Assembly (NCBI GenBank): GCA_024643545.1
Contig: JAHEMR010000006.1
Coordinates: 1 to 64,000 of the forward strand
DNA from: Crocinitomicaceae bacterium
GTDB lineage: Bacteria > Bacteroidota > Bacteroidia > Flavobacteriales_D > Crocinitomicaceae
Direction of reading: 5' to 3'
DNA length: 64,000 nt
Within the stretch, counting starts at the first letter, position 1. The number at the start of each line of letters is the position of its first letter. A program made the translations under genes and the position numbers. This document shows positions 1 through 64,000 of the stretch, in pieces. The notes under the pieces were generated by a model. The model was not told the origin of the DNA. It saw only the letters and a list, made by a program, of their open reading frames with translations, and made no database searches.

Positions 1-188
1 ACGAAATGTACATCTACGACCGTTGGGGAGAACTCGTGTTTTACAGCCAGGATCCCAAACAAGGTTGGGACGCTTCCCTCGCAGGCTTCGATGCGCCAGA
101 TGGTGTGTATTCGTATTTAGTGAAATACAAAGAGTTGGGGTACGTGAATAAATTCCAGGTGACGGGAAGTGTGGTGTTGATTAGGTGA
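1..188 (+). CDS. Gliding-motility-associated C-terminal domain protein (3' end only)
   Basis: This is the tail of a gene that begins before the window; reading is open from base 3 to the TAG/TGA region near 188. The visible residues include YIYDRWGELVF, then a W and the pattern DGVYSYLVKY, and end GSVVLIR. This is the layout of the gliding-motility-associated C-terminal domain (CHU_C type), which carries large surface proteins through the T9SS in Bacteroidota. The rest of the protein, probably a large repeat-containing adhesin or surface protein, lies outside the window. The ATG at 6 is an internal methionine, not a start. Confidence 0.8.
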   Translation, partial: EMYIYDRWGELVFYSQDPKQGWDASLAGFDAPDGVYSYLVKYKELGYVNKFQVTGSVVLIR

Positions 189-225
189 TTTATTGTCGCA
201 GCAGTACAACTGCAGCGCAACAGTA

Positions 226-417
226 TCAAATGAGCACAAAAGTATCCAAGTAGCAACGGTTCAAGTTCTCCATTCGTACATGTTGATAACCAATTGCGCA
301 GGAAAAATCCAATTTCGAAATAACTGGTTTTGACTTTTCAGCTTGTGCTTGGTAGCTTTGAATGATAAAGAAAATGAAAAGAATCCTTATAAACGTGCGC
401 ACAAAACGATTTATCAT
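226..417 (-). CDS. Short secreted protein or truncated gene remnant
   Basis: A 63-residue reading frame with an ATG start and a convincing N-terminal signal peptide (a basic MINRFVRT start, a hydrophobic stretch, then SYQAQA). The mature part is only about 40 residues and matches no family I recognise. It starts 15 bases downstream of the RCC1-repeat gene on the same strand, so it could be the second gene of that unit. The short length after an intact export signal suggests the 5' end of a longer secreted-protein gene whose remainder was lost. It could also be a genuine small exported protein. Confidence 0.35.
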   Translation of the reverse strand: MINRFVRTFIRILFIFFIIQSYQAQAEKSKPVISKLDFSCAIGYQHVRMENLNRCYLDTFVLI

Positions 418-432
418 TCAACATTTGTGAAG

Positions 433-1833
433 TTACTCCACCACAAACTTCTTTACGACTCCATTGATTTCAACGAAGTAATTACCCGGAGAAAATGAAT
501 GAATATCGATGGTGTTTTGTCCCGCTGTCAGCGGAATGTTTGCCAAAATTCGACCAGAAAGATCGCGAAGAATCGCTATGTAATTTCCTTCTTCGATTTG
601 AACATTGAGTTCTGTACTCGCTGGGTTTGGATAGATTTGGAAGACTTTCATTTCCAAGGTACTTACACCCGATAAATCTGCAATGCCACATTGAAAGCTT
701 GATGATGGATTGGTATTTCCAATACCTAATTGACTTTGGTAATTCGCACCTGTACTACAAATGGAATACGTATCTAAAGCAATTCCTATGACATGTTCGC
801 CATACAAAGTTGAACCCGAAGCATCTGTTGCACCAACTGACAAAGCTAAAGTTGAAAATCCATTGGACTCAGGTGCGAATGTTGTCGCTACTAGACTCGG
901 TGAAGTTTGTTGTTGCTGCGTTCCAATCCCCAATTCTCCTTGTCCATTATATCCCCAAGACCATGTTTGATTATCTAAAGTGACTCCAAACGAAAATCCT
1001 GAACCTGCCAAAATACGATCCCACGTATCCCCATTTCCAATTTGAGTTGGTTGTAATCGCTGTTGAACATCCCCAAGTCCTAATTGTCCATTTCCATTGA
1101 ATCCCCAACTCCATGCTGTTCCATTTGTTTGTACGCCGCAACTAAAAAGGTAACCAGTACTCACATTTTTCCATGTGGAACTGCCAATTTGCATTGGTGT
1201 GGTAGCATCAACTTGCGTATTATTCCCGAGCTGTCCAGCAAAATTAAATCCCCAAGCAAATAATTGTCCATTTGTTTTCAATGCCAAAGTATGCGCACCA
1301 CCTAATGACGCACACTTCCAATCGATGTCCGTTCCCACTTGCGTCGGGACATTTGTATTTGAAGTAGTCCCATTACCTAGTTGACCGTAGGCATTGTAAC
1401 CCCACATCCAAAGTGTTCCATTGCTTTTGATGGCCGCACTGTGTGCGAGTCCTGCATTAATGGAAACCCAATCTTGATCTGTTCCAATTTGAACCGGAAT
1501 ATCGACTTGATTCACTTGATTATTTGAAATTTGTCCAACTGAATTTAAACCCCAACCCCACAAAGTTCCATCTGATTTAATCGCTAGTGTGTGAAAGGCG
1601 CCGCAAGACACATTTATCCAATTGTGTTCTGTTCCAAGTTGAACCGGAGATTGAGTTCCAGGATTCCCTGTTCCTAATTGCCCATTTCCATTAAAACCCC
1701 AACACCAAAGCGTACTATCCGAACGCAGCGCAAAACCGTATTCTGTTCCTGCACTGACTTTTTTCCAAAAGGTTTGACTTTGAACGGTTAAAGAGAATAG
1801 CAGGGATAAACTAAAGAGAAAAAATGTTTTCAT
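433..1833 (-). CDS. Secreted RCC1-repeat beta-propeller protein with T9SS type A sorting domain
   Basis: A 466-residue protein that starts with a signal peptide ending near QSQ (residues 1-20). Residues of about 35-370 hold roughly seven RCC1-type repeats, each with a core such as LWCWGFNGNGQLGTG or LWMWGYNAYGQLGNG. These should fold as a seven-bladed beta-propeller. The last 70 or so residues form a T9SS type A sorting domain, with YPNPASTELNV at its start and a GNYFVE/KKFVVE ending, so the product is probably exported and attached to the cell surface. RCC1 propellers usually mediate protein or carbohydrate contacts; the ligand cannot be inferred here. The gene faces the Abi gene across a 299-base gap. 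Confidence 0.85.
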   Translation of the reverse strand: MKTFFLFSLSLLFSLTVQSQTFWKKVSAGTEYGFALRSDSTLWCWGFNGNGQLGTGNPGTQSPVQLGTEHNWINVSCGAFHTLAIKSDGTLWGWGLNSVGQISNNQVNQVDIPVQIGTDQDWVSINAGLAHSAAIKSNGTLWMWGYNAYGQLGNGTTSNTNVPTQVGTDIDWKCASLGGAHTLALKTNGQLFAWGFNFAGQLGNNTQVDATTPMQIGSSTWKNVSTGYLFSCGVQTNGTAWSWGFNGNGQLGLGDVQQRLQPTQIGNGDTWDRILAGSGFSFGVTLDNQTWSWGYNGQGELGIGTQQQQTSPSLVATTFAPESNGFSTLALSVGATDASGSTLYGEHVIGIALDTYSICSTGANYQSQLGIGNTNPSSSFQCGIADLSGVSTLEMKVFQIYPNPASTELNVQIEEGNYIAILRDLSGRILANIPLTAGQNTIDIHSFSPGNYFVEINGVVKKFVVE

Positions 1834-2064
1834 GTGTGGATTATTTTTTTCAGTTTATAAAAATACATAATGTGATTAATAAATGAACGTGAACAAATAA
1901 AAATTAGAATAACTTCCAGTGTAACCTCACACCTGTTAATCGCCTTTCAGAAAAGAAAAGTCAATAAAGAATAAATTTAATATTATTACGTTAGTTGTTA
2001 TATTGAAAAATGGATTGATTTAACTTTTTTATTTTTTTTTGTGTTTCAATCATTTGAAAAATTG

Positions 2065-2126
2065 TAATTTTATACTAACAGTACCCGTTAGCATACCGTA
2101 AGATCTGCTAACGGGTCATTTTTTTT
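2065..2126 (+). promoter_or_regulatory. Terminator-like hairpin in the leader of the Abi gene
   Basis: A perfect 11-bp inverted repeat, ACCCGTTAGCA (2083-2093) and TGCTAACGGGT (2106-2116), encloses a 12-nt loop. Two bases later come eight T residues (2119-2126), so it looks like an intrinsic terminator. It ends only six bases before the start codon at 2133. A TAnnTTTG-like element (TAATTTTA, 2065-2072) lies 10 bases upstream, so a transcript starting near 2077 would be a small RNA of about 50 nt consisting almost only of the hairpin. The arrangement resembles an attenuator, or the small RNA plus leaky terminator found in front of type III toxin genes. No tandem repeat array like that of ToxI is visible. 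Confidence 0.6.
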
Positions 2127-2132
2127 AGAGCT

Positions 2133-3056
2133 ATGGCAAACAAAACTCCATTGTGCATAGTAGATCAAATTAACTTATTGAAGCGTCGAGGGATGCTTTT
2201 CAAGGACGAGCAATCCGCATTACAATTGCTCGAAAACATTAGTTATTACCGTCTTAAAGGATATTGGTGGGATATGCAGGAGGATTTAAAGACCCATAAT
2301 TTTATACCAAATACATATTTTGAAGAAATTGTTGACCGTTATAACTTCGATCGAAAATTAAGATTAATACTTTTTGATGCCATTGAAAGAATTGAAATTG
2401 CTTTAAGAACCAAGATGATTTATCATTTATCCATGAAATATGGTAGCTTATGGTATCTAGATTCCAACTTGTTTGAAAAAACTAAATTACCTTCAGATCA
2501 GTCGATAACGATACATAAAAAAATTATTTTCGAACTCAAAAAAGAGTTTCAGAGAAGTCAAGAAATTTTTATAAAGGATCAAAGATATAGATTCCCTAAT
2601 CAAGATGCTGATTCTTGGAAAATCCTGGAAATAGCTTCAATGGGTACATTGTCTAAATTGTATAAAAATCTGAAACATCAATTACCTGAAAAATCAACTA
2701 TTTCAAAAGAAATGGGACTAAATATTAATAGTGAACTCTCAAGTTGGTTAGAGGCAATTACCTACGTTAGAAACATTATTGCTCACCATTCAAGGCTATG
2801 GGGCAGAAATATGGTGAAAATTCCAATCGAAAAATTAAATAATCCAAAATCAGATTGGCTGAATGGTTCTTTGACACAAGTGCAATGTAAAAAACCATTT
2901 TTAATTATCACCACAATGGTTTATTTAGGTAATCAAATTAGCCCAGAGGATGAAATTAAACTTAAAATGTTAAGACTATTTGAGACAAGTCCAAAATTAC
3001 CAATTTACAAATTAGGTTTTTTAGACAATTGGCAAAAACATCCTGTTTGGAAATGA
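2133..3056 (+). CDS. Abi family protein (Abi_2 domain, AbiD/AbiF-like HEPN RNase candidate)
   Basis: A 307-residue protein with the landmarks of the Abi_2 abortive-infection family. These are YYRLKGYW near residues 39-46, a helical block RKLRLILFDAIERIEIALRT (about 74-93), and RNIIAHHSRLWGRN starting at R213. The last contains R-N-x3-H (R213, N214, H218), the RxxxxH signature of HEPN ribonucleases, so RNA cleavage is the likely toxic activity. Family members abort phage infection or act as toxins. The length is normal and no signal peptide is seen. The gene stands alone between two oppositely oriented units and is preceded by a strong terminator-like hairpin. Its AT-rich composition suggests acquisition. 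There is no partner protein gene next to it. Confidence 0.85.
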   Translation: MANKTPLCIVDQINLLKRRGMLFKDEQSALQLLENISYYRLKGYWWDMQEDLKTHNFIPNTYFEEIVDRYNFDRKLRLILFDAIERIEIALRTKMIYHLSMKYGSLWYLDSNLFEKTKLPSDQSITIHKKIIFELKKEFQRSQEIFIKDQRYRFPNQDADSWKILEIASMGTLSKLYKNLKHQLPEKSTISKEMGLNINSELSSWLEAITYVRNIIAHHSRLWGRNMVKIPIEKLNNPKSDWLNGSLTQVQCKKPFLIITTMVYLGNQISPEDEIKLKMLRLFETSPKLPIYKLGFLDNWQKHPVWK

Positions 3057-3111
3057 TCGAAGGAAAGTACCTCACTCTCCCTTGCTCAAACTTTTATCCA
3101 ATCAGTTATTT

Positions 3112-4326
3112 CTACTTGATTTTCAAACCTATTCCAACATTCATTCCAAAATTGATGTACTTGCGGTAACTGAATATCTGTGGAGGTGTTTTGACACTAT
3201 TGAAATTCAAATAAGGCGTAAAACTGAGGTAACTTTGTTTGAAACCCGTTCTAATATCGAGTTGCAGACTTTGTTGAAAATTGAATTTGGGAACAAAGAA
3301 CGATGCTAGTCCAATTCCATTTCGATTTGGATAATACCCAATTTGCTCTTTAAATCGTGTACCCAAGGAGGCACTGTAACGTGGTGTTAAACAGAAGTTT
3401 TCCCATTGAAATTGATAACCAATGCTCAACGGTATTTGAACGAAGGTGTACTTATTTTGATCTGTATAAGATTTATTGACGTAGGTCGTGTCAAAAATAG
3501 TAGGATTCAATAGATTTTCTTGAATTAACGCATCTACATATTGAAAATCTGCTCGCTCACCCAAACTGGTGATAAAGGCACCTATCCCCCATTGAAAATG
3601 TCCGGCATACGTATATAAATTTACGCCAATGTTTTTTGTTTTTAAAATGGATTCTGACTGCGTCAACATAAGGTCATACGCACTGACTAAATTATAATCA
3701 CTGTACAAGTAACTTCGGGTATAATTCAAGCCTGAATAGATTTCCAATTCCAAGTTACGTTCTTTTTCTTGCTTTTGGATTGAACTTTGTTTTAAATCGA
3801 TAAAAGGTATTGCTAATAAACTAATAAAAAGCTCATTAAATCTTTTTAATGAAAGCATGACTCTAGAAGTATCCGTCGAAATGACTTCGGGGTTTATTGT
3901 GTCAATAGGAACTGGATTTACCGTCAACAGATTGTTTTCGAGGTGTTTATTCGTGTTAAAATACTGCAATGGACTTTTAGAAATCGGAATAAATGTTGGT
4001 TCGGAAATCACCTCATTTGTTTCAATTGATTGATGTGATCTTTTTAATCTTTTCTCAGAATGACTCACTTCCTTCTTCACCGCTTGATGAGAAGCTTGAG
4101 TCCAAGAATCATTCCCTCCCAAACGAAATAGCATCATTCCGTAGGCAACAACGGCACAAAGGGACGAAGCACCAAAAATCCACCAGAAAAGCAAGCGCTT
4201 CTTTTTACGCTTCGGTTCTTCCAAACGTTTTACTAGGTCGGATAGAAAATCAGCATCCAAATCCGGGGATTGATTGAATACTTCGTTTCGATAATCCTTC
4301 TCAAATGAAGTGAACTGATTCTTCAT
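3112..4326 (-). CDS. Sigma-coupled membrane protein with C-terminal outer-membrane-barrel-like domain (possible anti-sigma fusion)
   Basis: The start is set by an ATGA overlap with the sigma gene (start codon 4324-4326, sigma stop 4323-4325), giving about 404 residues. The N-terminal 50 residues are charged and cytoplasmic-like, ending in KRKKKR, followed by one strong transmembrane segment (LLFWWIFGASSLCAVVAYGMM). A linker of about 120 residues leads to a C-terminal region of 200 residues with alternating amphipathic strands (GLNYTRSYLYSDYN, FVQIPLSIGYQF and a final YINFGMNVGIGLKIK), typical of outer-membrane beta-barrel (porin-like) domains. A single inner-membrane helix next to an ECF sigma suggests an anti-sigma role. 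Whether one chain spans both membranes cannot be told from sequence. Confidence 0.65.
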   Translation of the reverse strand: MKNQFTSFEKDYRNEVFNQSPDLDADFLSDLVKRLEEPKRKKKRLLFWWIFGASSLCAVVAYGMMLFRLGGNDSWTQASHQAVKKEVSHSEKRLKRSHQSIETNEVISEPTFIPISKSPLQYFNTNKHLENNLLTVNPVPIDTINPEVISTDTSRVMLSLKRFNELFISLLAIPFIDLKQSSIQKQEKERNLELEIYSGLNYTRSYLYSDYNLVSAYDLMLTQSESILKTKNIGVNLYTYAGHFQWGIGAFITSLGERADFQYVDALIQENLLNPTIFDTTYVNKSYTDQNKYTFVQIPLSIGYQFQWENFCLTPRYSASLGTRFKEQIGYYPNRNGIGLASFFVPKFNFQQSLQLDIRTGFKQSYLSFTPYLNFNSVKTPPQIFSYRKYINFGMNVGIGLKIK

Positions 4327-4868
4327 AATGTTGTTTTTTCTAGTTGAACAGCGATTATTTTTCGAGCCTTCAAGATGTGCCATTTCACGGTATCATAGTT
4401 GAGGTCAAGCGCGGTGGCAATCTCCTCTCGGGACATATCTTCAATCACAAATAGGTTAAATACAATGCGGGTTGATTCAGGCAAGGAATCGACCAAACTA
4501 AACAGTAATTTCGTCGCATCCTCCCCTTGTAAAATGAGGTCCGAAATGTCGCTTGCTTGGATTTCCTTTTCAAAATCAAGGTCTTTAAAGCGTCTTTTAT
4601 CCTTTTGCTTTTTGCGGTATTGGTCAATGAATTCGTTTTTAACGATGGTGCTTATCCATGCAGAAAAATCCTTGCTACAATCGAACGTTTCGATGCGCTC
4701 AATGGCTTTTAAAAACGCCACATTCACGATGCTCATTTGTTCTTCCTTGTGTAGGCTCAAACGCGATAAACGACGCATCATAAACGGATAAGCATATTCA
4801 TACAATAGCAAAATACTGCGACGGTCTCGCTGTACTATTTGTCGAATAAAGTCCTTGGTGAAGTTCAA
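4323..4868 (-). CDS. ECF-type RNA polymerase sigma factor
   Basis: A 181-residue ECF sigma factor. Region 2 runs through residues of about 15-85, with LLYEYAYPFMMRRLSRL and then FSAWISTIVKNEFIDQYRK. Region 4 ends the protein, with LPESTRIVFNLFVIEDMSREEIATAL and the helix-turn-helix YDTVKWHILKARK. No ATG fits: an in-frame stop lies seven codons upstream and the only usable start codon before region 2 is TTG at 4866-4868. The gene is 21 bases downstream of 4890-5729 and overlaps the membrane/barrel gene by four bases, so the three probably form one transcript. It is likely controlled by the coupled membrane protein. Confidence 0.85.
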   Translation of the reverse strand: MNFTKDFIRQIVQRDRRSILLLYEYAYPFMMRRLSRLSLHKEEQMSIVNVAFLKAIERIETFDCSKDFSAWISTIVKNEFIDQYRKKQKDKRRFKDLDFEKEIQASDISDLILQGEDATKLLFSLVDSLPESTRIVFNLFVIEDMSREEIATALDLNYDTVKWHILKARKIIAVQLEKTTL

Positions 4869-4889
4869 TGGTGGGTCTTACTCTTGTTT

Positions 4890-5729
4890 TTAACGGTTCA
4901 AATAATACTTGATTCCAAGTTGCTGCGAACACTGAAAAGAAAACCAAGAGGAAGGAACATTTTTCACCGCAAAATAGTCATAACAAAAACGACTTTCATA
5001 GGTGAAATACCATTTTTGTGCAACGTTTTGATTCGCACTTAATCCATATTCGAAACCAAAACTCGTGTAAATACCTAAGTTTAATGTATGTTTTGAAAAT
5101 GAACCAAGTCCAGTCCTAGTGAACATATCAGATGTACCACGACCATTCCAAAGACTACCCGAATTATTCCCACTTGGCCATTGATTGATTCTTGCCCTCG
5201 ATTTTATGGTATTCCATAAACTATATCCGACATACGCGCCAGCTCCTACAGTTAGGTTAAATCGTTGCGACATAGAAACTTTCTTTAAATATGCATAGTC
5301 CAATGTTAGAACAGGTGATGAATGGTCCAAGCGATAGGCTGCAATAGAAGAATACACTTCAATATTCGTTGTACTATCGATCACAGGGGTACCTGTCATA
5401 ACAAACGATGAAATGCTCTTATTTTGAATAGTGAGTCCAAAACGTTGAATGGCATTTGTTTCAGGTTGAATCAAATGAATACTGCCATTAAAAATGGGAC
5501 GCAAACGCAAGTTTGTCAACTGAACTGGAGATGAGAAATCGGTATAACTTGTGTCTGTCTCTCCAATAAAATCTGCATAGGTGGCATAGGAGGCCGAAGG
5601 GATTTTTGAACTCATTAATCCGCCTACATTAAATTGAATCCCTTCCACTTTCCATTTTTTGGAAGATTGCGCTATAACATTGGTTAAAGTTGCCAAGCAG
5701 ACAAATAGGAGTAATTTCATTTTCATCAT
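4890..5729 (-). CDS. Secreted protein of unknown function, probable outer-membrane beta-barrel
   Basis: Upstream codons are open to 5792, but the signal peptide (KLLLFVCLATLTNVIAQ) places the start at one of three methionines at 5729, 5726 or 5720; I use the first. The mature part of about 260 residues is rich in aromatic and polar alternation (LTLDYAYLKKVSMSQRFNL, TVGAGAYVGYSLW) and ends in QLGIKYYLNR, as barrel proteins do. No named family is recognised. It is the first gene of the unit that continues with the ECF sigma gene, so it may be part of the envelope function that the sigma factor senses or controls. Confidence 0.6.
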   Translation of the reverse strand: MMKMKLLLFVCLATLTNVIAQSSKKWKVEGIQFNVGGLMSSKIPSASYATYADFIGETDTSYTDFSSPVQLTNLRLRPIFNGSIHLIQPETNAIQRFGLTIQNKSISSFVMTGTPVIDSTTNIEVYSSIAAYRLDHSSPVLTLDYAYLKKVSMSQRFNLTVGAGAYVGYSLWNTIKSRARINQWPSGNNSGSLWNGRGTSDMFTRTGLGSFSKHTLNLGIYTSFGFEYGLSANQNVAQKWYFTYESRFCYDYFAVKNVPSSWFSFQCSQQLGIKYYLNR

Positions 5730-5851
5730 ATAAAAGTTGTTGTTCACTTTAGGAGTACGAGTAAAATCCTCAGGAAGGAAGTGAAGAACCAAAATAATAC
5801 TAATTTAAGACCTGAACTTCCTTTCGTTCAAAAAATCACGTATGTAAGAAC

Positions 5852-6541
5852 ATGAGAACAACCTTAATCTTCGCACTTTTCCTGCAGTGTAGCATTCAAT
5901 GTCCTTTGTATGCTCAATCTAAAAACCAACTATCCATTCAAACTGGACTTTTTCATAGTTTTCTAGATGGCGGACCCTTAATGAATATTGGTACGTATCG
6001 TACCGCGTGGAATAATATTTTCTTGGAGTCGTATGGTTTGCAATACCAACGAAAATTAAATACAGCTCAATTTTTAGCAATCAGTCTTTCAGGTTATTCA
6101 AATTATTGCGTTTGGTTGAATGAAAAAGATTCAAAACTAATGTTTTCTTCACGGACATTTGCAACTCTGGGGGGGACATTTTCCCATTCGAAATCACTTT
6201 CAGAAAAAATTGATTTGAAGTATGGCGGTGGGATTAATTTTCGAATGATGATTTACTCCCTAGATGGTTATTCCGATATTTCGACCCTAATTAATGTGGA
6301 GAAATATTATGATGGTACACAATTTCAAATGGGAACTCATGGCCAAATCAGCCTCAATTATAATCCGTTAACTTGGCTCACCCTTTACACCCAATTCTAT
6401 GCAGAGGGATATTTGTTTTCCAATTATCCAGGAATCAGTTGGACCACAACATTTATGAACGATTTCAATTATAACAACCGCCCAAATTTCCCCAGTCGCA
6501 TCGATCTTTCGCTACGCTTTGGCGTGGGGATTAATTTTTAG
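5852..6541 (+). CDS. Secreted protein, probable outer-membrane beta-barrel
   Basis: A 229-residue protein with a signal peptide (hydrophobic LIFALFLQCSIQCPLYAQ). The rest shows barrel-like amphipathic strands (QLSIQTGLFHSFLDGG, YGGGINFRMMIYSL, LTLYTQFYAEGYLF) and the typical C-terminal strand DLSLRFGVGINF. No catalytic motif or known family name can be assigned. It is divergent from 4890-5729, with about 120 bases between the starts, and may share a regulatory region with it. The next gene begins about 110 bases downstream on the same strand. Confidence 0.6.
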   Translation: MRTTLIFALFLQCSIQCPLYAQSKNQLSIQTGLFHSFLDGGPLMNIGTYRTAWNNIFLESYGLQYQRKLNTAQFLAISLSGYSNYCVWLNEKDSKLMFSSRTFATLGGTFSHSKSLSEKIDLKYGGGINFRMMIYSLDGYSDISTLINVEKYYDGTQFQMGTHGQISLNYNPLTWLTLYTQFYAEGYLFSNYPGISWTTTFMNDFNYNNRPNFPSRIDLSLRFGVGINF

Positions 6542-6649
6542 CATTACATAAAGTGAGGGGTTCAAAACCGAGAATAAATAAGTTGATTTTTTTTACGACC
6601 ACCCCATTATTAACTTTTCAAACGTAATGTAGTTTGAAAAACAATCCAC

Positions 6650-8227
6650 ATGAACTATTTCGTCTACTTCATCTCATTCATATCTTTTTCAAATACCTTT
6701 GCTCAGATTGGTTACATTTCAGGTCAGTTTTGCATTGGGTCCACGGCGTCTGAATTTCCAATTAAAGAAGCATTTCTTGACAATGGCAATCGCATTGTTC
6801 TTTTAGCAAGTAATTCTCCGGCAGTTGCAGACAAAACAGAAAATTGCAGAGGTGATTATGATTTCTGGGTGCTTTGTATCAATCAAAATGATCAAATTAT
6901 TTGGCAGAAAACCATAGGTGGAATTGATTGGGACAATCCTTCAGGCTTACACATAACAGAAAATCAATCAATCTATATCTGTGGAGCCACATTATCAACT
7001 CCTAGTTTCGAGCAAACGAATGATCTTTTTGGCTCATGGGATGCATGGCTAATTAAAATGAATAGCACCGGTGACATCATTTGGAATAAAAATTACGGTG
7101 GAACTGCTTTAGATGGTTTTAATGATTTAATCGAACTACCATCCGGAAATATTTTCGTTTTTGGCACTTCTGCATCGGGTGTATCAGGAAATAAGTCCTC
7201 CTTAAACTATGGAGCGAATGATCTTTGGAGCTTAAAATTAAATTCAGACGGAGCTATTCTCAATGACTGGAGTATCGGCGGGACTGAACTTGACCAAAGA
7301 CCATATATCATTCAAACAGCACCCAATCGAATCAAATTAGTTGCCAATTCATATTCTGATGTTTCTGGATTGAAAACGGAACCCAGTTTCGGATCTTCAG
7401 ATATTTGGGTACTTGATTTAGATACCAACTGCAATATTATTCAACAAAAAACCATTGGAGGTTCTGAAGACGATCAGCCAACCGATCTCCTTTGGAGTAA
7501 CGATGGGAATTTGCTCATTTTAGCTCAAAGTTGGTCTAATCAGTCAGGACTAAAAACTGAAAATTCTTTTGGTGAAATAGACTCTTGGATTTTAAAATTA
7601 GATAGTGATTTCAATATCATCCAACAAAAAACAATTGGAAGCGATTTACAAGAATATGATGGTCATTTTATCCAATGGCCAAATGGCAACCTATGCATTG
7701 CTGTCAATTCTAATTCAAATCCCAATCAATTCAAGTCAGCGCCCAACTTAGGTGAATTTGACATTTGGATGTATGCAATTGACGCAAACTTCAATTTTCT
7801 TACGGACAAAACAATTGGCACTTCCCAAGATGAAGCACTTGCCTCTCTGAGTTTAGGATTAAATCTATATGATATTCAGGTACTTGCAGCTTCCTCCGGT
7901 AGCGTCTCAAATGATAAAGTTTGCCCAAGCAATGGTATTTATGATCTTTGGGACTTCACCTTGAGTTCCACGCTTCAAACCAATGACATTAAAGCTAATC
8001 CTTCCATAACGATCTTCCCCAATCCCACTCAAGATTTCGTGGTTATTCAATGCCTTGAAATTGATCAAATTCTAGCGCTCTCCCTACTCGACTTCTCTGG
8101 TAAAACAATTCGACGCTTTGACCCTAAAAACCCAACATTACATCTAACAGGCTTATCTCCTGGCATTTATTTACTTAAAATTTCTAGCTTAGAAGGTGAT
8201 TATTGTGAGAAAATCATGTTGAATTAG
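6650..8227 (+). CDS. Secreted repeat protein with T9SS type A sorting domain
   Basis: A 525-residue protein. The signal peptide is residues 1-19 (ending NTFAQ). From about residue 70 to 400 there are six or so repeats of about 60 residues with the shared core IxQQKTIGGSxxD and a tail such as GNIFVFGTSASGVSG. This resembles the beta-propeller-like repeats found in Bacteroidota secreted proteins. The C-terminal 75 residues are a T9SS type A sorting domain: IFPNPTQDFVVIQ, then LLDFSGKTIRRFD, LSPGIYLLKI and EKIMLN. The protein should be exported and cell-surface linked or released. Its ligand is unknown. Confidence 0.8.
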   Translation: MNYFVYFISFISFSNTFAQIGYISGQFCIGSTASEFPIKEAFLDNGNRIVLLASNSPAVADKTENCRGDYDFWVLCINQNDQIIWQKTIGGIDWDNPSGLHITENQSIYICGATLSTPSFEQTNDLFGSWDAWLIKMNSTGDIIWNKNYGGTALDGFNDLIELPSGNIFVFGTSASGVSGNKSSLNYGANDLWSLKLNSDGAILNDWSIGGTELDQRPYIIQTAPNRIKLVANSYSDVSGLKTEPSFGSSDIWVLDLDTNCNIIQQKTIGGSEDDQPTDLLWSNDGNLLILAQSWSNQSGLKTENSFGEIDSWILKLDSDFNIIQQKTIGSDLQEYDGHFIQWPNGNLCIAVNSNSNPNQFKSAPNLGEFDIWMYAIDANFNFLTDKTIGTSQDEALASLSLGLNLYDIQVLAASSGSVSNDKVCPSNGIYDLWDFTLSSTLQTNDIKANPSITIFPNPTQDFVVIQCLEIDQILALSLLDFSGKTIRRFDPKNPTLHLTGLSPGIYLLKISSLEGDYCEKIMLN

Positions 8228-8324
8228 AGAAAATCATCCTCCAAATGACGAGACCTCATTCAATCCAGCTGTAACTTTAATCCTTTCTTATTTGTTCTAT
8301 TCCTAAAACCACGATCCAAAAGAC

Positions 8325-9068
8325 ATGAAAAAAATTATTTGTTGTTTGATTATAATGATCAATCTAAACGCTTTTTCCCAGCAAAAACTAGAAGTTGGTG
8401 TAGGTATTTCTAATTTTGGGCAAATTGAAAATCCGATTTCAAATTTCTATAACGTAGACTATCCGAATGGATTTAATACGGATAAATACATTAATAAGAA
8501 CAATTCAACCGTTTTAAAATACAATGTAAACTTTTCGTACAATTTGAACGATAGTTTGAATTTACGATTGAGATTGGGCTTCGGACTAAATGACAAGTTT
8601 AGGGTATTGGATTATCCTGCGTCGTTGACATACATTCATGAACAACAGTCTTTTGCGGAAATATGTCCTTCCATTGGCAAAGCTAAAAAATTCGGATCCT
8701 TCACCTTAAATGCAGGTTTGGAAATCCCGCTTTACTTCGTTTCAAGGTACAATTATTCGAATTATTCAGATATCAGAGATTCTTCTCTTCAAGTTACTAG
8801 TACGAATGAATCCTTGCAGCATATCGACGGTGGTTTTCTTGTTGGGATCAATCATTTTATCCATTTAAAGATGAAAGTCACAAAAAACATGAGTGTTTTT
8901 TCCGAGTTGAATTTCGGATTAATGTACGCTCATCTCGGAGGGAATTATCATGAGATCATAACATTGTCTTCTTCGGTACCGACTTCATATTCCTTTGAGA
9001 AAAGGTACACAAAATTGTTTTTTACAGCACCTCAAGTTCAATTGGGGGTGACCTTTGATTTGTTTTAA
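8325..9068 (+). CDS. Secreted protein, probable outer-membrane beta-barrel
   Basis: A 247-residue protein with a signal peptide (CCLIIMINLNAFSQ) followed by barrel-like strands: LEVGVGISNFGQI, YNVNFSYNLNDSLNLRLRLGFGL and FTLNAGLEIPLYF. The C-terminus, PQVQLGVTFDLF, matches the usual outer-membrane insertion strand with a terminal aromatic residue. Function is not recognised. The last 62 bases of this gene have a diverged second copy at 11719-11780, beyond four intervening genes, so this 3' end marks one border of an accessory block. The next gene starts 11 bases downstream. Confidence 0.6.
   Translation: MKKIICCLIIMINLNAFSQQKLEVGVGISNFGQIENPISNFYNVDYPNGFNTDKYINKNNSTVLKYNVNFSYNLNDSLNLRLRLGFGLNDKFRVLDYPASLTYIHEQQSFAEICPSIGKAKKFGSFTLNAGLEIPLYFVSRYNYSNYSDIRDSSLQVTSTNESLQHIDGGFLVGINHFIHLKMKVTKNMSVFSELNFGLMYAHLGGNYHEIITLSSSVPTSYSFEKRYTKLFFTAPQVQLGVTFDLF
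9007..9068 (+). repeat. 3' end of barrel gene, direct repeat of 11719-11780
   Basis: The last 62 bases of the barrel gene recur in the same orientation at 11719-11780. The first 28 bases are identical, and by hand count about 55 of 62 match. Most differences are synonymous or conservative in the shared reading frame. Confidence 0.8.
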
Positions 9069-9079
9069 TTAAATCTACC

Positions 9080-9787
9080 ATGAAATACTTATCTCTCATT
9101 ATCGTCATCCTTGTTTTTACTAGCTGTAAACCACGGAAAAAAAAGTGTTCGAGAGATTATGATCTTTATCACCCCATCTCTGTTTATCCGGTTAAAGAAA
9201 GTTATCATATTGGAGATACGATCTGGTTTGAAATGAATCTTCCGGATGTCTTTAATGTCCTTGTAACCAACAATTATTCGGGTGAAAAGTTTACAGAAAA
9301 TATAAAACTTGAAGATTTTGATTTTCGAAGAACTTTCTTACCATTTTACGAACTAGCGGATAGTTCCAAAAGAGTTTCAGAGCAGGTAAAAGGTAAATGG
9401 GACGAATCTTTTGATCCAGTTTACGTAATTGGAAATATTGTACAGGAACTACCTGATGGTCCAGAATACAAATTGATTTATCAAAACAATGCTTATCTAC
9501 TGAAAATTGGAATGATTCTCAAGAAATCTGGGGTTTTTCTTTGTGATCCATTTTTTCTTCCAAGTTATCCTATGGCATGTCTCGGTTATCTAAATGAACA
9601 AGATTTGACTCCAGAATGTGAAAAAGAAATGGTTAGCAAGATGCATTTTCCAGTAAACAAACAAGCTGATGGAACGCATCACACCAACTATCATTTGTTC
9701 GAGCAATGGATGAATCCGGATCCTTCCATAGAAGGTACAAACATCGAGCACTGGCAAAATGAAAGTTTCACGTTTGTCGTGAATTGA
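9080..9787 (+). CDS. Probable lipoprotein of unknown function
   Basis: A 235-residue protein whose N-terminus is a lipoprotein signal (YLSLIIVILVFTSC, cysteine at about residue 16) followed by the basic run KPRKKKC. The mature part contains no family I recognise. It has a pattern like SYHIGDTIWFEMNLP near residues 41-55, common in extracellular beta-rich domains of Bacteroidota lipoproteins, and a C-terminal half with several cysteines (CDPFF, ACLGY, CEKEM). It begins 11 bases after the barrel gene and is the first gene of a block of four bordered on the right by a ghost copy of that gene's 3' end. Confidence 0.6.
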   Translation: MKYLSLIIVILVFTSCKPRKKKCSRDYDLYHPISVYPVKESYHIGDTIWFEMNLPDVFNVLVTNNYSGEKFTENIKLEDFDFRRTFLPFYELADSSKRVSEQVKGKWDESFDPVYVIGNIVQELPDGPEYKLIYQNNAYLLKIGMILKKSGVFLCDPFFLPSYPMACLGYLNEQDLTPECEKEMVSKMHFPVNKQADGTHHTNYHLFEQWMNPDPSIEGTNIEHWQNESFTFVVN

Positions 9788-9802
9788 AAACAAATCCAAG
9801 AA

Positions 9803-10537
9803 ATGAAAGATATGTGGAGTTTAAAAAAGTTGGCGTATTTGGATGAAACGTTTCATGAAATTTTTACGATTTGGAAGTTGCCGCAGGATGGCAAATCTAG
9901 CGGGCGAATATTGCCTGTTAGTGTGAACAACTGTTCCAAACTACTATGGATATTCATTTTTTACTCCTTGTTTTCCTGTTCAAATTCACTTGAGAAAAAC
10001 GAAAAATCCGTCAAGGCGAAAACAGCGCTTCAAATAGAGCGAGAATTATATGCGAAATTCTTGAGGAATTTGGAAAAAACACTTTGGACGAGTCCGCACT
10101 TTGTCAGAACAAAAGATCCACTGGAAGGCGGATGGCGAATTGTCGATGTTACGGGTAAATTCATCATCCAATCGACTCATAATTTTACGGAAAATCCAGA
10201 CACATCCTTGACGTCTTATGAATTGAAGATCATTGAACTCGACAATCCCCTCACGAACCAGCATGCAAAAGATTTCACCTTACCTATTCAGGTAGAAATG
10301 AGGAATGGACGAACAGACATCATTCCGTTGGAATTTTATTATGAACCTAAAACGACATTCAGCTATAGGGAAAGAATCTTTTATTTTCCATTTGCCGAAG
10401 GAATCATTGTGAACTATCGCACGGTGGACAATGATGAATTTCACTTAACTTGGGAAGCTGATCGTATAGTTCAGGAAACAAATGAGCACATTGAATTAGA
10501 AATAACGAAAAAACTACTTTGGAAAAAGGTGAAGTGA
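9803..10537 (+). CDS. Probable lipoprotein of unknown function
   Basis: The longest frame starts with ATG at 9803 (244 residues), but the first 40 residues look unlike an export signal. A GTG at 9923 would give MNNCSKLLWIFIFYSLFSC, a proper lipoprotein signal with the lipobox LFSC, so 9923 is an attractive alternative start (204 residues). The mature protein is a mixed polar sequence without recognisable motifs; GGWRIVDVTGKFIIQST near the middle suggests a beta-rich fold. It is 15 bases downstream of the previous lipoprotein gene, so the two are probably co-transcribed. Confidence 0.55.
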   Translation: MKDMWSLKKLAYLDETFHEIFTIWKLPQDGKSSGRILPVSVNNCSKLLWIFIFYSLFSCSNSLEKNEKSVKAKTALQIERELYAKFLRNLEKTLWTSPHFVRTKDPLEGGWRIVDVTGKFIIQSTHNFTENPDTSLTSYELKIIELDNPLTNQHAKDFTLPIQVEMRNGRTDIIPLEFYYEPKTTFSYRERIFYFPFAEGIIVNYRTVDNDEFHLTWEADRIVQETNEHIELEITKKLLWKKVK

Positions 10538-10717
10538 ATCCAAGTTACTAACTTTTCAAAAAAGGAATTTAACATCATCAGCCATTGCATATCTAATTTC
10601 TCAATTCAATTTTAGAACAAATACTAGGGTTGCATGACTTGGAAAGAATTTTATTTACATACTGTTATACGCAGATAATAGAACGAATACGTACGAAACG
10701 AATCAAATAAAATTAAA

Positions 10718-10897
10718 ATGACCCAAACAAAATTCATTGTGTTCTTCCTCATAAATTCGGTCATATTTGGAGGCATCAATGTACTTTTTGATGTCTTCTT
10801 CTCTCGAAACATCGATTGGACAGGAGCCATCATAAAAAGCATTTTGTTCGGAGTGCTTAATACCTTGTTCTACCGAAAAAAAATACAAAAACAATAA
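10718..10897 (+). CDS. Small membrane protein, 59 residues
   Basis: An ATG-started frame of 59 codons reading MTQTKFIVFFLINSVIFGG and onward to a basic end (YRKKIQKQ). It has two hydrophobic segments, residues 6-28 and about 36-51, separated by the polar patch SRNIDWTG. The leader is A-rich (AAATAAAATTAAA just before ATG), as at other starts in this genome. It fills a gap of 415 bases between two lipoprotein genes. I do not recognise a family. Two predicted helices, a positive tail and the tidy fit in the gap favour a real gene over chance. About 180 bases on its left hold nothing I can identify. Confidence 0.6.
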   Translation: MTQTKFIVFFLINSVIFGGINVLFDVFFSRNIDWTGAIIKSILFGVLNTLFYRKKIQKQ

Positions 10898-10952
10898 AAG
10901 GAAGTTCTCAGTGGTGCGTATTCCACTTTGAATTGTTATTTTTATTCAAACT

Positions 10953-11531
10953 ATGAAATTTTTTTCTTTTCTGATTTTAGCATCTGTACTCTCATCTTGT
11001 ACAATCATTCGCATTCTTCAATTATCGGAACCAAATGAAGAGTCCGTACAAGAAGTGAACAAATTCTTAAAACACTATAACTTTGACTATAGTGTATTTG
11101 CAGATGATTCCAAGTATTGGATGCAAAAATCAAAAGCATATGGGATCAATGATGACACCAGCAAATCCTCCCAAGTCCAACTTCGGATTTACCATCCAGA
11201 TGGCAGCTTGTATTCCGCCTATTCACAATGTATGGGAGATTTTAATGATCGAAATTTTGTCGATAGTTTCCCTCTCAAAAAAAACGATTATCCATATATC
11301 AATACGCAATTGAACTTTAAAAATGAGCTGGAATTTCTCGCACTGAACTCAGAAACAAAAGATCAGATTTTACGTCAATCCATGCATCAAAAATACACGT
11401 ATGTGGTATATTACGCGATTTGGACAAGTTGGGCAGCGAAACATGTCCTAAAGCAAGTATCAAAGATTAAAAAGAAACATCCAACGGAGGTCCTTGTGCT
11501 GTTGGTGAATGTCGCTAGGGACAAACAATAA
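10953..11531 (+). CDS. Probable lipoprotein with a degenerate thioredoxin-like tail
   Basis: A 192-residue protein with a lipoprotein signal (FFSFLILASVLSSC, cysteine near residue 16). Near residue 150 a segment YVVYYAIWTSWAAKHVLKQV resembles the beta strand and helix of a thioredoxin fold, where the active site CxxC would lie, but both cysteines are missing. If that reading is right, the protein cannot be an active thiol oxidoreductase. The middle part is unrecognised. It is the last gene of the block between the barrel gene and its ghost 3' end. The thioredoxin assignment is tentative. Confidence 0.5.
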   Translation: MKFFSFLILASVLSSCTIIRILQLSEPNEESVQEVNKFLKHYNFDYSVFADDSKYWMQKSKAYGINDDTSKSSQVQLRIYHPDGSLYSAYSQCMGDFNDRNFVDSFPLKKNDYPYINTQLNFKNELEFLALNSETKDQILRQSMHQKYTYVVYYAIWTSWAAKHVLKQVSKIKKKHPTEVLVLLVNVARDKQ

Positions 11532-11718
11532 ATACCATACCAGGAACTAAACGCAAACTAACCATTCAATCCGTCAACGTTAAGTCTTTCAAAACATCAT
11601 GCATTAAACCTCTTTTCAGCGCATCATCTGTATGGTCATTTTGGCAATGAACGCTTCATTTGTTTCGGAAATAACGTTTAGCAGTTACGAACCGTAAATG
11701 CGTAGCTAAAAAAAGAAG
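11532..11718. other. Intergenic stretch without a recognisable gene
   Basis: I see no start codon followed by a plausible reading frame on either strand in these bases, and no hairpin with a T-run. It leads into the ghost 3' end at 11719. Confidence 0.5.
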
Positions 11719-11780
11719 ACACAAAATTGTTTTTTACAGCACCTCAGGTTCAATCTGGGATCACGTTTGATCTGTTTTAA
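11719..11780 (+). pseudogene. Ghost 3' end of a barrel gene related to 8325-9068
   Basis: Read in frame from 11721 this gives TKLFFTAPQVQSGITFDLF and a TAA stop. The living gene at 8325-9068 ends TKLFFTAPQVQLGVTFDLF. Nothing upstream continues the homology as a reading frame, so only the last 20 or so codons remain. Differences are CAA/CAG, ACC/ACG and TTG/CTG (silent), V/I (conservative) and L/S, so both copies diverged under selection before this one was truncated. It may be the remains of a tandem paralogue, or a donor allele left by recombination. Confidence 0.75.
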
Positions 11781-11913
11781 CGGAATAATAAAACAAGTGC
11801 AGTTTACAAAAATCAAGCACTGCAAAATTTTTTCTTCACAAATCCTTCATGTTCTTAAAACTGATTTAACCTTGGATTTACATTGCAATCACATCTGAGG
11901 GGTAATCTTGCAT

Positions 11914-12276
11914 ATGAAAAAATTGATTGTCCTTTCTCTCATTGTCACGTTCTTCTCATGTGAAAAAGAACATGTCTCACCGAATACCACCGAATATGTT
12001 CCATGTGTCATCAGTGATTCGGTTTCCTTTCAATCCGAAGTATTTCCCATCATTACGGATTATTGTATGCCTTGTCACAGTAATCCAGGAGCAGGTGGAG
12101 TGAATTTCGACACGTACGCGGAGATTTTACCATTTGCGCTTTCTGGACAACTCGTCCAAACTTTAATTCACGACACTACAGGAATTATCATGCCTCCATT
12201 GCCCTCGAATGGACCAGATTCATGTGGTGTAAAAATCATTAAACGTTGGATTGACCAAGGAGCTTTGAATAATTAA
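11914..12276 (+). CDS. Lipoprotein with one cytochrome c-type CxxCH motif
   Basis: A 120-residue protein. A TTG two codons upstream is in frame, but ATG at 11914 directly begins the lipoprotein signal MKKLIVLSLIVTFFSC. The mature part has PIITDYCMPCHSNPGAGGV, a CxxCH heme-binding motif of the kind found in small c-type cytochrome domains of Bacteroidota (often annotated as cytochrome c domain or planctomycete-type). A downstream MPPLP is a candidate for the distal methionine ligand. It probably sits in the periplasm as a lipid-anchored electron carrier or a degenerate relative. Its stop overlaps that of the convergent binding-protein gene by four bases (TTAA). Confidence 0.65.
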   Translation: MKKLIVLSLIVTFFSCEKEHVSPNTTEYVPCVISDSVSFQSEVFPIITDYCMPCHSNPGAGGVNFDTYAEILPFALSGQLVQTLIHDTTGIIMPPLPSNGPDSCGVKIIKRWIDQGALNN

Positions 12277-13046
12277 GGAAATAAATTCTCAAAATAATTC
12301 GCTGCCAACTTCATCCGTGATCCGTACCATGAGCACATTTCGCCATCAATCATCCGAATGTCTGCTTTGGGAAACATTTCTTGAAACTTTTGAAGGTGAT
12401 TTTCTTTGAAGGGATAAGGTTCTGAACTGAGAAAAACGACCTCTGGTTGCACGTTAGGACATTCAGTCAACGCGGGATAACGTTCCAAGTCACAGGCGTT
12501 TTTGTAGCCAATTTTCGTTAACATGGAATCAATAAAAGTGTTTTTTCCTGTTAAAAATGCGGGTTCATCCCAAATGAAATATAGGAAGGTTTTTTGTTGA
12601 CCGAGGTTTTCAAGGGGAGCAAATGCTTCGGTGATTTCTTCGACTAAAAACTCTGCTTCGTCCTTGCGGTTAACGATATCACCTAGGACATCAATCATGT
12701 TTAAAGCGTCATCAAAGGTGGAAATATCACTCATCCAAATAGGGAATTCTTTTTCCAAGGCTTCGATGTCCTCTTTTGTGTTTTCTTCTTTGTTTCCAAT
12801 GATGAAATCAGGTTGCAAAGAGCGAATGAGTTCGATGTTCAATTGCTTTGTTCCACCCACGCGCTGTTTGACACGAAACCATGCGGCAGGATGAATGCAA
12901 AACTTGGTGATGCCAATCACTTCATCGCTTAAACCCAAATCGTAAAACAATTCCGTTTGCGATGGAACCAAGGAAATAATTCGCTTGGGCTCCAGGGGAA
13001 TGCGAACACTTCGCCCCATTTGATCGACGAAGTTTCTACCGATCAT
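12273..13046 (-). CDS. BtuF-like helical-backbone metal-receptor (ABC substrate-binding) protein
   Basis: A 257-residue protein of the periplasmic-binding-protein-2 family that handles cobalamin, heme or iron-chelates. Key features are RIISLVPSQTELFYDLGL (residues 22-39), then VIGITKFCIHP, VGGTKQLNIELIRSLQPD and a C-terminal half with FLSSEPYPFKENHL. There is no signal peptide or lipobox, which is odd for an ABC receptor but common for Bacteroidota members of this group. No permease or ATPase gene is adjacent. Its ATG overlaps the stop of the cystathionine beta-synthase gene by one base (TAATG), so the two are translationally coupled. Substrate unknown. Confidence 0.7.
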   Translation of the reverse strand: MIGRNFVDQMGRSVRIPLEPKRIISLVPSQTELFYDLGLSDEVIGITKFCIHPAAWFRVKQRVGGTKQLNIELIRSLQPDFIIGNKEENTKEDIEALEKEFPIWMSDISTFDDALNMIDVLGDIVNRKDEAEFLVEEITEAFAPLENLGQQKTFLYFIWDEPAFLTGKNTFIDSMLTKIGYKNACDLERYPALTECPNVQPEVVFLSSEPYPFKENHLQKFQEMFPKADIRMIDGEMCSWYGSRMKLAANYFENLFP

Positions 13047-14407
13047 TAGGAAATAGCTGAAATAACGTCGTAACGTGAAACAATGTGAAACTTACCGTTT
13101 TCCAATTGCACCAAAACAGCTGGCGTTTGCTTGTTGATCAACTTGCAAATGTCCTCAATGTGCGTTGCGTGATTGACCACTGGAAAAGGCGCGTTCATGA
13201 TGGATGAAATCGGTGCGTCGCGCAAAGCAGGATCTTCCACCAATAATTGGTACACATGACTGTCGTCAATAGACCCAACAAAAACGCCATCTTTCATCAC
13301 CGGAATTTGACTAATTCCGTAGTTGCGCATTTTCGCAATGGCATGAGAAACCAATTCCTCCGCATACAATGAAACCAATGGTTTATCTGCATGTTTCGCA
13401 ACCAAGTCCGCTGCCGTTAGGATGTTTTCTTCTAAGAATCCGCGTTCACGCATCCAATCGTCGTTGAATATTTTTCCAATGTAACGACTTCCATGGTCGT
13501 GGAATAATACCACCACCACATCATCTGCAGTCAATTGGTCTTTTAATTGGATCAATCCTTTGATCGCCGAACCAGCAGAGTTCCCAACGAAAATCCCTTC
13601 TTCTCGGGCAATTCTTCTCGTGTAAACCGCCGCATCTTTGTCGGTTACTTTTTCAAATAAATCGATTACGTCAAAATCAACGTTTGCAGGAAGAATGTCC
13701 TCGCCAATTCCTTCCGTAATGTATGGATAGATTTCGTTTTCATCGAAAATTCCTGTTTCCTTGTACTTTTTAAATACGGATCCATAGGTATCAATTCCCC
13801 AAATCTTGATGTTCGGATTTTTCTCTTTCAAGTATTTTCCAACGCCAGAAATAGTTCCACCGGTTCCTACTCCCACAACGAAGTGTGTGATTTTTCCTTC
13901 TGTTTGTTCCCAAATCTCGGGACCAGTTGATTCGTAATGTGCCTGACGGTTCGATAAATTATCGTATTGATTTACGTACCAAGAATTTGGAATCTCTTGT
14001 GCCAAACGACGAGATACGGAATAGTATGAACGTGGATCCGTTGGCTCAACCGCTGTCGGACAAACCACTACTTCTGCACCAACTGCACGAAGAATGTCCA
14101 TTTTCTCTTTGGATTGTTTGTCGTTCAAGACACAAATCAACTTATATCCTTTAATGATTGCTGCTAATGCCAGTCCCATTCCTGTATTTCCGGAAGTTCC
14201 TTCGATGATGGTTCCACCTGGATGTAACAATCCTGCTGACTCCGCGTCTTCAATCATTTTTACCGCCATTCTATCTTTGACAGAATTTCCCGGATTCGTT
14301 GTTTCTACTTTCGCGAAAACTTGAGCGGGAATATCAGCGGTTAATTTATTGATGCGCACCAATGGCGTATTCCCAATGGTTTCGAGGATGTTATTGTAGA
14401 CTTTCAT
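13046..14407 (-). CDS. Cystathionine beta-synthase (pyridoxal-phosphate enzyme with two CBS domains)
   Basis: A 453-residue enzyme joining serine and homocysteine to cystathionine (transsulfuration), or acting as a cysteine synthase. The start is placed at MKVYNNILETIGNTPLVR; the open frame upstream is not coding. The pyridoxal-phosphate lysine is K44 in NPGNSVKDR. EGTSGNTGMGLA and GVGTGGTISG are the substrate and phosphate-binding loops. Residues from about 330 to the end form two CBS domains (LVSHAIAKMRNYGISQIPVM and a second unit), as in the regulated beta-synthases rather than plain CysK. The downstream BtuF-like gene overlaps by one base. About 100 bases separate the start from the divergent hexosaminidase gene. 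Confidence 0.9.
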   Translation of the reverse strand: MKVYNNILETIGNTPLVRINKLTADIPAQVFAKVETTNPGNSVKDRMAVKMIEDAESAGLLHPGGTIIEGTSGNTGMGLALAAIIKGYKLICVLNDKQSKEKMDILRAVGAEVVVCPTAVEPTDPRSYYSVSRRLAQEIPNSWYVNQYDNLSNRQAHYESTGPEIWEQTEGKITHFVVGVGTGGTISGVGKYLKEKNPNIKIWGIDTYGSVFKKYKETGIFDENEIYPYITEGIGEDILPANVDFDVIDLFEKVTDKDAAVYTRRIAREEGIFVGNSAGSAIKGLIQLKDQLTADDVVVVLFHDHGSRYIGKIFNDDWMRERGFLEENILTAADLVAKHADKPLVSLYAEELVSHAIAKMRNYGISQIPVMKDGVFVGSIDDSHVYQLLVEDPALRDAPISSIMNAPFPVVNHATHIEDICKLINKQTPAVLVQLENGKFHIVSRYDVISAIS

Positions 14408-14506
14408 TCGTTGATTTTGGACAAAGTTAATGAATTGAACGAAGGCAGGAAGGTAATTTTCAATTCGAAGATCAAAAAGCAGACAAAAAACACCTAATTT
14501 TAAAGA

Positions 14507-16720
14507 ATGAAAAATGTGATTTACTTTCTTTTCTGCTGGATGATTGTACCTGTATACGGACAAATCTCGAGCATTCTCCCCTCACCTGTTACCTACGTGG
14601 AAAGTGAAGGGACTTTTCAACTAAACCAAGCATTAACGGTGAATCCTTCGGAAATACATCCGGGACTTCTCGCGCAATTCACATTCCTCGGAGAGACCTT
14701 TCAAGGATTAACGATTCAAACGGATGTTCAAAATGGAATGGTGAATTTCAAGAAATTGGAAAATGTCAAACAAGACTCGTACAGTATCAATGTCGCTGAT
14801 CGCATTACGATTTCCTATTCAAGCGATGCATCATGTTATTATGCGATGACTTCACTCATGCAATTAATGAAGCGCAACGAAAATGGACTTTCCATTCCGA
14901 AATGTTTTGTGAAGGATTATCCGAATTACCAATGGCGTGGACTGCATTTAGATGTCGCGCGTCATTTCTTTACAGTGGAAGAAGTCAAACGATTTATTGA
15001 CTTGATGTCTTTCTACAAATTCAACACTTTCCATTGGCATTTAACCGATGACCAAGGATGGCGCATTGAAATCAAAAAGTATCCCAAATTGACAGAAATC
15101 GGCGCGTGGAGAGACAGTACGGTGAACGAACATTACACAACAACTCCAAGAACCTATACCAAACAACGCTACGGTGGATTCTACACGCAAGAACAAATCA
15201 AAGAAGTCGTGGCGTATGCAGCAGAGAAATACGTGACCATTGTTCCAGAAATCGAAATGCCTGGACATGCACGCGCGGCTTTGGCGGCGTATCCTGAATT
15301 CTCATGTACGGGCAAACAACAAGGCGTGGAAGGACTTTGGGGAATTTTCGATGACATCTTCTGCTCCAAACCGGAAAGCATTCAGTTCCTACAGGATATT
15401 TTATCCGAAGTCATTCCATTGTTTCCAGGTGAATACATTCACATCGGTGGAGACGAAGCACCAAAAACACGTTGGCACAATTGTCCAAAATGTCAAGGAA
15501 TCATGTCCGCAAATCACTTGAAGGATGAACATGAATTGCAAAGTTATTTCATTCGTCAAATGGACGCGTTTGTTACGTCCAAAGGAAAGAAAATGATTGG
15601 TTGGGACGAAATCCTCGAAGGTGGACTTTCTCCAAATGCAGCGGTGATGTCTTGGCGTGGTTTCGACGGTGGACTCGAAGCAGCGAAGCAAGGACATTAT
15701 GTCGTGATGACACCGGGATCGCATTGTTATTTTGACCATTACCAAGGAAAAGGAAAGGATGAGCCTTTGGCGATTGGCGGTTACACCTCACTTGAAAAAG
15801 TGCTGTCGTTTAATCCTTGTCCTGCCGATGCAAGTCCGGAAGTAGCTGCGTATATTTTAGGTGGACAAGCAAACATCTGGACCGAATACATCGCTACTTT
15901 TTCCAAAGTTGAATACATGACGTATCCACGTGCGATTGCTTTGAGTGAAGCCTTGTGGAGCACGAATAGACTGAAATACCCTGATTTTTTAAGCGTTCTT
16001 GTACAAACACATTTTCCGTTGTTAGATCATTGGAAAGTCAACTATTCCAAAAGTGCGCTGAAAGCTTCTTTGAAAACCATTCGTACCAATACTGGAATCG
16101 AATTACAGTCCACCGGAATGTTGATCGAAGAAGGAAAACTGAAGGAATCAACACTTTCTTTTCCCGTAACGCGCACGAAAAAGAAAACCAAAAAAGCAGA
16201 GTTCACCATTCATCCGGAGGACCCCAGTATTACACAGCACATTGTCATTACGAATCACCTGGCTCTTGGCGCAAAAGTGAATTACTTGACACAACCGAGT
16301 CCAAAATACAATGCAAGCGACGTTGTGTTATTCGATGGCCAATACGGTGCGCGTCCATGGAAAGGACACGAATGGATTGGATTCGACACAAATGTCATTG
16401 TATTGGAAATTGACCTTGGAAAAGTGACGAATATACACGAAGTAAAAGTGAGTTTCCTACAAGACGAAAACAGTTGGATCCATGCGCCTTATCAATTGGA
16501 AATCGCATCCGTATTACCCAAACGAAACAATGGAATCGGAATGGGCGAAGGAGTAAGCCTAGATGGATATGCTCCAAACTCAGAAATCTGGAATCTTCCC
16601 TACAAAGGAAAAACGCAAATCCTTCGATTGACTATTACGGGTTCACCAACCATCCCATCGGGTCTTCCCGGTGAAGGAAACATGCCTTGGATTTTCATCG
16701 ATGAAATTCAAATCAATTAA
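14507..16720 (+). CDS. Beta-N-acetylhexosaminidase, GH20 family
   Basis: A 737-residue exported glycosidase removing terminal N-acetylglucosamine or N-acetylgalactosamine. A signal peptide (residues 1-19, ending PVYGQ) is followed by a GH20b-like N-terminal domain. The catalytic barrel has YQWRGLHLDVARHFF, FNTFHWHLTDDQGWRIEIKK and IHIGGDEAPKTRW, with the catalytic pair D316-E317. GWDEILEGGLSPNAAVMSWRG and YILGGQANIWTEYI complete the active-site region. The C-terminal 180 residues include a beta-sandwich with YDGQ/FDGQYGARPWKGHEW that could bind carbohydrate. It is likely periplasmic or surface-exposed, acting in chitin or peptidoglycan fragment use. Confidence 0.93.
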   Translation: MKNVIYFLFCWMIVPVYGQISSILPSPVTYVESEGTFQLNQALTVNPSEIHPGLLAQFTFLGETFQGLTIQTDVQNGMVNFKKLENVKQDSYSINVADRITISYSSDASCYYAMTSLMQLMKRNENGLSIPKCFVKDYPNYQWRGLHLDVARHFFTVEEVKRFIDLMSFYKFNTFHWHLTDDQGWRIEIKKYPKLTEIGAWRDSTVNEHYTTTPRTYTKQRYGGFYTQEQIKEVVAYAAEKYVTIVPEIEMPGHARAALAAYPEFSCTGKQQGVEGLWGIFDDIFCSKPESIQFLQDILSEVIPLFPGEYIHIGGDEAPKTRWHNCPKCQGIMSANHLKDEHELQSYFIRQMDAFVTSKGKKMIGWDEILEGGLSPNAAVMSWRGFDGGLEAAKQGHYVVMTPGSHCYFDHYQGKGKDEPLAIGGYTSLEKVLSFNPCPADASPEVAAYILGGQANIWTEYIATFSKVEYMTYPRAIALSEALWSTNRLKYPDFLSVLVQTHFPLLDHWKVNYSKSALKASLKTIRTNTGIELQSTGMLIEEGKLKESTLSFPVTRTKKKTKKAEFTIHPEDPSITQHIVITNHLALGAKVNYLTQPSPKYNASDVVLFDGQYGARPWKGHEWIGFDTNVIVLEIDLGKVTNIHEVKVSFLQDENSWIHAPYQLEIASVLPKRNNGIGMGEGVSLDGYAPNSEIWNLPYKGKTQILRLTITGSPTIPSGLPGEGNMPWIFIDEIQIN

Positions 16721-16723
16721 CGA

Positions 16724-17560
16724 ATGTGGCAATCCGTTGAAAAACCTGTTCATCGTGGGAAATGGCGAAAATTCTTCGGGAAAGAATACTTTATTCTAAA
16801 ACGAAAATGGCATTGGTTAAGCAGCAAACATTCCTTCGCACAAAAACGAATTCATTCGGGATTGGAACATGAATACATGAAGCACAAGTCCATGTTGTTG
16901 CGACCATTGAAGGACGTAGACATGATTTTGCAACACAACAAAGTGAAAAATTTAGAACTTGCTATCGGACACATCAACGGGATTGTCATTCGTCCAGGAG
17001 AAACGTTTTCCATTTGGAAATTGGTTGGACGCCCAACAAAAAGCAAAGGATACCTAGACGGACTCACCTTGGAAAACGGTCAAATCGGGCGAGGAGTCGG
17101 CGGTGGACTTTGTCAACTTGGAAACTTACTGTATTGGATGGCACTGCATTCGCCTTTAGAAATCACAGAGCGTTGGAGACATGGATTCGATGTGTTTCCA
17201 GATATTAATCGAAGCATTCCCTTTGCTTGTGGCGCAACACTTTCGTACAATTATGTCGATTTACAACTTAGAAATTCCACGCAACAAGATTTCGTCATTG
17301 AAGTGTGGTTGGACAAAAGTCATTTAAATGGTCGTCTGACTTCCAACTTTCCTTCAGATTGCACATATCAAGTGATCGAAACGGATCATCAAATTCAACA
17401 ACAATGGTGGGGTGGCTACACAAGACACAATCGAATTTGGAAAGAATCCACGCACAAAGATTCCGGAGAACAAAAAATGGATTTAGTCACCGAAAACAAT
17501 GCGATTATGATGTACAATCCCTTACTCGAAGGTTCGAGGGATGACTCGACGAACTCTTAA
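16724..17560 (+). CDS. VanW family protein
   Basis: A 278-residue protein with the VanW core: GIVIRPGETFSIWKLVGRPT, then YLDGLTLENGQIGRGVGGGLCQLGNLLY, then HSPLEITERWRHGFDVFPD. VanW was first seen in vancomycin-resistance clusters, but its biochemical role is not known and most members have nothing to do with resistance. No signal peptide is apparent and the N-terminus is basic. It begins four bases after the hexosaminidase stop, so the two are likely co-transcribed. No other van-type gene is nearby. Confidence 0.85.
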   Translation: MWQSVEKPVHRGKWRKFFGKEYFILKRKWHWLSSKHSFAQKRIHSGLEHEYMKHKSMLLRPLKDVDMILQHNKVKNLELAIGHINGIVIRPGETFSIWKLVGRPTKSKGYLDGLTLENGQIGRGVGGGLCQLGNLLYWMALHSPLEITERWRHGFDVFPDINRSIPFACGATLSYNYVDLQLRNSTQQDFVIEVWLDKSHLNGRLTSNFPSDCTYQVIETDHQIQQQWWGGYTRHNRIWKESTHKDSGEQKMDLVTENNAIMMYNPLLEGSRDDSTNS

Positions 17561-17593
17561 CGTATATCAAGCGATTGCAAAACCAAACACTCG

Positions 17594-17601
17594 TACCTTT
17601 G
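17594..17601 (+). promoter_or_regulatory. TAnnTTTG promoter element close to a start codon
   Basis: TACCTTTG matches the Bacteroidota -7 consensus TAnnTTTG and ends four bases before the ATG at 17606. A weak upstream ATTG lies at 17574-17577, with a spacing of 16 bases, shorter than usual. If active, transcription would begin at or next to the start codon. Confidence 0.45.
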
Positions 17602-17605
17602 TTAC

Positions 17606-18490
17606 ATGGAACGAAAAAATTTCATTAAACTCATTGGATTATCTACCATAGGACTTAGCATGACAAGTTTAGCTGATTTAAATCGCATATCACACGGATT
17701 TTCAAAAACACCGAAAATGCCCGTTTTATTTGTTGGACATGGAAGTCCGATGAATGCCATTGAAGAAAACGACTTCGTAAAAGGATTTCGAACGGCAGCA
17801 AGTTCCATTCCGAAACCAAATGCGATTCTCTGTATTTCCGCCCATTGGTTAACCAAAGGAACAAAAGTCACAGCGATGTCTATGCCGCAAACGATTCACG
17901 ATTTCGGTGGATTTCCTCAAGCTTTGTTTGATGTGCAATATCCCGCTCCCGGAAGTCCAGAATTGGCGAAAGAAGCACAGACATTATTGGCGCCAACCCA
18001 TGTCGAATTAGATGATGCGTGGGGATTGGATCACGGAACATGGAGCATCCTAAAACATTTTTATCCAGAAGCGGATATTCCTGTCATCCAACTGAGCATC
18101 GATTACGGAAAGCCGATGCAATGGCATTTTGATTTGGCCAAACAATTACAATCCTTGCGTGAAAAAGGAGTCCTGATTATAGGTAGTGGAAACATCGTTC
18201 ACAACCTTGGCCGCGTCGACTTTGGTCGCATCAACGACATTGGTTACGGATACGATTGGGCAATGGAAGCTAGGACGTACATCAATCAACATTTGGTGGA
18301 CGGAAATTTCCAAGCCATCATCGATTACCAAAAAGGACCCAGCGCCATGCAACTCGCTGTTCCAACGCCAGACCACTACATTCCCCTACTCTATTCCCTT
18401 GGATTAAAAACCAAAGACGAAGAATTGAGCCTGTTCAACGACGCACTTTTAGCCGGAAGTTTGAGTATGACATCTGTCCGAATTGGATAG
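17606..18490 (+). CDS. ygiD: 4,5-DOPA-extradiol-dioxygenase-like protein (YgiD/DODA family)
   Basis: A 294-residue member of the class III extradiol ring-cleaving dioxygenases. Landmarks are [14 protein letters not shown] (metal-site histidine), [29 protein letters not shown] and [12 protein letters not shown]. The family cleaves DOPA-like catechols using a non-heme divalent metal; the true substrate in bacteria is uncertain. The first 22 residues ([19 protein letters not shown]) look like an export or anchor signal without the twin arginine, as is common in Bacteroidota versions. The gene is 45 bases downstream of the VanW gene and has its own candidate promoter. Confidence 0.85.
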
Positions 18491-18533
18491 ATAATTTCTT
18501 CCAAAAGAAACATTCCATTGCCGTCGGATGTTG

Positions 18534-18541
18534 TACCTTTG
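18534..18541 (+). promoter_or_regulatory. TAnnTTTG promoter element upstream of menB
   Basis: TACCTTTG fits the Bacteroidota -7 consensus and ends 14 bases before the menB start. An ATTG at 18517-18520 is too close to be a standard upstream element, so the upstream half of the promoter is not convincing. Confidence 0.4.
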
Positions 18542-18555
18542 CAAAAACTTTTTTT

Positions 18556-19377
18556 ATGGCTACGCGTAATTGGCAAACAATTAAAAAATACGAAGACATT
18601 AAATTCGAGTTCTTCGAAGGAATTGGTAAAATCACGATTAATCGTCCGAGAGTATACAATGCATTTCGTCCGGAAACGAACTTTGAAATGTTAGATGCGA
18701 TGAACATTTGTCGTGAGCGTCCAGACATCAATGTCGTGGTATTTACCGGAGAAGGCGACAAAGCATTCTGTTCAGGTGGAGATCAAAACGTCAAAGGTGT
18801 TGGTGGATACATTTCTGAAAATGGTGTTCCGCGTTTAAATGTTTTGGATTTACACAAAGCCATTCGTTCCCTGCCTAAACCAGTGATTGCCATGGTGAAT
18901 GGGTATGCGATTGGTGGTGGACACGTACTTCACGTTGTGTGTGATTTAACGATTGCCTCAGAAAATGCGATTTTTGGTCAAACTGGACCGAAAGTGGGAA
19001 GTTTCGACGGTGGATTCGGTTCATCATATTTAGCAAGACACGTCGGACAGAAAAAAGCACGAGAAATTTGGTTCTTGTGTAATCAATATACTGCAGAAGA
19101 AGCAGAGAAAATGGGCATGGTCAACAAAGTTGTTCCATTTGACCAATTAGAAGATACCGTTGTTGAATGGTCACGCACCATCATGAAAAGAAGTCCATTG
19201 GCAATCCGCATGATCAAACGTGCGATGAATGCTGAGTTGGACGGTCAACATGGATTAATGGAATTGGCTGGCGATGCTACCCTACTCTATTACTTAACCG
19301 AAGAAGCACAAGAAGGAAAACATGCCTTCTTAGAAAAAAGAGACCCTGATTTTTTACAATACCCTAAATTCCCATAA
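18556..19377 (+). CDS. menB: 1,4-dihydroxy-2-naphthoyl-CoA synthase
   Basis: A 273-residue crotonase-fold enzyme that closes the second ring of menaquinone from o-succinylbenzoyl-CoA. Residues include [51 protein letters not shown] and [18 protein letters not shown], all typical of MenB rather than a generic enoyl-CoA hydratase, as is the full-length C-terminal [18 protein letters not shown]. It is cytoplasmic. The only quinone-type electron-transfer machinery in the window is the nuo operon far downstream. pepD follows after two bases, so they are probably co-transcribed. Confidence 0.95.
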
Positions 19378-19379
19378 AT

Positions 19380-20816
19380 ATGTCAGTAAGAGAACTACAA
19401 CCAAGTGCACTATGGAATCACTTTGCTGATTTAAATGCCGTTCCACGTCCATCTAAAAAAGAAGAACGCGTGCGTCAATTCATGGTGGATTTCGGGAAAT
19501 CCTTGAACTTGAAAACCGCAGAAGATGCCATTGGAAACGTGTACATCTACAAAGCAGCAACTGCCGGAATGGAAAATCGTCCAACGGTTATTCTTCAAGC
19601 GCATTTGGACATGGTACATCAAAAAAATGCAGATACCACGTTCGATTTTGATCAACAAGGAATTGAGATGTTGGTCGATGGAGATTGGGTACGTGCAAAC
19701 GGAACAACTTTAGGTGCTGACAACGGAATCGGAGTGGCTGCGATTATGGCGATTTTGTCCTCGACAGATGTTCCACATCCTGCCATTGAAGCATTTTTTA
19801 CCATCGATGAAGAAACTGGAATGACTGGTGCCATCAAAATGGATCCAAGTTTTTTAAGTGGAACCATTTTATTGAACATCGACACCGAAGATGACGATGA
19901 ACTTTCCATTGGTTGTGCCGGAGGAATAGACACGAATACGACTTACACCTACGGACAAGTTCCAGTGGAAGGAGAAACGATGAAACTTTCCATTCGTGGA
20001 TTATTGGGTGGGCATTCCGGAATGGACATCGATAAAGGTCGTGGAAATGCCAATAAATGGATGGCGAGAATCCTTTGGGAAATGAAACAAGTGACGAACA
20101 TCCAATTGATTTCATTCGATGGAGGAAGTTTGCGCAATGCCATTCCTCGTGAAGCGACAGCCGTTATTTCCAGTACAGATTTAGCCAAAGTGAAAGCCGT
20201 TTTCGCAGAGGTATCCGCAACATTGAAAGAAGAATATAGCAGCATTGAACCACATTGTCAATTTGAGCTTCAAGCGACAACGACAACTGAACAAGCAATG
20301 GCAACGAGCGATTTTACAAAAATCATCTCTGTACTTTGTTCCGTTCACAATGGTGTTTACAGAATGAGTCCAGACATCGTTGGATTGGTGGAAACCTCTT
20401 CGAGTTTGGCGCGAATCATCATCAAGGACGGAAGTTTTGTTTCACAATCTTTGCAACGAAGCAGTGTGGAATCAACGAAGCGCGAAGTGTGCATGGTGAT
20501 GCGCAGTGCCTTTGAAAATGCTGGATGTCAGGTCGAACAAACAGGCGATTATCCAGGATGGAAACCAAATCCAAATTCAGGAGTGTTACGCTTAATGGAA
20601 TCCTTGTATGTGGAAATGTATCAAGAAACACCAAAAGTGAAAGCGTGTCATGCTGGATTGGAATGTGGAATCCTTGGAAAACAATTACCAGGAGTCGACA
20701 TGATTTCATTCGGACCAAACATTCGCGCGGCACACTCTCCAGATGAAAAAGTACAAATCTCCTCCGTACAGAAGTTTTGGAACTATTACCTAGAAACACT
20801 TAAACGCATTGCTTGA
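19380..20816 (+). CDS. pepD: Aminoacyl-histidine dipeptidase (M20C)
   Basis: A 478-residue metallopeptidase that splits Xaa-His and other dipeptides in the cytoplasm. The zinc ligands and active-site residues are visible: H75 and D77 in QAHLDMVHQ, D114 in LGADNGIG, E144-E145 in IDEETGMTGA, and a later CHAGLECGILG and AHSPDE, which carry the last ligands. The dimerisation (lid) domain lies between residues of about 195 and 400 (RGLLGGHSGMDIDKGRGNAN). Length is typical of PepD. It starts two bases after menB. Confidence 0.93.
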   Translation: MSVRELQPSALWNHFADLNAVPRPSKKEERVRQFMVDFGKSLNLKTAEDAIGNVYIYKAATAGMENRPTVILQAHLDMVHQKNADTTFDFDQQGIEMLVDGDWVRANGTTLGADNGIGVAAIMAILSSTDVPHPAIEAFFTIDEETGMTGAIKMDPSFLSGTILLNIDTEDDDELSIGCAGGIDTNTTYTYGQVPVEGETMKLSIRGLLGGHSGMDIDKGRGNANKWMARILWEMKQVTNIQLISFDGGSLRNAIPREATAVISSTDLAKVKAVFAEVSATLKEEYSSIEPHCQFELQATTTTEQAMATSDFTKIISVLCSVHNGVYRMSPDIVGLVETSSSLARIIIKDGSFVSQSLQRSSVESTKREVCMVMRSAFENAGCQVEQTGDYPGWKPNPNSGVLRLMESLYVEMYQETPKVKACHAGLECGILGKQLPGVDMISFGPNIRAAHSPDEKVQISSVQKFWNYYLETLKRIA

Positions 20817-20863
20817 TGCTTCTCAATGAAGCCTCATCCCAATAAAATCCTTATTTTTAGCAC

Positions 20864-22075
20864 ATGAATTTTCAATTAAATACGATCGAAGAAGCCATTA
20901 TCGAAATCCAACAAGGACGCGTTGTCATTGTCGTGGATGACGAAGGACGTGAAAACGAAGGCGACTTTTTAACAGCAGCAAGAAACGCAACACCAGAAGT
21001 CATCAATTTCATGGCGACTCACGGACGCGGACTCATTTGTGCTCCCATCAGTGAAGAACGATGCGACGCATTGGGACTAGAAATGATGGTGCGCAATAAT
21101 TCAGCTGCCTACGAAACTCCATTTACAGTTAGCATCGATTTAATTGGACACGGATGTACAACTGGAATCTCCGCAAGCGATCGTTCTAAAACGATTTTAG
21201 CCTTGATTGACCCAACAATCCGACCAGAAGAATTAGGTAAACCAGGACACATTTTCCCATTGCGTGCACGTAAGGGCGGCGTTTTGCGTCGTGCAGGACA
21301 CACAGAAGCTGCAGTAGATTTATCCCGTTTAGCTGGATTCGAAGAAGCTGGAGTCATCGTTGAAATCTTGAACGAAGATGGAACAATGGCGCGTGTACCA
21401 AGTTTAATTGAAATCGCGAAGAAATTCGACTTAAAAATCGTTTCCATTGAGGATTTGATCAAATACCGTGTCGAACACGAGTCTTTGATTGAAGAACAAG
21501 TTTCTGTTCACATGCCTACGGAATTCGGTGATTTCCAATTGCGCGCATTCAAAGACACGAGCAATGACCAAGATCATTTAGTGTTAACAAAAGGTACATG
21601 GACGAAAGATGAACCCGTATTGGTTCGCGTTCACTCCTCTTGTTTGACAGGTGACATTTTTGGTTCTTGCCGATGTGATTGTGGACCACAATTGCACAAA
21701 GCGATGGAAGTCATCGAGAAAGAAGGAAAAGGAGCGATTGTCTATATGAATCAAGAAGGAAGAGGAATCGGACTTTTGAATAAATTGAAAGCCTACAAAT
21801 TGCAAGAGGAAGGATTAGACACTTACGAAGCAAATGAGAAACTTGGTTTCAAAGCAGATGAAAGAGATTACGGAATTGGTGCGCAAATCATTCGTTCGAT
21901 CGGAATTTCTAAAATGCGCTTGATGTCCAACAATCCGAAGAAACGCACCGGTTTAATTGGCTACGGATTAGAAATCGTAGAAAATGTAGCGTTAGAAGTA
22001 GCCAGCAATGTCCACAATCAACATTACTTGGAGACGAAGCGCGATAAAATGGGTCACAACCTAAAATTAGACTAA
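20864..22075 (+). CDS. ribBA: Bifunctional 3,4-dihydroxy-2-butanone-4-phosphate synthase / GTP cyclohydrolase II
   Basis: A 403-residue fusion that makes both precursors of riboflavin. Residues 1 to about 200 are the RibB part, with [22 protein letters not shown] and [16 protein letters not shown]. Residues of about 205-403 are the RibA part, with [20 protein letters not shown] (three zinc cysteines), [10 protein letters not shown] and [11 protein letters not shown]. Both active sites look intact, although some bacteria carry an inactive RibA half. The gene stops directly against the ATG of the ABC ATPase gene with no gap. A TATTTTTA element sits five bases before the start. Confidence 0.95.
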
Positions 22076-22726
22076 ATGTTAAAGGCAACAGGAATACAAA
22101 AAGCGTATGGCGATCTTTCGATCTTGAAAGGTGTTGACTTAACTGTTGCTTCAGGGGAAGTTATTTCCATTGTCGGATCATCAGGCGCTGGAAAAACAAC
22201 TTTGCTACAAATACTTGGAACCTTAGATCGTCCGGACAAAGGTGAATTATTGATCGATGGTATTAATCCATTCACCCTTTCATCCAAAGGACTAGCAGAC
22301 TTCCGAAATACCTCCATTGGATTCATTTTTCAGTTTCATCAATTGTTACCGGAATTTACCGCGTTAGAAAATGCGATGTTGCCGGCGCTGATTGGTGGAA
22401 AAAGTAAAAAAGAAGCGGAAGAACGTGCGCAGCACTTGTTTCAAAAATTGAACATTGGACACCGCACCACGCACAAACCATCCGAATTATCAGGTGGTGA
22501 GCAGCAACGTGTAGCAGTTTGTCGTTCCTTGATGAATCAACCAGCGGTGATTTTTGCGGATGAACCATCCGGAAACTTGGACACCAAAAACGCACAGGAA
22601 TTGCATGAGTTGTTTTTTCAATTGCGCGAGGAATTCAAGCAAACCTTCGTGATTGTGACGCATAATGAATCTTTCGCTCAAATGGCTGACCGTTCACTCG
22701 TGATGCGCGATGGAAATTTCATCTAA
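22076..22726 (+). CDS. lolD: ABC transporter ATP-binding protein, LolD-type
   Basis: A 216-residue ATPase of the MacB/LolD group. It has Walker [10 protein letters not shown] near residues 38-46, Q-loop [11 protein letters not shown], signature LSGGEQQR, Walker [13 protein letters not shown] and H-switch VTHN. LolD powers transfer of lipoproteins from the inner membrane to the outer-membrane carrier. No permease (LolC/E) is adjacent, so the assignment to lipoprotein export rests on family resemblance only. The start codon follows the ribBA stop directly; the next gene begins five bases after its stop with GTG. Confidence 0.8.
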
Positions 22727-22731
22727 GCGTT

Positions 22732-23487
22732 GTGAGTCCAACTGAACTGCACGAATTTCTCGATTTCAAAGCGGCTCATTATGAGCACCCACGTTTTCTA
22801 GAAGAAGATCCGATTCAACTCCCCCACCGCTTTATACAAAAAGAAGACATTGAAATTGTCGCTTTCATCGTTTCCATGATTGCTTGGGGCAACAGAAAAA
22901 GCATTGTCAAAAGTGGCGAACGTGTGTTGTCCATCATGGGAAATTCGCCCTATGATTACGTCATGTCCTACAAAGGTGAAATTCCAAGCAACTTTGTCCA
23001 CCGAACCTTTAACAACGAAGACCTGGGTGGATTCTTTTCCTGTTTGAATCACGTTTACACGCAGCACGGCGGACTTGAATCCGCATTCTCCAAACAAGTT
23101 CCTGAAGACAACTTAAAAGAACGCATTTGTGCTTTTCGAGCACGATTTTTCCAAGGAGAACACCTGTCACGCACACAAAAGCACGTTTCGAATCCAGCTT
23201 CAGGTTCAGCGTCCAAAAGATTGATCATGTTCCTCCGCTGGATGGTTCGTTCAGCCGACAAAGGCGTAGATTTCGGACTTTGGAAGAGCATTTCATCCTC
23301 CGAACTCATGATTCCATTGGATGTCCACACCGGCAATGTCGCCCGCAAACTCGGACTCCTCACCCGCACACAAAACGATTGGAAAACAAACGAAGAACTG
23401 ATCGAACTGTTTAGAAGCTACGACGATCAAGATCCCGCAAAATACGATTTCGCCTTATTTGGTTTGGGAGCGTATGAGGGGTTTTGA
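22732..23487 (+). CDS. TIGR02757 family (DUF2400) protein
   Basis: A 251-residue protein of a family widely conserved in Bacteroidota and some other phyla. It is related by sequence to nucleic-acid-acting helix-hairpin-helix glycosylase-like folds but has no proven function. Visible conserved parts are DPIQLPHRF, IVAFIVSMIAWGNRKSIVKSG, RLIMFLRWMVRSADKGVDFGLW and PLDVHTGNVARKLGLL, ending FGLGAYEGF. The start is GTG at 22732, five bases after the lolD stop. The last 22 bases recur at 28873-28894, so its 3' end borders an accessory block. Confidence 0.85.
   Translation: MSPTELHEFLDFKAAHYEHPRFLEEDPIQLPHRFIQKEDIEIVAFIVSMIAWGNRKSIVKSGERVLSIMGNSPYDYVMSYKGEIPSNFVHRTFNNEDLGGFFSCLNHVYTQHGGLESAFSKQVPEDNLKERICAFRARFFQGEHLSRTQKHVSNPASGSASKRLIMFLRWMVRSADKGVDFGLWKSISSSELMIPLDVHTGNVARKLGLLTRTQNDWKTNEELIELFRSYDDQDPAKYDFALFGLGAYEGF
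23464..23485 (+). repeat. 22-base 3' end of TIGR02757 gene, direct repeat of 28873-28894
   Basis: TTGGGAGCGTATGAGGGG followed by TTTT is identical at both sites, and the coding frame is the same. Upstream the similarity continues for about nine more bases with a few silent or conservative changes. Confidence 0.85.
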
Positions 23488-23497
23488 AATCTTGTTA

Positions 23498-23518
23498 AAT
23501 CGATTGTGAAAATCGATT
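23498..23518. repeat. Paired 8-bp palindrome AATCGATT
   Basis: AATCGATT occurs at 23498-23505 and again at 23511-23518 with GTGAA between. Each copy is its own reverse complement, so the two can pair as an 8-bp hairpin with a 5-base loop. It sits just past the TIGR02757 stop, at the left edge of an accessory block. There is no T-run after it, so a simple terminator is unlikely. Confidence 0.45.
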
Positions 23519-23601
23519 GGTTAAATTGGCCTTTAAATTGTAAATTTCTTTAACTTTAAGACAATCAATCATTACCATTTTGTTTCAACCGACATGAACC
23601 T

Positions 23602-25149
23602 ATGAAAAAAAGTTTTCTTATTTCCTTTTTGATACTTGTTTGTTCCAACGTAATTTGTCAGGTTCAACAAAACACCAATGTTATTTTTCAGGCGCCTCAA
23701 TACTTCGATTTAACTTTCGGAACGAACGGAGTAGTGCTTTTTGATATTCCTGAAAATCCAAATTACACCTATGGAATTGCAACTCAAAGTGACGGAAAAA
23801 TCTTAGCTGTCACAACGAGCAACAACGTTCAGTATTATTTGATGCGTTTAAATGCCGACGGCTCGCTTGATTCAACTTTCGGTCAAAATGGCATCATTGA
23901 AGATACCTTAATTGGTGAAGTGTTAGGTTCCGACGTCCAAGTTGATGAACAAGATAGAATAATTATTACTGGATATGTATATCATGGATTTGGACAAGAG
24001 GATTTATTTGTTGTTCGAATGTTGCCTGACGGAACTTATGACAATAGCTTCGGGGTAAATGGTGTGTTTATTGCCTACACCGCAGTGCTGCCAGCATATA
24101 AACATAGCGCCGGAAAACAAATTAAGTTACTACCCGACGGAAGTATCATTGTAGGTGGTAATTTTTCATACCACTCAAATAATTTTGATGTTGCGGTTTA
24201 CAAAATTACACCAGATGGTCAGTTTGATCAATCTTTTGGTCAGAATGGTTATGTTTATTACCAAATAAGCGGCCAGAACTCGCTTATCGATATAAATATT
24301 CAAACTGATGGAAAAATTCTTCTAACAGGAAGTGCTTTCCTTCCGATAACAGTTCCGGTACTCAGATTAAATCCAAATGGAAGTTTAGATACAACATTTG
24401 GCAACAATGGTATGGCTTTGCATGATTTTATGCTAGAACACCAAATTGGTGTTGCTGTCAAACAACTTTCAAACCAGAAAATACTTGTTGCAGGAACAAA
24501 AGGTCCTACAAATTCTCAACTGGATATATTCATTTATAGACTTGACGAAAATGGAATTATCGATTCTAGTTTTGGCAATAATGGGTTTGCATTTTTTGAT
24601 AGCGGTTATTCTGAAGGTTTAAATTCCATGCATTTGTTACCGAATGGAGATATTCTTCTATTAGGTCAGGACTCTCATGGTAATGGAGATTTTCTACTCG
24701 TGTGTTTTGATAGTACAGGAATGCTGAAAACAAATTTCTTTCATAATGGAAAATTGAATATTGATATAAATGGGAATTTAGAAGGAATGAGTGCGTCATG
24801 CATTCAAAATGACGGTAAAATCTTATTTGTAGGATTGACATCATCGCCATTTTGGACGTCAGCATACATATCTTTTGTTCGTTTAAATTTGTCCAATACG
24901 TCCTTAAATCAATTAGCAGAAATGGAGAGTCATTTTAAGGTTTTTCCCAATCCTGCCTCAGATCAACTCACCATTTCTTTAATAAATAACCATACAGACA
25001 AGAATTGTTCGGTAGTAGATAATTCAGGAAAAGAGGTAATGGAATTCAACGTTTCGGAAGGGGATAATACTATTGATATAACCAATTTGGATAAGGGGAT
25101 TTATAACGTTAAAATTGATTCAAAAAATATAAAATTTATCAAAAATTAA
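23602..25149 (+). CDS. Secreted delta-60-repeat protein with T9SS type A sorting domain
   Basis: A 515-residue exported protein. A signal peptide (residues 1-20) precedes about seven delta-60 repeats of about 55 residues with the core SLDSTFGQNG, QFDQSFGQNG, SLDTTFGNNG or IIDSSFGNNG, each followed by DGKILVAG-type strands. These repeats likely form a beta-propeller. The last 75 residues are a T9SS type A sorting domain, with VFPNPASDQLTISL, VVDNSGKEVMEF, LDKGIYNVKI and FIKN. It is the first gene of the block between the TIGR02757 gene and its ghost 3' end. It should be surface-attached. Confidence 0.85.
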   Translation: MKKSFLISFLILVCSNVICQVQQNTNVIFQAPQYFDLTFGTNGVVLFDIPENPNYTYGIATQSDGKILAVTTSNNVQYYLMRLNADGSLDSTFGQNGIIEDTLIGEVLGSDVQVDEQDRIIITGYVYHGFGQEDLFVVRMLPDGTYDNSFGVNGVFIAYTAVLPAYKHSAGKQIKLLPDGSIIVGGNFSYHSNNFDVAVYKITPDGQFDQSFGQNGYVYYQISGQNSLIDINIQTDGKILLTGSAFLPITVPVLRLNPNGSLDTTFGNNGMALHDFMLEHQIGVAVKQLSNQKILVAGTKGPTNSQLDIFIYRLDENGIIDSSFGNNGFAFFDSGYSEGLNSMHLLPNGDILLLGQDSHGNGDFLLVCFDSTGMLKTNFFHNGKLNIDINGNLEGMSASCIQNDGKILFVGLTSSPFWTSAYISFVRLNLSNTSLNQLAEMESHFKVFPNPASDQLTISLINNHTDKNCSVVDNSGKEVMEFNVSEGDNTIDITNLDKGIYNVKIDSKNIKFIKN

Positions 25150-25333
25150 ATTCAAGAACAGCAAGTATTTCTTTGTGCTTTTTTTGAATTTTAAATTGCC
25201 AAAATCCTATCCGTTGCTGTTTTGTTTTCTATTTCCTCAATTACACGATTGAAAAAAACATACCTTTACTAAACACAACAATTTACGGTTACTAATGGGT
25301 TTAAGAAATTAGTATTCCTTTCATGCCATTTTT

Positions 25334-26749
25334 ATGAAATACTGCCTGATCATCATTTCCCTCGTTCTGTCCCAATTGCTTAACGCACAGAAAGGAAACA
25401 CCTTCACCGTTGGAATGAGTTCGGGAATAGGAATGACCAAGAATAAAACCATTGGTGAAAACAGACCGTTGGACAATCTTTCGAATATTCATACCTCGCT
25501 AAATGCAAGCTACGGAATACAACTTCCTAAAAACCTTCGTTGCGACATCAATTTTGGCCTTGAAAACATCAGTTATTTCCCTTATCCAGCATACATAGGT
25601 AGGTCTTCCGGATCTATTCTACTCAGTAATCTAGGTGCTGGATTACACTATAAAATTCCCGTTAAGAAAAACTTTTTCTCCCTTGGGCTTAACGGTGGTG
25701 TTAGATTTATTAGAAATGCTGAATCTAGCTACTCTACTTACTCAGATCAGTCTTATTCAAAAACCATCTATACATTTGAAAAGTCTATTAATCCTTTTAT
25801 ATCGCTGCAATTGGGTTATGAATTCCCATTGAAAAATAAAAATTTGCTCGGTATTGATCTAAGTTTCAAAGGGTCTTTTCATCCCATTTACTCCATGGAC
25901 TACAATTTTAGTGACTTCGTTTCTTTTTCCAATGGCAGCTACTCGTATTCAGGAAACAGTGTCCATTTAGGCATTCATTACACCTGGACGAAAAACAAAA
26001 AAAATGCTGAAATAGAAACCTTACTGTTGGATAGTGTAAATCGCAAAGAAGCAAAAAAAATAGTCGCGATAAAAAATCGTTTTCAATCTTCGAAAGCTGT
26101 ATTAATTCAACTGCATCAAGGTGGATTTATGAATCAATCCAAGATTTTAAATAATACGGATAATGTATTCAAAAACGCCACAGGACCAAGTTCAAGTACG
26201 CGATTAAATGCTACCATTGGATGGAAAAATAATTGGTCTTTTCAACCCGGCGTTTCCATTGATTCGTATTGGCTGTGGTTGCGAAAAAATGGCTCGGGTT
26301 TAAGTGGGTCTAGTCTTTTCAATTTATTTACGGTTGATTTAGGCATGCAAAGAAGGATGCTTTCCTTTCCAAAAACGAATAGGTATTTGTGCAATGTAAA
26401 CGGAGGGATTTCATTCTCCTACGTAAGTGGTAGCGGAAGTGGAAGCGGATCTGGTACGTCCTTCGACTATTATACGAATCAAGTCATTTTAACCTACAAC
26501 TATTCCTACCATTACAACAACAAACTATTTCCTGCGGCATATCTTGGAATAAGTAAAGACCTTCGATTAAGCAATCACATTCTGTTCACCATTGCTTACC
26601 GACATCAGTTTGGACTTAGCAGAGGAATGATCATCCCTTTTAGCTATACCGTGACAAATCAAGCACCGGTTTCAACTCAGATCAGAGTGAATGGAAATGC
26701 AAATTGCATCAGTTTTGGTTTGGCTTATCGTTTTAATAATAAAGGATAA
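25334..26749 (+). CDS. Secreted protein, probable outer-membrane beta-barrel
   Basis: A 471-residue protein with a signal peptide ending LLNAQ. It has repeated amphipathic strands (YGIQLPKNLRCDINFGLENI, LHYKIPVKKNFFSLGLNGGV, ISLQLGYEFPLK) in two groups separated by a lysine-rich linker (residues about 215-260). This suggests two barrel-like halves or a barrel plus a plug. It ends CISFGLAYRFNNKG. A low-complexity serine-glycine run near residue 365 (SGSGSGSGSG) probably forms a flexible loop. No function is recognised. Confidence 0.55.
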   Translation: MKYCLIIISLVLSQLLNAQKGNTFTVGMSSGIGMTKNKTIGENRPLDNLSNIHTSLNASYGIQLPKNLRCDINFGLENISYFPYPAYIGRSSGSILLSNLGAGLHYKIPVKKNFFSLGLNGGVRFIRNAESSYSTYSDQSYSKTIYTFEKSINPFISLQLGYEFPLKNKNLLGIDLSFKGSFHPIYSMDYNFSDFVSFSNGSYSYSGNSVHLGIHYTWTKNKKNAEIETLLLDSVNRKEAKKIVAIKNRFQSSKAVLIQLHQGGFMNQSKILNNTDNVFKNATGPSSSTRLNATIGWKNNWSFQPGVSIDSYWLWLRKNGSGLSGSSLFNLFTVDLGMQRRMLSFPKTNRYLCNVNGGISFSYVSGSGSGSGSGTSFDYYTNQVILTYNYSYHYNNKLFPAAYLGISKDLRLSNHILFTIAYRHQFGLSRGMIIPFSYTVTNQAPVSTQIRVNGNANCISFGLAYRFNNKG

Positions 26750-26790
26750 TATCCTCGGACTCTAAATAGAATTTTTGCTTAACTGGAATT

Positions 26791-27666
26791 ATGAAATTTT
26801 ACTTAATCATTTTGTTTCTAGTGCTATCAAATCTTGTCAGTGCGCAAATGACCTCCGATTATGCAGTTTACCAAAAGCAGCACCAGACACTTGGTTGCCA
26901 AATTGTTGATTCCATGATTTTTTCTACTGTACTTCATGAACTTCTGGCGCTAGACACCAATCAGTTTGATGCTAATTTGGACTTATATCACCGAGATTTA
27001 TCCCAGGCATATGCTTGCACCTGGATATTTTCAAAGGATTCCGCTGACCTCCAAAATGCGGTGCTTCAAATTAGGCACATTAAAAATTTATCCAATTTGG
27101 ATCATTATAATATTGCGCATTATCTCAATTGTCTTAATGCCCTAAATGAATGTGAAGAGATCATTAAACATGTGGATCTTTATCTTTCGATGACACCTAC
27201 TGAAGAACAATTTCCCAATGACCAAATCCATAAGATTAAAAACAAATGCTTATATCGTCACATCACCGATTACAAAGAATACCGTAAAACACAAGTCAAG
27301 TTAACTTGTACACCTCAAGATTCAGCAACAATTGTCGATAAGCTATATGACTTACTTTTACTTGACACCACTCAATTCACCACCAATCTCGATTGGTATT
27401 ACCAGGATTTAGGAATGGCTTATTACAAAAGTTTCAACGTGTTAAGCAAAGATTCCATTTTATACGAAAAATCAATCGCCGCTTACCTCAAACAAAAAGA
27501 ACTAAATTCAAACGATTATTGGAATATCATGCACCTATACTTTATTCTTCATGATTGTGAGAATGGCGAAAAGTATTTAGCCTTGTACAAAAAGAACACT
27601 CCAAGAGAATTTTACAAGAACAATAAGGAACAAATTTCAAGAATTCGAAACCGGTGTAAGGGGTGA
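26791..27666 (+). CDS. Secreted protein made of two homologous halves
   Basis: A 291-residue protein with a signal peptide (ending NLVSAQ). Residues of about 35-155 and 165-290 are clearly related. The first half has LALDTNQFDANLDLYHRDLSQAY and the second LLLDTTQFTTNLDWYYQDLGMAY; each continues through a SKDS motif, a helical part and a conserved cysteine near the end (KNKC, RNRC). The pattern of paired helices suggests TPR-like units, formed by an internal duplication. No partner or ligand can be deduced. It lies in the same block as the barrel gene before it, 41 bases downstream. Confidence 0.55.
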   Translation: MKFYLIILFLVLSNLVSAQMTSDYAVYQKQHQTLGCQIVDSMIFSTVLHELLALDTNQFDANLDLYHRDLSQAYACTWIFSKDSADLQNAVLQIRHIKNLSNLDHYNIAHYLNCLNALNECEEIIKHVDLYLSMTPTEEQFPNDQIHKIKNKCLYRHITDYKEYRKTQVKLTCTPQDSATIVDKLYDLLLLDTTQFTTNLDWYYQDLGMAYYKSFNVLSKDSILYEKSIAAYLKQKELNSNDYWNIMHLYFILHDCENGEKYLALYKKNTPREFYKNNKEQISRIRNRCKG

Positions 27667-27708
27667 TTACTCATAATTCTAAATAAAAAATTATCAATAC
27701 CAATAATT

Positions 27709-28860
27709 ATGAAAGCTATTTTATCTTTTTTCTTTTTATCGCTCACATTAAGTGCATATTCACAAAATAAAACGAATCTAAAAGTCATCGAGACGGGAAT
27801 TGAAACGTTTAAAATGACTGACTCTGGACAACCTGAAAGTGAAAAATATTGGACGGTTTCGCCTCAGACAAAAATAGATACTTATATATCAGATGGCCTT
27901 CTAAGTAACCATAACGTAGTAACATTCTATACCGATAAGGAAACATTTGAAGTGAAGGTTTCTTTGAAAAAACCTATCTATGATTTCATCATTCTTTATA
28001 AAGGTGATTCCTGTTTTACACGTGTGCATTATAATCAAGTTCCAGATTACTTGGATACCTTACGAAAAGGCAAAAAATACAATCTTACTGAAAATAGCGA
28101 ACTCCCAAAATTCACTTATCAGGATATGAATCATCCCGAGTAAGTATCCTTACGCAAAAAGTATAATCTCGATTCGATTGCTGGTACTGCGAGCGAAGTT
28201 CAACAAATGATCAATTTAATGCATTGGGTGCATAATACAATCCAACACGATGGACAACATGATATTCCACAAATAAAAAATGCTAATCATATGATTCAGG
28301 CATGTAAGGACACTATTAGAGGATTGAATTGTCGTGGATTAGCCATTACTCTGAATGAATGTTATTTAGCAATGGGTTTTAAATCTCGTTATGTAACATG
28401 CATGCCACGTGAGTTGGAATTTGAAGATTGTCACGTAATCAATATGGTATATTCAAATGAGTTAAAAAAGTGGATTTATTTGGACCCAACGAATAATGCA
28501 TATATAATGGATGAAAAAGGAACTTTATTGAGTATCGAAGAAGTTCGTCAAAGAATGATTGATAAAAAACAATTAATATTAAATCCAGATGCTAATTGGA
28601 ATAATCTTGAAGCAACAATTCCTGATTTTTATTTGACATTTTATATGGCTAAAAATTTATATAGAATTCAGTGTCCAATTTCAAGTGAATACAATTTTGA
28701 AACTGACGCTCCAAATAAAACTGTAGAGTACATTGAATTATTACCACTAAATGCATTAAATCGTGTTCCTTCAAAAAAAGAATTTTCAAAAGGGGAAACT
28801 AATTCTAAGTTTATAAATTACAATACAAATGATCCTATAAGATTTTGGGCTAAACCATAG
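27709..28860 (+). pseudogene. Transglutaminase-like protein gene broken by one in-frame TAA stop
   Basis: Two frames in the same phase, 27709-28140 and 28144-28860, are separated only by TAA at 28141-28143. Read through, they give about 382 residues: a signal peptide (SLTLSAYSQ), a beta-rich N-terminal domain, then a transglutaminase-like domain. The catalytic triad lies downstream of the stop: cysteine at 28330-28332 in NCRG, histidine at 28432-28434 in DCHVIN, and aspartate at 28483-28485 in YLDPTN. Sequence either side of the stop reads smoothly (NHPE, stop, VSLRKKYNL). Family members are exported papain-fold enzymes. A single nonsense change, a sequencing error or readthrough are the alternatives. 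An internal start would lack the signal. Confidence 0.75.
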
Positions 28861-28896
28861 GTGCTATATGGATTGGGAGCGTATGAGGGGTTTTAA
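28861..28896 (+). pseudogene. Ghost 3' end of a TIGR02757-family gene
   Basis: Read in frame this gives VLYGLGAYEGF and a TAA stop, against ALFGLGAYEGF and TGA at the end of the living gene at 22732-23487. Changes are mostly silent (GGT/GGA, TTA/CTA) or conservative (F/Y), so it behaves like a diverged allele. It follows the broken transglutaminase gene directly. The last 22 bases before the final A residues are identical to 23464-23485. Confidence 0.8.
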
Positions 28897-28922
28897 CTCA
28901 ACTCCGGAAACGGAATCAATTC
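28893..28922 (-). pseudogene. Ghost 3' end of the lipoprotein gene 30549-30980
   Basis: On the minus strand this reads ELIPFPELS and TAA; the living gene ends ELIPFPELN and TAG. The first 25 bases (28898-28922) are identical to 30554-30578. Its stop overlaps the stop of the neighbouring ghost of the TIGR02757 gene in a shared TTAA (28893-28896). So these bases preserve a junction where the two genes met tail to tail. Confidence 0.8.
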
Positions 28923-28971
28923 ACAACGAAAATAGATTGATCTAAACAAGATAATGAATGATAATCAATCC

Positions 28972-29664
28972 TCACGAAATTTTCCAGGACTTATTTAGCC
29001 GATAAAAACCTATACCCAGGATTACGAGTAAAATAACCATGGCAAAGGTTAACCCAGCAATTGGGAAAGCGAACAGGAAAACAATGGAATAAAGCAAGTA
29101 ACTTATTTGCCGTAAACGAAATTGGTCTTGATACAGCACTTTTTTAGGTCGTAACATTAGAAGGAATCCAAGAAAGGAAAAACCTGTGAAATAGCAATAA
29201 AGTGGATAGCCTTCCATTCCTGAATCGGACCGCCATAAAATGAAGGATTGAATGAAACAAAGCACAACGGAAAGTAGAACCATCAATATAAATCCCATCG
29301 TTTTTTTATCGACAATTTCCTCCCTTTTTATTAATTCATTGGATAACAAAGGAAAGTCAAATTGTTCTTGGGATACAGGGAGTGTTTGTAAACGATTTCG
29401 AAACATCAGATCAAAGTAATTCAAGGGAAATGCTTTTCGAAATGACAGAAAAACCAAAAAATGATTTTCATTAACAGGTAAATTTCCCTCACTTAATACT
29501 TGCTTGTGGTAATCCAATTTTAGCTGAAGATCCTTTAATTCTTCGTCGGGAATACGTACAGATTGATTTGACGACAGGACATATGCATGTCCATTTCTTG
29601 TCCTTGCTTGTACACTTCTTGCTGAATAAAGTGATCCTGGAGGAATAAATTTAAATTGTGCCAT
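28972..29664 (-). CDS. Membrane protein with four predicted helices
   Basis: A 230-residue protein. The N-terminal 120 residues are soluble, with FIPPGSLYSARSVQARTRNG and LDYHKQVLSEGNLPVNENH. Residues of about 122-230 are hydrophobic with four predicted segments, among them GFILMVLLSVVLCFIQSFILW and FLFAFPIAGLTFAMVILLV. There is no signal peptide and no motif I recognise. It lies 17 bases after the gene at 29682-30143 on the same strand, so the two are probably co-transcribed. They sit inside the block between ghost and living 3' ends of the lipoprotein gene. Confidence 0.5.
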   Translation of the reverse strand: MAQFKFIPPGSLYSARSVQARTRNGHAYVLSSNQSVRIPDEELKDLQLKLDYHKQVLSEGNLPVNENHFLVFLSFRKAFPLNYFDLMFRNRLQTLPVSQEQFDFPLLSNELIKREEIVDKKTMGFILMVLLSVVLCFIQSFILWRSDSGMEGYPLYCYFTGFSFLGFLLMLRPKKVLYQDQFRLRQISYLLYSIVFLFAFPIAGLTFAMVILLVILGIGFYRLNKSWKIS

Positions 29665-29681
29665 ATAACAGAATATATGAA

Positions 29682-30143
29682 TTAAAAATTACTTAAAAAT
29701 CCAACATCGTCAACAGAAACAACCAAAGGTTCGTTAGCCTTTGACTGAATGAGCACCAGATTCAATTTGCTTTTCGACATTACTTTCACCGATCCAAAAC
29801 CGTTGAAGGTATAGTTTCCATAATATCCGAGCAAGCCATGAATACCCATGTTTCTTTTCAATTCTGAAAAGTCAATTTTATCTATTTTTTCAATGTCCGT
29901 CAATGAAATAGATATATTACCAGCCACTCGTTGAAAAACAAGTTCAGATTCATTCCTATAAATTCTCCATGGAATAAGTATCAACGAAGCTCCTATTGAA
30001 ATAAGAAAAAGGATACAAATGCTGAGAATAAAGGGAATTTGAGATTTTGTAAAGGCCAAAAGTGAAATGAGCACAACATAAACGACAGGTATGATGAGAA
30101 CCGTTTGTAGATCGTAACTAGATGGAATGACATTTTTCGACAT
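29682..30143 (-). CDS. Membrane protein, possible bacterial PH-like domain
   Basis: A 153-residue protein with two transmembrane segments near the start (VLIIPVVYVVLISLLAF and FILSICILFLISIGASLI). A cytosolic part follows whose SELVFQRVAGNISISLTDIEKID and later VMSKSKLNLVLIQ look like the strands of a bacterial PH-like domain. The fold assignment is weak. It is in the same direction as, and close to, the four-helix membrane protein and the 64-residue protein, which suggests a small membrane-protein operon. Confidence 0.5.
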   Translation of the reverse strand: MSKNVIPSSYDLQTVLIIPVVYVVLISLLAFTKSQIPFILSICILFLISIGASLILIPWRIYRNESELVFQRVAGNISISLTDIEKIDKIDFSELKRNMGIHGLLGYYGNYTFNGFGSVKVMSKSKLNLVLIQSKANEPLVVSVDDVGFLSNF

Positions 30144-30184
30144 GTAATAACGTGTAGCGAGATAAAACTATGCAGCCAGAAAAT

Positions 30185-30379
30185 TTAGTCTCTATTTGGT
30201 GTAATCAGTTTTTTATTTACCATTCTAATTAATCCAGTTACAGTAATAAATGCAAATCCAACAACTAACTTGTAGTTTTGGAAGATATTTCCAGGAAATA
30301 CGTCAGTCAACGCATTGATTAAAATCACTAAGAAAATCATCCAGATTATTGCTGAAACGATCAAAGTTGTCTTTTTCAT
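30185..30379 (-). CDS. Small membrane protein, 64 residues
   Basis: A short protein with two hydrophobic segments (residues 5-27, beginning TLIVSAIIWMIFLVIL, and about 38-55, GFAFITVTGLIRMV) and a basic end (NKKLITPNRD). The ATG start is preceded by A/T-rich sequence. It begins the group of three genes on the minus strand. No family is recognised. The 169 bases between it and the lipoprotein gene hold nothing I can identify. Confidence 0.45.
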   Translation of the reverse strand: MKKTTLIVSAIIWMIFLVILINALTDVFPGNIFQNYKLVVGFAFITVTGLIRMVNKKLITPNRD

Positions 30380-30548
30380 GGAGTAAAATTTAATATCTTC
30401 TAGGACTTTAATTGTTCTTTTGTTTTACCTAGTAATAAAACAGCATTACTTACACAATCAAATTTAACGATAAAAGATCAATTCGTCACAATCGTAAACA
30501 ATTAATTTTGAAGGAACTAATTCGAATTATTTAACGCTCCGTTAAAAA

Positions 30549-30980
30549 CTAATTCAACTCCGGAAACGGAATCAATTCCATGGCATTGGTGTAATCAGAG
30601 CCTTCCAAGGGAAAAAGTACTAATTTATTCTCATCCATGAATTCAAACTGAAATTCACGTTTCTCACCAGGGAATCGTAAGGTTACATACTGATTTTCAT
30701 GATCAAATTCGAGTTTACCGTATTGTCCTTTTCCGGAAGCTAACTTTTTTAGATTCGTGAGAAAGCACGTTCCAGATTGGTAAAAAACAATGACTTCTTG
30801 TTGCAGTGGTTGCTTAATTGTTACTGCGCCATCGGGCGAAATGGTTTTCTCAACCATCCACACTTTGCTGTTACCATCTGTGAATCCTTGGGTAAAATCT
30901 ACCTTGTCCGTGCGTATGCTACCCGTACAAGAAGCAAACAAGAATACAATCAGGAAATTAAAAAAGTAACTTTTCTTCAT
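30549..30980 (-). CDS. Probable lipoprotein of unknown function
   Basis: A 143-residue protein with a lipoprotein signal (FFNFLIVFLFASC, cysteine at about residue 18) and a mature domain of about 125 residues whose alternating strands (EFDHENQYVTLRFPGEKREFQFEFMD) suggest a small beta-barrel or lipocalin-like fold. No known family. Its start overlaps the end of the gene at 30958-31632 by 23 bases, so the two are translationally coupled. Its 3' end has a diverged ghost at 28893-28922, marking the right border of an accessory block. Confidence 0.6.
   Translation of the reverse strand: MKKSYFFNFLIVFLFASCTGSIRTDKVDFTQGFTDGNSKVWMVEKTISPDGAVTIKQPLQQEVIVFYQSGTCFLTNLKKLASGKGQYGKLEFDHENQYVTLRFPGEKREFQFEFMDENKLVLFPLEGSDYTNAMELIPFPELN
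30554..30578 (-). repeat. 25-base 3' end of lipoprotein gene, direct repeat of 28898-28922
   Basis: TCAACTCCGGAAACGGAATC plus AATTC on the plus strand is the same at both sites and in the same orientation. Past 30578 the sequences differ completely. Confidence 0.85.
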
Positions 30981-31632
30981 GTAGGATTTTCTTCACTTCG
31001 ATGGAAACCGAATCCACCAATTCAGGTTTCACTTTTCCTTTGCAATTGTACGAGAATAATTCTTCGCATTTGTCAAATTCGTATTTTCCATTTTTCCATT
31101 TGAACACACAATGATAAGCTTCATCGTACTGATCTAATCGGAAACGAATCACTATATCATCATAGGTGGATGGTCCATTTTTTCTACGTTCAATGATATT
31201 ACCTTTGATGGTATTGGTCATGATGAGCTTTCCTTTTTCACGCTCAAAAATCAAAATCCTTCTTGACTTAAATTTTACAGGGTCATTTGGAAAAGCCGCT
31301 CCATTGATTAACAACAAAAAGGCATTTTTAAGCGGAACGGCATCGTTCAATTTAAAGAAACGAAAATATTTAGGCGAACACGATCCAAATTGTCCATCAA
31401 GTATGGTCGTATCACACATGTTCAATTCTTTTAGGAGCTTTAATTCGTTCCCATCCGTAAATGAATTTATATGGAAATCGGTTGAAATGTATTCAACTCG
31501 GGATGTTTCTTTCTTTGGGTCTTCCGTGTTCGTAGCATCACTTGACTGATTTCTCAATACGACGAAAATTACCACCGAAGCAATAATCGCAAAGATAAAT
31601 AAAGGTGTTTTACGTGATTTTGATTGATTCAT
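30958..31632 (-). CDS. Membrane-anchored protein of unknown function
   Basis: A 224-residue protein with one N-terminal transmembrane segment (TPLFIFAIIASVVIFVVL) after a basic start, then a periplasmic part of about 190 residues. Several cysteines occur (MCDTTIL, FGSCSP, YHCVFKW, DKCEEL, YNCKGK), which could pair as disulphides. It has no recognised domain. It overlaps the next lipoprotein gene by 23 bases and is nine bases downstream of the HMG-CoA lyase gene, so it could lie in that transcript. Confidence 0.55.
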   Translation of the reverse strand: MNQSKSRKTPLFIFAIIASVVIFVVLRNQSSDATNTEDPKKETSRVEYISTDFHINSFTDGNELKLLKELNMCDTTILDGQFGSCSPKYFRFFKLNDAVPLKNAFLLLINGAAFPNDPVKFKSRRILIFEREKGKLIMTNTIKGNIIERRKNGPSTYDDIVIRFRLDQYDEAYHCVFKWKNGKYEFDKCEELFSYNCKGKVKPELVDSVSIEVKKILHEEKLLF

Positions 31633-31641
31633 GCTCCTAAA

Positions 31642-32499
31642 TTACGCATTAAAAATAGTGTTTGATTCCAAAAAAGCCTTTTGAAAAGCTGCCATGTCTA
31701 ATCCAGTTTCAATTTGACGCTCTTGCATCCATGTGAGCAATTGCTCTGTTGCGAGGTTTCCGGTAAGGTCATCTTTTGCCATTGGACATCCACCGAATCC
31801 TTTTATCGCTGTATCGAAACGGCGACATCCAGCTTCGTAGGCAGCTTCAATCACAGCAGTTGCTTTTTCACGTACCGTGTGAAAATGTGCGCCAAATTCC
31901 ACTTGTGGCAGTTCATTTTGAAGGATGGGAAATAGTGAACGAATATCCGAAGGATTTGCACAACCAATGGTATCGGAAAGCGCTAGGATTCTCACACCAA
32001 AATCCGAAAACAAGCGTTCTGACCAACGGACTACCAATTCCGGATTCCATTCTTCGCCATAAGGATTACCGAATCCCATGGACAAATAAACGACTAATTG
32101 CTTTTTGGCATTTTGTGCGATGGATTGTAATTTTTCCACTTGAAACAAGGAGTCTTCGATGGAAGTATTCGTATTTCGTTGCTGAAATTGCTCCGAAATG
32201 GAAAACGGATAACCTAAATAGTGGATTTCCTCGAAAGAAGCCGCATCTGTTGCGCCACGTTCATTGGCAACAATCGCCAATAATTTAGAGGAAGTATTCA
32301 GGTTTAATCCATTCAATACTTCTGCTGTATCGCGCATTTGTGGAATGGCTTTGGGAGAAACAAAACTCCCGAAATCTATCGTGTCAAAGCCACAACCCAA
32401 TAATTGGTTGATATACGCTATTTTTGAAGCTGTTGGAATGAACGCATGAATACCTTGCATGGCATCCCTAGGACATTCGATGATTTTCAATTCAGGCAT
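31642..32499 (-). CDS. Hydroxymethylglutaryl-CoA lyase
   Basis: A 285-residue TIM-barrel enzyme cleaving HMG-CoA to acetyl-CoA and acetoacetate, the last step of leucine breakdown. Visible features are [12 protein letters not shown] (metal-binding aspartate), the barrel strand [48 protein letters not shown] (metal-binding histidines) and the glycine-rich loop [14 protein letters not shown] with its conserved cysteine. The start overlaps the end of pyrD by eight bases, so the two are coupled. No other leucine-pathway gene is in view, so its substrate assignment rests on the motifs. Confidence 0.9.
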
Positions 32500-33535
32500 G
32501 TTGTGATTTTTTAATCAATGCTTTATTGATTTCTTTGATCAATCCAGGTCCTTCGTAAATGAATCCTGAATACAATTGAACTAAAGTAGCACCAGCATCT
32601 AATTTGTCCAAGGCATCTTGCGCTGTGTGAATTCCACCGACAGCAATCATTGGTATCGTACCTTTGGATTTTTCATGAATGTAATGGATGACTTCAGTCG
32701 AACGTTGAGTCAATGGTTTTCCGGAAATCCCTCCTGCCCCAAGTGCTTCCACTTCCGAACTAGGTGTTATTAGTCCTTCGCGACTGATTGTTGTATTGGT
32801 GGCAATGAGTCCAGCGATTTTTGTTTCCTTCACAATTTCGATGATTTCATCTAATTGTTCATTCGTCAAATCTGGAGCGATTTTCAATAGGATTGGTTTG
32901 GATGTAGCTTTCGATTCGTTTTTCTGTTGCAAGGTGGACAATAATTCCATCAATGGTTCTTTTTCTTGCAAGGCACGTAAATTCGGTGTGTTTGGAGAAG
33001 AGACATTGACAACGAAATAATCGACCTCATCAAACAAGGCCTCAAAACAGATCAGGTAATCATTGAGTGCTTCTTCGTTCGGGGTCCATTTGTTTTTACC
33101 AATATTCCCCCCAATAATCAATTGACGGCTTTTTCTTGCTTTCAAATGTTTCAATGCTTCTTGGACACCGTCATTATTAAATCCCATTCGATTCAAAATT
33201 GCTTCGTCTTTTTTCAATCGAAACAAGCGAGGTAAGTCATTTCCAGGTTGTGAAAGAGGTGTAACGGTTCCAATTTCAATGAATCCGAAACCACAGCTTT
33301 CCATTTCGTTAAAATACTTTGCGTTTTTATCAAAACCGGCAGCTAGTCCAACGGGATTAGGGAATTTCAAACCAATAAACTCTCTTTCCAACGCTGGATG
33401 TTTTACGTGATAAATGGCTCTAAAAATCCATTTACTTGGCGGGAAATTAACCACGACCTTAAGCAATCCAACGACAAAATAATGCACTTTTTCCGCATCA
33501 AAACGGAACAAAATAGAACGGAACAACTGATACAT
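32492..33535 (-). CDS. pyrD: Quinone-dependent dihydroorotate dehydrogenase (class 2)
   Basis: A 347-residue flavoenzyme at the inner face of the membrane that oxidises dihydroorotate to orotate in pyrimidine synthesis. The frame is open to 33541 with TTG, but ATG at 33535 gives [18 protein letters not shown], the normal class 2 amphipathic start. Class 2 features are [15 protein letters not shown]-like [27 protein letters not shown] with the catalytic serine, and the flavin-binding [33 protein letters not shown] quinone acceptor fits the menB gene and the nuo operon. Confidence 0.95.
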
Positions 33536-33583
33536 GCACAAATGTAAAAACTAATTTCTACATCGCAGGGGAAGTTCCTTCAT

Positions 33584-33751
33584 TTAGAACAAAATCAACG
33601 CCGTAAAAACACCTCCAATGGCATAGAGCCAGGGATTCATGATCCATTTTTGATAGTTAACACCTCCGTAAATGGAATCAAAGTCCATACGTTTTTTAAT
33701 TTGTTCCGAGCTCGGCTCTTCCCTGTCCAGTAGAATTTTTATCATATTCAT
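33584..33751 (-). CDS. Small membrane protein coupled to an ECF sigma gene, 55 residues
   Basis: An ATG-started frame of 55 codons that overlaps the stop of the sigma gene by four bases (ATGA, 33748-33751). It reads MNMIKILLDREEPSSEQIKK and continues with RMDFDSIYGGV, then a single hydrophobic segment (WLYAIGGVFTALILF) at the C-terminus. The overlap with the sigma gene is the same as at the other sigma locus in the window (4323-4326). A short soluble part on a membrane tail suggests a miniature sigma regulator, but this is inference. No family is recognised. Confidence 0.6.
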   Translation of the reverse strand: MNMIKILLDREEPSSEQIKKRMDFDSIYGGVNYQKWIMNPWLYAIGGVFTALILF

Positions 33752-34320
33752 TCTTTTTGGTAAAACAATTCTTTCAATTTCAATAAGGCACGAAACGTTT
33801 TCACTTTCGCATTGTTTTCAGAAAGTCCAACGATTTCTCCAATTTCACGGAATGAACGTTTTTCAAAAAAGCGCATCTCGATTAATTGTAATTGAGCCTC
33901 CTTCAATTTCCCCAAAGAAGATAACAATTTTGCTCTGTTTTCTTCACTGCTATCGTCAGTAAAATCATCCATGACTTGTTTCAAGGTCACAGAATCAATA
34001 CTCACCGTACGTTGTGCTTTTTTATCACGAAAAGATTGATACAATTCGCTTTTCGCAATACGAAATAACCAAGAAGAAAAAGGTACTCCCCTGTTCTCGT
34101 ATTTTTGGATACTCCCCATTGCTTTGATGAATACACATGATGTGATGTCATAAGCACTTTCGATTTCATCGACACGTTTAAACACATAGCGAAAGATCGC
34201 TTCATGGTAACGTTCGTACAGCGGAGCAAAGTAGCGCGGATGTTCTTTCGCACGCTCAACGAGTATCATTTCCTCATCCAGACGAAATGCACTCTGATGG
34301 TAAGTCAAGTTGACAGCCAT
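33748..34320 (-). CDS. ECF-type RNA polymerase sigma factor
   Basis: A 190-residue sigma factor. Region 2 holds RAKEHPRYFAPLYERYHEAIFR, then SAYDITSCVFIKAM and PFSSWLFRIAKSELYQSFRDKK. Region 4 holds LQLIEMRFFEKRSFREIGEIV and the helix-turn-helix SENNAKVKTFRALLKLKEL. An ATG at 34320 starts it. A 55-residue membrane protein gene overlaps its end. It is expected to recruit RNA polymerase to a small set of envelope-stress promoters; which genes is unknown. Confidence 0.9.
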   Translation of the reverse strand: MAVNLTYHQSAFRLDEEMILVERAKEHPRYFAPLYERYHEAIFRYVFKRVDEIESAYDITSCVFIKAMGSIQKYENRGVPFSSWLFRIAKSELYQSFRDKKAQRTVSIDSVTLKQVMDDFTDDSSEENRAKLLSSLGKLKEAQLQLIEMRFFEKRSFREIGEIVGLSENNAKVKTFRALLKLKELFYQKE

Positions 34321-34390
34321 AGATTTTGGTTTTAGTTCTAGTTTGATTTATTTGGAGATATCACGACGCTTGCAGACGCCGCTTATTTTC

Positions 34391-34419
34391 ATAACGCCAG
34401 TTTTTGAAATATGTAACAC
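34391..34419 (-). promoter_or_regulatory. Candidate ECF promoter upstream of the sigma gene
   Basis: On the minus strand, GTGTTACA (34412-34419) and CGTTAT (34391-34396) lie about 15 bases apart, resembling the AAC/TAC and CGT-type elements of ECF promoters. Transcription would begin near 34385, giving a 65-base leader, and could allow self-regulation. The match is weak. Confidence 0.3.
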
Positions 34420-34441
34420 TTTTTTTTGAAAAAAATTTACA

Positions 34442-36523
34442 TTAAAGTGAAATCCTAAGCTGGATAAGCAAATCCGATTTTTTATTTCCCGCTATTTGTT
34501 CGGGACCAGAACTAATTGTGGATCGATTTTCATATAAAAAGACGCCGTATTTAATCCATAAATCACACGAGCGCCAAAATGAATAACGCAAAACAACATA
34601 TGCCCTACTCCCCTGATAGTAATAGGCCGGAACAGCAAAAACATACAACGCGTTACTTTCAAAGGTATAAATCCGTGTATCATAGCTGTCCGTATCAAAC
34701 AATGCGAAGCGCAGCGATAAATCGTACGGACGACTTTTCGGCTTGAAAATTAAATCTTGCGAAAAAAGCATCCCCTTTTCAGGTGTGTTGCTCGCACGGT
34801 TAATCGTAACGTACTCCAACCTCGTTTTTAGTGAAATGAACTCGTTCAATACGCAGGACATATTCAAGCGGTAATTTCGTTGAAGCACATCCTCGATTTC
34901 TGTTACTGTCCCATCGGAATCACGGCTGTTTTTTTGACGTAACTGCTGTCGAAATCTCCCGTAAATTTCAAAGGTTTTTGATGGTTTATAAATCGGCTGA
35001 ATAAGTATTTCGTGTCCATTCGAAGGTGCGTCGACTCCGTATTTCATCCATGGAAATTTAAATAAATCAACGTACGCATTAATGGACCAAGCAGAGGCAA
35101 GTTTCCATTTCAAGGCAGCGTAAGTTCCCTCCTCATTTTGCGTATTACTGCCTTCTGAAAAACCAGCATTGTAAAGCGTCTGGTAATCTTTTTGGTAATT
35201 TCTGTATAAAAGTCCAATGCTAAACTTTGGGTCCAATGACATCATGGCGGCATGAACCATTGCCCAAGCTTTTTGCGCATCCGTTTCGGGTCCTAACACT
35301 TTCGAAACTTCTCCAAATACATTCACATTCCGAAAAACATAACTGTAATCTGAACTCAGTGATGTAAATTGCGTGCCGCGAAAGTCAAACTGATTATAAT
35401 ATTGGATGTTTTTGTTATATGGCTTGTCGTATCCTTGATGGACCAAAGCGGTACCCCAACGTAACGCACCATTCACGTATCGAACATTGGCTCCCATGAT
35501 TCTTTCGGTGATTCCGTTCTTTTTCGCAATTTCACTTGTGGTTCGATGTAAGCCTGTTAAATCAATCGTGGAAACGAATTCCAAGTCATCGTAACTAGAA
35601 TCGGAGACGGTAACTCCGTCCATTTTCTTTTGCGATGCAAACAGCAGCACGGACCAATTTCTATAACCGAAATCAGCCGCAACACCTCTTAAAAACCGAG
35701 ATTCATCCACCGAAGTATAAGCGCGTATGGGAATTGCGGTTCGTTTCATGGTGGTCAAATCAGCCGTTTTACCAAAAGCATAGCTTGACCACAAATTCAA
35801 TCCTTGTCCAATTTGAATCTGAAAATCACCAATTGCCAGTGCCTTCACATATTTCCCACCTTTAAAAAAGGCGTGTCCGGAATAAAAGTCAAAACCTTGT
35901 TTTTGCGTTCCTTTAAAAAATTGTTCGCCCGCATCTTTTTCGGCGGTAACACCTACGGAAATATTTGTCTTATACGTATAACGAAAACGTGTGTAATAGC
36001 GATCCCCATTTCCGTAATAATAGTTGTTCGATGCTTGTTGTACAGAGTCTGGTACCGCTGCATATCCTGCTTTTGCTTCCGTCATCGGTTGATAACGCAC
36101 GTACTGCTCAAATTTACCTTGTTTCATGGCTTCCTTCCACGTGATGTGCAATTGATCCAAGCGGTCATCCACTCGGACAAACGGTAAAATCAATTGAATG
36201 ACTTGAAGGTCCCAATAGTTTAAACTTTGGAGTTCATAGATGGAAATGAATTTGCCGTAGGCTTTTCGATGAAGCAACAGGTCATTTATCTGAACCCCAG
36301 TCAGAAGATATAACTCCTCCAATTCTTCGCCCGATGTAGCATTCAAATTGATCGGATGATCGAAGTAAAAATTTAATTGTTCGATGATGTTCGTTAAATC
36401 TAAATTCTCCGATTGAACTTGCTCCGAAATAAACTCAATCCGTTGTTGAATGATCTCGTTTCGATCCTGTGCGAAAACATTCACATAAGAAAGGAGCACC
36501 ATAAAACAACATACAATTCTCAT
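34442..36523 (-). CDS. Secreted helix-hairpin-helix and barrel-like protein
   Basis: A 693-residue protein with a signal peptide (residues 1-18). Residues of about 55-115 resemble tandem helix-hairpin-helix (ComEA-like) motifs: INLNATSGEELEELYLLTGVQ and HRKAYGKFISIYELQSLNYW. The remaining 570 residues have regular strands such as YYTRFRYTYKTNISVGVTAE and RNYRLNMSCVLNEFISLKTR, with a terminal KSDLLIQLRISL, as expected of an outer-membrane barrel. Bacteroidota genomes often carry this type. HHH motifs usually bind DNA, so a role in DNA uptake can be imagined but is not shown. The gene downstream of the unit is its sigma neighbour on the same strand. Confidence 0.65.
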   Translation of the reverse strand: MRIVCCFMVLLSYVNVFAQDRNEIIQQRIEFISEQVQSENLDLTNIIEQLNFYFDHPINLNATSGEELEELYLLTGVQINDLLLHRKAYGKFISIYELQSLNYWDLQVIQLILPFVRVDDRLDQLHITWKEAMKQGKFEQYVRYQPMTEAKAGYAAVPDSVQQASNNYYYGNGDRYYTRFRYTYKTNISVGVTAEKDAGEQFFKGTQKQGFDFYSGHAFFKGGKYVKALAIGDFQIQIGQGLNLWSSYAFGKTADLTTMKRTAIPIRAYTSVDESRFLRGVAADFGYRNWSVLLFASQKKMDGVTVSDSSYDDLEFVSTIDLTGLHRTTSEIAKKNGITERIMGANVRYVNGALRWGTALVHQGYDKPYNKNIQYYNQFDFRGTQFTSLSSDYSYVFRNVNVFGEVSKVLGPETDAQKAWAMVHAAMMSLDPKFSIGLLYRNYQKDYQTLYNAGFSEGSNTQNEEGTYAALKWKLASAWSINAYVDLFKFPWMKYGVDAPSNGHEILIQPIYKPSKTFEIYGRFRQQLRQKNSRDSDGTVTEIEDVLQRNYRLNMSCVLNEFISLKTRLEYVTINRASNTPEKGMLFSQDLIFKPKSRPYDLSLRFALFDTDSYDTRIYTFESNALYVFAVPAYYYQGSRAYVVLRYSFWRSCDLWIKYGVFLYENRSTISSGPEQIAGNKKSDLLIQLRISL

Positions 36524-36524
36524 T

Positions 36525-37337
36525 TTATTTCAAATCAAACTGAAAGGAAACATGAGGTGACCAACCTAATAGTTGATGGTAAGCAGTTCCAAGGTCAAAT
36601 TGCATTCGGTCTTTGAATCGTCCACCGACGCCGAACGAAAATGCAAGTGGCGCTGTAGAAATTCCACCACGAAAAAACCATTTGGAAGTTGGTTTATACT
36701 CCGCCGCAAATTTTACTTGAAGTGGATGAATGACATTTTTTTCAAGTTCTGACAAAATAACCAGTTGATCGGAGATTCGGTAATTCATCCCAAGTCTCAA
36801 AGCACTTGCTAAACGCTCATTTACATTTGTTGAAACCGGAGTCCTTCCGATGTTTAAGGCACTGAATCCAAAATGAATTTGTTCTGAAAACTTTACGAGC
36901 AGTCCAAAGTCTCCGGTAAAAGCTGCGGATGAACCATAGTTTTCATTGAGGCGCGTCAACTGATGATTCAATTGAATTCCCATGGAAACTTGATCACTTA
37001 ACGATAGAGCGACACCAAGTCCATTTTTATAGGTCCGAAATTGCTGATAGCCATAAATTTGGCTTCCTGCAGACAAAACGACTTTTCGAATCGGAAGCGC
37101 ATAAACAAGTCCTTGTGATTGCAGTTCTTTCAATCCAAATCTATTTTGATAACTGACTCCAATTGTTTGCTTTTTGAGTCCAATTAGCGCCGCTGGATTG
37201 TTCACGTGTGCCCAAACATCGTTCAAAGTTACACTGGCGTTTGCAAGTGACAATGAACGCCCGCTATTCACAAAATTCGTTTGACACCAAAGGTTTGACG
37301 AAAACAAAATATAAAAAGAAATGACAGCCTGTTTCAC
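36525..37337 (-). CDS. PorV/PorQ-like outer-membrane protein
   Basis: A 270-residue protein starting with GTG at 37337 and with a signal peptide ending LWCQ. It has the SGRSLSLANASVTLNDVWAHVNNPAAL start common to PorV/PorQ-type proteins, then strands such as GVSYQNRFGLKELQSQG, VVLSAGSQIYGYQQF and FKDRMQFDLGTAYHQLLGW, ending SFQFDLK. Proteins of this group form outer-membrane barrels, some of which serve the T9SS. The exact role here is unknown. Its stop is one base before the start of the HHH barrel protein gene, so the two are likely co-transcribed. Confidence 0.65.
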   Translation of the reverse strand: MKQAVISFYILFSSNLWCQTNFVNSGRSLSLANASVTLNDVWAHVNNPAALIGLKKQTIGVSYQNRFGLKELQSQGLVYALPIRKVVLSAGSQIYGYQQFRTYKNGLGVALSLSDQVSMGIQLNHQLTRLNENYGSSAAFTGDFGLLVKFSEQIHFGFSALNIGRTPVSTNVNERLASALRLGMNYRISDQLVILSELEKNVIHPLQVKFAAEYKPTSKWFFRGGISTAPLAFSFGVGGRFKDRMQFDLGTAYHQLLGWSPHVSFQFDLK

Positions 37338-37438
37338 AAATTAGAAATTGATGGAACTAAAATACATTTTTCGATTGGAACCAAGTATAAGTTGTCGATT
37401 CTAAACGTTTAGTCGAGGCTCAATTCAAACTTCTGTCG

Positions 37439-37446
37439 TATATTTG
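37439..37446 (+). promoter_or_regulatory. TAnnTTTG promoter element upstream of methylmalonyl-CoA mutase genes
   Basis: TATATTTG fits the Bacteroidota -7 consensus; it lies 22 bases before the mutA start, in a divergent intergenic region. I see no good TTTG at the usual 19-base spacing upstream. Confidence 0.4.
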
Positions 37447-37468
37447 AAAAAAGAAATTTTAGACAAAT

Positions 37469-38692
37469 ATGTCCAATTTACATTACCCATTTGAACCTGT
37501 AGCTCATGAAAATTGGGTAGGTCAGATTCGCAAAGAATTACGTGATCAAACGGATCATCTTGAATTTAAAGATGCGATTGAAGGGTTATCCATTCAAATA
37601 ACAGCGGAACCTATTCACATCTTACCTATTTCGATGCCATCGGATTCATCCCATGTACATAATGTTCATTACGAACGTGTTACTTATGAAAAGGAGAGTA
37701 ATCGAAGAATCTTACTTGCTTTAATGCAAGGTGCAGATGCTTTGTTTATACGTTGCGAAGGAAATCGTATTGATTGGAAAATCGTCTTGAATCAAGTTGA
37801 ATTGGCCTATATTCGGACAGAAATTCTAGTTCAAAACGACGGGCAATTAGCTGATTTAAACGCGCAATTGTCCAGCGAGCAATTGAATCACATTATTTTA
37901 CTAAAGGATTCCTTCAATCCTGATACAAACCACTCATGTCTTTCCTATTTTAACGGTTTCGAATTACACCAGATTGGCGCAAATGCACAAGAAGAATTAA
38001 GTTTAATCACAAGCGCATATCACTATTATTTAGCTGAAGGAAATCGATCTGAAATGGTTTTTAGCATAGGAATTGGAGCTAATTATTTCGTTCAAATTGC
38101 GAAAATTCGTGCCTTACATTACCTCATAAATAAAATCGGAAACCTTCATGGTGTTTCGCAACCATCATACCGCATTCAAGCGCACATCGGATGGGTGAAC
38201 AAATCATTGAAAGATCCTTACACGAATTTACTGCGTCAAACAAGTGAAGCCATGTCTGCTTACGCAGGTGGAGCCCAAGGCATCGTCATACATCCCTGGG
38301 ATGAATTTGCTTTAGAAGGCAAAGATGATTTTACGTTACGTATGTCCTTGAACATTTACAACTTACTCCATGATGAAGCACATTTTGATTGGGTAGAGGA
38401 TCCAATGAAAGGAAGTCGCATTGTGGAAGCATTGACTGTTCAAATTATTGAAAAAACTTGGACACGCATTCAAAGCTTATCGGAATTAACGGGAAAAGAA
38501 ATGTTAGACTCATGTCTTTCGGAGATTCATCAAACCAGAATGAAACGTGAAGCAGCATGGACGAGTGGAAAAGAAAAACTCATTGGGGTTCACGCTTACT
38601 TAAATAGCGATGAAAGTAAAGCAAAGTCTTGGGGTGAACTACCAAACTACTTAGGAAAAGAATATTTAACCGTTGAAAGCACCTTGAAATGA
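37469..38692 (+). CDS. mutA: Methylmalonyl-CoA mutase small subunit
   Basis: A 407-residue subunit of the enzyme that converts methylmalonyl-CoA and succinyl-CoA in propionate metabolism. It carries the mutase fold ([58 protein letters not shown]) but not the cobalamin-binding DxHxxG of the large subunit, as expected for the small subunit. Its length is somewhat short relative to the actinobacterial homologue, as is usual in Bacteroidota. Its stop overlaps the large-subunit start by four bases (ATGA), coupling translation. Confidence 0.92.
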
Positions 38693-40821
38693 ATAAAATC
38701 GATTTAAAAACGATTCCGGCTTTTGAGGAAAGCAATTCAACGGAAAAGAAAGCGGTATCTGACCGCATGACAACAGAAGGATTCAGTGTAAAATCTTCCT
38801 ATTCGTTGATGGATGTTACAGACATTGCACACACGAAATTCAACTCTGGATTTGCACCTTATTTAGGCGGGCCATACGCGTCCATGTACGTTTCAAAACC
38901 TTGGACCATTCGTCAATACGCCGGATTTTCAACAGCAGAAGAATCAAATGCTTTTTACCGTAGGAATTTAGCTGCTGGACAAAAAGGATTATCGGTTGCG
39001 TTTGACTTGGCAACGCATAGAGGATACGATTCCGATCATGAACGCGTGAAAGGAGATGTTGGAAAAGCAGGTGTTGCCATTGATTCTATTGAAGACATGA
39101 AGCGCTTATTCGACCAGATTCCTTTAGGTGAAATGTCCGTTTCCATGACCATGAATGGAGCCGTTTTACCGATTATGTCTTTTTACATTGCCAGTGCTCT
39201 TGAACAAGGTGTACGATTGGACGAATTAAGTGGAACGATACAAAATGACATTCTCAAAGAATTCATGGTTCGAAACACGTACATTTATCCTCCTACCCCT
39301 TCCATGCGTATCATCGCAGATATTTTTTCCTACACTTCGCAAAATATGCCGAAGTTCAATTCAATTAGTATCTCTGGATATCACATGCACGAAGCCGGTG
39401 CAACGGCAGCGTTAGAACTGGCCTACACGTTAGCGGATGGAATCGAATACGTTCGAACGGGACTAAACGCAGGACTTAAAATTGATGAATTTGCGCCAAG
39501 ATTAAGTTTTTTCTGGGCAATTGGCATGAATCACCATGTAGAGATTGCCAAATTACGCGCTGGACGATTGTTATGGGCAAAGTTGATAAAGGAATTCAAT
39601 CCTTCCTCCGTTAAGTCTTTAGCATTAAGAACGCATTGTCAAACATCAGGATGGTCCTTGACGGAACAAGATCCATTTAACAATGTGGCTCGAACGTGTA
39701 TTGAAGCACTTTCCGCGGTATTGGGTGGAACGCAATCCTTACATACCAATGCATTGGATGAGGCGATTGCTTTACCTACGGACTTTTCCGCACGAATTGC
39801 ACGTAACACACAAATTTACTTACAAACCGAAACAGGAATCACTTCATTCATTGATCCAACTGCAGGAAGCTATTATATTGAATCCCTGACAAATGAATTG
39901 GTGAATCAGGCGTGGACCCTGATTCAAGAAGTGGAAGAATTAGGTGGAATGGCAAAAGCCATTGAAACGGGAATTCCGAAGATGCGCATCGAAGAAGCTG
40001 CTGCGAAAAAACAAGCAAGGATCGATTCCAATCAAGAAGTAATCGTTGGTGTGAATCGCTATCAAAATGAAGATAAGTCAGACTTCGATATTTTAGAAAT
40101 TGACAATTCGAAAGTACGAGATGCACAAATTGAGGGCTTAGCAACCTTGAAATCAAAAAGAGATGAAATTCAAGTTCAGAAACTGTTGCTAGAATTAGAA
40201 AACGCCGCGAAAAATCAAAACGGAAACTTATTGGAAATTGCCGTAAGAGCCGCTCAAGCACGTTGCACCTTAGGAGAAATTTCGGATGCCTTAGAACGCG
40301 TTTATGGTCGTTACCAAGCAGTGATTCGTTCGATTAGCGGTGTATATTCCAAAGAGATTATGAAAGATGAAGACTTTTTAACAGCAACGGAACTTGTTCA
40401 AGTTTTCAGTAAGCTGGAAGGCCGAAGACCGCGCATCATGATAGCGAAAATGGGGCAAGATGGACACGATCGTGGAGCAAAAGTAATTGCCACATCGTTT
40501 GCGGATATTGGATTTGACGTAGATATTGGTCCACTTTTCCAAACTCCTGCTGAAGCAGCAAAACAAGCCATCGAAAACGATGTACACATTTTGGGTGTAT
40601 CTTCGCTTGCGGCTGGACACAAAACGCTTGTTCCAGAAGTAATTAGCGAACTCAAAAAAATGAATCGTTCAGACATTATGGTTGTCGCTGGCGGAGTGAT
40701 TCCGCAGCAAGATTATGACTTTTTGTACAACGCAGGTGTATTCGGTATTTATGGTCCTGGAACTAAAATTGCGAAAGCAGCGCAAGAGATATTAAAGCTT
40801 CTCATTAAAAGTCATGAATAA
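38689..40821 (+). CDS. scpA: Methylmalonyl-CoA mutase large subunit
   Basis: A 710-residue catalytic subunit. The N-terminal part has the mutase barrel ([50 protein letters not shown]). The C-terminal domain from about residue 575 holds the cobalamin motif DGHDRG in [14 protein letters not shown], with the base-on histidine, then [16 protein letters not shown] and [13 protein letters not shown]. The enzyme needs adenosylcobalamin; the BtuF-like protein in the window is not evidently linked. A biotin carboxylase or epimerase gene is not in view. Confidence 0.95.
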
Positions 40822-40876
40822 TTTTTTGTAAATTCGGCACAATAATTGGAAAAGCATCATTAAAATAAAAAATCAT

Positions 40877-42025
40877 ATGTTTTCAAGAAAAATCCTTTTA
40901 ACTGGTTTTGTTGCACTTTTTTGGATGAGCAGTCATCTTTTTGCGCAAAAGCCAACCTTACAACTGAAAGAATCTAAACGAGTAATCACTTTAGATGACG
41001 AAGGAAGTAAATCGAATCTTATCGAGATGAAGTCTATTTTCACTCCTGCCGGCACAAAAAAAGTTGGAACACTTTGGACAATTACAGGTACAAAAGACAA
41101 AGATTGGACATTTACAAAAGGAAGTGAAACGACAGATAACATTGAATTAGAATTCAAACGAGTAGGAAATTATAGTGTTTCCCTCACCGTAACGTATTCT
41201 AAAACGAAAAAGCTAAAAAATGGTGAAGAAGAGGAGGAAGAATTTGACATCTCTGAAGACCGAGATAACTTTATCACCGTGACAAACAACTTGGATGAAT
41301 TAACACAGATTCATGCAGATAGTAACTTCGTAAAGTTGGTTAAACGTGCATCTGATTATGTCGTTAAACCAAAATATGCGAATGATCCTACGCCCTACAT
41401 ATTCCTAGCGAAAGGATTTTACGGTATGTACAGAAAAGACCTGAAAGATCCCGAAATTGAGGATCCATTTGAAGAGGCAGTAACAGCAACAGCAACAGCC
41501 ATTGAAAAGGACGAAAATGGAATTTTCCGCATGCCAATTCACGAAATGTGGTTAACAAACTTCCAAAATGAACTGTTAAATAATGGCATTATTTATCGCT
41601 TAGAAGACGAAGACGGTTATCCTGTTTTATATACCAATACTGACAAGGTAAAAATGGCCGAAGTAACCACCGAAATGCTCGACGCATGTGAACAGTATTT
41701 TTCAGTTACGAAAAACCCAATCGGTATCAAATTTGTTGAAGCAGCGATTCGCTACCAAATGAAAGACGTCAAAACTGCGAACTTAATTTGGAAAACAGAA
41801 ATTGATCATTTACTAAAGTTAACAGACCTTGAAAACTTTACAGATGCTGACAAAGATGCGTTGCGCACAGGATTAATCTTAAGTGCTCAACAGTTGATCA
41901 AACGTGATGCAAACACCGCAAATGCACGAACAATCCTTAAGCATGTTTCAAAATGGTTTGAATACGACAAAGATTTTATCGCATTCTACGAAAAGAAATA
42001 CAATAGCTTCGAAACGGATAAATGA
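40877..42025 (+). CDS. Secreted protein of unknown function
   Basis: A 382-residue protein with a signal peptide (ending SHLFAQ). The first 120 mature residues have a PKD-like or immunoglobulin-like beta pattern (GTLWTITGTKDKDWTFTKGS, VGNYSVSLTVTYSK), with a glutamate-rich patch (EEEEEEFD). The remainder looks helical and acidic. No catalytic motif is recognised. It is followed by a strong terminator and is not clearly coupled to scpA, which ends 55 bases earlier. Confidence 0.55.
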   Translation: MFSRKILLTGFVALFWMSSHLFAQKPTLQLKESKRVITLDDEGSKSNLIEMKSIFTPAGTKKVGTLWTITGTKDKDWTFTKGSETTDNIELEFKRVGNYSVSLTVTYSKTKKLKNGEEEEEEFDISEDRDNFITVTNNLDELTQIHADSNFVKLVKRASDYVVKPKYANDPTPYIFLAKGFYGMYRKDLKDPEIEDPFEEAVTATATAIEKDENGIFRMPIHEMWLTNFQNELLNNGIIYRLEDEDGYPVLYTNTDKVKMAEVTTEMLDACEQYFSVTKNPIGIKFVEAAIRYQMKDVKTANLIWKTEIDHLLKLTDLENFTDADKDALRTGLILSAQQLIKRDANTANARTILKHVSKWFEYDKDFIAFYEKKYNSFETDK

Positions 42026-42045
42026 ACATTCGCATCTTAAAAACT

Positions 42046-42075
42046 AAAAAAGGAAGTTAGCGCTTCCTTTTTTTT
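42046..42075 (+). terminator. Intrinsic terminator
   Basis: GGAAG (42052-42056) and CTTCC (42063-42067) pair across a 6-base loop, flanked by six A residues on the left and eight T residues on the right. It lies 20 bases after the stop of the secreted-protein gene and before the FtsB-like gene. Confidence 0.75.
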
Positions 42076-42082
42076 ATGCCCG

Positions 42083-42090
42083 TATATTTG
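42083..42090 (+). promoter_or_regulatory. TAnnTTTG promoter element abutting the FtsB-like start codon
   Basis: TATATTTG fits the Bacteroidota -7 consensus; it ends four bases before the ATG at 42095. A start point five to seven bases downstream would fall at or just after the ATG. The preceding terminator leaves little room for any other promoter. Confidence 0.45.
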
Positions 42091-42094
42091 GTTT

Positions 42095-42382
42095 ATGAAA
42101 ATTCAGGTTCCAACATACCTCAAAAACAAATACATCCTTACGGGAATCGTATTTATGATTTACTTTCTGTTTTTAGATGACTGGGATATTTTTACTTTGA
42201 TCTCCCAGCAACACAAAGTAAATAAACTGACGGAGCAAAACATGGAAATGTCTAAGCAACTGAAGGAGACAAAGCAAATTCTTCGTCGATTAAAAAATCC
42301 AGATTATTTAGAGGCATATGCTCGTTCTGAAAAATTCTTTAAACGAGACGATGAGGAGATTTTTGTGATTACTTATAAATAA
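42095..42382 (+). CDS. Septum formation initiator family protein (FtsB/DivIC-like)
   Basis: A 95-residue protein with one transmembrane segment (YILTGIVFMIYFLFLDDW) and then a coiled coil (QQHKVNKLTEQNMEMSKQLKE, residues of about 42-66), ending in NPDYLEAYARSEKFFKRDDE. The latter is typical of FtsB/DivIC proteins, which hold the divisome together by pairing with FtsL. It is bitopic, with the C-terminus outside the cytoplasm. It overlaps the convergent SpoIID-like gene by 14 bases. A TAnnTTTG promoter precedes it. Confidence 0.85.
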   Translation: MKIQVPTYLKNKYILTGIVFMIYFLFLDDWDIFTLISQQHKVNKLTEQNMEMSKQLKETKQILRRLKNPDYLEAYARSEKFFKRDDEEIFVITYK

Positions 42383-43517
42383 CAACGGCCCGATCAACCA
42401 ATTTCATTTGCGGATAATAATATCCTAAAATTTGATCGAAAGTATAGCCTTTCTTCGCCATATTCATCGCCCCTTCTTGACACAATCCTACTCCATGACC
42501 GAATCCTCGTCCATGTAAAACAACCTCTTCTCCAACGATATCAACATCAAAAAACGTTGATTTCAATTTAAATTGTTCACGTAAATCCCGCAGTGGAATG
42601 CCATAAATAGGGTGTAAATAAAATGCTACGCGTTGTTCCTGTTTGAAATGATTGAGTAATTCATTGCTTGCCGAATCTCCTATTGGAAAATTATATTTAT
42701 CCACTAAAAATTTAGTCCATTGTTCTTTCGGGATTTTTTTCTCCCATTTCGCCTGCTGCGTGTGAATGCAAAATGTATCCTTAAACGAACACAAATTTGG
42801 TATTTCTTCGTTCCAAACATAATGTGGCTCGGATGTCTGACCGCCGCAATTCGCATGAAAATAGGTAGGATACAGATCTCCCGCTTGATCGATCATGACA
42901 AGACCTCGTGTTTGATGTACCGCAGAATCAATGGTCACGGTTGCACTTCGATGGTGTAAGTAAGCCTGGCAATGAACACGATCACACAGATTGTAACCGT
43001 TTTCTTTGTGTTTGGTCCAATACTTCATGGCATAAGTCCTACTGATCACCGCTTGCGCTTTGTAATAGTTCAATTTTTGTCCTGGTCCACCCTCCGATTC
43101 AACAACCCCTTCGAGGTATGTCTCCATATCCAAATTATTAATCAAATTCAAGGCTTCCTTTCGGATTTCAATGTCGAAATCTCCTTCATAAGATCGTTGT
43201 TTAGCGGATGGAGAAATCAAGCGAAGTTGCAAGAAATCCTCTTGTTTATCTTGAATGAGTCGAATGGATTTCCCTCTCCCCTTCTCAACTCCATTCACCA
43301 ATACTCGGACCATTCCAGCAGAATACGTTGCTTTTAAGACATCCGCTGAACCTAATTTTGCTAATTGAATGGAATCCTTAAATACAAAATACGTTCCCTT
43401 ACCAACAATTCCTTCTAACTCTTTAATTGATTTATCCGAAAACAGTCCAATGCGAATGTTTTGAGCACTCAAAATTGCTGGACACATCACTGATATAAAG
43501 AGTAGAATTCTCAACAT
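42369..43517 (-). CDS. SpoIID/LytB domain protein
   Basis: A 382-residue exported protein (signal peptide ending LSAQ). The SpoIID core is DMETYLEGVVESEGGPGQK, YYKAQAVISRTYAMKY, CDRVHCQAYLHH, then TYFHANCGGQTSEPHYVWNEE and VVLHGRGFGHGVGLCQEGAMNMA. SpoIID is a lytic transglycosylase acting on peptidoglycan lacking peptide stems. Non-sporeforming bacteria have relatives whose role is not settled, and the E and C residues needed for catalysis appear to be present. It is immediately downstream of lpxB with no gap. Confidence 0.85.
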   Translation of the reverse strand: MLRILLFISVMCPAILSAQNIRIGLFSDKSIKELEGIVGKGTYFVFKDSIQLAKLGSADVLKATYSAGMVRVLVNGVEKGRGKSIRLIQDKQEDFLQLRLISPSAKQRSYEGDFDIEIRKEALNLINNLDMETYLEGVVESEGGPGQKLNYYKAQAVISRTYAMKYWTKHKENGYNLCDRVHCQAYLHHRSATVTIDSAVHQTRGLVMIDQAGDLYPTYFHANCGGQTSEPHYVWNEEIPNLCSFKDTFCIHTQQAKWEKKIPKEQWTKFLVDKYNFPIGDSASNELLNHFKQEQRVAFYLHPIYGIPLRDLREQFKLKSTFFDVDIVGEEVVLHGRGFGHGVGLCQEGAMNMAKKGYTFDQILGYYYPQMKLVDRAVVIYK

Positions 43518-44633
43518 TTATTTCAAGTATTCTATTAAATCCAACGCCATTTTTTCACTGCAACCATTTTGTCCTAGCAAGTTAATCAATTGATCATACG
43601 CGCTTAACATTTCTGACCTTGCTTGTTGTCCGTCAAGTAATTTATTCAACTCCACTATCATTAAATCACTTTGACATTCCTGTTGAATCAATTCGCGTAC
43701 CACTTCCTTGTCCATAATTAAATTGACCAATGAAATAAATTTTATTTTCACCAATGCCTTGGCAATGCGGTAAGAAAGCGTTGAACTTTTATAACAAACT
43801 ACTTGAGGAACGCGAAACAACGCTGTTTCCAAGGTAGCTGTTCCAGAAGTGACCAATGCTAAATTTGCTTGACTCAACAATTGGTAGGTTTGATTTTGAA
43901 CCAAGGTCACATGTTCTCCCAATTCAAATTCCTCATAAAATGAAACGGGTAAATTCGGAGCACCAGCAATGACCACTTGATGAGAGTTTTTAAATGCTTC
44001 TGCGGCTTTTAACATCAAGGGTAGTTTCTTTCTCAATTCTTGCTTGCGACTCCCAGGAAGTACCGCAAGTATCGGTCTAGTTGAATGGAGATCCAATTCT
44101 GTTTTTTGTGTTTGTCGAAATCGTTCAATTTCATCTAGGAGTGGATGTCCAAAATAGTGAACTTCCATATTGAATTTCTGATAAAATGCAGGTTCAAACG
44201 GAAGAATTGCATACATCCGATCCACGTCTCTTTTGATTTGATGGACACGGTTTTCCTTCCATGCCCAAACGGTTGGTGAAATGTAGTAGATCACTTTAAT
44301 TCCTTTTGACTTGGCCCATTTTGCCATGCGCAAATTAAATCCCGGATAATCGACCAGCAATAAAACATCCGTTTTAAAATCCAAGATATGCTGTTTACAA
44401 AGCTTGAAATTTTTCAGAATTGTCGGCAAGTTCTGTAACACCTCCACAAAGCCCATAAATGCCAATTCTCGGATGTGTTTTTTTATTTCTACGCCTTCCG
44501 ATGAAAGTCGATCTCCTCCCCAAGCCTGAAAATCAAACTTCGCACTGTTTTTCTTCCAAGCGTGAACGAGGTTCGCAGCATGTAAATCTCCGGATGCTTC
44601 GCCACTTAGAATGAAAACATTTGTTTTTGACAT
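43518..44633 (-). CDS. lpxB: Lipid-A-disaccharide synthase
   Basis: A 371-residue glycosyltransferase that joins UDP-2,3-diacylglucosamine and lipid X in lipid A synthesis, at the inner membrane face. Features are FILSGEASGDLHAANLV at the start, ELAFMGFVEVLQNLP, LLVDYPGFNLRMAKWAK, YYISPTVWAWKENRVHQIKRDVD, FYFGHPLLDE-like YFGHPLLDE, LPGSRKQELRK and SGTATLETALF. Length is normal. Genes for surE, a small membrane protein, lpxB and SpoIID-like protein run in one direction with gaps of at most one base, a transcript for the cell envelope. Confidence 0.95.
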   Translation of the reverse strand: MSKTNVFILSGEASGDLHAANLVHAWKKNSAKFDFQAWGGDRLSSEGVEIKKHIRELAFMGFVEVLQNLPTILKNFKLCKQHILDFKTDVLLLVDYPGFNLRMAKWAKSKGIKVIYYISPTVWAWKENRVHQIKRDVDRMYAILPFEPAFYQKFNMEVHYFGHPLLDEIERFRQTQKTELDLHSTRPILAVLPGSRKQELRKKLPLMLKAAEAFKNSHQVVIAGAPNLPVSFYEEFELGEHVTLVQNQTYQLLSQANLALVTSGTATLETALFRVPQVVCYKSSTLSYRIAKALVKIKFISLVNLIMDKEVVRELIQQECQSDLMIVELNKLLDGQQARSEMLSAYDQLINLLGQNGCSEKMALDLIEYLK

Positions 44634-44634
44634 G

Positions 44635-44937
44635 TTACTTAATCAAATTCACGTAAACCATAAAAGGAGTGTAAATCAGCATTCCGAAAATAATTCCTCT
44701 GGTATAGGCATATTTCTCTCGGTTTAAAAACAAATAAAACCAAAGTAAATTTGGAATCAACCCAAGGGATAAATAACGACTCATGTATTCAAGAGAGTTC
44801 ATCAACTGACTCCATAAATAGGAGAATTCCGTATGACGAGACTGAGACAGAATAAAAACGATGATAGGTAAAAAAAGTATTGGCGATAAGACACCTATGC
44901 AGAAGCCAAAGACATGTTCTTTTGTGATATTTTTCAT
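44635..44937 (-). CDS. Small membrane protein between surE and lpxB
   Basis: A 100-residue protein; ATG at 44937 overlaps the surE stop by four bases (ATGA), although the frame is open with TTG at 44946. Three transmembrane segments are predicted: FGFCIGVLSPILFLPIIVFIL, LGLIPNLLWFYLFLN and GMLIYTPFMVYVNLI. The function is unknown. Its position between surE and lpxB suggests an envelope role and is a recurring arrangement in this group as far as I recall. Confidence 0.7.
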   Translation of the reverse strand: MKNITKEHVFGFCIGVLSPILFLPIIVFILSQSRHTEFSYLWSQLMNSLEYMSRYLSLGLIPNLLWFYLFLNREKYAYTRGIIFGMLIYTPFMVYVNLIK

Positions 44938-45701
44938 ATTTTCCAATTTTTCATTTGTTGTAAAGTTTCGTAAGCTGTTAAATCAAAATGGGTTGGAACC
45001 ACGCTCACGTATCCATTTTTTAGTGCTTGTAAATCTGTGTCTGGACGCTGGTCCACATCGGCAAATTCACCCGATAACCAAAAATATTCTCTTCCAAACT
45101 GATCGTTTCTTCGTTCAAATCGATCCGCCCAGTAAGCATGTGCTTGTTTACAGATTTCAATTCCATTAATTTGAGAAATTTTCAATTTTGGAACGTTTAC
45201 ATTTAAGCAAACACTTCGTGAAATTGGTTCCTCCATTATTTTTTTCATGATTTGAGCACCAAAGTATTGACACGCTTCAAAATCAGCACCTGGTGAAAAG
45301 TCAGCCAAAGAGAATCCAATCGATGGAATTCCTTCCATCGCGCCTTCAATTGCAGCAGACATTGTACCAGAGTATAGAACATTTGTGGAGGAATTCTCAC
45401 CATGATTAATTCCTGAAAGGATGAAATCAGGTCTTCGGTGAAGCACTTCTGAAATAGCCAATTTCACACAATCCACCGGAGTTCCAGAACAGGCATATGC
45501 TTCCACTTCACTAAATTGATCAGAAGGAACTAAGCGAAGTGGGTGATTAATCGTAATCGCATGTCCCATTCCAGATTGTGGTTTATCAGGTGCCACCACA
45601 ACGACACGTCCAAATTGCCGAGCCATTTCCACAAGTGCATGGATGCCTTTCGCATTTACACTATCATCGTTGGTTACTAAAATAAGTCGTTCGTTTTCCA
45701 T
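44934..45701 (-). CDS. surE: 5'/3'-nucleotidase SurE
   Basis: A 255-residue phosphatase that hydrolyses nucleoside monophosphates. It starts with ILVTNDDSVNAKGIHAL (metal-binding N-D-D), then VVVVAPDKPQSGMGHAIT, YACSGTPVDCVKLAI and LSGINHGENSSTNVLYSGTM, the complete SurE signature. Length and features are standard. It heads the surE, small membrane protein, lpxB, SpoIID-like unit on the minus strand, and its 5' end faces the NlpC/P60 gene. Confidence 0.95.
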   Translation of the reverse strand: MENERLILVTNDDSVNAKGIHALVEMARQFGRVVVVAPDKPQSGMGHAITINHPLRLVPSDQFSEVEAYACSGTPVDCVKLAISEVLHRRPDFILSGINHGENSSTNVLYSGTMSAAIEGAMEGIPSIGFSLADFSPGADFEACQYFGAQIMKKIMEEPISRSVCLNVNVPKLKISQINGIEICKQAHAYWADRFERRNDQFGREYFWLSGEFADVDQRPDTDLQALKNGYVSVVPTHFDLTAYETLQQMKNWKI

Positions 45702-45745
45702 GGATTACTGCGGGTAAAATTAGGCATTAATCAGTTTTAATTTTC

Positions 45746-45753
45746 TACTTTTG
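45746..45753 (+). promoter_or_regulatory. TAnnTTTG promoter element upstream of the NlpC/P60 gene
   Basis: TACTTTTG fits the Bacteroidota -7 consensus and ends nine bases before the ATG at 45763. It lies in the 61-base divergent space between surE and the hydrolase gene. Confidence 0.4.
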
Positions 45754-45762
45754 AGATACGAT

Positions 45763-46536
45763 ATGAACAATTTAAAATTAATAAGTCCTAGTCAAACAAA
45801 AGCTTTTTGCTTTGTTTCAACTGCTCCCGTGCGAAAAGAAGCCGCTGACTCCTCAGAAATGGTTTCACAACTCTTGTTTGGTGAGGCGATTGAAGTGATT
45901 GAACACGGACAACCTTGGATTAAAATACGTACGGTACTTGATGGCTATGAAGGCTACATGGACATTAAACAGGTGTTGCCACTGACAGATAAAGAGTTTC
46001 GTCGATGGATGGATGCCTTTTCTTATCAAAAAGATGTTTTACTTCAATTGGCTGCGCCATTTGGTTCCATTTATACATCGAAAGGAAGTTTTATCAGTGA
46101 AGAAGCGTCCTTCCAAATTGGCGATGTCACATTTGAGCACCTTACAAATCCTTCCGAAGAGAAAAAATCCATTTGGGATGAAGCGTTAGCTTACTTAAAC
46201 GCACCGTATCTTTGGGGCGGAAAATCCATTTGGGGAATTGATTGTTCGGGTTTTGTCCAAGCTGTTTTTCGCATCCACGGATTTAATTTACCGAGAGACG
46301 CTTATGAACAAGCTGAAATTGGAAGCGATATTCCGTTTGAAGATTGCCAGGAAAATGACCTTGCTTATTTTTCAAATGCCTCCGGAAAGATCATTCACGT
46401 TGGAATAATTGGAAAACAACATCAAATCATCCATGCTTCGGGAAGAATCCGAATCGATGAATTAAAAGAACAAGGAATTTGGAACGAAGAATATGAAAAA
46501 TTCAGCCATACCTTAGCGTGTATAAAAAGACTTTAA
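45763..46536 (+). CDS. NlpC/P60 (C40) peptidase with N-terminal SH3-type domain
   Basis: A 257-residue protein likely cutting peptide bonds in peptidoglycan. I start it at the ATG at 45763, as the TTG four codons earlier lies within the promoter-like element. Residues of about 15-75 form a bacterial SH3-like domain (KIRTVLDGYEGYMDIKQV). The C40 domain has the catalytic cysteine in GIDCSGFVQAVF, the histidine in KIIHVGIIG and HASG nearby. A second SH3-like piece may lie between. No signal peptide is seen, so export is unclear. The next gene, glyA, begins 30 bases downstream. Confidence 0.85.
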   Translation: MNNLKLISPSQTKAFCFVSTAPVRKEAADSSEMVSQLLFGEAIEVIEHGQPWIKIRTVLDGYEGYMDIKQVLPLTDKEFRRWMDAFSYQKDVLLQLAAPFGSIYTSKGSFISEEASFQIGDVTFEHLTNPSEEKKSIWDEALAYLNAPYLWGGKSIWGIDCSGFVQAVFRIHGFNLPRDAYEQAEIGSDIPFEDCQENDLAYFSNASGKIIHVGIIGKQHQIIHASGRIRIDELKEQGIWNEEYEKFSHTLACIKRL

Positions 46537-46566
46537 TTGCGATATTTGCACTCATAAAACAGAAAG

Positions 46567-47838
46567 ATGAAAGATCAAGCTATTTTCGATTTAATTAACG
46601 AAGAAAAAAACCGCCAATTACATGGGATTGAACTGATTGCTTCCGAGAATTTCGTAAGTGATGAAGTCATGTTGTCGATGGGAAGTGTCCTAACCAATAA
46701 ATATGCAGAAGGACTCCCTGGCAAACGTTATTATGGTGGTTGTGAAGTTGTTGATAAAGTTGAACAATTAGCGATCGATCGTTTATGTCAACTGTTCGGT
46801 GCAACTTGGGCGAATGTTCAACCACATTCAGGAGCACAAGCGAATGCGGCAGTGTTTCTTGCATGCTTGAATCCTGGAGATAAAATTTTAGGTTTTGACC
46901 TGTCACACGGTGGACACTTAACACATGGTTCACCTGTAAATTTTTCAGGTAAACTGTACAAACCATTTTTCTACGGAGTTACCAAAGAAACGGGAACAGT
47001 TGATTACGATTTAATGGAAGAAACTGCACGTCGTGAGAGACCAAAAATGATCATCTGTGGGGCTTCCGCATATGCTCGTGACTGGGATTATGCGCGCATT
47101 CGCAAAGTCGCAGATGAAATTGGCGCTTTGGTTTTAGCGGATATTTCTCATCCCGCGGGAATGATTGCAGCAAAGTTATTAAACGACCCATTAGATCATT
47201 GCCACATTGTTACTTCAACAACACACAAAACACTTCGTGGACCTCGTGGTGGAATCATTATGATGCGCCATAATTTCGAGAATCCATTTGGAATTAAATG
47301 GAACAACGGAAACCTACGTTCAATGGGAGCATTGCTTGATGCAGCTGTTTTCCCTGGAATCCAAGGTGGACCATTAGAGCATGTCATCGCTGCAAAAGCT
47401 GTTGCATTCGGAGAAGCTTTGGATCCATCCTACACAACCTACATGAAACAAGTTCAGAAAAACGCTGCTGTTTTCGCGCAGGAATTAATAAATTTGGATT
47501 ACACCATCATTTCTGGCGGAACTGATAATCACAGCATGTTAGTTGATTTACGTTCAAAAGGAATTACCGGAAAGGATGCTGAAAACGCGCTGGTTGTTGC
47601 CGATATTACAGTCAACAAAAACATGGTTCCATATGATACTGAATCTCCATTCGTAACTTCTGGTATCCGCATTGGAACACCGGCGATTACCACTCGTGGT
47701 GTGAAGGAAGATGAAATTAAATTCATTGTTTCACTTATCGATCGTGCTTTAATGAACCGCACCGATGCGAATGCCATTGCGCAAGTGAGAAAGGAAGTGA
47801 ATGAATTGATGTCCAATCGTCCACTTTTCGCTTGGTAA
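46567..47838 (+). CDS. glyA: Serine hydroxymethyltransferase
   Basis: A 423-residue pyridoxal-phosphate enzyme interconverting serine and glycine and charging tetrahydrofolate. Hallmarks are [15 protein letters not shown] near the start, [39 protein letters not shown]-like [12 protein letters not shown], and the lysine motif [13 protein letters not shown]. The C-terminal part with [18 protein letters not shown] is normal. It is cytoplasmic. The small membrane gene at 47841 starts two bases after its stop. Confidence 0.96.
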
Positions 47839-47840
47839 AC

Positions 47841-48269
47841 ATGCGTTTCTCGGGAAAACGAGATCACTTTATGTTTTACATCTGGCTTGCCATTCTGATT
47901 CCTTATGGAGGAATCTGTGCGGTCATTTTTTGGCATGAAAACGATGCTAGCCCAGTCTATGTACTTGGTAGCGTTTGGGTCCTACTTGGACTATTCTTTT
48001 ATTTCATTGTAAAAAGTACGCATTACACGTTCATCGATAATGAAACACTGGTGTGTCAAACCATGTATTTCTTTCAGAAAAGAATCAAGCTTCAATCGAT
48101 TCGGAAATTTGAAAAGTCAAATGGCTTTTACGCAGGTTGGAAGATGAGTACTTCCTGGAATTGTCTTATCATGCATTATGAAAAATACGAAGAGCTCCTC
48201 ATTTCACCAGAAAACGAGGAGCTCTTTATTGCTGAAGTTGAACGCAGGAAAGCGTTAGTCAACCCATAA
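47841..48269 (+). CDS. Small membrane protein with PH-like domain
   Basis: A 142-residue protein; ATG at 47841 is two bases after glyA. Two transmembrane segments (FYIWLAILIPYGGICAVIFW and YVLGSVWVLLGLFFYFIV) precede a cytosolic part with YTFIDNETLVCQTMYFFQKRI and KLQSIRKFEKSNGFYAG, resembling bacterial PH-like domains of the kind found after two helices. The C-terminal codons contain a strong inverted repeat (48190-48226). It overlaps the convergent cytochrome-like gene by 15 bases. Confidence 0.7.
   Translation: MRFSGKRDHFMFYIWLAILIPYGGICAVIFWHENDASPVYVLGSVWVLLGLFFYFIVKSTHYTFIDNETLVCQTMYFFQKRIKLQSIRKFEKSNGFYAGWKMSTSWNCLIMHYEKYEELLISPENEELFIAEVERRKALVNP
48190..48226 (+). terminator. Inverted repeat within coding sequence, possible bidirectional terminator
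   Basis: An 11-bp perfect stem, AAGAGCTCCTC (48190-48200) with GAGGAGCTCTT (48216-48226), encloses a 15-base loop. It lies in the last 80 bases of the membrane-protein gene, between two convergent genes. Only TTTA follows, so it is weak as an intrinsic terminator on either strand. Confidence 0.4.
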
Positions 48270-48731
48270 GTTGTCTGTAGAACTTCCATGGCAAGAGTTA
48301 CAAGCACCCGTTGACAAGGAAGATCCCATCATTTTTTTATTTCCTGTTGGACCAGTCACTACTGGATACAAGCCTTCCGGACTAAATTTCGCGGTTGTGT
48401 AAAAATTACCTTTTCCGTCTATAAAAACTGTTTGTTTGAGGGTTCCTGTTTCATTTGGGCCCGTGTAAAAATCCACTTTACCACTTGAAACGGTAGTTGT
48501 CATGTTGGAACCATAAAAAGTTCCGGCAGCTATAAAGCAGCCTTCTCCTTCACCTTTCGAGGTGTGACAAACCATACAGTTTTGTCCCTTGTTATGACTT
48601 TTGTTTGAACCAGCTGCACTGATATTATCCTCGTGACAATTAAACGCTCCTTCGCAAGAGTTCAAACTCAAACCAGCTACCGCACTAATCAAGACGGCAC
48701 CTAAAAATCCATTGATTTTTGTTGTATTCAT
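48255..48731 (-). CDS. Lipoprotein with two CxxCH motifs (c-type heme-like)
   Basis: A 158-residue protein with a lipoprotein signal (AVLISAVAGLSLNSC). It has three cysteine clusters: NCHEDN near residue 33, GQNCMVCHTSKGEGEGC and GACNSCHGSST near the end, of which CMVCH and CNSCH fit heme c-binding motifs. The central part has strands. Its start lies directly after the CusB-like gene with no gap. The genomic setting next to heavy-metal efflux genes suggests it belongs to that operon, perhaps as a periplasmic electron or metal-handling protein. That role is inference. Confidence 0.7.
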   Translation of the reverse strand: MNTTKINGFLGAVLISAVAGLSLNSCEGAFNCHEDNISAAGSNKSHNKGQNCMVCHTSKGEGEGCFIAAGTFYGSNMTTTVSSGKVDFYTGPNETGTLKQTVFIDGKGNFYTTAKFSPEGLYPVVTGPTGNKKMMGSSLSTGACNSCHGSSTDNLWVD

Positions 48732-49880
48732 TTATTCTTCTTCTTTATTCATGGTTGATAATAATTCGTAAGCACCTTTACTTACATATTTTCGATTGAG
48801 AAAATCCATATCGTTGATGGCTTGTATCGCTGTTTTGTCACCCTGCGTTGAGAGCACTTCAATTTCCACTGGAATGAAATGACGGTTGTCAGTTGTCACA
48901 TATATCATGTCCTTTCCTCCAAAGTTCACAATGGATTCCGTAGGAACAACAACCTGCTCCATTTCATCCGTGTTGATTTCCGCTTTCAAATATGATCCTG
49001 GAACTATTTCTTTCGGTAGATTTTCAAAATGGCAATGCACTTTAAATGTTCGGTCTGGACCGATTTCACGTCCAATCAAAAATATTTTCGCTGAAGTTTT
49101 TTCATCCGAATCAACAAACGTCAAGTTAACCAACTGATTTAGCTTTAATGACTTAAGGTACTTCTCATAAACAGTTAATTCTGCATGAGCATGTTGCAAG
49201 TCGATGACCTCTAATAAATTATCTTTTGGATCTGCAAAAGAACCGACATTCGTATTTACTTTCGTTACCACACCTGAAAATGGAGACCTGATTTTTTGTT
49301 CGCGTTGGATGGTTCCATTTTTCAAAGCAGAAACGTTCACATTTGCCATTTCTAGTTTCATAGAAAGTCCAGATAATTTTGCTTGCGCTACTTGCCAGTT
49401 ACTTTTCGCTAATTGATAGTTTTTTGCGCTTCCAGCTTCTTTATCGAGCAAAGCCTTTTGACGGTCCATTTCAGCTTTTAAATACTCCATATTCCCCTGG
49501 ACTTCTAAGTAATCTTGTTGCAGCTGAATGATTTCCGGATGTTCAACAACCAGTAAAACATCTCCTTTTGCGACACGCATGCCATCCAGTACTTTAATAT
49601 CGCGGATATATCCACCAAAAGGAACAGAAATAAATGATTTGTTTTGAGGTGGAACATCAATCATACCATTAGCAAAGATGCTCATCCCCATTAAGGATTT
49701 CGTAAGCGGACTGCTTTTAATACCTAGGGAACTAACTTGCTTTCCAGTAAGAATCAACACCGATCGAGCGGTATTTGCTTTTGCAGCGGCAGTTGTTTCT
49801 GGAGCTTTGTTTGAACAAGATATCATCGTTAACAAAACGATAAGTATGGCCAGAGGTTGGAAATATTGTCTTTTTTTCAT
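48732..49880 (-). CDS. Efflux RND transporter periplasmic adaptor (CusB/CzcB-like)
   Basis: A 382-residue adaptor with a lipoprotein signal (LAILIVLLTMISC). It has the barrel-sandwich hybrid and hairpin expected of HlyD/MFP proteins: GYIRDIKVLDGMRVAKGDVLLVVEH, a coiled-coil hairpin around residues 120-180, IRSPFSGVVTKVNTNVG, and the membrane-proximal domain FVDSDEKTSAKIFLIGREIG. It links the RND pump to the outer membrane. No histidine-rich N-terminal extension is seen. It lies 10 bases downstream of the CzcA-TolC gene. Confidence 0.88.
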   Translation of the reverse strand: MKKRQYFQPLAILIVLLTMISCSNKAPETTAAAKANTARSVLILTGKQVSSLGIKSSPLTKSLMGMSIFANGMIDVPPQNKSFISVPFGGYIRDIKVLDGMRVAKGDVLLVVEHPEIIQLQQDYLEVQGNMEYLKAEMDRQKALLDKEAGSAKNYQLAKSNWQVAQAKLSGLSMKLEMANVNVSALKNGTIQREQKIRSPFSGVVTKVNTNVGSFADPKDNLLEVIDLQHAHAELTVYEKYLKSLKLNQLVNLTFVDSDEKTSAKIFLIGREIGPDRTFKVHCHFENLPKEIVPGSYLKAEINTDEMEQVVVPTESIVNFGGKDMIYVTTDNRHFIPVEIEVLSTQGDKTAIQAINDMDFLNRKYVSKGAYELLSTMNKEEE

Positions 49881-49890
49881 GATCTATTTT

Positions 49891-52800
49891 TTAGCGGTAC
49901 CAATTGATTTGGATACTTGTTTGATTATATTGATTAATTAATTGTAAATAGGTTAATTCCAATTCACTACGTTGTTGTTGAATTTGAAGAAATTCAATAA
50001 AGGAGATTTCACCAACTTCAAATTTTACTTGAGCATCTTCGGTGAGAAAACGGAGTTCATTATTCAATTGTCCACCCAGTTTTTCAATGCTCGCAGACAA
50101 TAAAGTTAATCGCTCTGTCAACTGATTCAATTCTCGCTGCATTGCCTGCTGGCTTTGGTTTGATTCCAGTTCATTTTGTTGCATCGATAAAGAAGTTGCT
50201 TGATTTCGGTTTTTATACCCGCCCCAGAATAAGGGAACATTCGCTCCGATCATATAACCTTGAAAACGATTTGCTTGGGTAAATTTTGTATCCACACCAT
50301 TTACATTTTGAATGCCAACGAGGGATTGATTGAAATACCCCAAGTTGATTTCCGGTAATTGATGAGAAAAATTCACTTGTTTCTCTTGTTCATAGACACC
50401 GTTTTGTTGCTGATACCATTGAACGATGGGATGCTTGCTCACATCCATTTTTATATTGAGATTCAACTTTGTTTGATACTTGGAGGATTCAATAATCATG
50501 TTGGACTCTTCGAGATTAAGCAGTGCCGCGATTTTTCGTTTTTCACCTAACAATTGAGATTCCAACAATGAAATATCATTCGCCAAACGCATTCTCTTTG
50601 TTTGAACCAATGAATAATCCAAGCGGCTTATATCCTGTAAATCCAAACGAACTTTTGATTTTTCCTCCAATTGAATCAAGGAACTATCTAATCCTTGTAA
50701 ATAGCGAATCTGTGTAGATAAATACCCATATTGATCAAAGGAAAGTGCCAACTGCTGTTCCAGGTCACGCAACAATAATACCGCCTCAATTTGAGCCAAC
50801 TTCCCTTTTTCCAAACCGAGGTTCTTTTCGTCTCGAAAGGTGGTAGGAAAAGGAATGGTTTGATTGATGGTAATGTTATTATCTTTTTTGTAATAGGAAT
50901 TATATTGACCAATCATTCCATTAATTGTGGTAGATGGAATTGCGGCGTTTGATTTACCAATTAAAGCTTGCTTTTCTTGCTCTAATAAAGCTGATTTATA
51001 TTGTCCATTTCGTTCCGTCAATAATTGAATTGCTTGTTCGTAATTCAACGATTGTTGTGCAAACAAATTAGGAATGCTCAACAATACTACAATCAACAGG
51101 CTCACATTTTTTCGTTTGATTCGTTTCATCGGCTTTTCAAAAATGACATATAAAATGGGTAAAATAAATAAGGTTAGTAAGGTCGCACTTATTAACCCAC
51201 CGATTACGACCGTTGCTAATGGTTTCTGAACTTCCGCTCCACTTCCATGCGAAAGAGCCATAGGTAAGAAACCTAATGAAGCTACAGATGCTGTTAATAA
51301 AACGGGTCTCAATCGAGAAGCTGTTCCTCGAACAACAACCATCATTAATGGGAGTCCACTTTTCTTTAAGGTATTAAATTCAGCAATGAGTACAATACCA
51401 TTCAGCACGGCGACTCCAAAGAGTGCAATGAACCCAACTCCCGCTGAAATGGAAAAAGGCATATCTCGAAAGAACAGCGCATAAATCCCTCCAATAGACG
51501 CAAGTGGAATAGCAGAAAAAATAAGAGCAGCTTGTTTAACGGACTGAAAAGTCAAATACAACAAAAAGAAAATAAGCAGCAAAGAAACTGGAACCGCAAT
51601 CATTAAACGTTCTCGCGCATGAATCAAATTTTCAAATGTTCCACCGATTTTCGGGAAATAACCCGTGTCAAATTTTACCTTCTTACTCATTTCACTCTCC
51701 AATTCTTTCACAATGCTTTCCACATCTCTTCCGCGCACATTGAATCCGACAAGTATACGTCGCTTGGCGTCATCTCGTTGAATTTGGTTCGGTCCATTCT
51801 TTATGGAAATATGGGCCAATTCTGAAATGGGTATTTCTTGACCAGCGTCATTCCCCACAAAAAGCTGGTTTAAATCGGTAATGTTATCTCGGAATTCAGG
51901 CTTAAGTTTCACGACTAATTCAAAGCGTTTTTCTCCTTCAAACACGAATCCTGAAGCTTGTCCTGCAAATCCTAAATTCACAACACGATTCACTTCCTCC
52001 AAAGAAACACCATATTTCGCCAATGCCTCACGATCGTAGGTAACAATCATCTGTGGCAATCCACTCATTTCCTCTACATAAACATCTTGAACGCCTTTTA
52101 TTTTTGCAGCAATTGATCCGATTTGTTTCGAATAGGAAGCTAATTTTTCAAAATCCTCACCGTAAATTTTCACAACCACATCTTGCTTTGCCCCAGTCAT
52201 GAGCTCATTGAATCGCATTTGAATGGGTTGTTGGAATCCAAAGGAAACATTTGGTAGACTTTCCTCAAGTTTTGCCTGCATCTTATCGGCTAATTCCTCT
52301 TTTGAATGCGCGGAGGTCCATTCTTCTTTATCTTTCAATATGATCATTAAATCACAAGCTTCCATTGGCATCGGATCCGTTGGAATTTCTGCCGTCCCAA
52401 TTTTACCTACAACCGATTTTATCTCTGGAAAATTTGACAATAGAACGTGGGATGCTTTTCCTGTTGCTTCTATCGTCTTAGTTAAACTTGTTCCTGTCAT
52501 TAAGCGAGTCTCCACCGCAAAATCGCCTTCATCTAATGACGGAATAAACTCTGCACCAAGTTGTTTGAACGCAAAAATGCTGAGAACAAATAGGACACCA
52601 ATAATGGACAACACCAATTTTTGTTTGCGCAATAACAACTGTAAAGTGGGCGTATATTTCGATCGTATCGCATTCACCATACGATCGCTAAATGTCACTT
52701 TTACGTTAATGTTTTTCGACAAGAAAATAGAAGAAATCATCGGCACATACGTCAGAGAAAGTACCAAAGCTCCAAGAATAGCAAAGATGACTGTTTGAGC

Positions 52801-54228
52801 CATCGGTTTAAACATTTTCCCCTCAACACCTACTAGCGCCAATATTGGTAAGTAAACCACAAGAATAATGATTTGACCAAACACCGCACTCTTACTAAAT
52901 TTAGACGCCGATTCGTACACTTGTAAATCCATGTCCTTTTGTGTTAACTTCATGCTCCCTCGATGGTACAAAATATGGAGCGTTGACTCAACAATTATGA
53001 CTGCTCCATCGATGATGAGACCGAAATCCAATGCACCTAAACTCATTAAATTTCCAGAAACTCCAAATACGTTCATCAATGAAATGGCAATCAGCATGGC
53101 TAATGGAATCACAGATGCGACAATAAGTCCGGCACGTAAATTTCCTAAAAACAATACCAAAACGAAAATCACAATGAGCGCTCCTTCCATTAAGTTATTG
53201 GTTACTGTAGAAATTGCACGATCCACTAAATTTGTTCTATCAAGGTAAACATTGAGTTCCACACCATCTGGCAAATTAGATTCAATTTGGGCCATTTTTT
53301 CCTTGACCAAATCAATTACTTCTGAAGAATTCGCGCCTTTCAACATGAGGACAATCCCACCCACAGCTTCACCTTCGGTATTGTAGGTCAATGCGCCGTA
53401 GCGAACTGCAGCTCCGTAATGTACCTTGGCAACATCGCGGATAAAAACAGGCATCGATGATTCATTGTGTTTGACTTGAATATTTTCGATATCCGATAAA
53501 TTCCCAATAAGTCCCTCTGTTCGAATGTATGTCGTCATCGAATTTCGTTCAATATAGGCTCCTCCCGTATTTTGATTGTTTCGTTCAATTGCTTGAAACA
53601 CATCAGTAACGGTAATTCCATTTGACTTTAAAAGGAAAGGGTCAATTGCGATTTCATAGGTTTTTAAGTTTCCACCAAAACCACTAACATCTGCCACACC
53701 TTTCACGCCCAATAACTGGCGACGAATCACCCAATCCTGAATCGTACGCAATTCAGTAGGTGTAAATTTGTTCTCAAATCCTGGCTTCGCTTTTAAAGTG
53801 TATTGATAGATTTCTCCGAGACCCGTACTCAATGGCGCTAAAAATGGCTCGCCATATCCCGGAGGGATAGATGCTTTGGCCTCGGAAAGTCTTTCTAAAA
53901 CTTGTTGACGTGCCCAGTAAATGTCTGTTTCCTCCGTAAATACGATGGTAACAACACTCAAACCGAAGCGACTAAACGAACGTATTTCTTCGATTCCCGG
54001 TGTAGTGGCCATCGATTGCTCGACGGGAAACGTCACAAAACGTTCGATATCCTCAGCACCGGACGATGGTGAAACAGTGACAATTTGAACTTGGTTGTTG
54101 GTAATATCCGGAACAGCATCAATGGGTAATTTTGCCAGTGAAAATACTCCCCATGCGATGATTCCTAATGTCAATACAGCGACAATTAACTTGTTCTGAA
54201 TCGACCAATGAATGATTCGATTTAACAT
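49891..54228 (-). CDS. CusA/CzcA-family heavy-metal RND pump fused to a TolC-like outer-membrane factor
   Basis: A 1445-residue protein. Residues 1 to about 1030 form the RND pump: 12 transmembrane segments, AKLPIDAVPDITNNQVQI, FPVEQSMATTPGIEEIRS, GVADVSGFGGNLKTYEIAI, and GALDFGLIIDGAVIIVES, with the acidic residue of the proton path in TM4. Residues of about 1035-1445 resemble the TolC/CzcC outer-membrane channel (YEQAIQLLTERNGQY, then helical hairpins ending LQIQQQRSELELTYLQLINQYN). A fused pump and channel is known from Bacteroidota. A signal-like helix near 1036 (NVSLLIVVLLSIPNLFAQ) would let the C-terminal part cross the inner membrane. Metal specificity is undetermined; CzcA/CusA residues suggest a divalent or monovalent heavy metal. 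Confidence 0.93.
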   Translation of the reverse strand: MLNRIIHWSIQNKLIVAVLTLGIIAWGVFSLAKLPIDAVPDITNNQVQIVTVSPSSGAEDIERFVTFPVEQSMATTPGIEEIRSFSRFGLSVVTIVFTEETDIYWARQQVLERLSEAKASIPPGYGEPFLAPLSTGLGEIYQYTLKAKPGFENKFTPTELRTIQDWVIRRQLLGVKGVADVSGFGGNLKTYEIAIDPFLLKSNGITVTDVFQAIERNNQNTGGAYIERNSMTTYIRTEGLIGNLSDIENIQVKHNESSMPVFIRDVAKVHYGAAVRYGALTYNTEGEAVGGIVLMLKGANSSEVIDLVKEKMAQIESNLPDGVELNVYLDRTNLVDRAISTVTNNLMEGALIVIFVLVLFLGNLRAGLIVASVIPLAMLIAISLMNVFGVSGNLMSLGALDFGLIIDGAVIIVESTLHILYHRGSMKLTQKDMDLQVYESASKFSKSAVFGQIIILVVYLPILALVGVEGKMFKPMAQTVIFAILGALVLSLTYVPMISSIFLSKNINVKVTFSDRMVNAIRSKYTPTLQLLLRKQKLVLSIIGVLFVLSIFAFKQLGAEFIPSLDEGDFAVETRLMTGTSLTKTIEATGKASHVLLSNFPEIKSVVGKIGTAEIPTDPMPMEACDLMIILKDKEEWTSAHSKEELADKMQAKLEESLPNVSFGFQQPIQMRFNELMTGAKQDVVVKIYGEDFEKLASYSKQIGSIAAKIKGVQDVYVEEMSGLPQMIVTYDREALAKYGVSLEEVNRVVNLGFAGQASGFVFEGEKRFELVVKLKPEFRDNITDLNQLFVGNDAGQEIPISELAHISIKNGPNQIQRDDAKRRILVGFNVRGRDVESIVKELESEMSKKVKFDTGYFPKIGGTFENLIHARERLMIAVPVSLLLIFFLLYLTFQSVKQAALIFSAIPLASIGGIYALFFRDMPFSISAGVGFIALFGVAVLNGIVLIAEFNTLKKSGLPLMMVVVRGTASRLRPVLLTASVASLGFLPMALSHGSGAEVQKPLATVVIGGLISATLLTLFILPILYVIFEKPMKRIKRKNVSLLIVVLLSIPNLFAQQSLNYEQAIQLLTERNGQYKSALLEQEKQALIGKSNAAIPSTTINGMIGQYNSYYKKDNNITINQTIPFPTTFRDEKNLGLEKGKLAQIEAVLLLRDLEQQLALSFDQYGYLSTQIRYLQGLDSSLIQLEEKSKVRLDLQDISRLDYSLVQTKRMRLANDISLLESQLLGEKRKIAALLNLEESNMIIESSKYQTKLNLNIKMDVSKHPIVQWYQQQNGVYEQEKQVNFSHQLPEINLGYFNQSLVGIQNVNGVDTKFTQANRFQGYMIGANVPLFWGGYKNRNQATSLSMQQNELESNQSQQAMQRELNQLTERLTLLSASIEKLGGQLNNELRFLTEDAQVKFEVGEISFIEFLQIQQQRSELELTYLQLINQYNQTSIQINWYR

Positions 54229-54286
54229 AAAAAAATAAGTTGATAAGGTAATTGAAAAAGAAAAGCAGTACTTCCTACTCGGTCAA

Positions 54287-54676
54287 TTACCCCAATTGAG
54301 GCGGATGCCAAATGGAGTGAAAATCATTTGAAATAAATGAATCCACTTTGCTATTGTTTTGGTTCACACCGGCAATAACTTCCTCATGAGTATGAACAAC
54401 AGGTGTTGGGACCTCAAACGTTTCCGCAAAATAAATCGAAGCAACTTGAACCATCGATTTAAAGGGTAATTTTTCGTGATCCTTGTCGAAATCTTGAAGT
54501 TGATTAAAATAATGTTCTTGAATAAACGTGAGGATATTTCCATCTTTGGACTCCGCTTGATAATCTTCGTAATGTGCAATAAATGCAGAAGCATTTAACA
54601 ACTGTATCCCTTGCCAATTGGGCGCAAGCGATAACAGAGTAAAGTAAAGCATTAGTACGAAACTGATCAATCTCAT
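54287..54676 (-). CDS. Small protein with histidine motifs, upstream of the metal pump
   Basis: A 129-residue protein with an N-terminal hydrophobic segment (FVLMLYFTLLSLAP), probably a signal or anchor. The rest is helical, with histidines in HYEDYQ, EHYFNQ, PVVHTHEEV and FHSIWHPP. This distribution of histidines in a small exported protein next to a metal efflux operon is consistent with metal binding or sensing. No family name is recognised. It lies about 58 bases upstream of the CzcA-TolC gene on the same strand, so is likely its first cotranscribed gene. Confidence 0.6.
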   Translation of the reverse strand: MRLISFVLMLYFTLLSLAPNWQGIQLLNASAFIAHYEDYQAESKDGNILTFIQEHYFNQLQDFDKDHEKLPFKSMVQVASIYFAETFEVPTPVVHTHEEVIAGVNQNNSKVDSFISNDFHSIWHPPQLG

Positions 54677-54815
54677 GTGTCAAAGTTACGTTATTTTAAC
54701 TGTTAACAGCTTGTTTGAATTGCATTTAACAGCAAATTAACAACACTCATTTTAGCTTGGTGTTTTTTAAATTAACCATGCAACAAACGATCAAAGCCGA
54801 AATCTATTAATTTTA

Positions 54816-56795
54816 ATGCAAAATTCATCCATGAAAATTCTCATATCCATTTTATTCTTTTCTTTCTTTTGGCAAGTTCAAGCGCAAGAAACGGCGATCC
54901 ATTGCTCCAAAAAAGACCACCGCATTCCACATGCTAAAAGTGCCACTTTAACTGTTTCTCAAATTGCAGAAACGGAAAAATACGACGTGCATTTTTACCA
55001 ATTAGATTTGAGTATGGATAACATTTCCACGCATGTCATGGGAACAGGAAGTATTCACGCTACTGCGAAGCAAACACTGGATAGCGCACTTTTCGAGCTT
55101 TTCTCAAGTTTAACGATCACTCAAATTCGAGTAAACAACATCCCTGTTGGATTCTCCCGCGCACTTAGTGCTGTTAAAGTGCCGGTTAACGCTCAATCAA
55201 ATCAGTCTTTCATCATCGATGTTGATTACAATGGAACTCCACCCACTGCACAATCCAATCCCCTAGGTGGTAGTGGAATGACGGCCGCAGCTTCTCCCTC
55301 ATGGGGGAATAAAGTCGTGTGGTCACTTTCTGAACCTTTTTCGGCCTTTGAATGGTTTCCATGTAAACAAAGTTTAACAGATAAAGCAGATTCATGCGCC
55401 GTTTCCATTACAGTCCCCGACAGTTGTAAAGCAGGTTCAAATGGCTTACTTGAACACGTGACTCCTCTTGGTAATGGATTAACACGTTACGATTGGAAAC
55501 ACCGACATCCGATTGATTACTATTTGATTTCCGTTTCCGTTGCAAAATATATAGAATACAACGTTTATGCGCATCCAATTGGAGCACCGAATCCCATTTT
55601 AATTCAAAATTACATCTACGACAACCCTGGAACGCTTCCAAATTTCCAAGCAGACATCGATGAAACCGCAGACTTCATTGAATTGTACTACGATTTATAT
55701 GGACCCTATCCTTTTGAGGATGAGAAGTATGGGCATTGCATGGCGCCCATTTCCGGAGGAATGGAACACCAAACCATGACTACTCAAGGATTTTTTGAGA
55801 AATCGCTAACCTCACATGAATTGGCGCATCAATGGTGGGGAGACAACGTAACTTGTGCGTCATGGTGCGACATCTGGTTGAACGAAGGATTTGCCTCCTA
55901 CAGTGAATACTTGATGTTAGAACATTTATATCCCGGACAAGAAGGGCCAAAAATGCAACAAGTGCATAATAGCGTCTTGAGTCAAGTCGGTGGGAGCGTT
56001 TGGGTGTTAGATAGTTTAAATGAAGCCCGCATTTTCGATGGTCGATTGACCTACGATAAAGGATCGGGTATTATTCATTCCATGCGTTACCTAATCAATA
56101 ATGATAACTTGTTTTTTGATGCACTACGCGCCTTTCAAGTAGCATATATGGACAGCACAGCAACAGGTATCGAATTCAAACTTTTCATGGAGAATTTCAC
56201 CTCCGTTGACCTCACGCCGTTTTTCAATCAATGGTATTTTGGTGAAGGTTACCCAACATACTCCTTGAAATGGAATCAAGTTGGAAATGACGTCGCATTG
56301 GAAATTTCACATATGACCTCCATGCAATTGATAACACCAACCTTTACGAATCCAATTGATATTCGATTTACACGACAAGGACAAGCTGATACCATCATTC
56401 GATTCAACCTTCATTCCAACCAAGATCAATTTAGTGTGTATCAGTTGGGAACCTTGAGTGGAACACCAACTATTGACCCAAATAATTGGATCATGAACAA
56501 AGTTGGGACAGTGAGTCAGGACCCATCACTCGTTTTAGGAATAAGTTCAATAGAACCAACGTCAAACATATGTGTTTTCCCTAATCCAAGTAACGAAAAC
56601 TTTGAGGTAACCAACGGACCTGAAGGTACTTATTCATTAAGCGTAATGGACATGAGTGGAAAAGTAATTTTCATGCAAAATGTAACCAATAATGAAGGCA
56701 TTCGTCTAAATGACCTAAGTAACGGAACCTATATCTTTAGTTTTTTAATGCCTAATGGTCAAAGAAAAACAATGTTACATCAAATAAAAAAGTAA
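54816..56795 (+). CDS. Secreted M1 family metallopeptidase with T9SS type A sorting domain
   Basis: A 659-residue exported zinc aminopeptidase. A second ATG at 54831 gives a cleaner signal peptide (KILISILFFSFFWQVQAQ). Residues of about 180-210 hold NKVVWSLSEPFSAFEWFPCK. ISGGMEHQTM is the GxMEN-type exopeptidase site with GGMEH. Zinc ligands are H334, H338 and E357 in HELAHQWW and LNEGFASY. A C-terminal segment from about 585 (VFPNPSNENFEVTN, LNDLSNGTYIFSFL) is the T9SS type A sorting domain. It digests peptides outside the cell. Confidence 0.92.
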   Translation: MQNSSMKILISILFFSFFWQVQAQETAIHCSKKDHRIPHAKSATLTVSQIAETEKYDVHFYQLDLSMDNISTHVMGTGSIHATAKQTLDSALFELFSSLTITQIRVNNIPVGFSRALSAVKVPVNAQSNQSFIIDVDYNGTPPTAQSNPLGGSGMTAAASPSWGNKVVWSLSEPFSAFEWFPCKQSLTDKADSCAVSITVPDSCKAGSNGLLEHVTPLGNGLTRYDWKHRHPIDYYLISVSVAKYIEYNVYAHPIGAPNPILIQNYIYDNPGTLPNFQADIDETADFIELYYDLYGPYPFEDEKYGHCMAPISGGMEHQTMTTQGFFEKSLTSHELAHQWWGDNVTCASWCDIWLNEGFASYSEYLMLEHLYPGQEGPKMQQVHNSVLSQVGGSVWVLDSLNEARIFDGRLTYDKGSGIIHSMRYLINNDNLFFDALRAFQVAYMDSTATGIEFKLFMENFTSVDLTPFFNQWYFGEGYPTYSLKWNQVGNDVALEISHMTSMQLITPTFTNPIDIRFTRQGQADTIIRFNLHSNQDQFSVYQLGTLSGTPTIDPNNWIMNKVGTVSQDPSLVLGISSIEPTSNICVFPNPSNENFEVTNGPEGTYSLSVMDMSGKVIFMQNVTNNEGIRLNDLSNGTYIFSFLMPNGQRKTMLHQIKK

Positions 56796-56836
56796 AGGAT
56801 ACGTTAAGTCACTAAATTAAAAACCAACAAAAAAAA

Positions 56837-57685
56837 ATGAAAAAAGCGACCCTAATTGTAGCCCTCATCTTGAGTAGTGCTGCCTTTTCTCAAAAAAATT
56901 TAAAAATAAGTGAGATTCATATTTCCAGTGGATCCGGTTCAATGGGAACACAAGATGGAACCTTAAGCGACTTCGCTAAATTGGCACCAAATTCAGCAAT
57001 TTTAGGCATGGATTTAAGTCAACTCACCCCTTACAATTTCAATTATTATAATGGATTTGGAATGAACTCCGGTTCGTCCTCCACGAGCCTACAATTAGGC
57101 TTGCAATGTGCCAAGATGCCCAAAATCACTTTTCGTGTAGGATTAACACATGTAAACAATTTCGGTTTATTGTCTGCGCATGGTTCATTTTACGAATCTG
57201 CTCCATATGACACGTTAACATCCTCTCAAACTGGACAACAAACATTAATTGATTCAAGTCATACAAAGTCCTATGACATGAATTATTCTAATCAACAAAT
57301 TCGTTTAGACGGTGCATTGATTTTCCGCATGTTTCCTGAAAAACGCTGGTCATTGCATGCAGGACTAGGTGCTTCCATTGGAATGAGTTACCGTGCTTCA
57401 ACCTCTCTTAGATACTGGGAATCATCCAGTATAAACAGTAACACAGGAGGTTATTATAACGAATCAGGAAAGAACGAAACTTTCAAAAACAAAAATTCTT
57501 TGGGTGCTGCATTGTACATTCCATTAGGACTTGACTTTTGCATTGGTAAAAAACGTGAATTTTGGATGCCGTTCCATTTATACGCTGAAGCGAGACCAAG
57601 TTTGAACATAAATTCCATCAATGGAATTGGTACTACTTTTAGTCCTGGAATGAGTTCCGCACTTGGACTTCGAGTGAAAATATAG
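56837..57685 (+). CDS. Secreted protein, probable outer-membrane beta-barrel
   Basis: A 282-residue protein with a signal peptide (ALILSSAAFSQ). It has a serine-glycine-rich loop (SSGSGSMGTQDG), then barrel-like strands: LQLGLQCAKMPKITFRVGLTH, ALIFRMFPEKRWSLHAGLGAS and LYIPLGLDFCIGKKREFW. It ends SSALGLRVKI. No function is recognised. It is 41 bases downstream of the M1 peptidase gene and is followed by a terminator. Confidence 0.6.
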   Translation: MKKATLIVALILSSAAFSQKNLKISEIHISSGSGSMGTQDGTLSDFAKLAPNSAILGMDLSQLTPYNFNYYNGFGMNSGSSSTSLQLGLQCAKMPKITFRVGLTHVNNFGLLSAHGSFYESAPYDTLTSSQTGQQTLIDSSHTKSYDMNYSNQQIRLDGALIFRMFPEKRWSLHAGLGASIGMSYRASTSLRYWESSSINSNTGGYYNESGKNETFKNKNSLGAALYIPLGLDFCIGKKREFWMPFHLYAEARPSLNINSINGIGTTFSPGMSSALGLRVKI

Positions 57686-57712
57686 TCCGATTAAACAATA
57701 ATGATTCTAAAT

Positions 57713-57746
57713 AAGAGCCTTCTCCGCAAGAGAGGCTCTTTTTTTT
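57713..57746 (+). terminator. Intrinsic terminator before the nuo operon
   Basis: AAGAGCC (57713-57719) pairs with GGCTCTT (57734-57740); the inner bases pair imperfectly. Eight T residues follow from the end of the stem to 57746. It separates the barrel gene from the nuo promoter. Confidence 0.8.
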
Positions 57747-57766
57747 GTCTTTTTATGCACATTTTC

Positions 57767-57797
57767 ATTGGGGAATTGAAATGAAAAGGTAAATTTG
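57767..57797 (+). promoter_or_regulatory. Candidate promoter of the nuo operon
   Basis: ATTG (57767-57770) and TAAATTTG (57790-57797) fit the Bacteroidota -33 TTTG / -7 TAnnTTTG pattern with the standard 19-base spacing. It lies in the gap between the terminator and nuoA, giving a leader of about 60 bases. Confidence 0.6.
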
Positions 57798-57865
57798 TGT
57801 CGCTTTGACAAACCTATTTTGGAAACATTTGTTAAAGATTAACGAACCGGACAAAAACAGTTCCT

Positions 57866-58240
57866 ATGCAAGAAATTTCGACAAGCGCTAGTTACATACC
57901 GCTTTTATTGCAAATAGTGGTTGCTGCTGCATTTGTGATATTTACATTATTTGTAACGCACAAACTAACTCCACGCATCAATTCTGATCGAAAAGATGAA
58001 AACTTTGAATGTGGAATCGAATCCGAAGGAAATGCTCGTTTCCCAGTATCCGTAAGGTATTTCATGACGGCCATTCTCTTCGTGTTATTCGATGTAGAAG
58101 TCATTTTCTTTTATCCATACGCGGTAAATTTTTACGAATTAAAAATGGAAGGATTGCTAGCATTAATCATGTTTGTTGGATTCTTCCTTGTTGGATTCTT
58201 ATACATTAGACTTAAAGGTGCTTTAGAATGGGAAAAATAG
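57866..58240 (+). CDS. nuoA: NADH-quinone oxidoreductase subunit A
   Basis: A 124-residue membrane subunit of respiratory complex I. It has three transmembrane segments ([38 protein letters not shown] and [16 protein letters not shown]), with [20 protein letters not shown] between. NuoA sits at the junction of the membrane arm and the peripheral arm. It is the first gene of the nuo operon and overlaps nuoB by 13 bases. A promoter with good spacing lies about 70 bases upstream. Confidence 0.95.
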
Positions 58241-58782
58241 ACGACGTAGAAGTCATCAACGGTGAAGGATATCAGTTGACGACATTGGATAAAGCCATTG
58301 GACTTGCGCGCGCGAATTCAGTTTGGCCACTTCCATTTGCAACATCTTGTTGTGGAATTGAATTTATGGCAACGATGGGTAGTGCTTACGACTTATCTCG
58401 TTTCGGTATGGAACGTATGTCCTTTTCACCCCGTCAAGCGGATTTATTAATTGTAGCAGGTACCATCTCCAAAAAATTGGGTCCAGTTCTGAAAAAAGTA
58501 TACGAACAAATGTCTGAACCTAAATGGGTTCTTTCTGTTGGTGCGTGTGCTTGCTCAGGTGGTATTTTTGATACGTACAGTGTATTACAAGGGATCGATC
58601 GAATTATTCCTGTAGACGTTTACGTGCCTGGATGTCCGCCAAGACCAGAACAAATCATTGATGGTGTGATGAACATTCACGAATTGGTGAAAAATGAATC
58701 CAATCGTCGTCGTTACAGTGACGAATACAAACATTTGATGCAAAACTATAACATAGAAATCGAAGATGGAAAAGCTGAATAA
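58228..58782 (+). CDS. nuoB: NADH-quinone oxidoreductase subunit B
   Basis: A 184-residue peripheral-arm subunit that carries cluster N2, the last iron-sulphur centre before quinone. The ligands are visible in [11 protein letters not shown] (tandem cysteines), [10 protein letters not shown] and [11 protein letters not shown]. Length is normal. It overlaps nuoC by 17 bases. Confidence 0.97.
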
Positions 58783-59281
58783 TGAAGCCATCTTGAACTT
58801 GATTCAAGGAGCTTTCCCGAACGATGTGTTGTTTCATGAAGAACCTTACGGATTATTGACAATCGAGGTTCCTGCAACGAAAGGACATGAAATGATCCAG
58901 TGGTTGAAAAACCACGAGGAATTGAGTGTGAACTATTTGACAAATATCGCAGCCGTTCATTATCCAGAAGATGCTGGGCGTGAGTTCGCGGTTGTTTATC
59001 AATTACATAGCTGGAAAAACCAATTTAGACTTCGTTTAAAATGTTATTTACCGAAAGAAAACGTATCCATCGCTTCTTTGGTCGATATTTTTCCAGGTGC
59101 AAATTGGATGGAAAGAGAATCTTACGACTTTTTTGGTGTGGAATTTATAGGACATCCTGACTTGCGTAGAATTCTAAACGAAGAAAGCATGGATTATTTC
59201 CCAATGCGAAAAGAATTTGCCTTGGAAGATGATACCCGTGAAGATAAAGATGACCGTTATTTTGGACGAAACAACTTATAA
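58766..59281 (+). CDS. nuoC: NADH-quinone oxidoreductase subunit C
   Basis: A 171-residue peripheral-arm subunit with the 30-kDa signature: [31 protein letters not shown]-like content, here [19 protein letters not shown], and [22 protein letters not shown]. It is separate from nuoD, unlike the NuoCD fusion of enterobacteria. The start at 58766 overlaps the end of nuoB by 17 bases. Confidence 0.95.
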
Positions 59282-59283
59282 AG

Positions 59284-60501
59284 ATGAGTGATTTAAAAAC
59301 AAAAGTAGCTTTTGCTCAATCAACTGAAACGATTGACGGAAACATTGCGACAATAAACTTTGGTCCGACCCACCCATCGACACACGGAATTTTTCAAAAT
59401 GTATTGAAGGTTGATGGTGAGAAAATCATTTCATCAGAACAAACGGTTGGATACATCCACCGCGCATTTGAAAAATTATCGGAACGTCGTCCTTACAACC
59501 AAATCACACCCATTACGGACCGACTAAACTATTGCTCCTCCCCTATTAATAACATGGGATGGGAAATGACCGTTGAGAAACTAATTGGTGCAGAAATTCC
59601 AAAACGCGTGCAATACATGCGTGTAATCATCATGGAATTAGCGCGTATTGCAGATCACTTGATTTGTAATTCTGTGATTGGTGTTGATGCGGGAGCGCTT
59701 ACGAGTTTCTTTTATCCATTTACGGAACGCGAGAAAATTTACGAGTTGTACGAAGAGATTTGTGGTGCTCGCTTGACAACAAACATTGGACGCATTGGTG
59801 GTTTCGAACGTGATTTCACACCTGCTTTCCACACTAAATTACAGTCCTTCCTTAAAACTTTCCCGAAAGCATTTGAAGAGTTCGACTCCATGTTAGCACG
59901 TAACCGCATCTTTATGGATCGTACGAAAGGAGCTGGACCAATTTCTGCAGAACGTGCATTGGCGTATTCATTCTCTGGACCGAACTTAAGAGCGACAGGT
60001 GTGGATTACGATGTTCGTGCCATGCATCCGTATTCTTCTTATGAAGATTTCGATTTCATTATTCCTGTCGGAGTGAATGGAGATACCTATGACCGTTTCA
60101 TGGTTCGTCAAGAAGAAATTCGTCAAAGTGTTCGCATCATTGAACAAGCATACAAAAATCTTCCAGAAGGATCATACAAAGCTGATTTACCTGACTTTTA
60201 CCTTCCAGAAAAAGCAGATGTATATAATAACATGGAAGCATTGATCTACCATTTCAAAATTGTCATGGGAGAAACAGAAATTCCTCCAGGAGAAGTATAC
60301 CACTCTGTTGAAGGTGGAAATGGTGAATTAGGATTTTACCTCATTAGTGACGGAGGACGCACACCTTACCGTTTACAATTTAGAAGACCTTGTTTTATTT
60401 ATTACCAAGCATACCCTGAAATGATTTCTGGTATGTCCATTAGTGACGCCGTTCTTACCTTAAGTAGTATGAACGTCATCGCAGGTGAATTAGATGCATA
60501 A
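59284..60501 (+). CDS. nuoD: NADH-quinone oxidoreductase subunit D
   Basis: A 405-residue 49-kDa-type subunit that helps form the quinone site. Features are NFGPTHPSTHGIFQNVLKVDGE, VGYIHRAFEKLSERRPYNQI, GAGALTSFFYPFTEREKI-like content (VDAGALTSFFYPFTERE), and SPRPCFIYYQ-like ending RRPCFIYYQAYPEMISGMS. Length and ends fit. It begins two bases after nuoC and overlaps nuoE by eight bases. Confidence 0.96.
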   Translation: MSDLKTKVAFAQSTETIDGNIATINFGPTHPSTHGIFQNVLKVDGEKIISSEQTVGYIHRAFEKLSERRPYNQITPITDRLNYCSSPINNMGWEMTVEKLIGAEIPKRVQYMRVIIMELARIADHLICNSVIGVDAGALTSFFYPFTEREKIYELYEEICGARLTTNIGRIGGFERDFTPAFHTKLQSFLKTFPKAFEEFDSMLARNRIFMDRTKGAGPISAERALAYSFSGPNLRATGVDYDVRAMHPYSSYEDFDFIIPVGVNGDTYDRFMVRQEEIRQSVRIIEQAYKNLPEGSYKADLPDFYLPEKADVYNNMEALIYHFKIVMGETEIPPGEVYHSVEGGNGELGFYLISDGGRTPYRLQFRRPCFIYYQAYPEMISGMSISDAVLTLSSMNVIAGELDA

Positions 60502-61033
60502 TATGAAAATAGAAAGTCCAAGTACACAAGACTCCACTCCAGTTGTTTTCAGTGCAGAAATGATGACTGAAATCAATGCGGTAATCGCCATGTTTCCAGA
60601 AGGAAAATCAAAGAGTGCGTTGATCCGAATCTTACACATTGTTCAAACAAATTACGGTTGGACAAGTGTCGCTGCAATGAATACGGTAGCGGAAATATTA
60701 AACATTCAACCAATTGAAGTTTACGAAGTTGCATCCTTTTACACGATGTTCCACTTGAATCCAGTTGGAAATTATGTTTTCGAAGTTTGTCGAACTGGAC
60801 CATGTATGATCGTTGGAAGTGATGACATCATTGCGTACATCGAAGAGAAATTAAACGTGAAAGTCGGTGGAACTACTGCTGATGGAATGTTTACCTTGAA
60901 AACTGCTGAATGCCTTGGAGCGTGTGGTTATGCACCTGTTTTACAATGTAAGTACAAGTTTCATGAGCATTTGACAAAAGAGAAAGTGGACGAAATAATT
61001 GAAGCGTATCGTGCAGCTTCGTTAGTAAATTAA
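60494..61033 (+). CDS. nuoE: NADH-quinone oxidoreductase subunit E
   Basis: A 179-residue subunit of the NADH-binding module that binds a [2Fe-2S] cluster. The ligands are in EVCRTGPCMIVGS and ECLGACGYAPVLQC. The upstream helical part (KSALIRILHIVQTNYGWTS, EIYEVASFYTMFHL-like VYEVASFYTMF) is standard. Start codons at 60494 and 60503 are both possible; the first overlaps nuoD by eight bases. Confidence 0.95.
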   Translation: MHNMKIESPSTQDSTPVVFSAEMMTEINAVIAMFPEGKSKSALIRILHIVQTNYGWTSVAAMNTVAEILNIQPIEVYEVASFYTMFHLNPVGNYVFEVCRTGPCMIVGSDDIIAYIEEKLNVKVGGTTADGMFTLKTAECLGACGYAPVLQCKYKFHEHLTKEKVDEIIEAYRAASLVN

Positions 61034-61039
61034 GGAATT

Positions 61040-62395
61040 ATGGCAGGTAGAAAGTTACTTATCGAAAACGTACATATTCCAGGCATCGAAACATTTGATG
61101 TTTACCGTAAAAACGGTGGATACGCATCTGTGGAGAAAGCTTTGAAAAAAATGACTCCAGACGAGGTAGTCGAAGAAGTAAAGAAATCTGGACTTCGTGG
61201 ACGCGGAGGAGCTGGATTCCCAACAGGGATGAAATGGTCATTTTTGGCGAAACCAGAAGGAGTTCCAAGGTATTTAGTGTGTAACGCTGATGAATCAGAA
61301 CCTGGAACTTTTAAAGACCGTTATTTGATGGAGAAAATTCCTCATTTATTGATTGAGGGAATGATTACATCAAGTTATGCTTTGGGTGCGAATGTTTCAT
61401 ACATCTACATTAGAGGTGAATTCATGTACATTCTCCATATTCTGGAGAAAGCAATCGCCGAAGCTCGTGCGAATGGAATGCTTGGAAAAAACATCTTGGG
61501 ATCAGGTTACGACTTAGATCTTGTTGTTGCTCCAGGTGGTGGTGCATATATCTGTGGTGAAGAAACGGCATTATTAGAATCTTTGGAAGGAAAACGTGGA
61601 AATCCACGCATGAAACCACCATTTCCAGCAGTCAAGGGACTTTGGGGATGTCCCACGGTTGTAAATAACGTAGAAACGATTGCAGCAGTTGTTCCAATTG
61701 TGAATAACGGTGGCGAAGAATATGCGAAAATCGGTATTGAACGCAGTACGGGTACAAAACTAATTTCAGCTAGTGGAAACTTGGTTCGTCCAGGTGTATA
61801 CGAAATTGAAATGGGTGTTTCTGTAGAAGAATTCATTTACGGTGATGATTATTGCCGTGGAATTGCCAATGGTAAGCGTTTGAAAGCGTGTATTCCTGGT
61901 GGATCCTCTGTTCCGATTTTACCAGCACATTTGGTAACCAAAACAGCTGCAGGTGAAAACCGTTTAATGACGTATGAAAGTTTAGCTGACGGTGGATTTG
62001 CTTCTGGATCAATGTTGGGTTCAGGTGGATTCATTGTATTTGATGAAGATCAGTGCATCGTTCGTAACACCTATACATTCGCTCGTTTTTATGCGCATGA
62101 ATCATGTGGACAATGTTCACCATGTCGCGAAGGAACAGGCTGGATGGAGAAAGTATTGCACCGTTTAGAAAATGGACATGGGACAATGGAAGACATCACA
62201 TTATTGGAAGAAATCAATAAAAAGATTGAAGGAAATACCATTTGTCCACTAGGTGATGCTGCTGCATGGCCAGTTGCAGCTGCAATTCGTCATTTCCGTG
62301 AGGAATTTGAATGGCACGTCACGCATCCAGCGGAAGCACAAACAAGAAATTATGGTTTAATCCAACCTCGTGTTGAAGAGATAAAAGCGCTATGA
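61040..62395 (+). CDS. nuoF: NADH-quinone oxidoreductase subunit F
   Basis: A 451-residue flavoprotein that receives electrons from NADH. The FMN and NADH sites are visible in KSGLRGRGGAGFPTGMKW and CNADESEPGTFKDRYLME. The [4Fe-4S] cluster ligands are in ESCGQCSPCREGTGW and ICPLGDAAAWP. It overlaps nuoG by four bases (ATGA). The gene starts six bases after nuoE. Confidence 0.97.
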   Translation: MAGRKLLIENVHIPGIETFDVYRKNGGYASVEKALKKMTPDEVVEEVKKSGLRGRGGAGFPTGMKWSFLAKPEGVPRYLVCNADESEPGTFKDRYLMEKIPHLLIEGMITSSYALGANVSYIYIRGEFMYILHILEKAIAEARANGMLGKNILGSGYDLDLVVAPGGGAYICGEETALLESLEGKRGNPRMKPPFPAVKGLWGCPTVVNNVETIAAVVPIVNNGGEEYAKIGIERSTGTKLISASGNLVRPGVYEIEMGVSVEEFIYGDDYCRGIANGKRLKACIPGGSSVPILPAHLVTKTAAGENRLMTYESLADGGFASGSMLGSGGFIVFDEDQCIVRNTYTFARFYAHESCGQCSPCREGTGWMEKVLHRLENGHGTMEDITLLEEINKKIEGNTICPLGDAAAWPVAAAIRHFREEFEWHVTHPAEAQTRNYGLIQPRVEEIKAL

Positions 62396-63354
62396 TTAAA
62401 GTAACGATTGACGATATTGAAGTAGAAGTAGAACCGGGTACAACGATTCTGAATGCCGCTCGTCAAATTGGTGGCGAGGTTGTTCCACCTGCGATGTGTT
62501 ATTACAGCAAACTTCCAGGAACTGGAGGGAAATGTAGAACATGTTTAGTTGAGGTTGCTGCAGGATCAACTGCTGACCCACGTCCAATGCCAAAATTGAT
62601 GGCATCTTGCTCAACTGCAGTGATGGACGGAATGGTTGTAAAAAACAAAACAAGTCAACGTGTTCATGATAACCGTGGCGGAGTTGTTGAATTTTTGTTA
62701 ATCAACCATCCACTAGATTGTCCGATTTGTGACCAAGCCGGAGAATGTCATCTTCAGGATTTAGGTTACGAGCATGGTTCAGCAAAAACACGATACCGTG
62801 AGGAAAGAAGAACTTTTGATCCTATTGATATAGGTAACAAAATCAAATTGCACATGAATCGTTGCATTTTGTGTTACCGTTGTGTTCACGTGGCTAATCA
62901 ATTGACTGACAAACGCGTTCATGGTGTGATGCACCGTGGAGAACATGCGGAAATCAGTACATACATTGAAAATGCAGTAGACAATGATTTCTCTGGTAAC
63001 ATGATTGACGTGTGTCCAGTTGGAGCATTAACAGATAAAACCTTCCGATTTAAAAGCCGTGTATGGTTCTTAAAACCGATGGAAGCAGAATGTTCATGTA
63101 CAAAATGTTCAGGTAAAGCTGTTGTTTGGATGTTTGGTAATGAAATTTACCGTGTAACAGCTCGTAAGGACAAATATGGTGAAGTAGAAAACATCGAAGA
63201 CAAAACAGCTTGGATTTGTAATGATTGTCGTTTTGAGAAAAAAGACCCGAATGCTTGGAACATTACAGGTCCACGTAAAATCGATCGTCACTCTGTTATT
63301 TCTCAAGGGAAATACGCTACAAAAATTGATAAAGGACTAAATAAAATTGGATAA
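62392..63354 (+). CDS. nuoG: NADH-quinone oxidoreductase subunit G (short form)
   Basis: A 320-residue form with the N-terminal iron-sulphur part only. A [2Fe-2S] domain with CYYSKLPGTGGKCRTCLVEV, a ligand set with DCPICDQAGECHLQD, then RCILCYRCVHVANQ and IDVCPVGALTDKTFR. The large molybdopterin-type C-terminal domain (about 500 residues more in E. coli) is absent, as is usual in Bacteroidota. The end is KIDKGLNKIG. It shares one base with the nuoH start (TAATG). Confidence 0.9.
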   Translation: MIKVTIDDIEVEVEPGTTILNAARQIGGEVVPPAMCYYSKLPGTGGKCRTCLVEVAAGSTADPRPMPKLMASCSTAVMDGMVVKNKTSQRVHDNRGGVVEFLLINHPLDCPICDQAGECHLQDLGYEHGSAKTRYREERRTFDPIDIGNKIKLHMNRCILCYRCVHVANQLTDKRVHGVMHRGEHAEISTYIENAVDNDFSGNMIDVCPVGALTDKTFRFKSRVWFLKPMEAECSCTKCSGKAVVWMFGNEIYRVTARKDKYGEVENIEDKTAWICNDCRFEKKDPNAWNITGPRKIDRHSVISQGKYATKIDKGLNKIG

Positions 63355-64000
63355 TGGATACAGCAATGCTCATAGAAAAATCAGCTTTGGTACTATTGCT
63401 TTTCCTCATTTCCCTTGGAGTAGCAGCATACCAAACGTATTTTGAACGAAAATTAGCGGCTTGGATTCAAGACCGCGTTGGTCCAGATCGTGCAGGGCCG
63501 TTCGGAATCCTTCAACCGATTGCTGATGGAACAAAAATGTTCTTGAAAGAGGACTTTATTCCTGCGAAAGCTGATAAATGGTTATTTATTATTGGACCTG
63601 GAATCTCCATGTTTACCGCACTCATTACCAGTTCTGTAATTCCTTGGGGACCGAATTTAAACCTTTTCGGTCGTGACATCAGTTTGCAAGTAGCGGATTT
63701 CAACATTGGAATTTTATTCGTGTTTGGTGTTGTTTCGATTGGTGTGTACGGAATCATGATTGGTGGATGGGCATCGAACAACAAATATTCACTTTACGGA
63801 GCGATTCGAGCGTCCTCACAAATGATTTCATACGAATTAGCAATGGGGATTTCAGCGATTACCATCGTCATGTTATCCGGAAGTTTAAGTTTAAATGACA
63901 TCGTTCAAAGTCAACATGGAATAAACTGGAACATCTTCTATCAACCAGTTGCCTTCTTTATATTCTTTATCACCTCCTTGGCAGAGTTGAACCGCGCACC
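63354..64000 (+). CDS. nuoH: NADH-quinone oxidoreductase subunit H (5' part, runs off the window)
   Basis: The start ATG at 63354 shares its first base with the stop of nuoG, and 215 codons are open to the end of the window. The protein starts MDTAMLIEKSALVLLLFLIS and has the ERKLAAWIQDRVGPDRAGPFG motif typical of NuoH, followed by ILQPIADGTKMFLKED and several hydrophobic helices, up to SLAELNRA. NuoH is the membrane subunit closest to the quinone site. It continues past the window. Confidence 0.95.
   Translation, partial: MDTAMLIEKSALVLLLFLISLGVAAYQTYFERKLAAWIQDRVGPDRAGPFGILQPIADGTKMFLKEDFIPAKADKWLFIIGPGISMFTALITSSVIPWGPNLNLFGRDISLQVADFNIGILFVFGVVSIGVYGIMIGGWASNNKYSLYGAIRASSQMISYELAMGISAITIVMLSGSLSLNDIVQSQHGINWNIFYQPVAFFIFFITSLAELNRA

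What the first reader, a model, noticed from the sequence alone, without database searches (positions are those of the whole stretch)
28861..28922. Fossil of a tail-to-tail gene junction left between two accessory blocks
These 62 bases hold the last 11 codons of a TIGR02757 gene (VLYGLGAYEGF, TAA) running into the last codons of a lipoprotein gene on the other strand (ELIPFPELS, TAA), with the two stops sharing TTAA. The living genes end at 23487 and start their 3' end at 30549, about 7 kb apart. So two blocks, 23488-28860 and 28923-30553, appear to have been inserted on either side of this junction. Each is bordered by a direct repeat of one gene's 3' end (22 and 25 identical bases). The ghosts differ from the living ends by silent or conservative changes, as expected for alleles of functional genes. 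I infer insertion by recombination that carried in a donor's version of the flanking gene end, with no integrase in view.
Basis: partly seen in the sequence, partly recalled or inferred. Interest (0 to 1): 0.75.

Follow-up and report, generated by a model that had tools for sequence, protein, structure and literature searches.

The report
Trapped remnant of an old gene junction
Between two stretches of acquired genes, this bacterium keeps a 59-base scrap of the spot where two neighbouring genes once met end to end, a neat fossil of gene acquisition by a mechanism of a known kind.

Summary
The remnant is 59 nt (28864-28922): 33 nt of the TIGR02757 gene (T) 3' end and 26 nt of the lipoprotein gene (L) 3' end, stops sharing TTAA. 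Four close relatives keep the living tail-to-tail junction; the best matches 56 of 59 bases. In the genus, T and p224 (the gene behind L) lie convergent within 600 nt in 46 of 52 genomes with both on one contig; 6 have larger inserts. Left of the remnant, where alignable, the window is 82-100% identical to Ww7 and Ww9, against 65-88% from L onward. A tree of T unites the three; the right flank rejects that. Living T is mostly the imported allele; the ghost looks like the recipient's. Relatives hold further gene-end stubs, one matching a living junction elsewhere; the window holds a second stub. Pfam found no integrase in the block proteins. Best explanation: serial imports with one long homologous anchor and one short or illegitimate joint. 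A single-crossover circle is not excluded.

The parts
22732..23487 (+). living TIGR02757/DUF2400 gene (T); allele class shared with Ww7 and Ww9; stop TGA
   Evidence: NCBIfam TIGR02757 223.6 bits; T tree clade 100/100; class I at 79 of 90 diagnostic sites, class II at 9, neither at 2
23455..23487 (+). living T 3' end that is repeated in the ghost (33 nt)
23488..28863 (+). block A: delta-60-repeat protein with T9SS sorting domain (23602-25149), 471-aa protein (25334-26749), 291-aa protein (26791-27666), transglutaminase-like gene with an in-frame stop (27709-28860)
   Evidence: G+C 34.3% against 42.3% at 12.0-22.7 kb and 39.5% at 31.0-41.0 kb
28864..28896 (+). ghost of T 3' end (LYGLGAYEGF, TAA)
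   Evidence: 1 of 33 mismatches to the G072 T end, 4 of 33 to the living T; left joint set by comparison with G092
28893..28922 (-). ghost of lipoprotein 3' end (ELIPFPELS, TAA), stop overlapping T' in TTAA
   Evidence: the stub|block B joint is shared with G002 and G092
28923..30472 (-). block B: 230-aa (28972-29664), bPH_5-domain 153-aa (29682-30143) and 64-aa (30185-30379) genes; G+C 33.0% over 28923-30548
   Evidence: the 230-aa protein is in 3 of 86 genus genomes, the window's own included
30473..30534 (+). probable decayed 3' relic of an MntA-like nucleotidyltransferase gene
   Evidence: 45 of 60 identical to the MntA-like gene end of G095, 0 of 500 shuffles as good; not significant against the G092 and Ww7 copies (140 and 181 of 500)
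30549..30980 (-). living lipoprotein gene (L)
9007..9068 (+). 3' end of a 247-aa gene (8325-9068) that has a second, similar ghost
11719..11780 (+). second 3'-end ghost in the window: 62 nt, ends in TAA
   Evidence: 88.7% identical, E 5e-16; living empty junction not found

Best explanation
The 59 nt are what is left of the recipient chromosome's own T|L junction, trapped between two imports. On the left, DNA carrying another T allele and block A recombined through long homology upstream (shown: shared tract and T allele class; which lineage was donor is not shown) and its far end was joined inside the last 33 nt of the recipient T (the joint is shown; its illegitimate nature is inferred from the lack of overlap at 28863/28864). 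On the right, block B with an L-side arm came in, meeting the recipient L within its last 29 nt; the stub|B joint is shared with two relatives, so here the join most likely used the short stub repeat as homology (inferred). Each import supplies an intact copy of the flanking gene, so both genes stay whole and short 3' stubs remain as scars. This is one-sided homologous insertion of the kind called homology-facilitated illegitimate recombination, repeated at one convergent junction; uptake of DNA by transformation is possible but not shown. A corollary (inferred) is that crossover between a stub and its living gene end would delete a block and restore the junction.
For: Living tail-to-tail T|L sharing TTAA in 4 close genomes, 3, 5, 7 and 8 of 59 mismatches to the ghost, the living ones differing from each other by 2-7. 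T and p224 convergent within 600 nt in 46 of 52 genus genomes. Window vs Ww7/Ww9 82-100% per 500 nt, mostly 86-97, from ~9 kb (Ww7) or ~12 kb (Ww9) to 27.67 kb where alignable, then 65-88% from L onward. Background from two 20-kb samples against five relatives: 15 of the 22 matches over 1 kb lie at 77-82%, all 22 at 73-89%. T tree unites win, Ww7, Ww9 at 100/100; right flank p285+PyrD rejects it, p-AU 1.4e-4. In G092 the same scar type: its MNT-L' ghost matches the living MNT|L junction of G095 at 94.5% over 127 nt, and the two direct-repeat copies around block B in G092 are different linker forms, so not a target-site duplication. MNT 3' stubs of other lengths in Ww77 and G015. A second 3' ghost in the window. 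No integrase or transposase among the block proteins searched. ComEC-type competence domain in 10 of 10 genomes searched (a weak point, E. coli has it too).
Against: At the last two diagnostic sites of T (720 and 738) the living T bears class II states, and at 738, the one inside the ghost, that is the ghost's state, although 79 of 90 sites are class I: a crossover or conversion in or beside the short repeat would fit better than a simple end joint. For block B the left joint is not new in the window. L shows no sign of coming from a G092-like donor. Some stretches left of the ghost do not align to Ww7 or Ww9 (one 500-nt bin at 17.0 kb, one more for Ww7 at 10.0 kb, and the first gene of block A). 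For the second stub no relative with the empty junction was found. The tg|T' joint is seen in one assembly only.
Confidence: 0.65

Rival explanations
1. Single-crossover (Campbell-type) integration of circles that carry a block plus a short gene-end repeat: a circle with block A and the T 3' end, and one with block B and [MNT 3' end-L 3' end], each integrates by one crossover in the short repeat and leaves it at both edges.
For: The layout of G092 (MNT-L'|B|MNT stub-L) and of the window (T|L'|B|MNT stub-L) is what one crossover with such a circle would give; living T turns to class II states at its last two diagnostic sites, one inside and one just outside the 33-nt repeat.
Against: Needs crossover in 29-33 nt; block A comes with a long shared upstream tract and T allele, which a circle does not explain; no circle was seen.
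Confidence: 0.17
2. The remnant formed in another lineage and the window received the whole arrangement by ordinary two-sided exchange.
For: The region is mosaic across species, and block B with L' is shared by three genomes.
Against: Of 86 genus genomes, only the window's own and the four with living junctions show T and L ends joined at E <= 0.001 (more distant genomes would not be found by DNA).
Confidence: 0.1
3. Site-specific integration at gene 3' ends by an integrase now lost.
For: Blocks are edged by short direct repeats of gene 3' ends, as integrative elements at 3' ends are (recalled).
Against: Two unrelated target sequences side by side, variable stub lengths in relatives, repeat copies of different allele forms, no recombinase in the window's block proteins.
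Confidence: 0.03
4. Assembly or binning artefact: the contig joins two species at this spot.
For: The left part is mostly 86-97% and over 2.4 kb 100% identical to other MAGs; the tg|T' joint is unique to this assembly among those searched.
Against: No overlap is visible at 28863/28864 on which an assembler could join; the L'|B joint is in three assemblies; the same scar type recurs in relatives. Reads were not available.
Confidence: 0.05

Closest known systems
Homology-facilitated illegitimate recombination (three naturally competent species; E. coli conjugation: PMC3240628, listing and start of abstract seen)
   Same: One homologous anchor, one non-homologous joint; foreign block integrated without integrase
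   Different: Here inferred from genome comparison; two imports meet from both sides and leave a convergent junction between them
Sequential displacement of T6SS effector genes in Vibrio cholerae (PMC5361080, passages seen)
   Same: Successive insertions shift older pieces downstream, among them the 3' end of an earlier gene, and the authors suggest the same mechanism
   Different: There whole immunity genes are kept; here the stubs in the window are 30-62 nt and seem to be inert scars, one of them between convergent genes
Hotspots without recognisable mobile elements and with recombination at flanking core genes (PMC5635113, abstract and passages seen)
   Same: Accessory genes turn over between conserved flanking genes that themselves recombine often
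   Different: That model is double homologous recombination at the flanks, which by itself leaves no stubs (my inference); stubs here record one-sided or short-repeat joins

Membership tests
Homology-facilitated illegitimate recombination product | one edge in long homology shared with a donor | tested here: met
   shared tract and T allele class to the left, drop at the locus; the donor itself is not identified
Homology-facilitated illegitimate recombination product | other edge joined without homology or with a few bases | tested here: inconclusive
   block A: no overlap at 28863/28864 between the G092 and G072 sequences taken as stand-ins for donor and recipient; block B in the window: the left join sits in a 29-nt repeat; living T ends in class II states
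Homology-facilitated illegitimate recombination product | observed in a single transformation or mating event | not testable with these tools
   genome comparison only
Hotspot with recombining flanking core genes | variable gene content between conserved flanks without recognised mobile-element genes | tested here: met
   five different gene contents between T and L in six genomes; no integrase in the window blocks; G015 is an exception, with a serine-recombinase element inside T
Hotspot with recombining flanking core genes | flanking core genes show conflicting phylogeny | tested here: met
   T against p285+PyrD
Integrase-type genomic island | recombinase gene and matching attachment repeats | tested here: not met
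   no recombinase domain in the window's block proteins; the repeats of the two blocks are unrelated

The most novel reading that the evidence does not exclude
Gene-end stubs work as reusable short-homology entry and exit sites, so that integrase-free gene blocks come and go precisely at convergent gene junctions in this genus.
Probability: 0.15. Interest if true: 0.6.

Novelty: new member of a known kind. Interest (0 to 1): 0.42.

Why it matters
It is an unusually readable record of how accessory genes can enter a chromosome without a recognisable recombinase of their own: a recipient scrap trapped between two imports, with the empty site, partial states and other filled states living in relatives. 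Gene-end stubs of this sort can be searched for, so the share of hotspot turnover due to one-sided joins could be measured.

Tried and rejected
Structured RNA or terminator kept as a function: folding of 28850-28935 gave z -1.49 (plus) and -0.67 (minus), not significant. In-genome copy of the living T end: disfavoured by the allele comparison. Target-site duplication around block B: disfavoured, the two copies in G092 are different linker forms. Defence cargo: PADLOC hits only for the MntA-like protein of Ww7, none for its 328-aa neighbour or the seven window proteins given (the 64-aa protein and the first part of the broken gene were not given). MNT relic before L: in the window supported against one of three MNT copies, in G092 against two of three (14 of 500 shuffles as good for the third), in Ww7 against two of three (1 of 500 for the third), in Ww9 against none; the shuffle was a crude one of two-base blocks. 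In one search the automatic comparison of L ends was misplaced for the window, G092 and G015 (14-15 mismatches, anchored on a wrong AATTC); those three rows are not used, and the window's L repeat is taken. Partial 471-aa hits in G097 and G098 are contig edges; the one in G075 was fetched but not examined further. The spare T of the G015 element in viral contigs: 11 stretches matched, none confirmed. Literature: convergent-gene remnants 0 papers; elements with a replacement copy of their target 1 paper, on another subject. Whether the transglutaminase-like gene of G092 has the same stop was not settled: my translation was in a wrong frame.

Full report
What is there. The window's genus has 86 genomes held; the nearest named record, Ww7, is titled Crocinitomicaceae bacterium. 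The 3' ends of two genes recur together at 28864-28922: 33 nt of the TIGR02757/DUF2400 gene T (22732-23487) and 26 nt of the lipoprotein gene L (30549-30980), with stops sharing TTAA. T' and L' lie tail to tail where block A (plus strand, like T) meets block B (minus strand, like L). The 68-nt query finds three places in the window's genome: the remnant and the two living ends.

The empty site lives in relatives. In G066, G072, G074 and G084 (loci L052, L054, L053, L056; matched to the handles by contig coordinates) T ends in TAA and overlaps the stop of L, with no insert. The ghost differs from these by 7, 3, 8 and 5 of 59 bases, and they differ from each other by 2-7. Among the more distant relatives of the 40-genome search, L lies within 20 nt of T in ten (G003, G005, G008, G009, G011, G013, G016, G020, G022, G024). 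T was found in 77 of 86 genus genomes and p224, the gene behind L, in 62 of 86. Of 60 genomes with both in the lists that I used, 8 have them on different contigs and 52 on one: 22 with up to 60 nt between, 24 with 61-600 nt (room for one small gene), 6 with more; all 52 convergent. The six are G000 (window), G002 (Ww7), G061 (Ww9), G062 (Ww77), G092 and G015.

Contents of the six. Window: T-p515-p471-p291-tg-[T'L']-p230-p153-p64-L. Ww7: T-p471-p291-328 aa-MNT-[L']-p230-p153-p64-L. Ww9: T-p471-p291-L. G092: T-p471-p291-MNT 5' stub-tg-328 aa-MNT-[L']-p230-p153-p64-L. Ww77: T-p471-MNT 3' stub-L. G015: as Ww77, but with T split by a serine-recombinase element. MNT is an MntA-like nucleotidyltransferase just under the NCBIfam cut-off (57.7 against 60 bits). 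The six living T genes with an insert end in TGA, the four without in TAA, and the ghost in TAA.

Left import. Per 500 nt, the window against Ww7 and Ww9 is 82-100% identical, mostly 86-97%, from about 9 kb (Ww7) or 12 kb (Ww9) to 27.67 kb, and 65-88% from L onward. Not all of it aligns: a bin at 17.0 kb matches neither, one at 10.0 kb does not match Ww7, and the first gene of block A is in neither. Two 20-kb samples from other contigs give 22 matches over 1 kb against five relatives, 15 of them at 77-82%, all at 73-89%. A tree of T (10 rows, without G015 and G095) joins window, Ww7 and Ww9 at 100/100 on a stem of 0.28 changes per site; the right flank (p285+PyrD, 11 rows, without G084) rejects that clade (p-AU 1.4e-4; the group was chosen from the T data). 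So T and block A belong to a shared tract which ends at the ghost; the direction of transfer is not shown. The joint is sharp: G092 and the window share CCRTAGGTG after the tg gene, then the window goes on as a T 3' end while G092 does not. Against the reading: at 79 of 90 diagnostic sites the living T is class I, but the last two sites (720, 738) are class II, and at 738, the one inside the ghost, this is the ghost's state, so exchange in or beside the short repeat has probably happened.

Right block. Block B with L' on its left edge is in 3 of 86 genomes. In Ww7 and G092 L' follows an MNT gene, not T'. The G092 MNT-L' ghost matches the living MNT|L junction of G095 (127 nt, 94.5%): a second fossil with a living counterpart. 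Before the living L a decayed MNT 3' relic is probable in the window (45 of 60 identical to G095, 0 of 500 shuffles as good, but not significant against the other two MNT copies), in G092 (44 of 62, 0 of 500 for two of three copies) and in Ww7 (0 of 500 for two of three copies); Ww9 shows none. The window's L' is nearly intact, those of Ww7 and G092 are more decayed, so in the window L' probably comes from a more recent native L, joined to B inside the short repeat (inference).

Mechanism. The window's block proteins show no integrase or transposase domain (Pfam and NCBIfam; NCBIfam was not given the 153-aa and 64-aa proteins or the first part of tg). The repeat copies in G092 are different forms rather than a duplication, and stub lengths vary. 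This fits one-sided homologous insertion with a short or illegitimate second joint, described as homology-facilitated illegitimate recombination and suggested for shifted 3' pieces in T6SS arrays (PMC5361080, passages) and for dimorphic variable segments (PMC2884548, passages). Hotspots without recognisable mobile elements and with recombining flanking genes are known (PMC5635113, abstract and passages). The ComEC domain is present in 10 of 10 genomes, but the control search finds it in 10 of 14 well-known genomes, E. coli among them, so this is weak. A circle with a single crossover gives the same layout for block B and is kept as a rival.

A second scar. The window has one more: 62 nt of the end of a 247-aa gene (8325-9068) recur at 11719-11780, ending in TAA, beyond a block with three ORFs of at least 100 aa (88.7%, E 5e-16). 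The gene is in 8 of 86 genus genomes; in the loci examined no relative has it next to the gene that follows the stub. Two such scars in 64 kb hint that the process is not rare here.

Verdict. The case is clean and instructive, but the kind of mechanism is known.

Noticed in passing
L032 (G015) about 2350-17900: A serine-recombinase element with a type I restriction system splits the TIGR02757 gene around codons 163-169 and carries a complete, 55% identical TIGR02757 gene at its edge, as if bringing a spare for the gene it breaks.
   Followed up: partly
window 11719-11780 and 8325-9068: Second 3'-end ghost, 62 nt, beyond an accessory block.
   Followed up: partly
window 18549-20967: 2419 nt identical without a mismatch to Ww9, while the sampled genome background is mostly 77-82%: very recent exchange or cross-contamination of MAGs.
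   Followed up: partly
window 27709-28860: Transglutaminase-like gene with an in-frame stop at 28141-28143.
   Followed up: no
Ww9 contig G061:C8: Mosaic of identities: closest to G015 at 1-8 kb, to Ww7 at about 10-23 kb, to G092 and G074 beyond 23 kb.
   Followed up: no
window 22732-23487: T falls in two allele classes about 80% identical, each shared by species that differ more elsewhere, so T itself seems to be often exchanged.
   Followed up: partly
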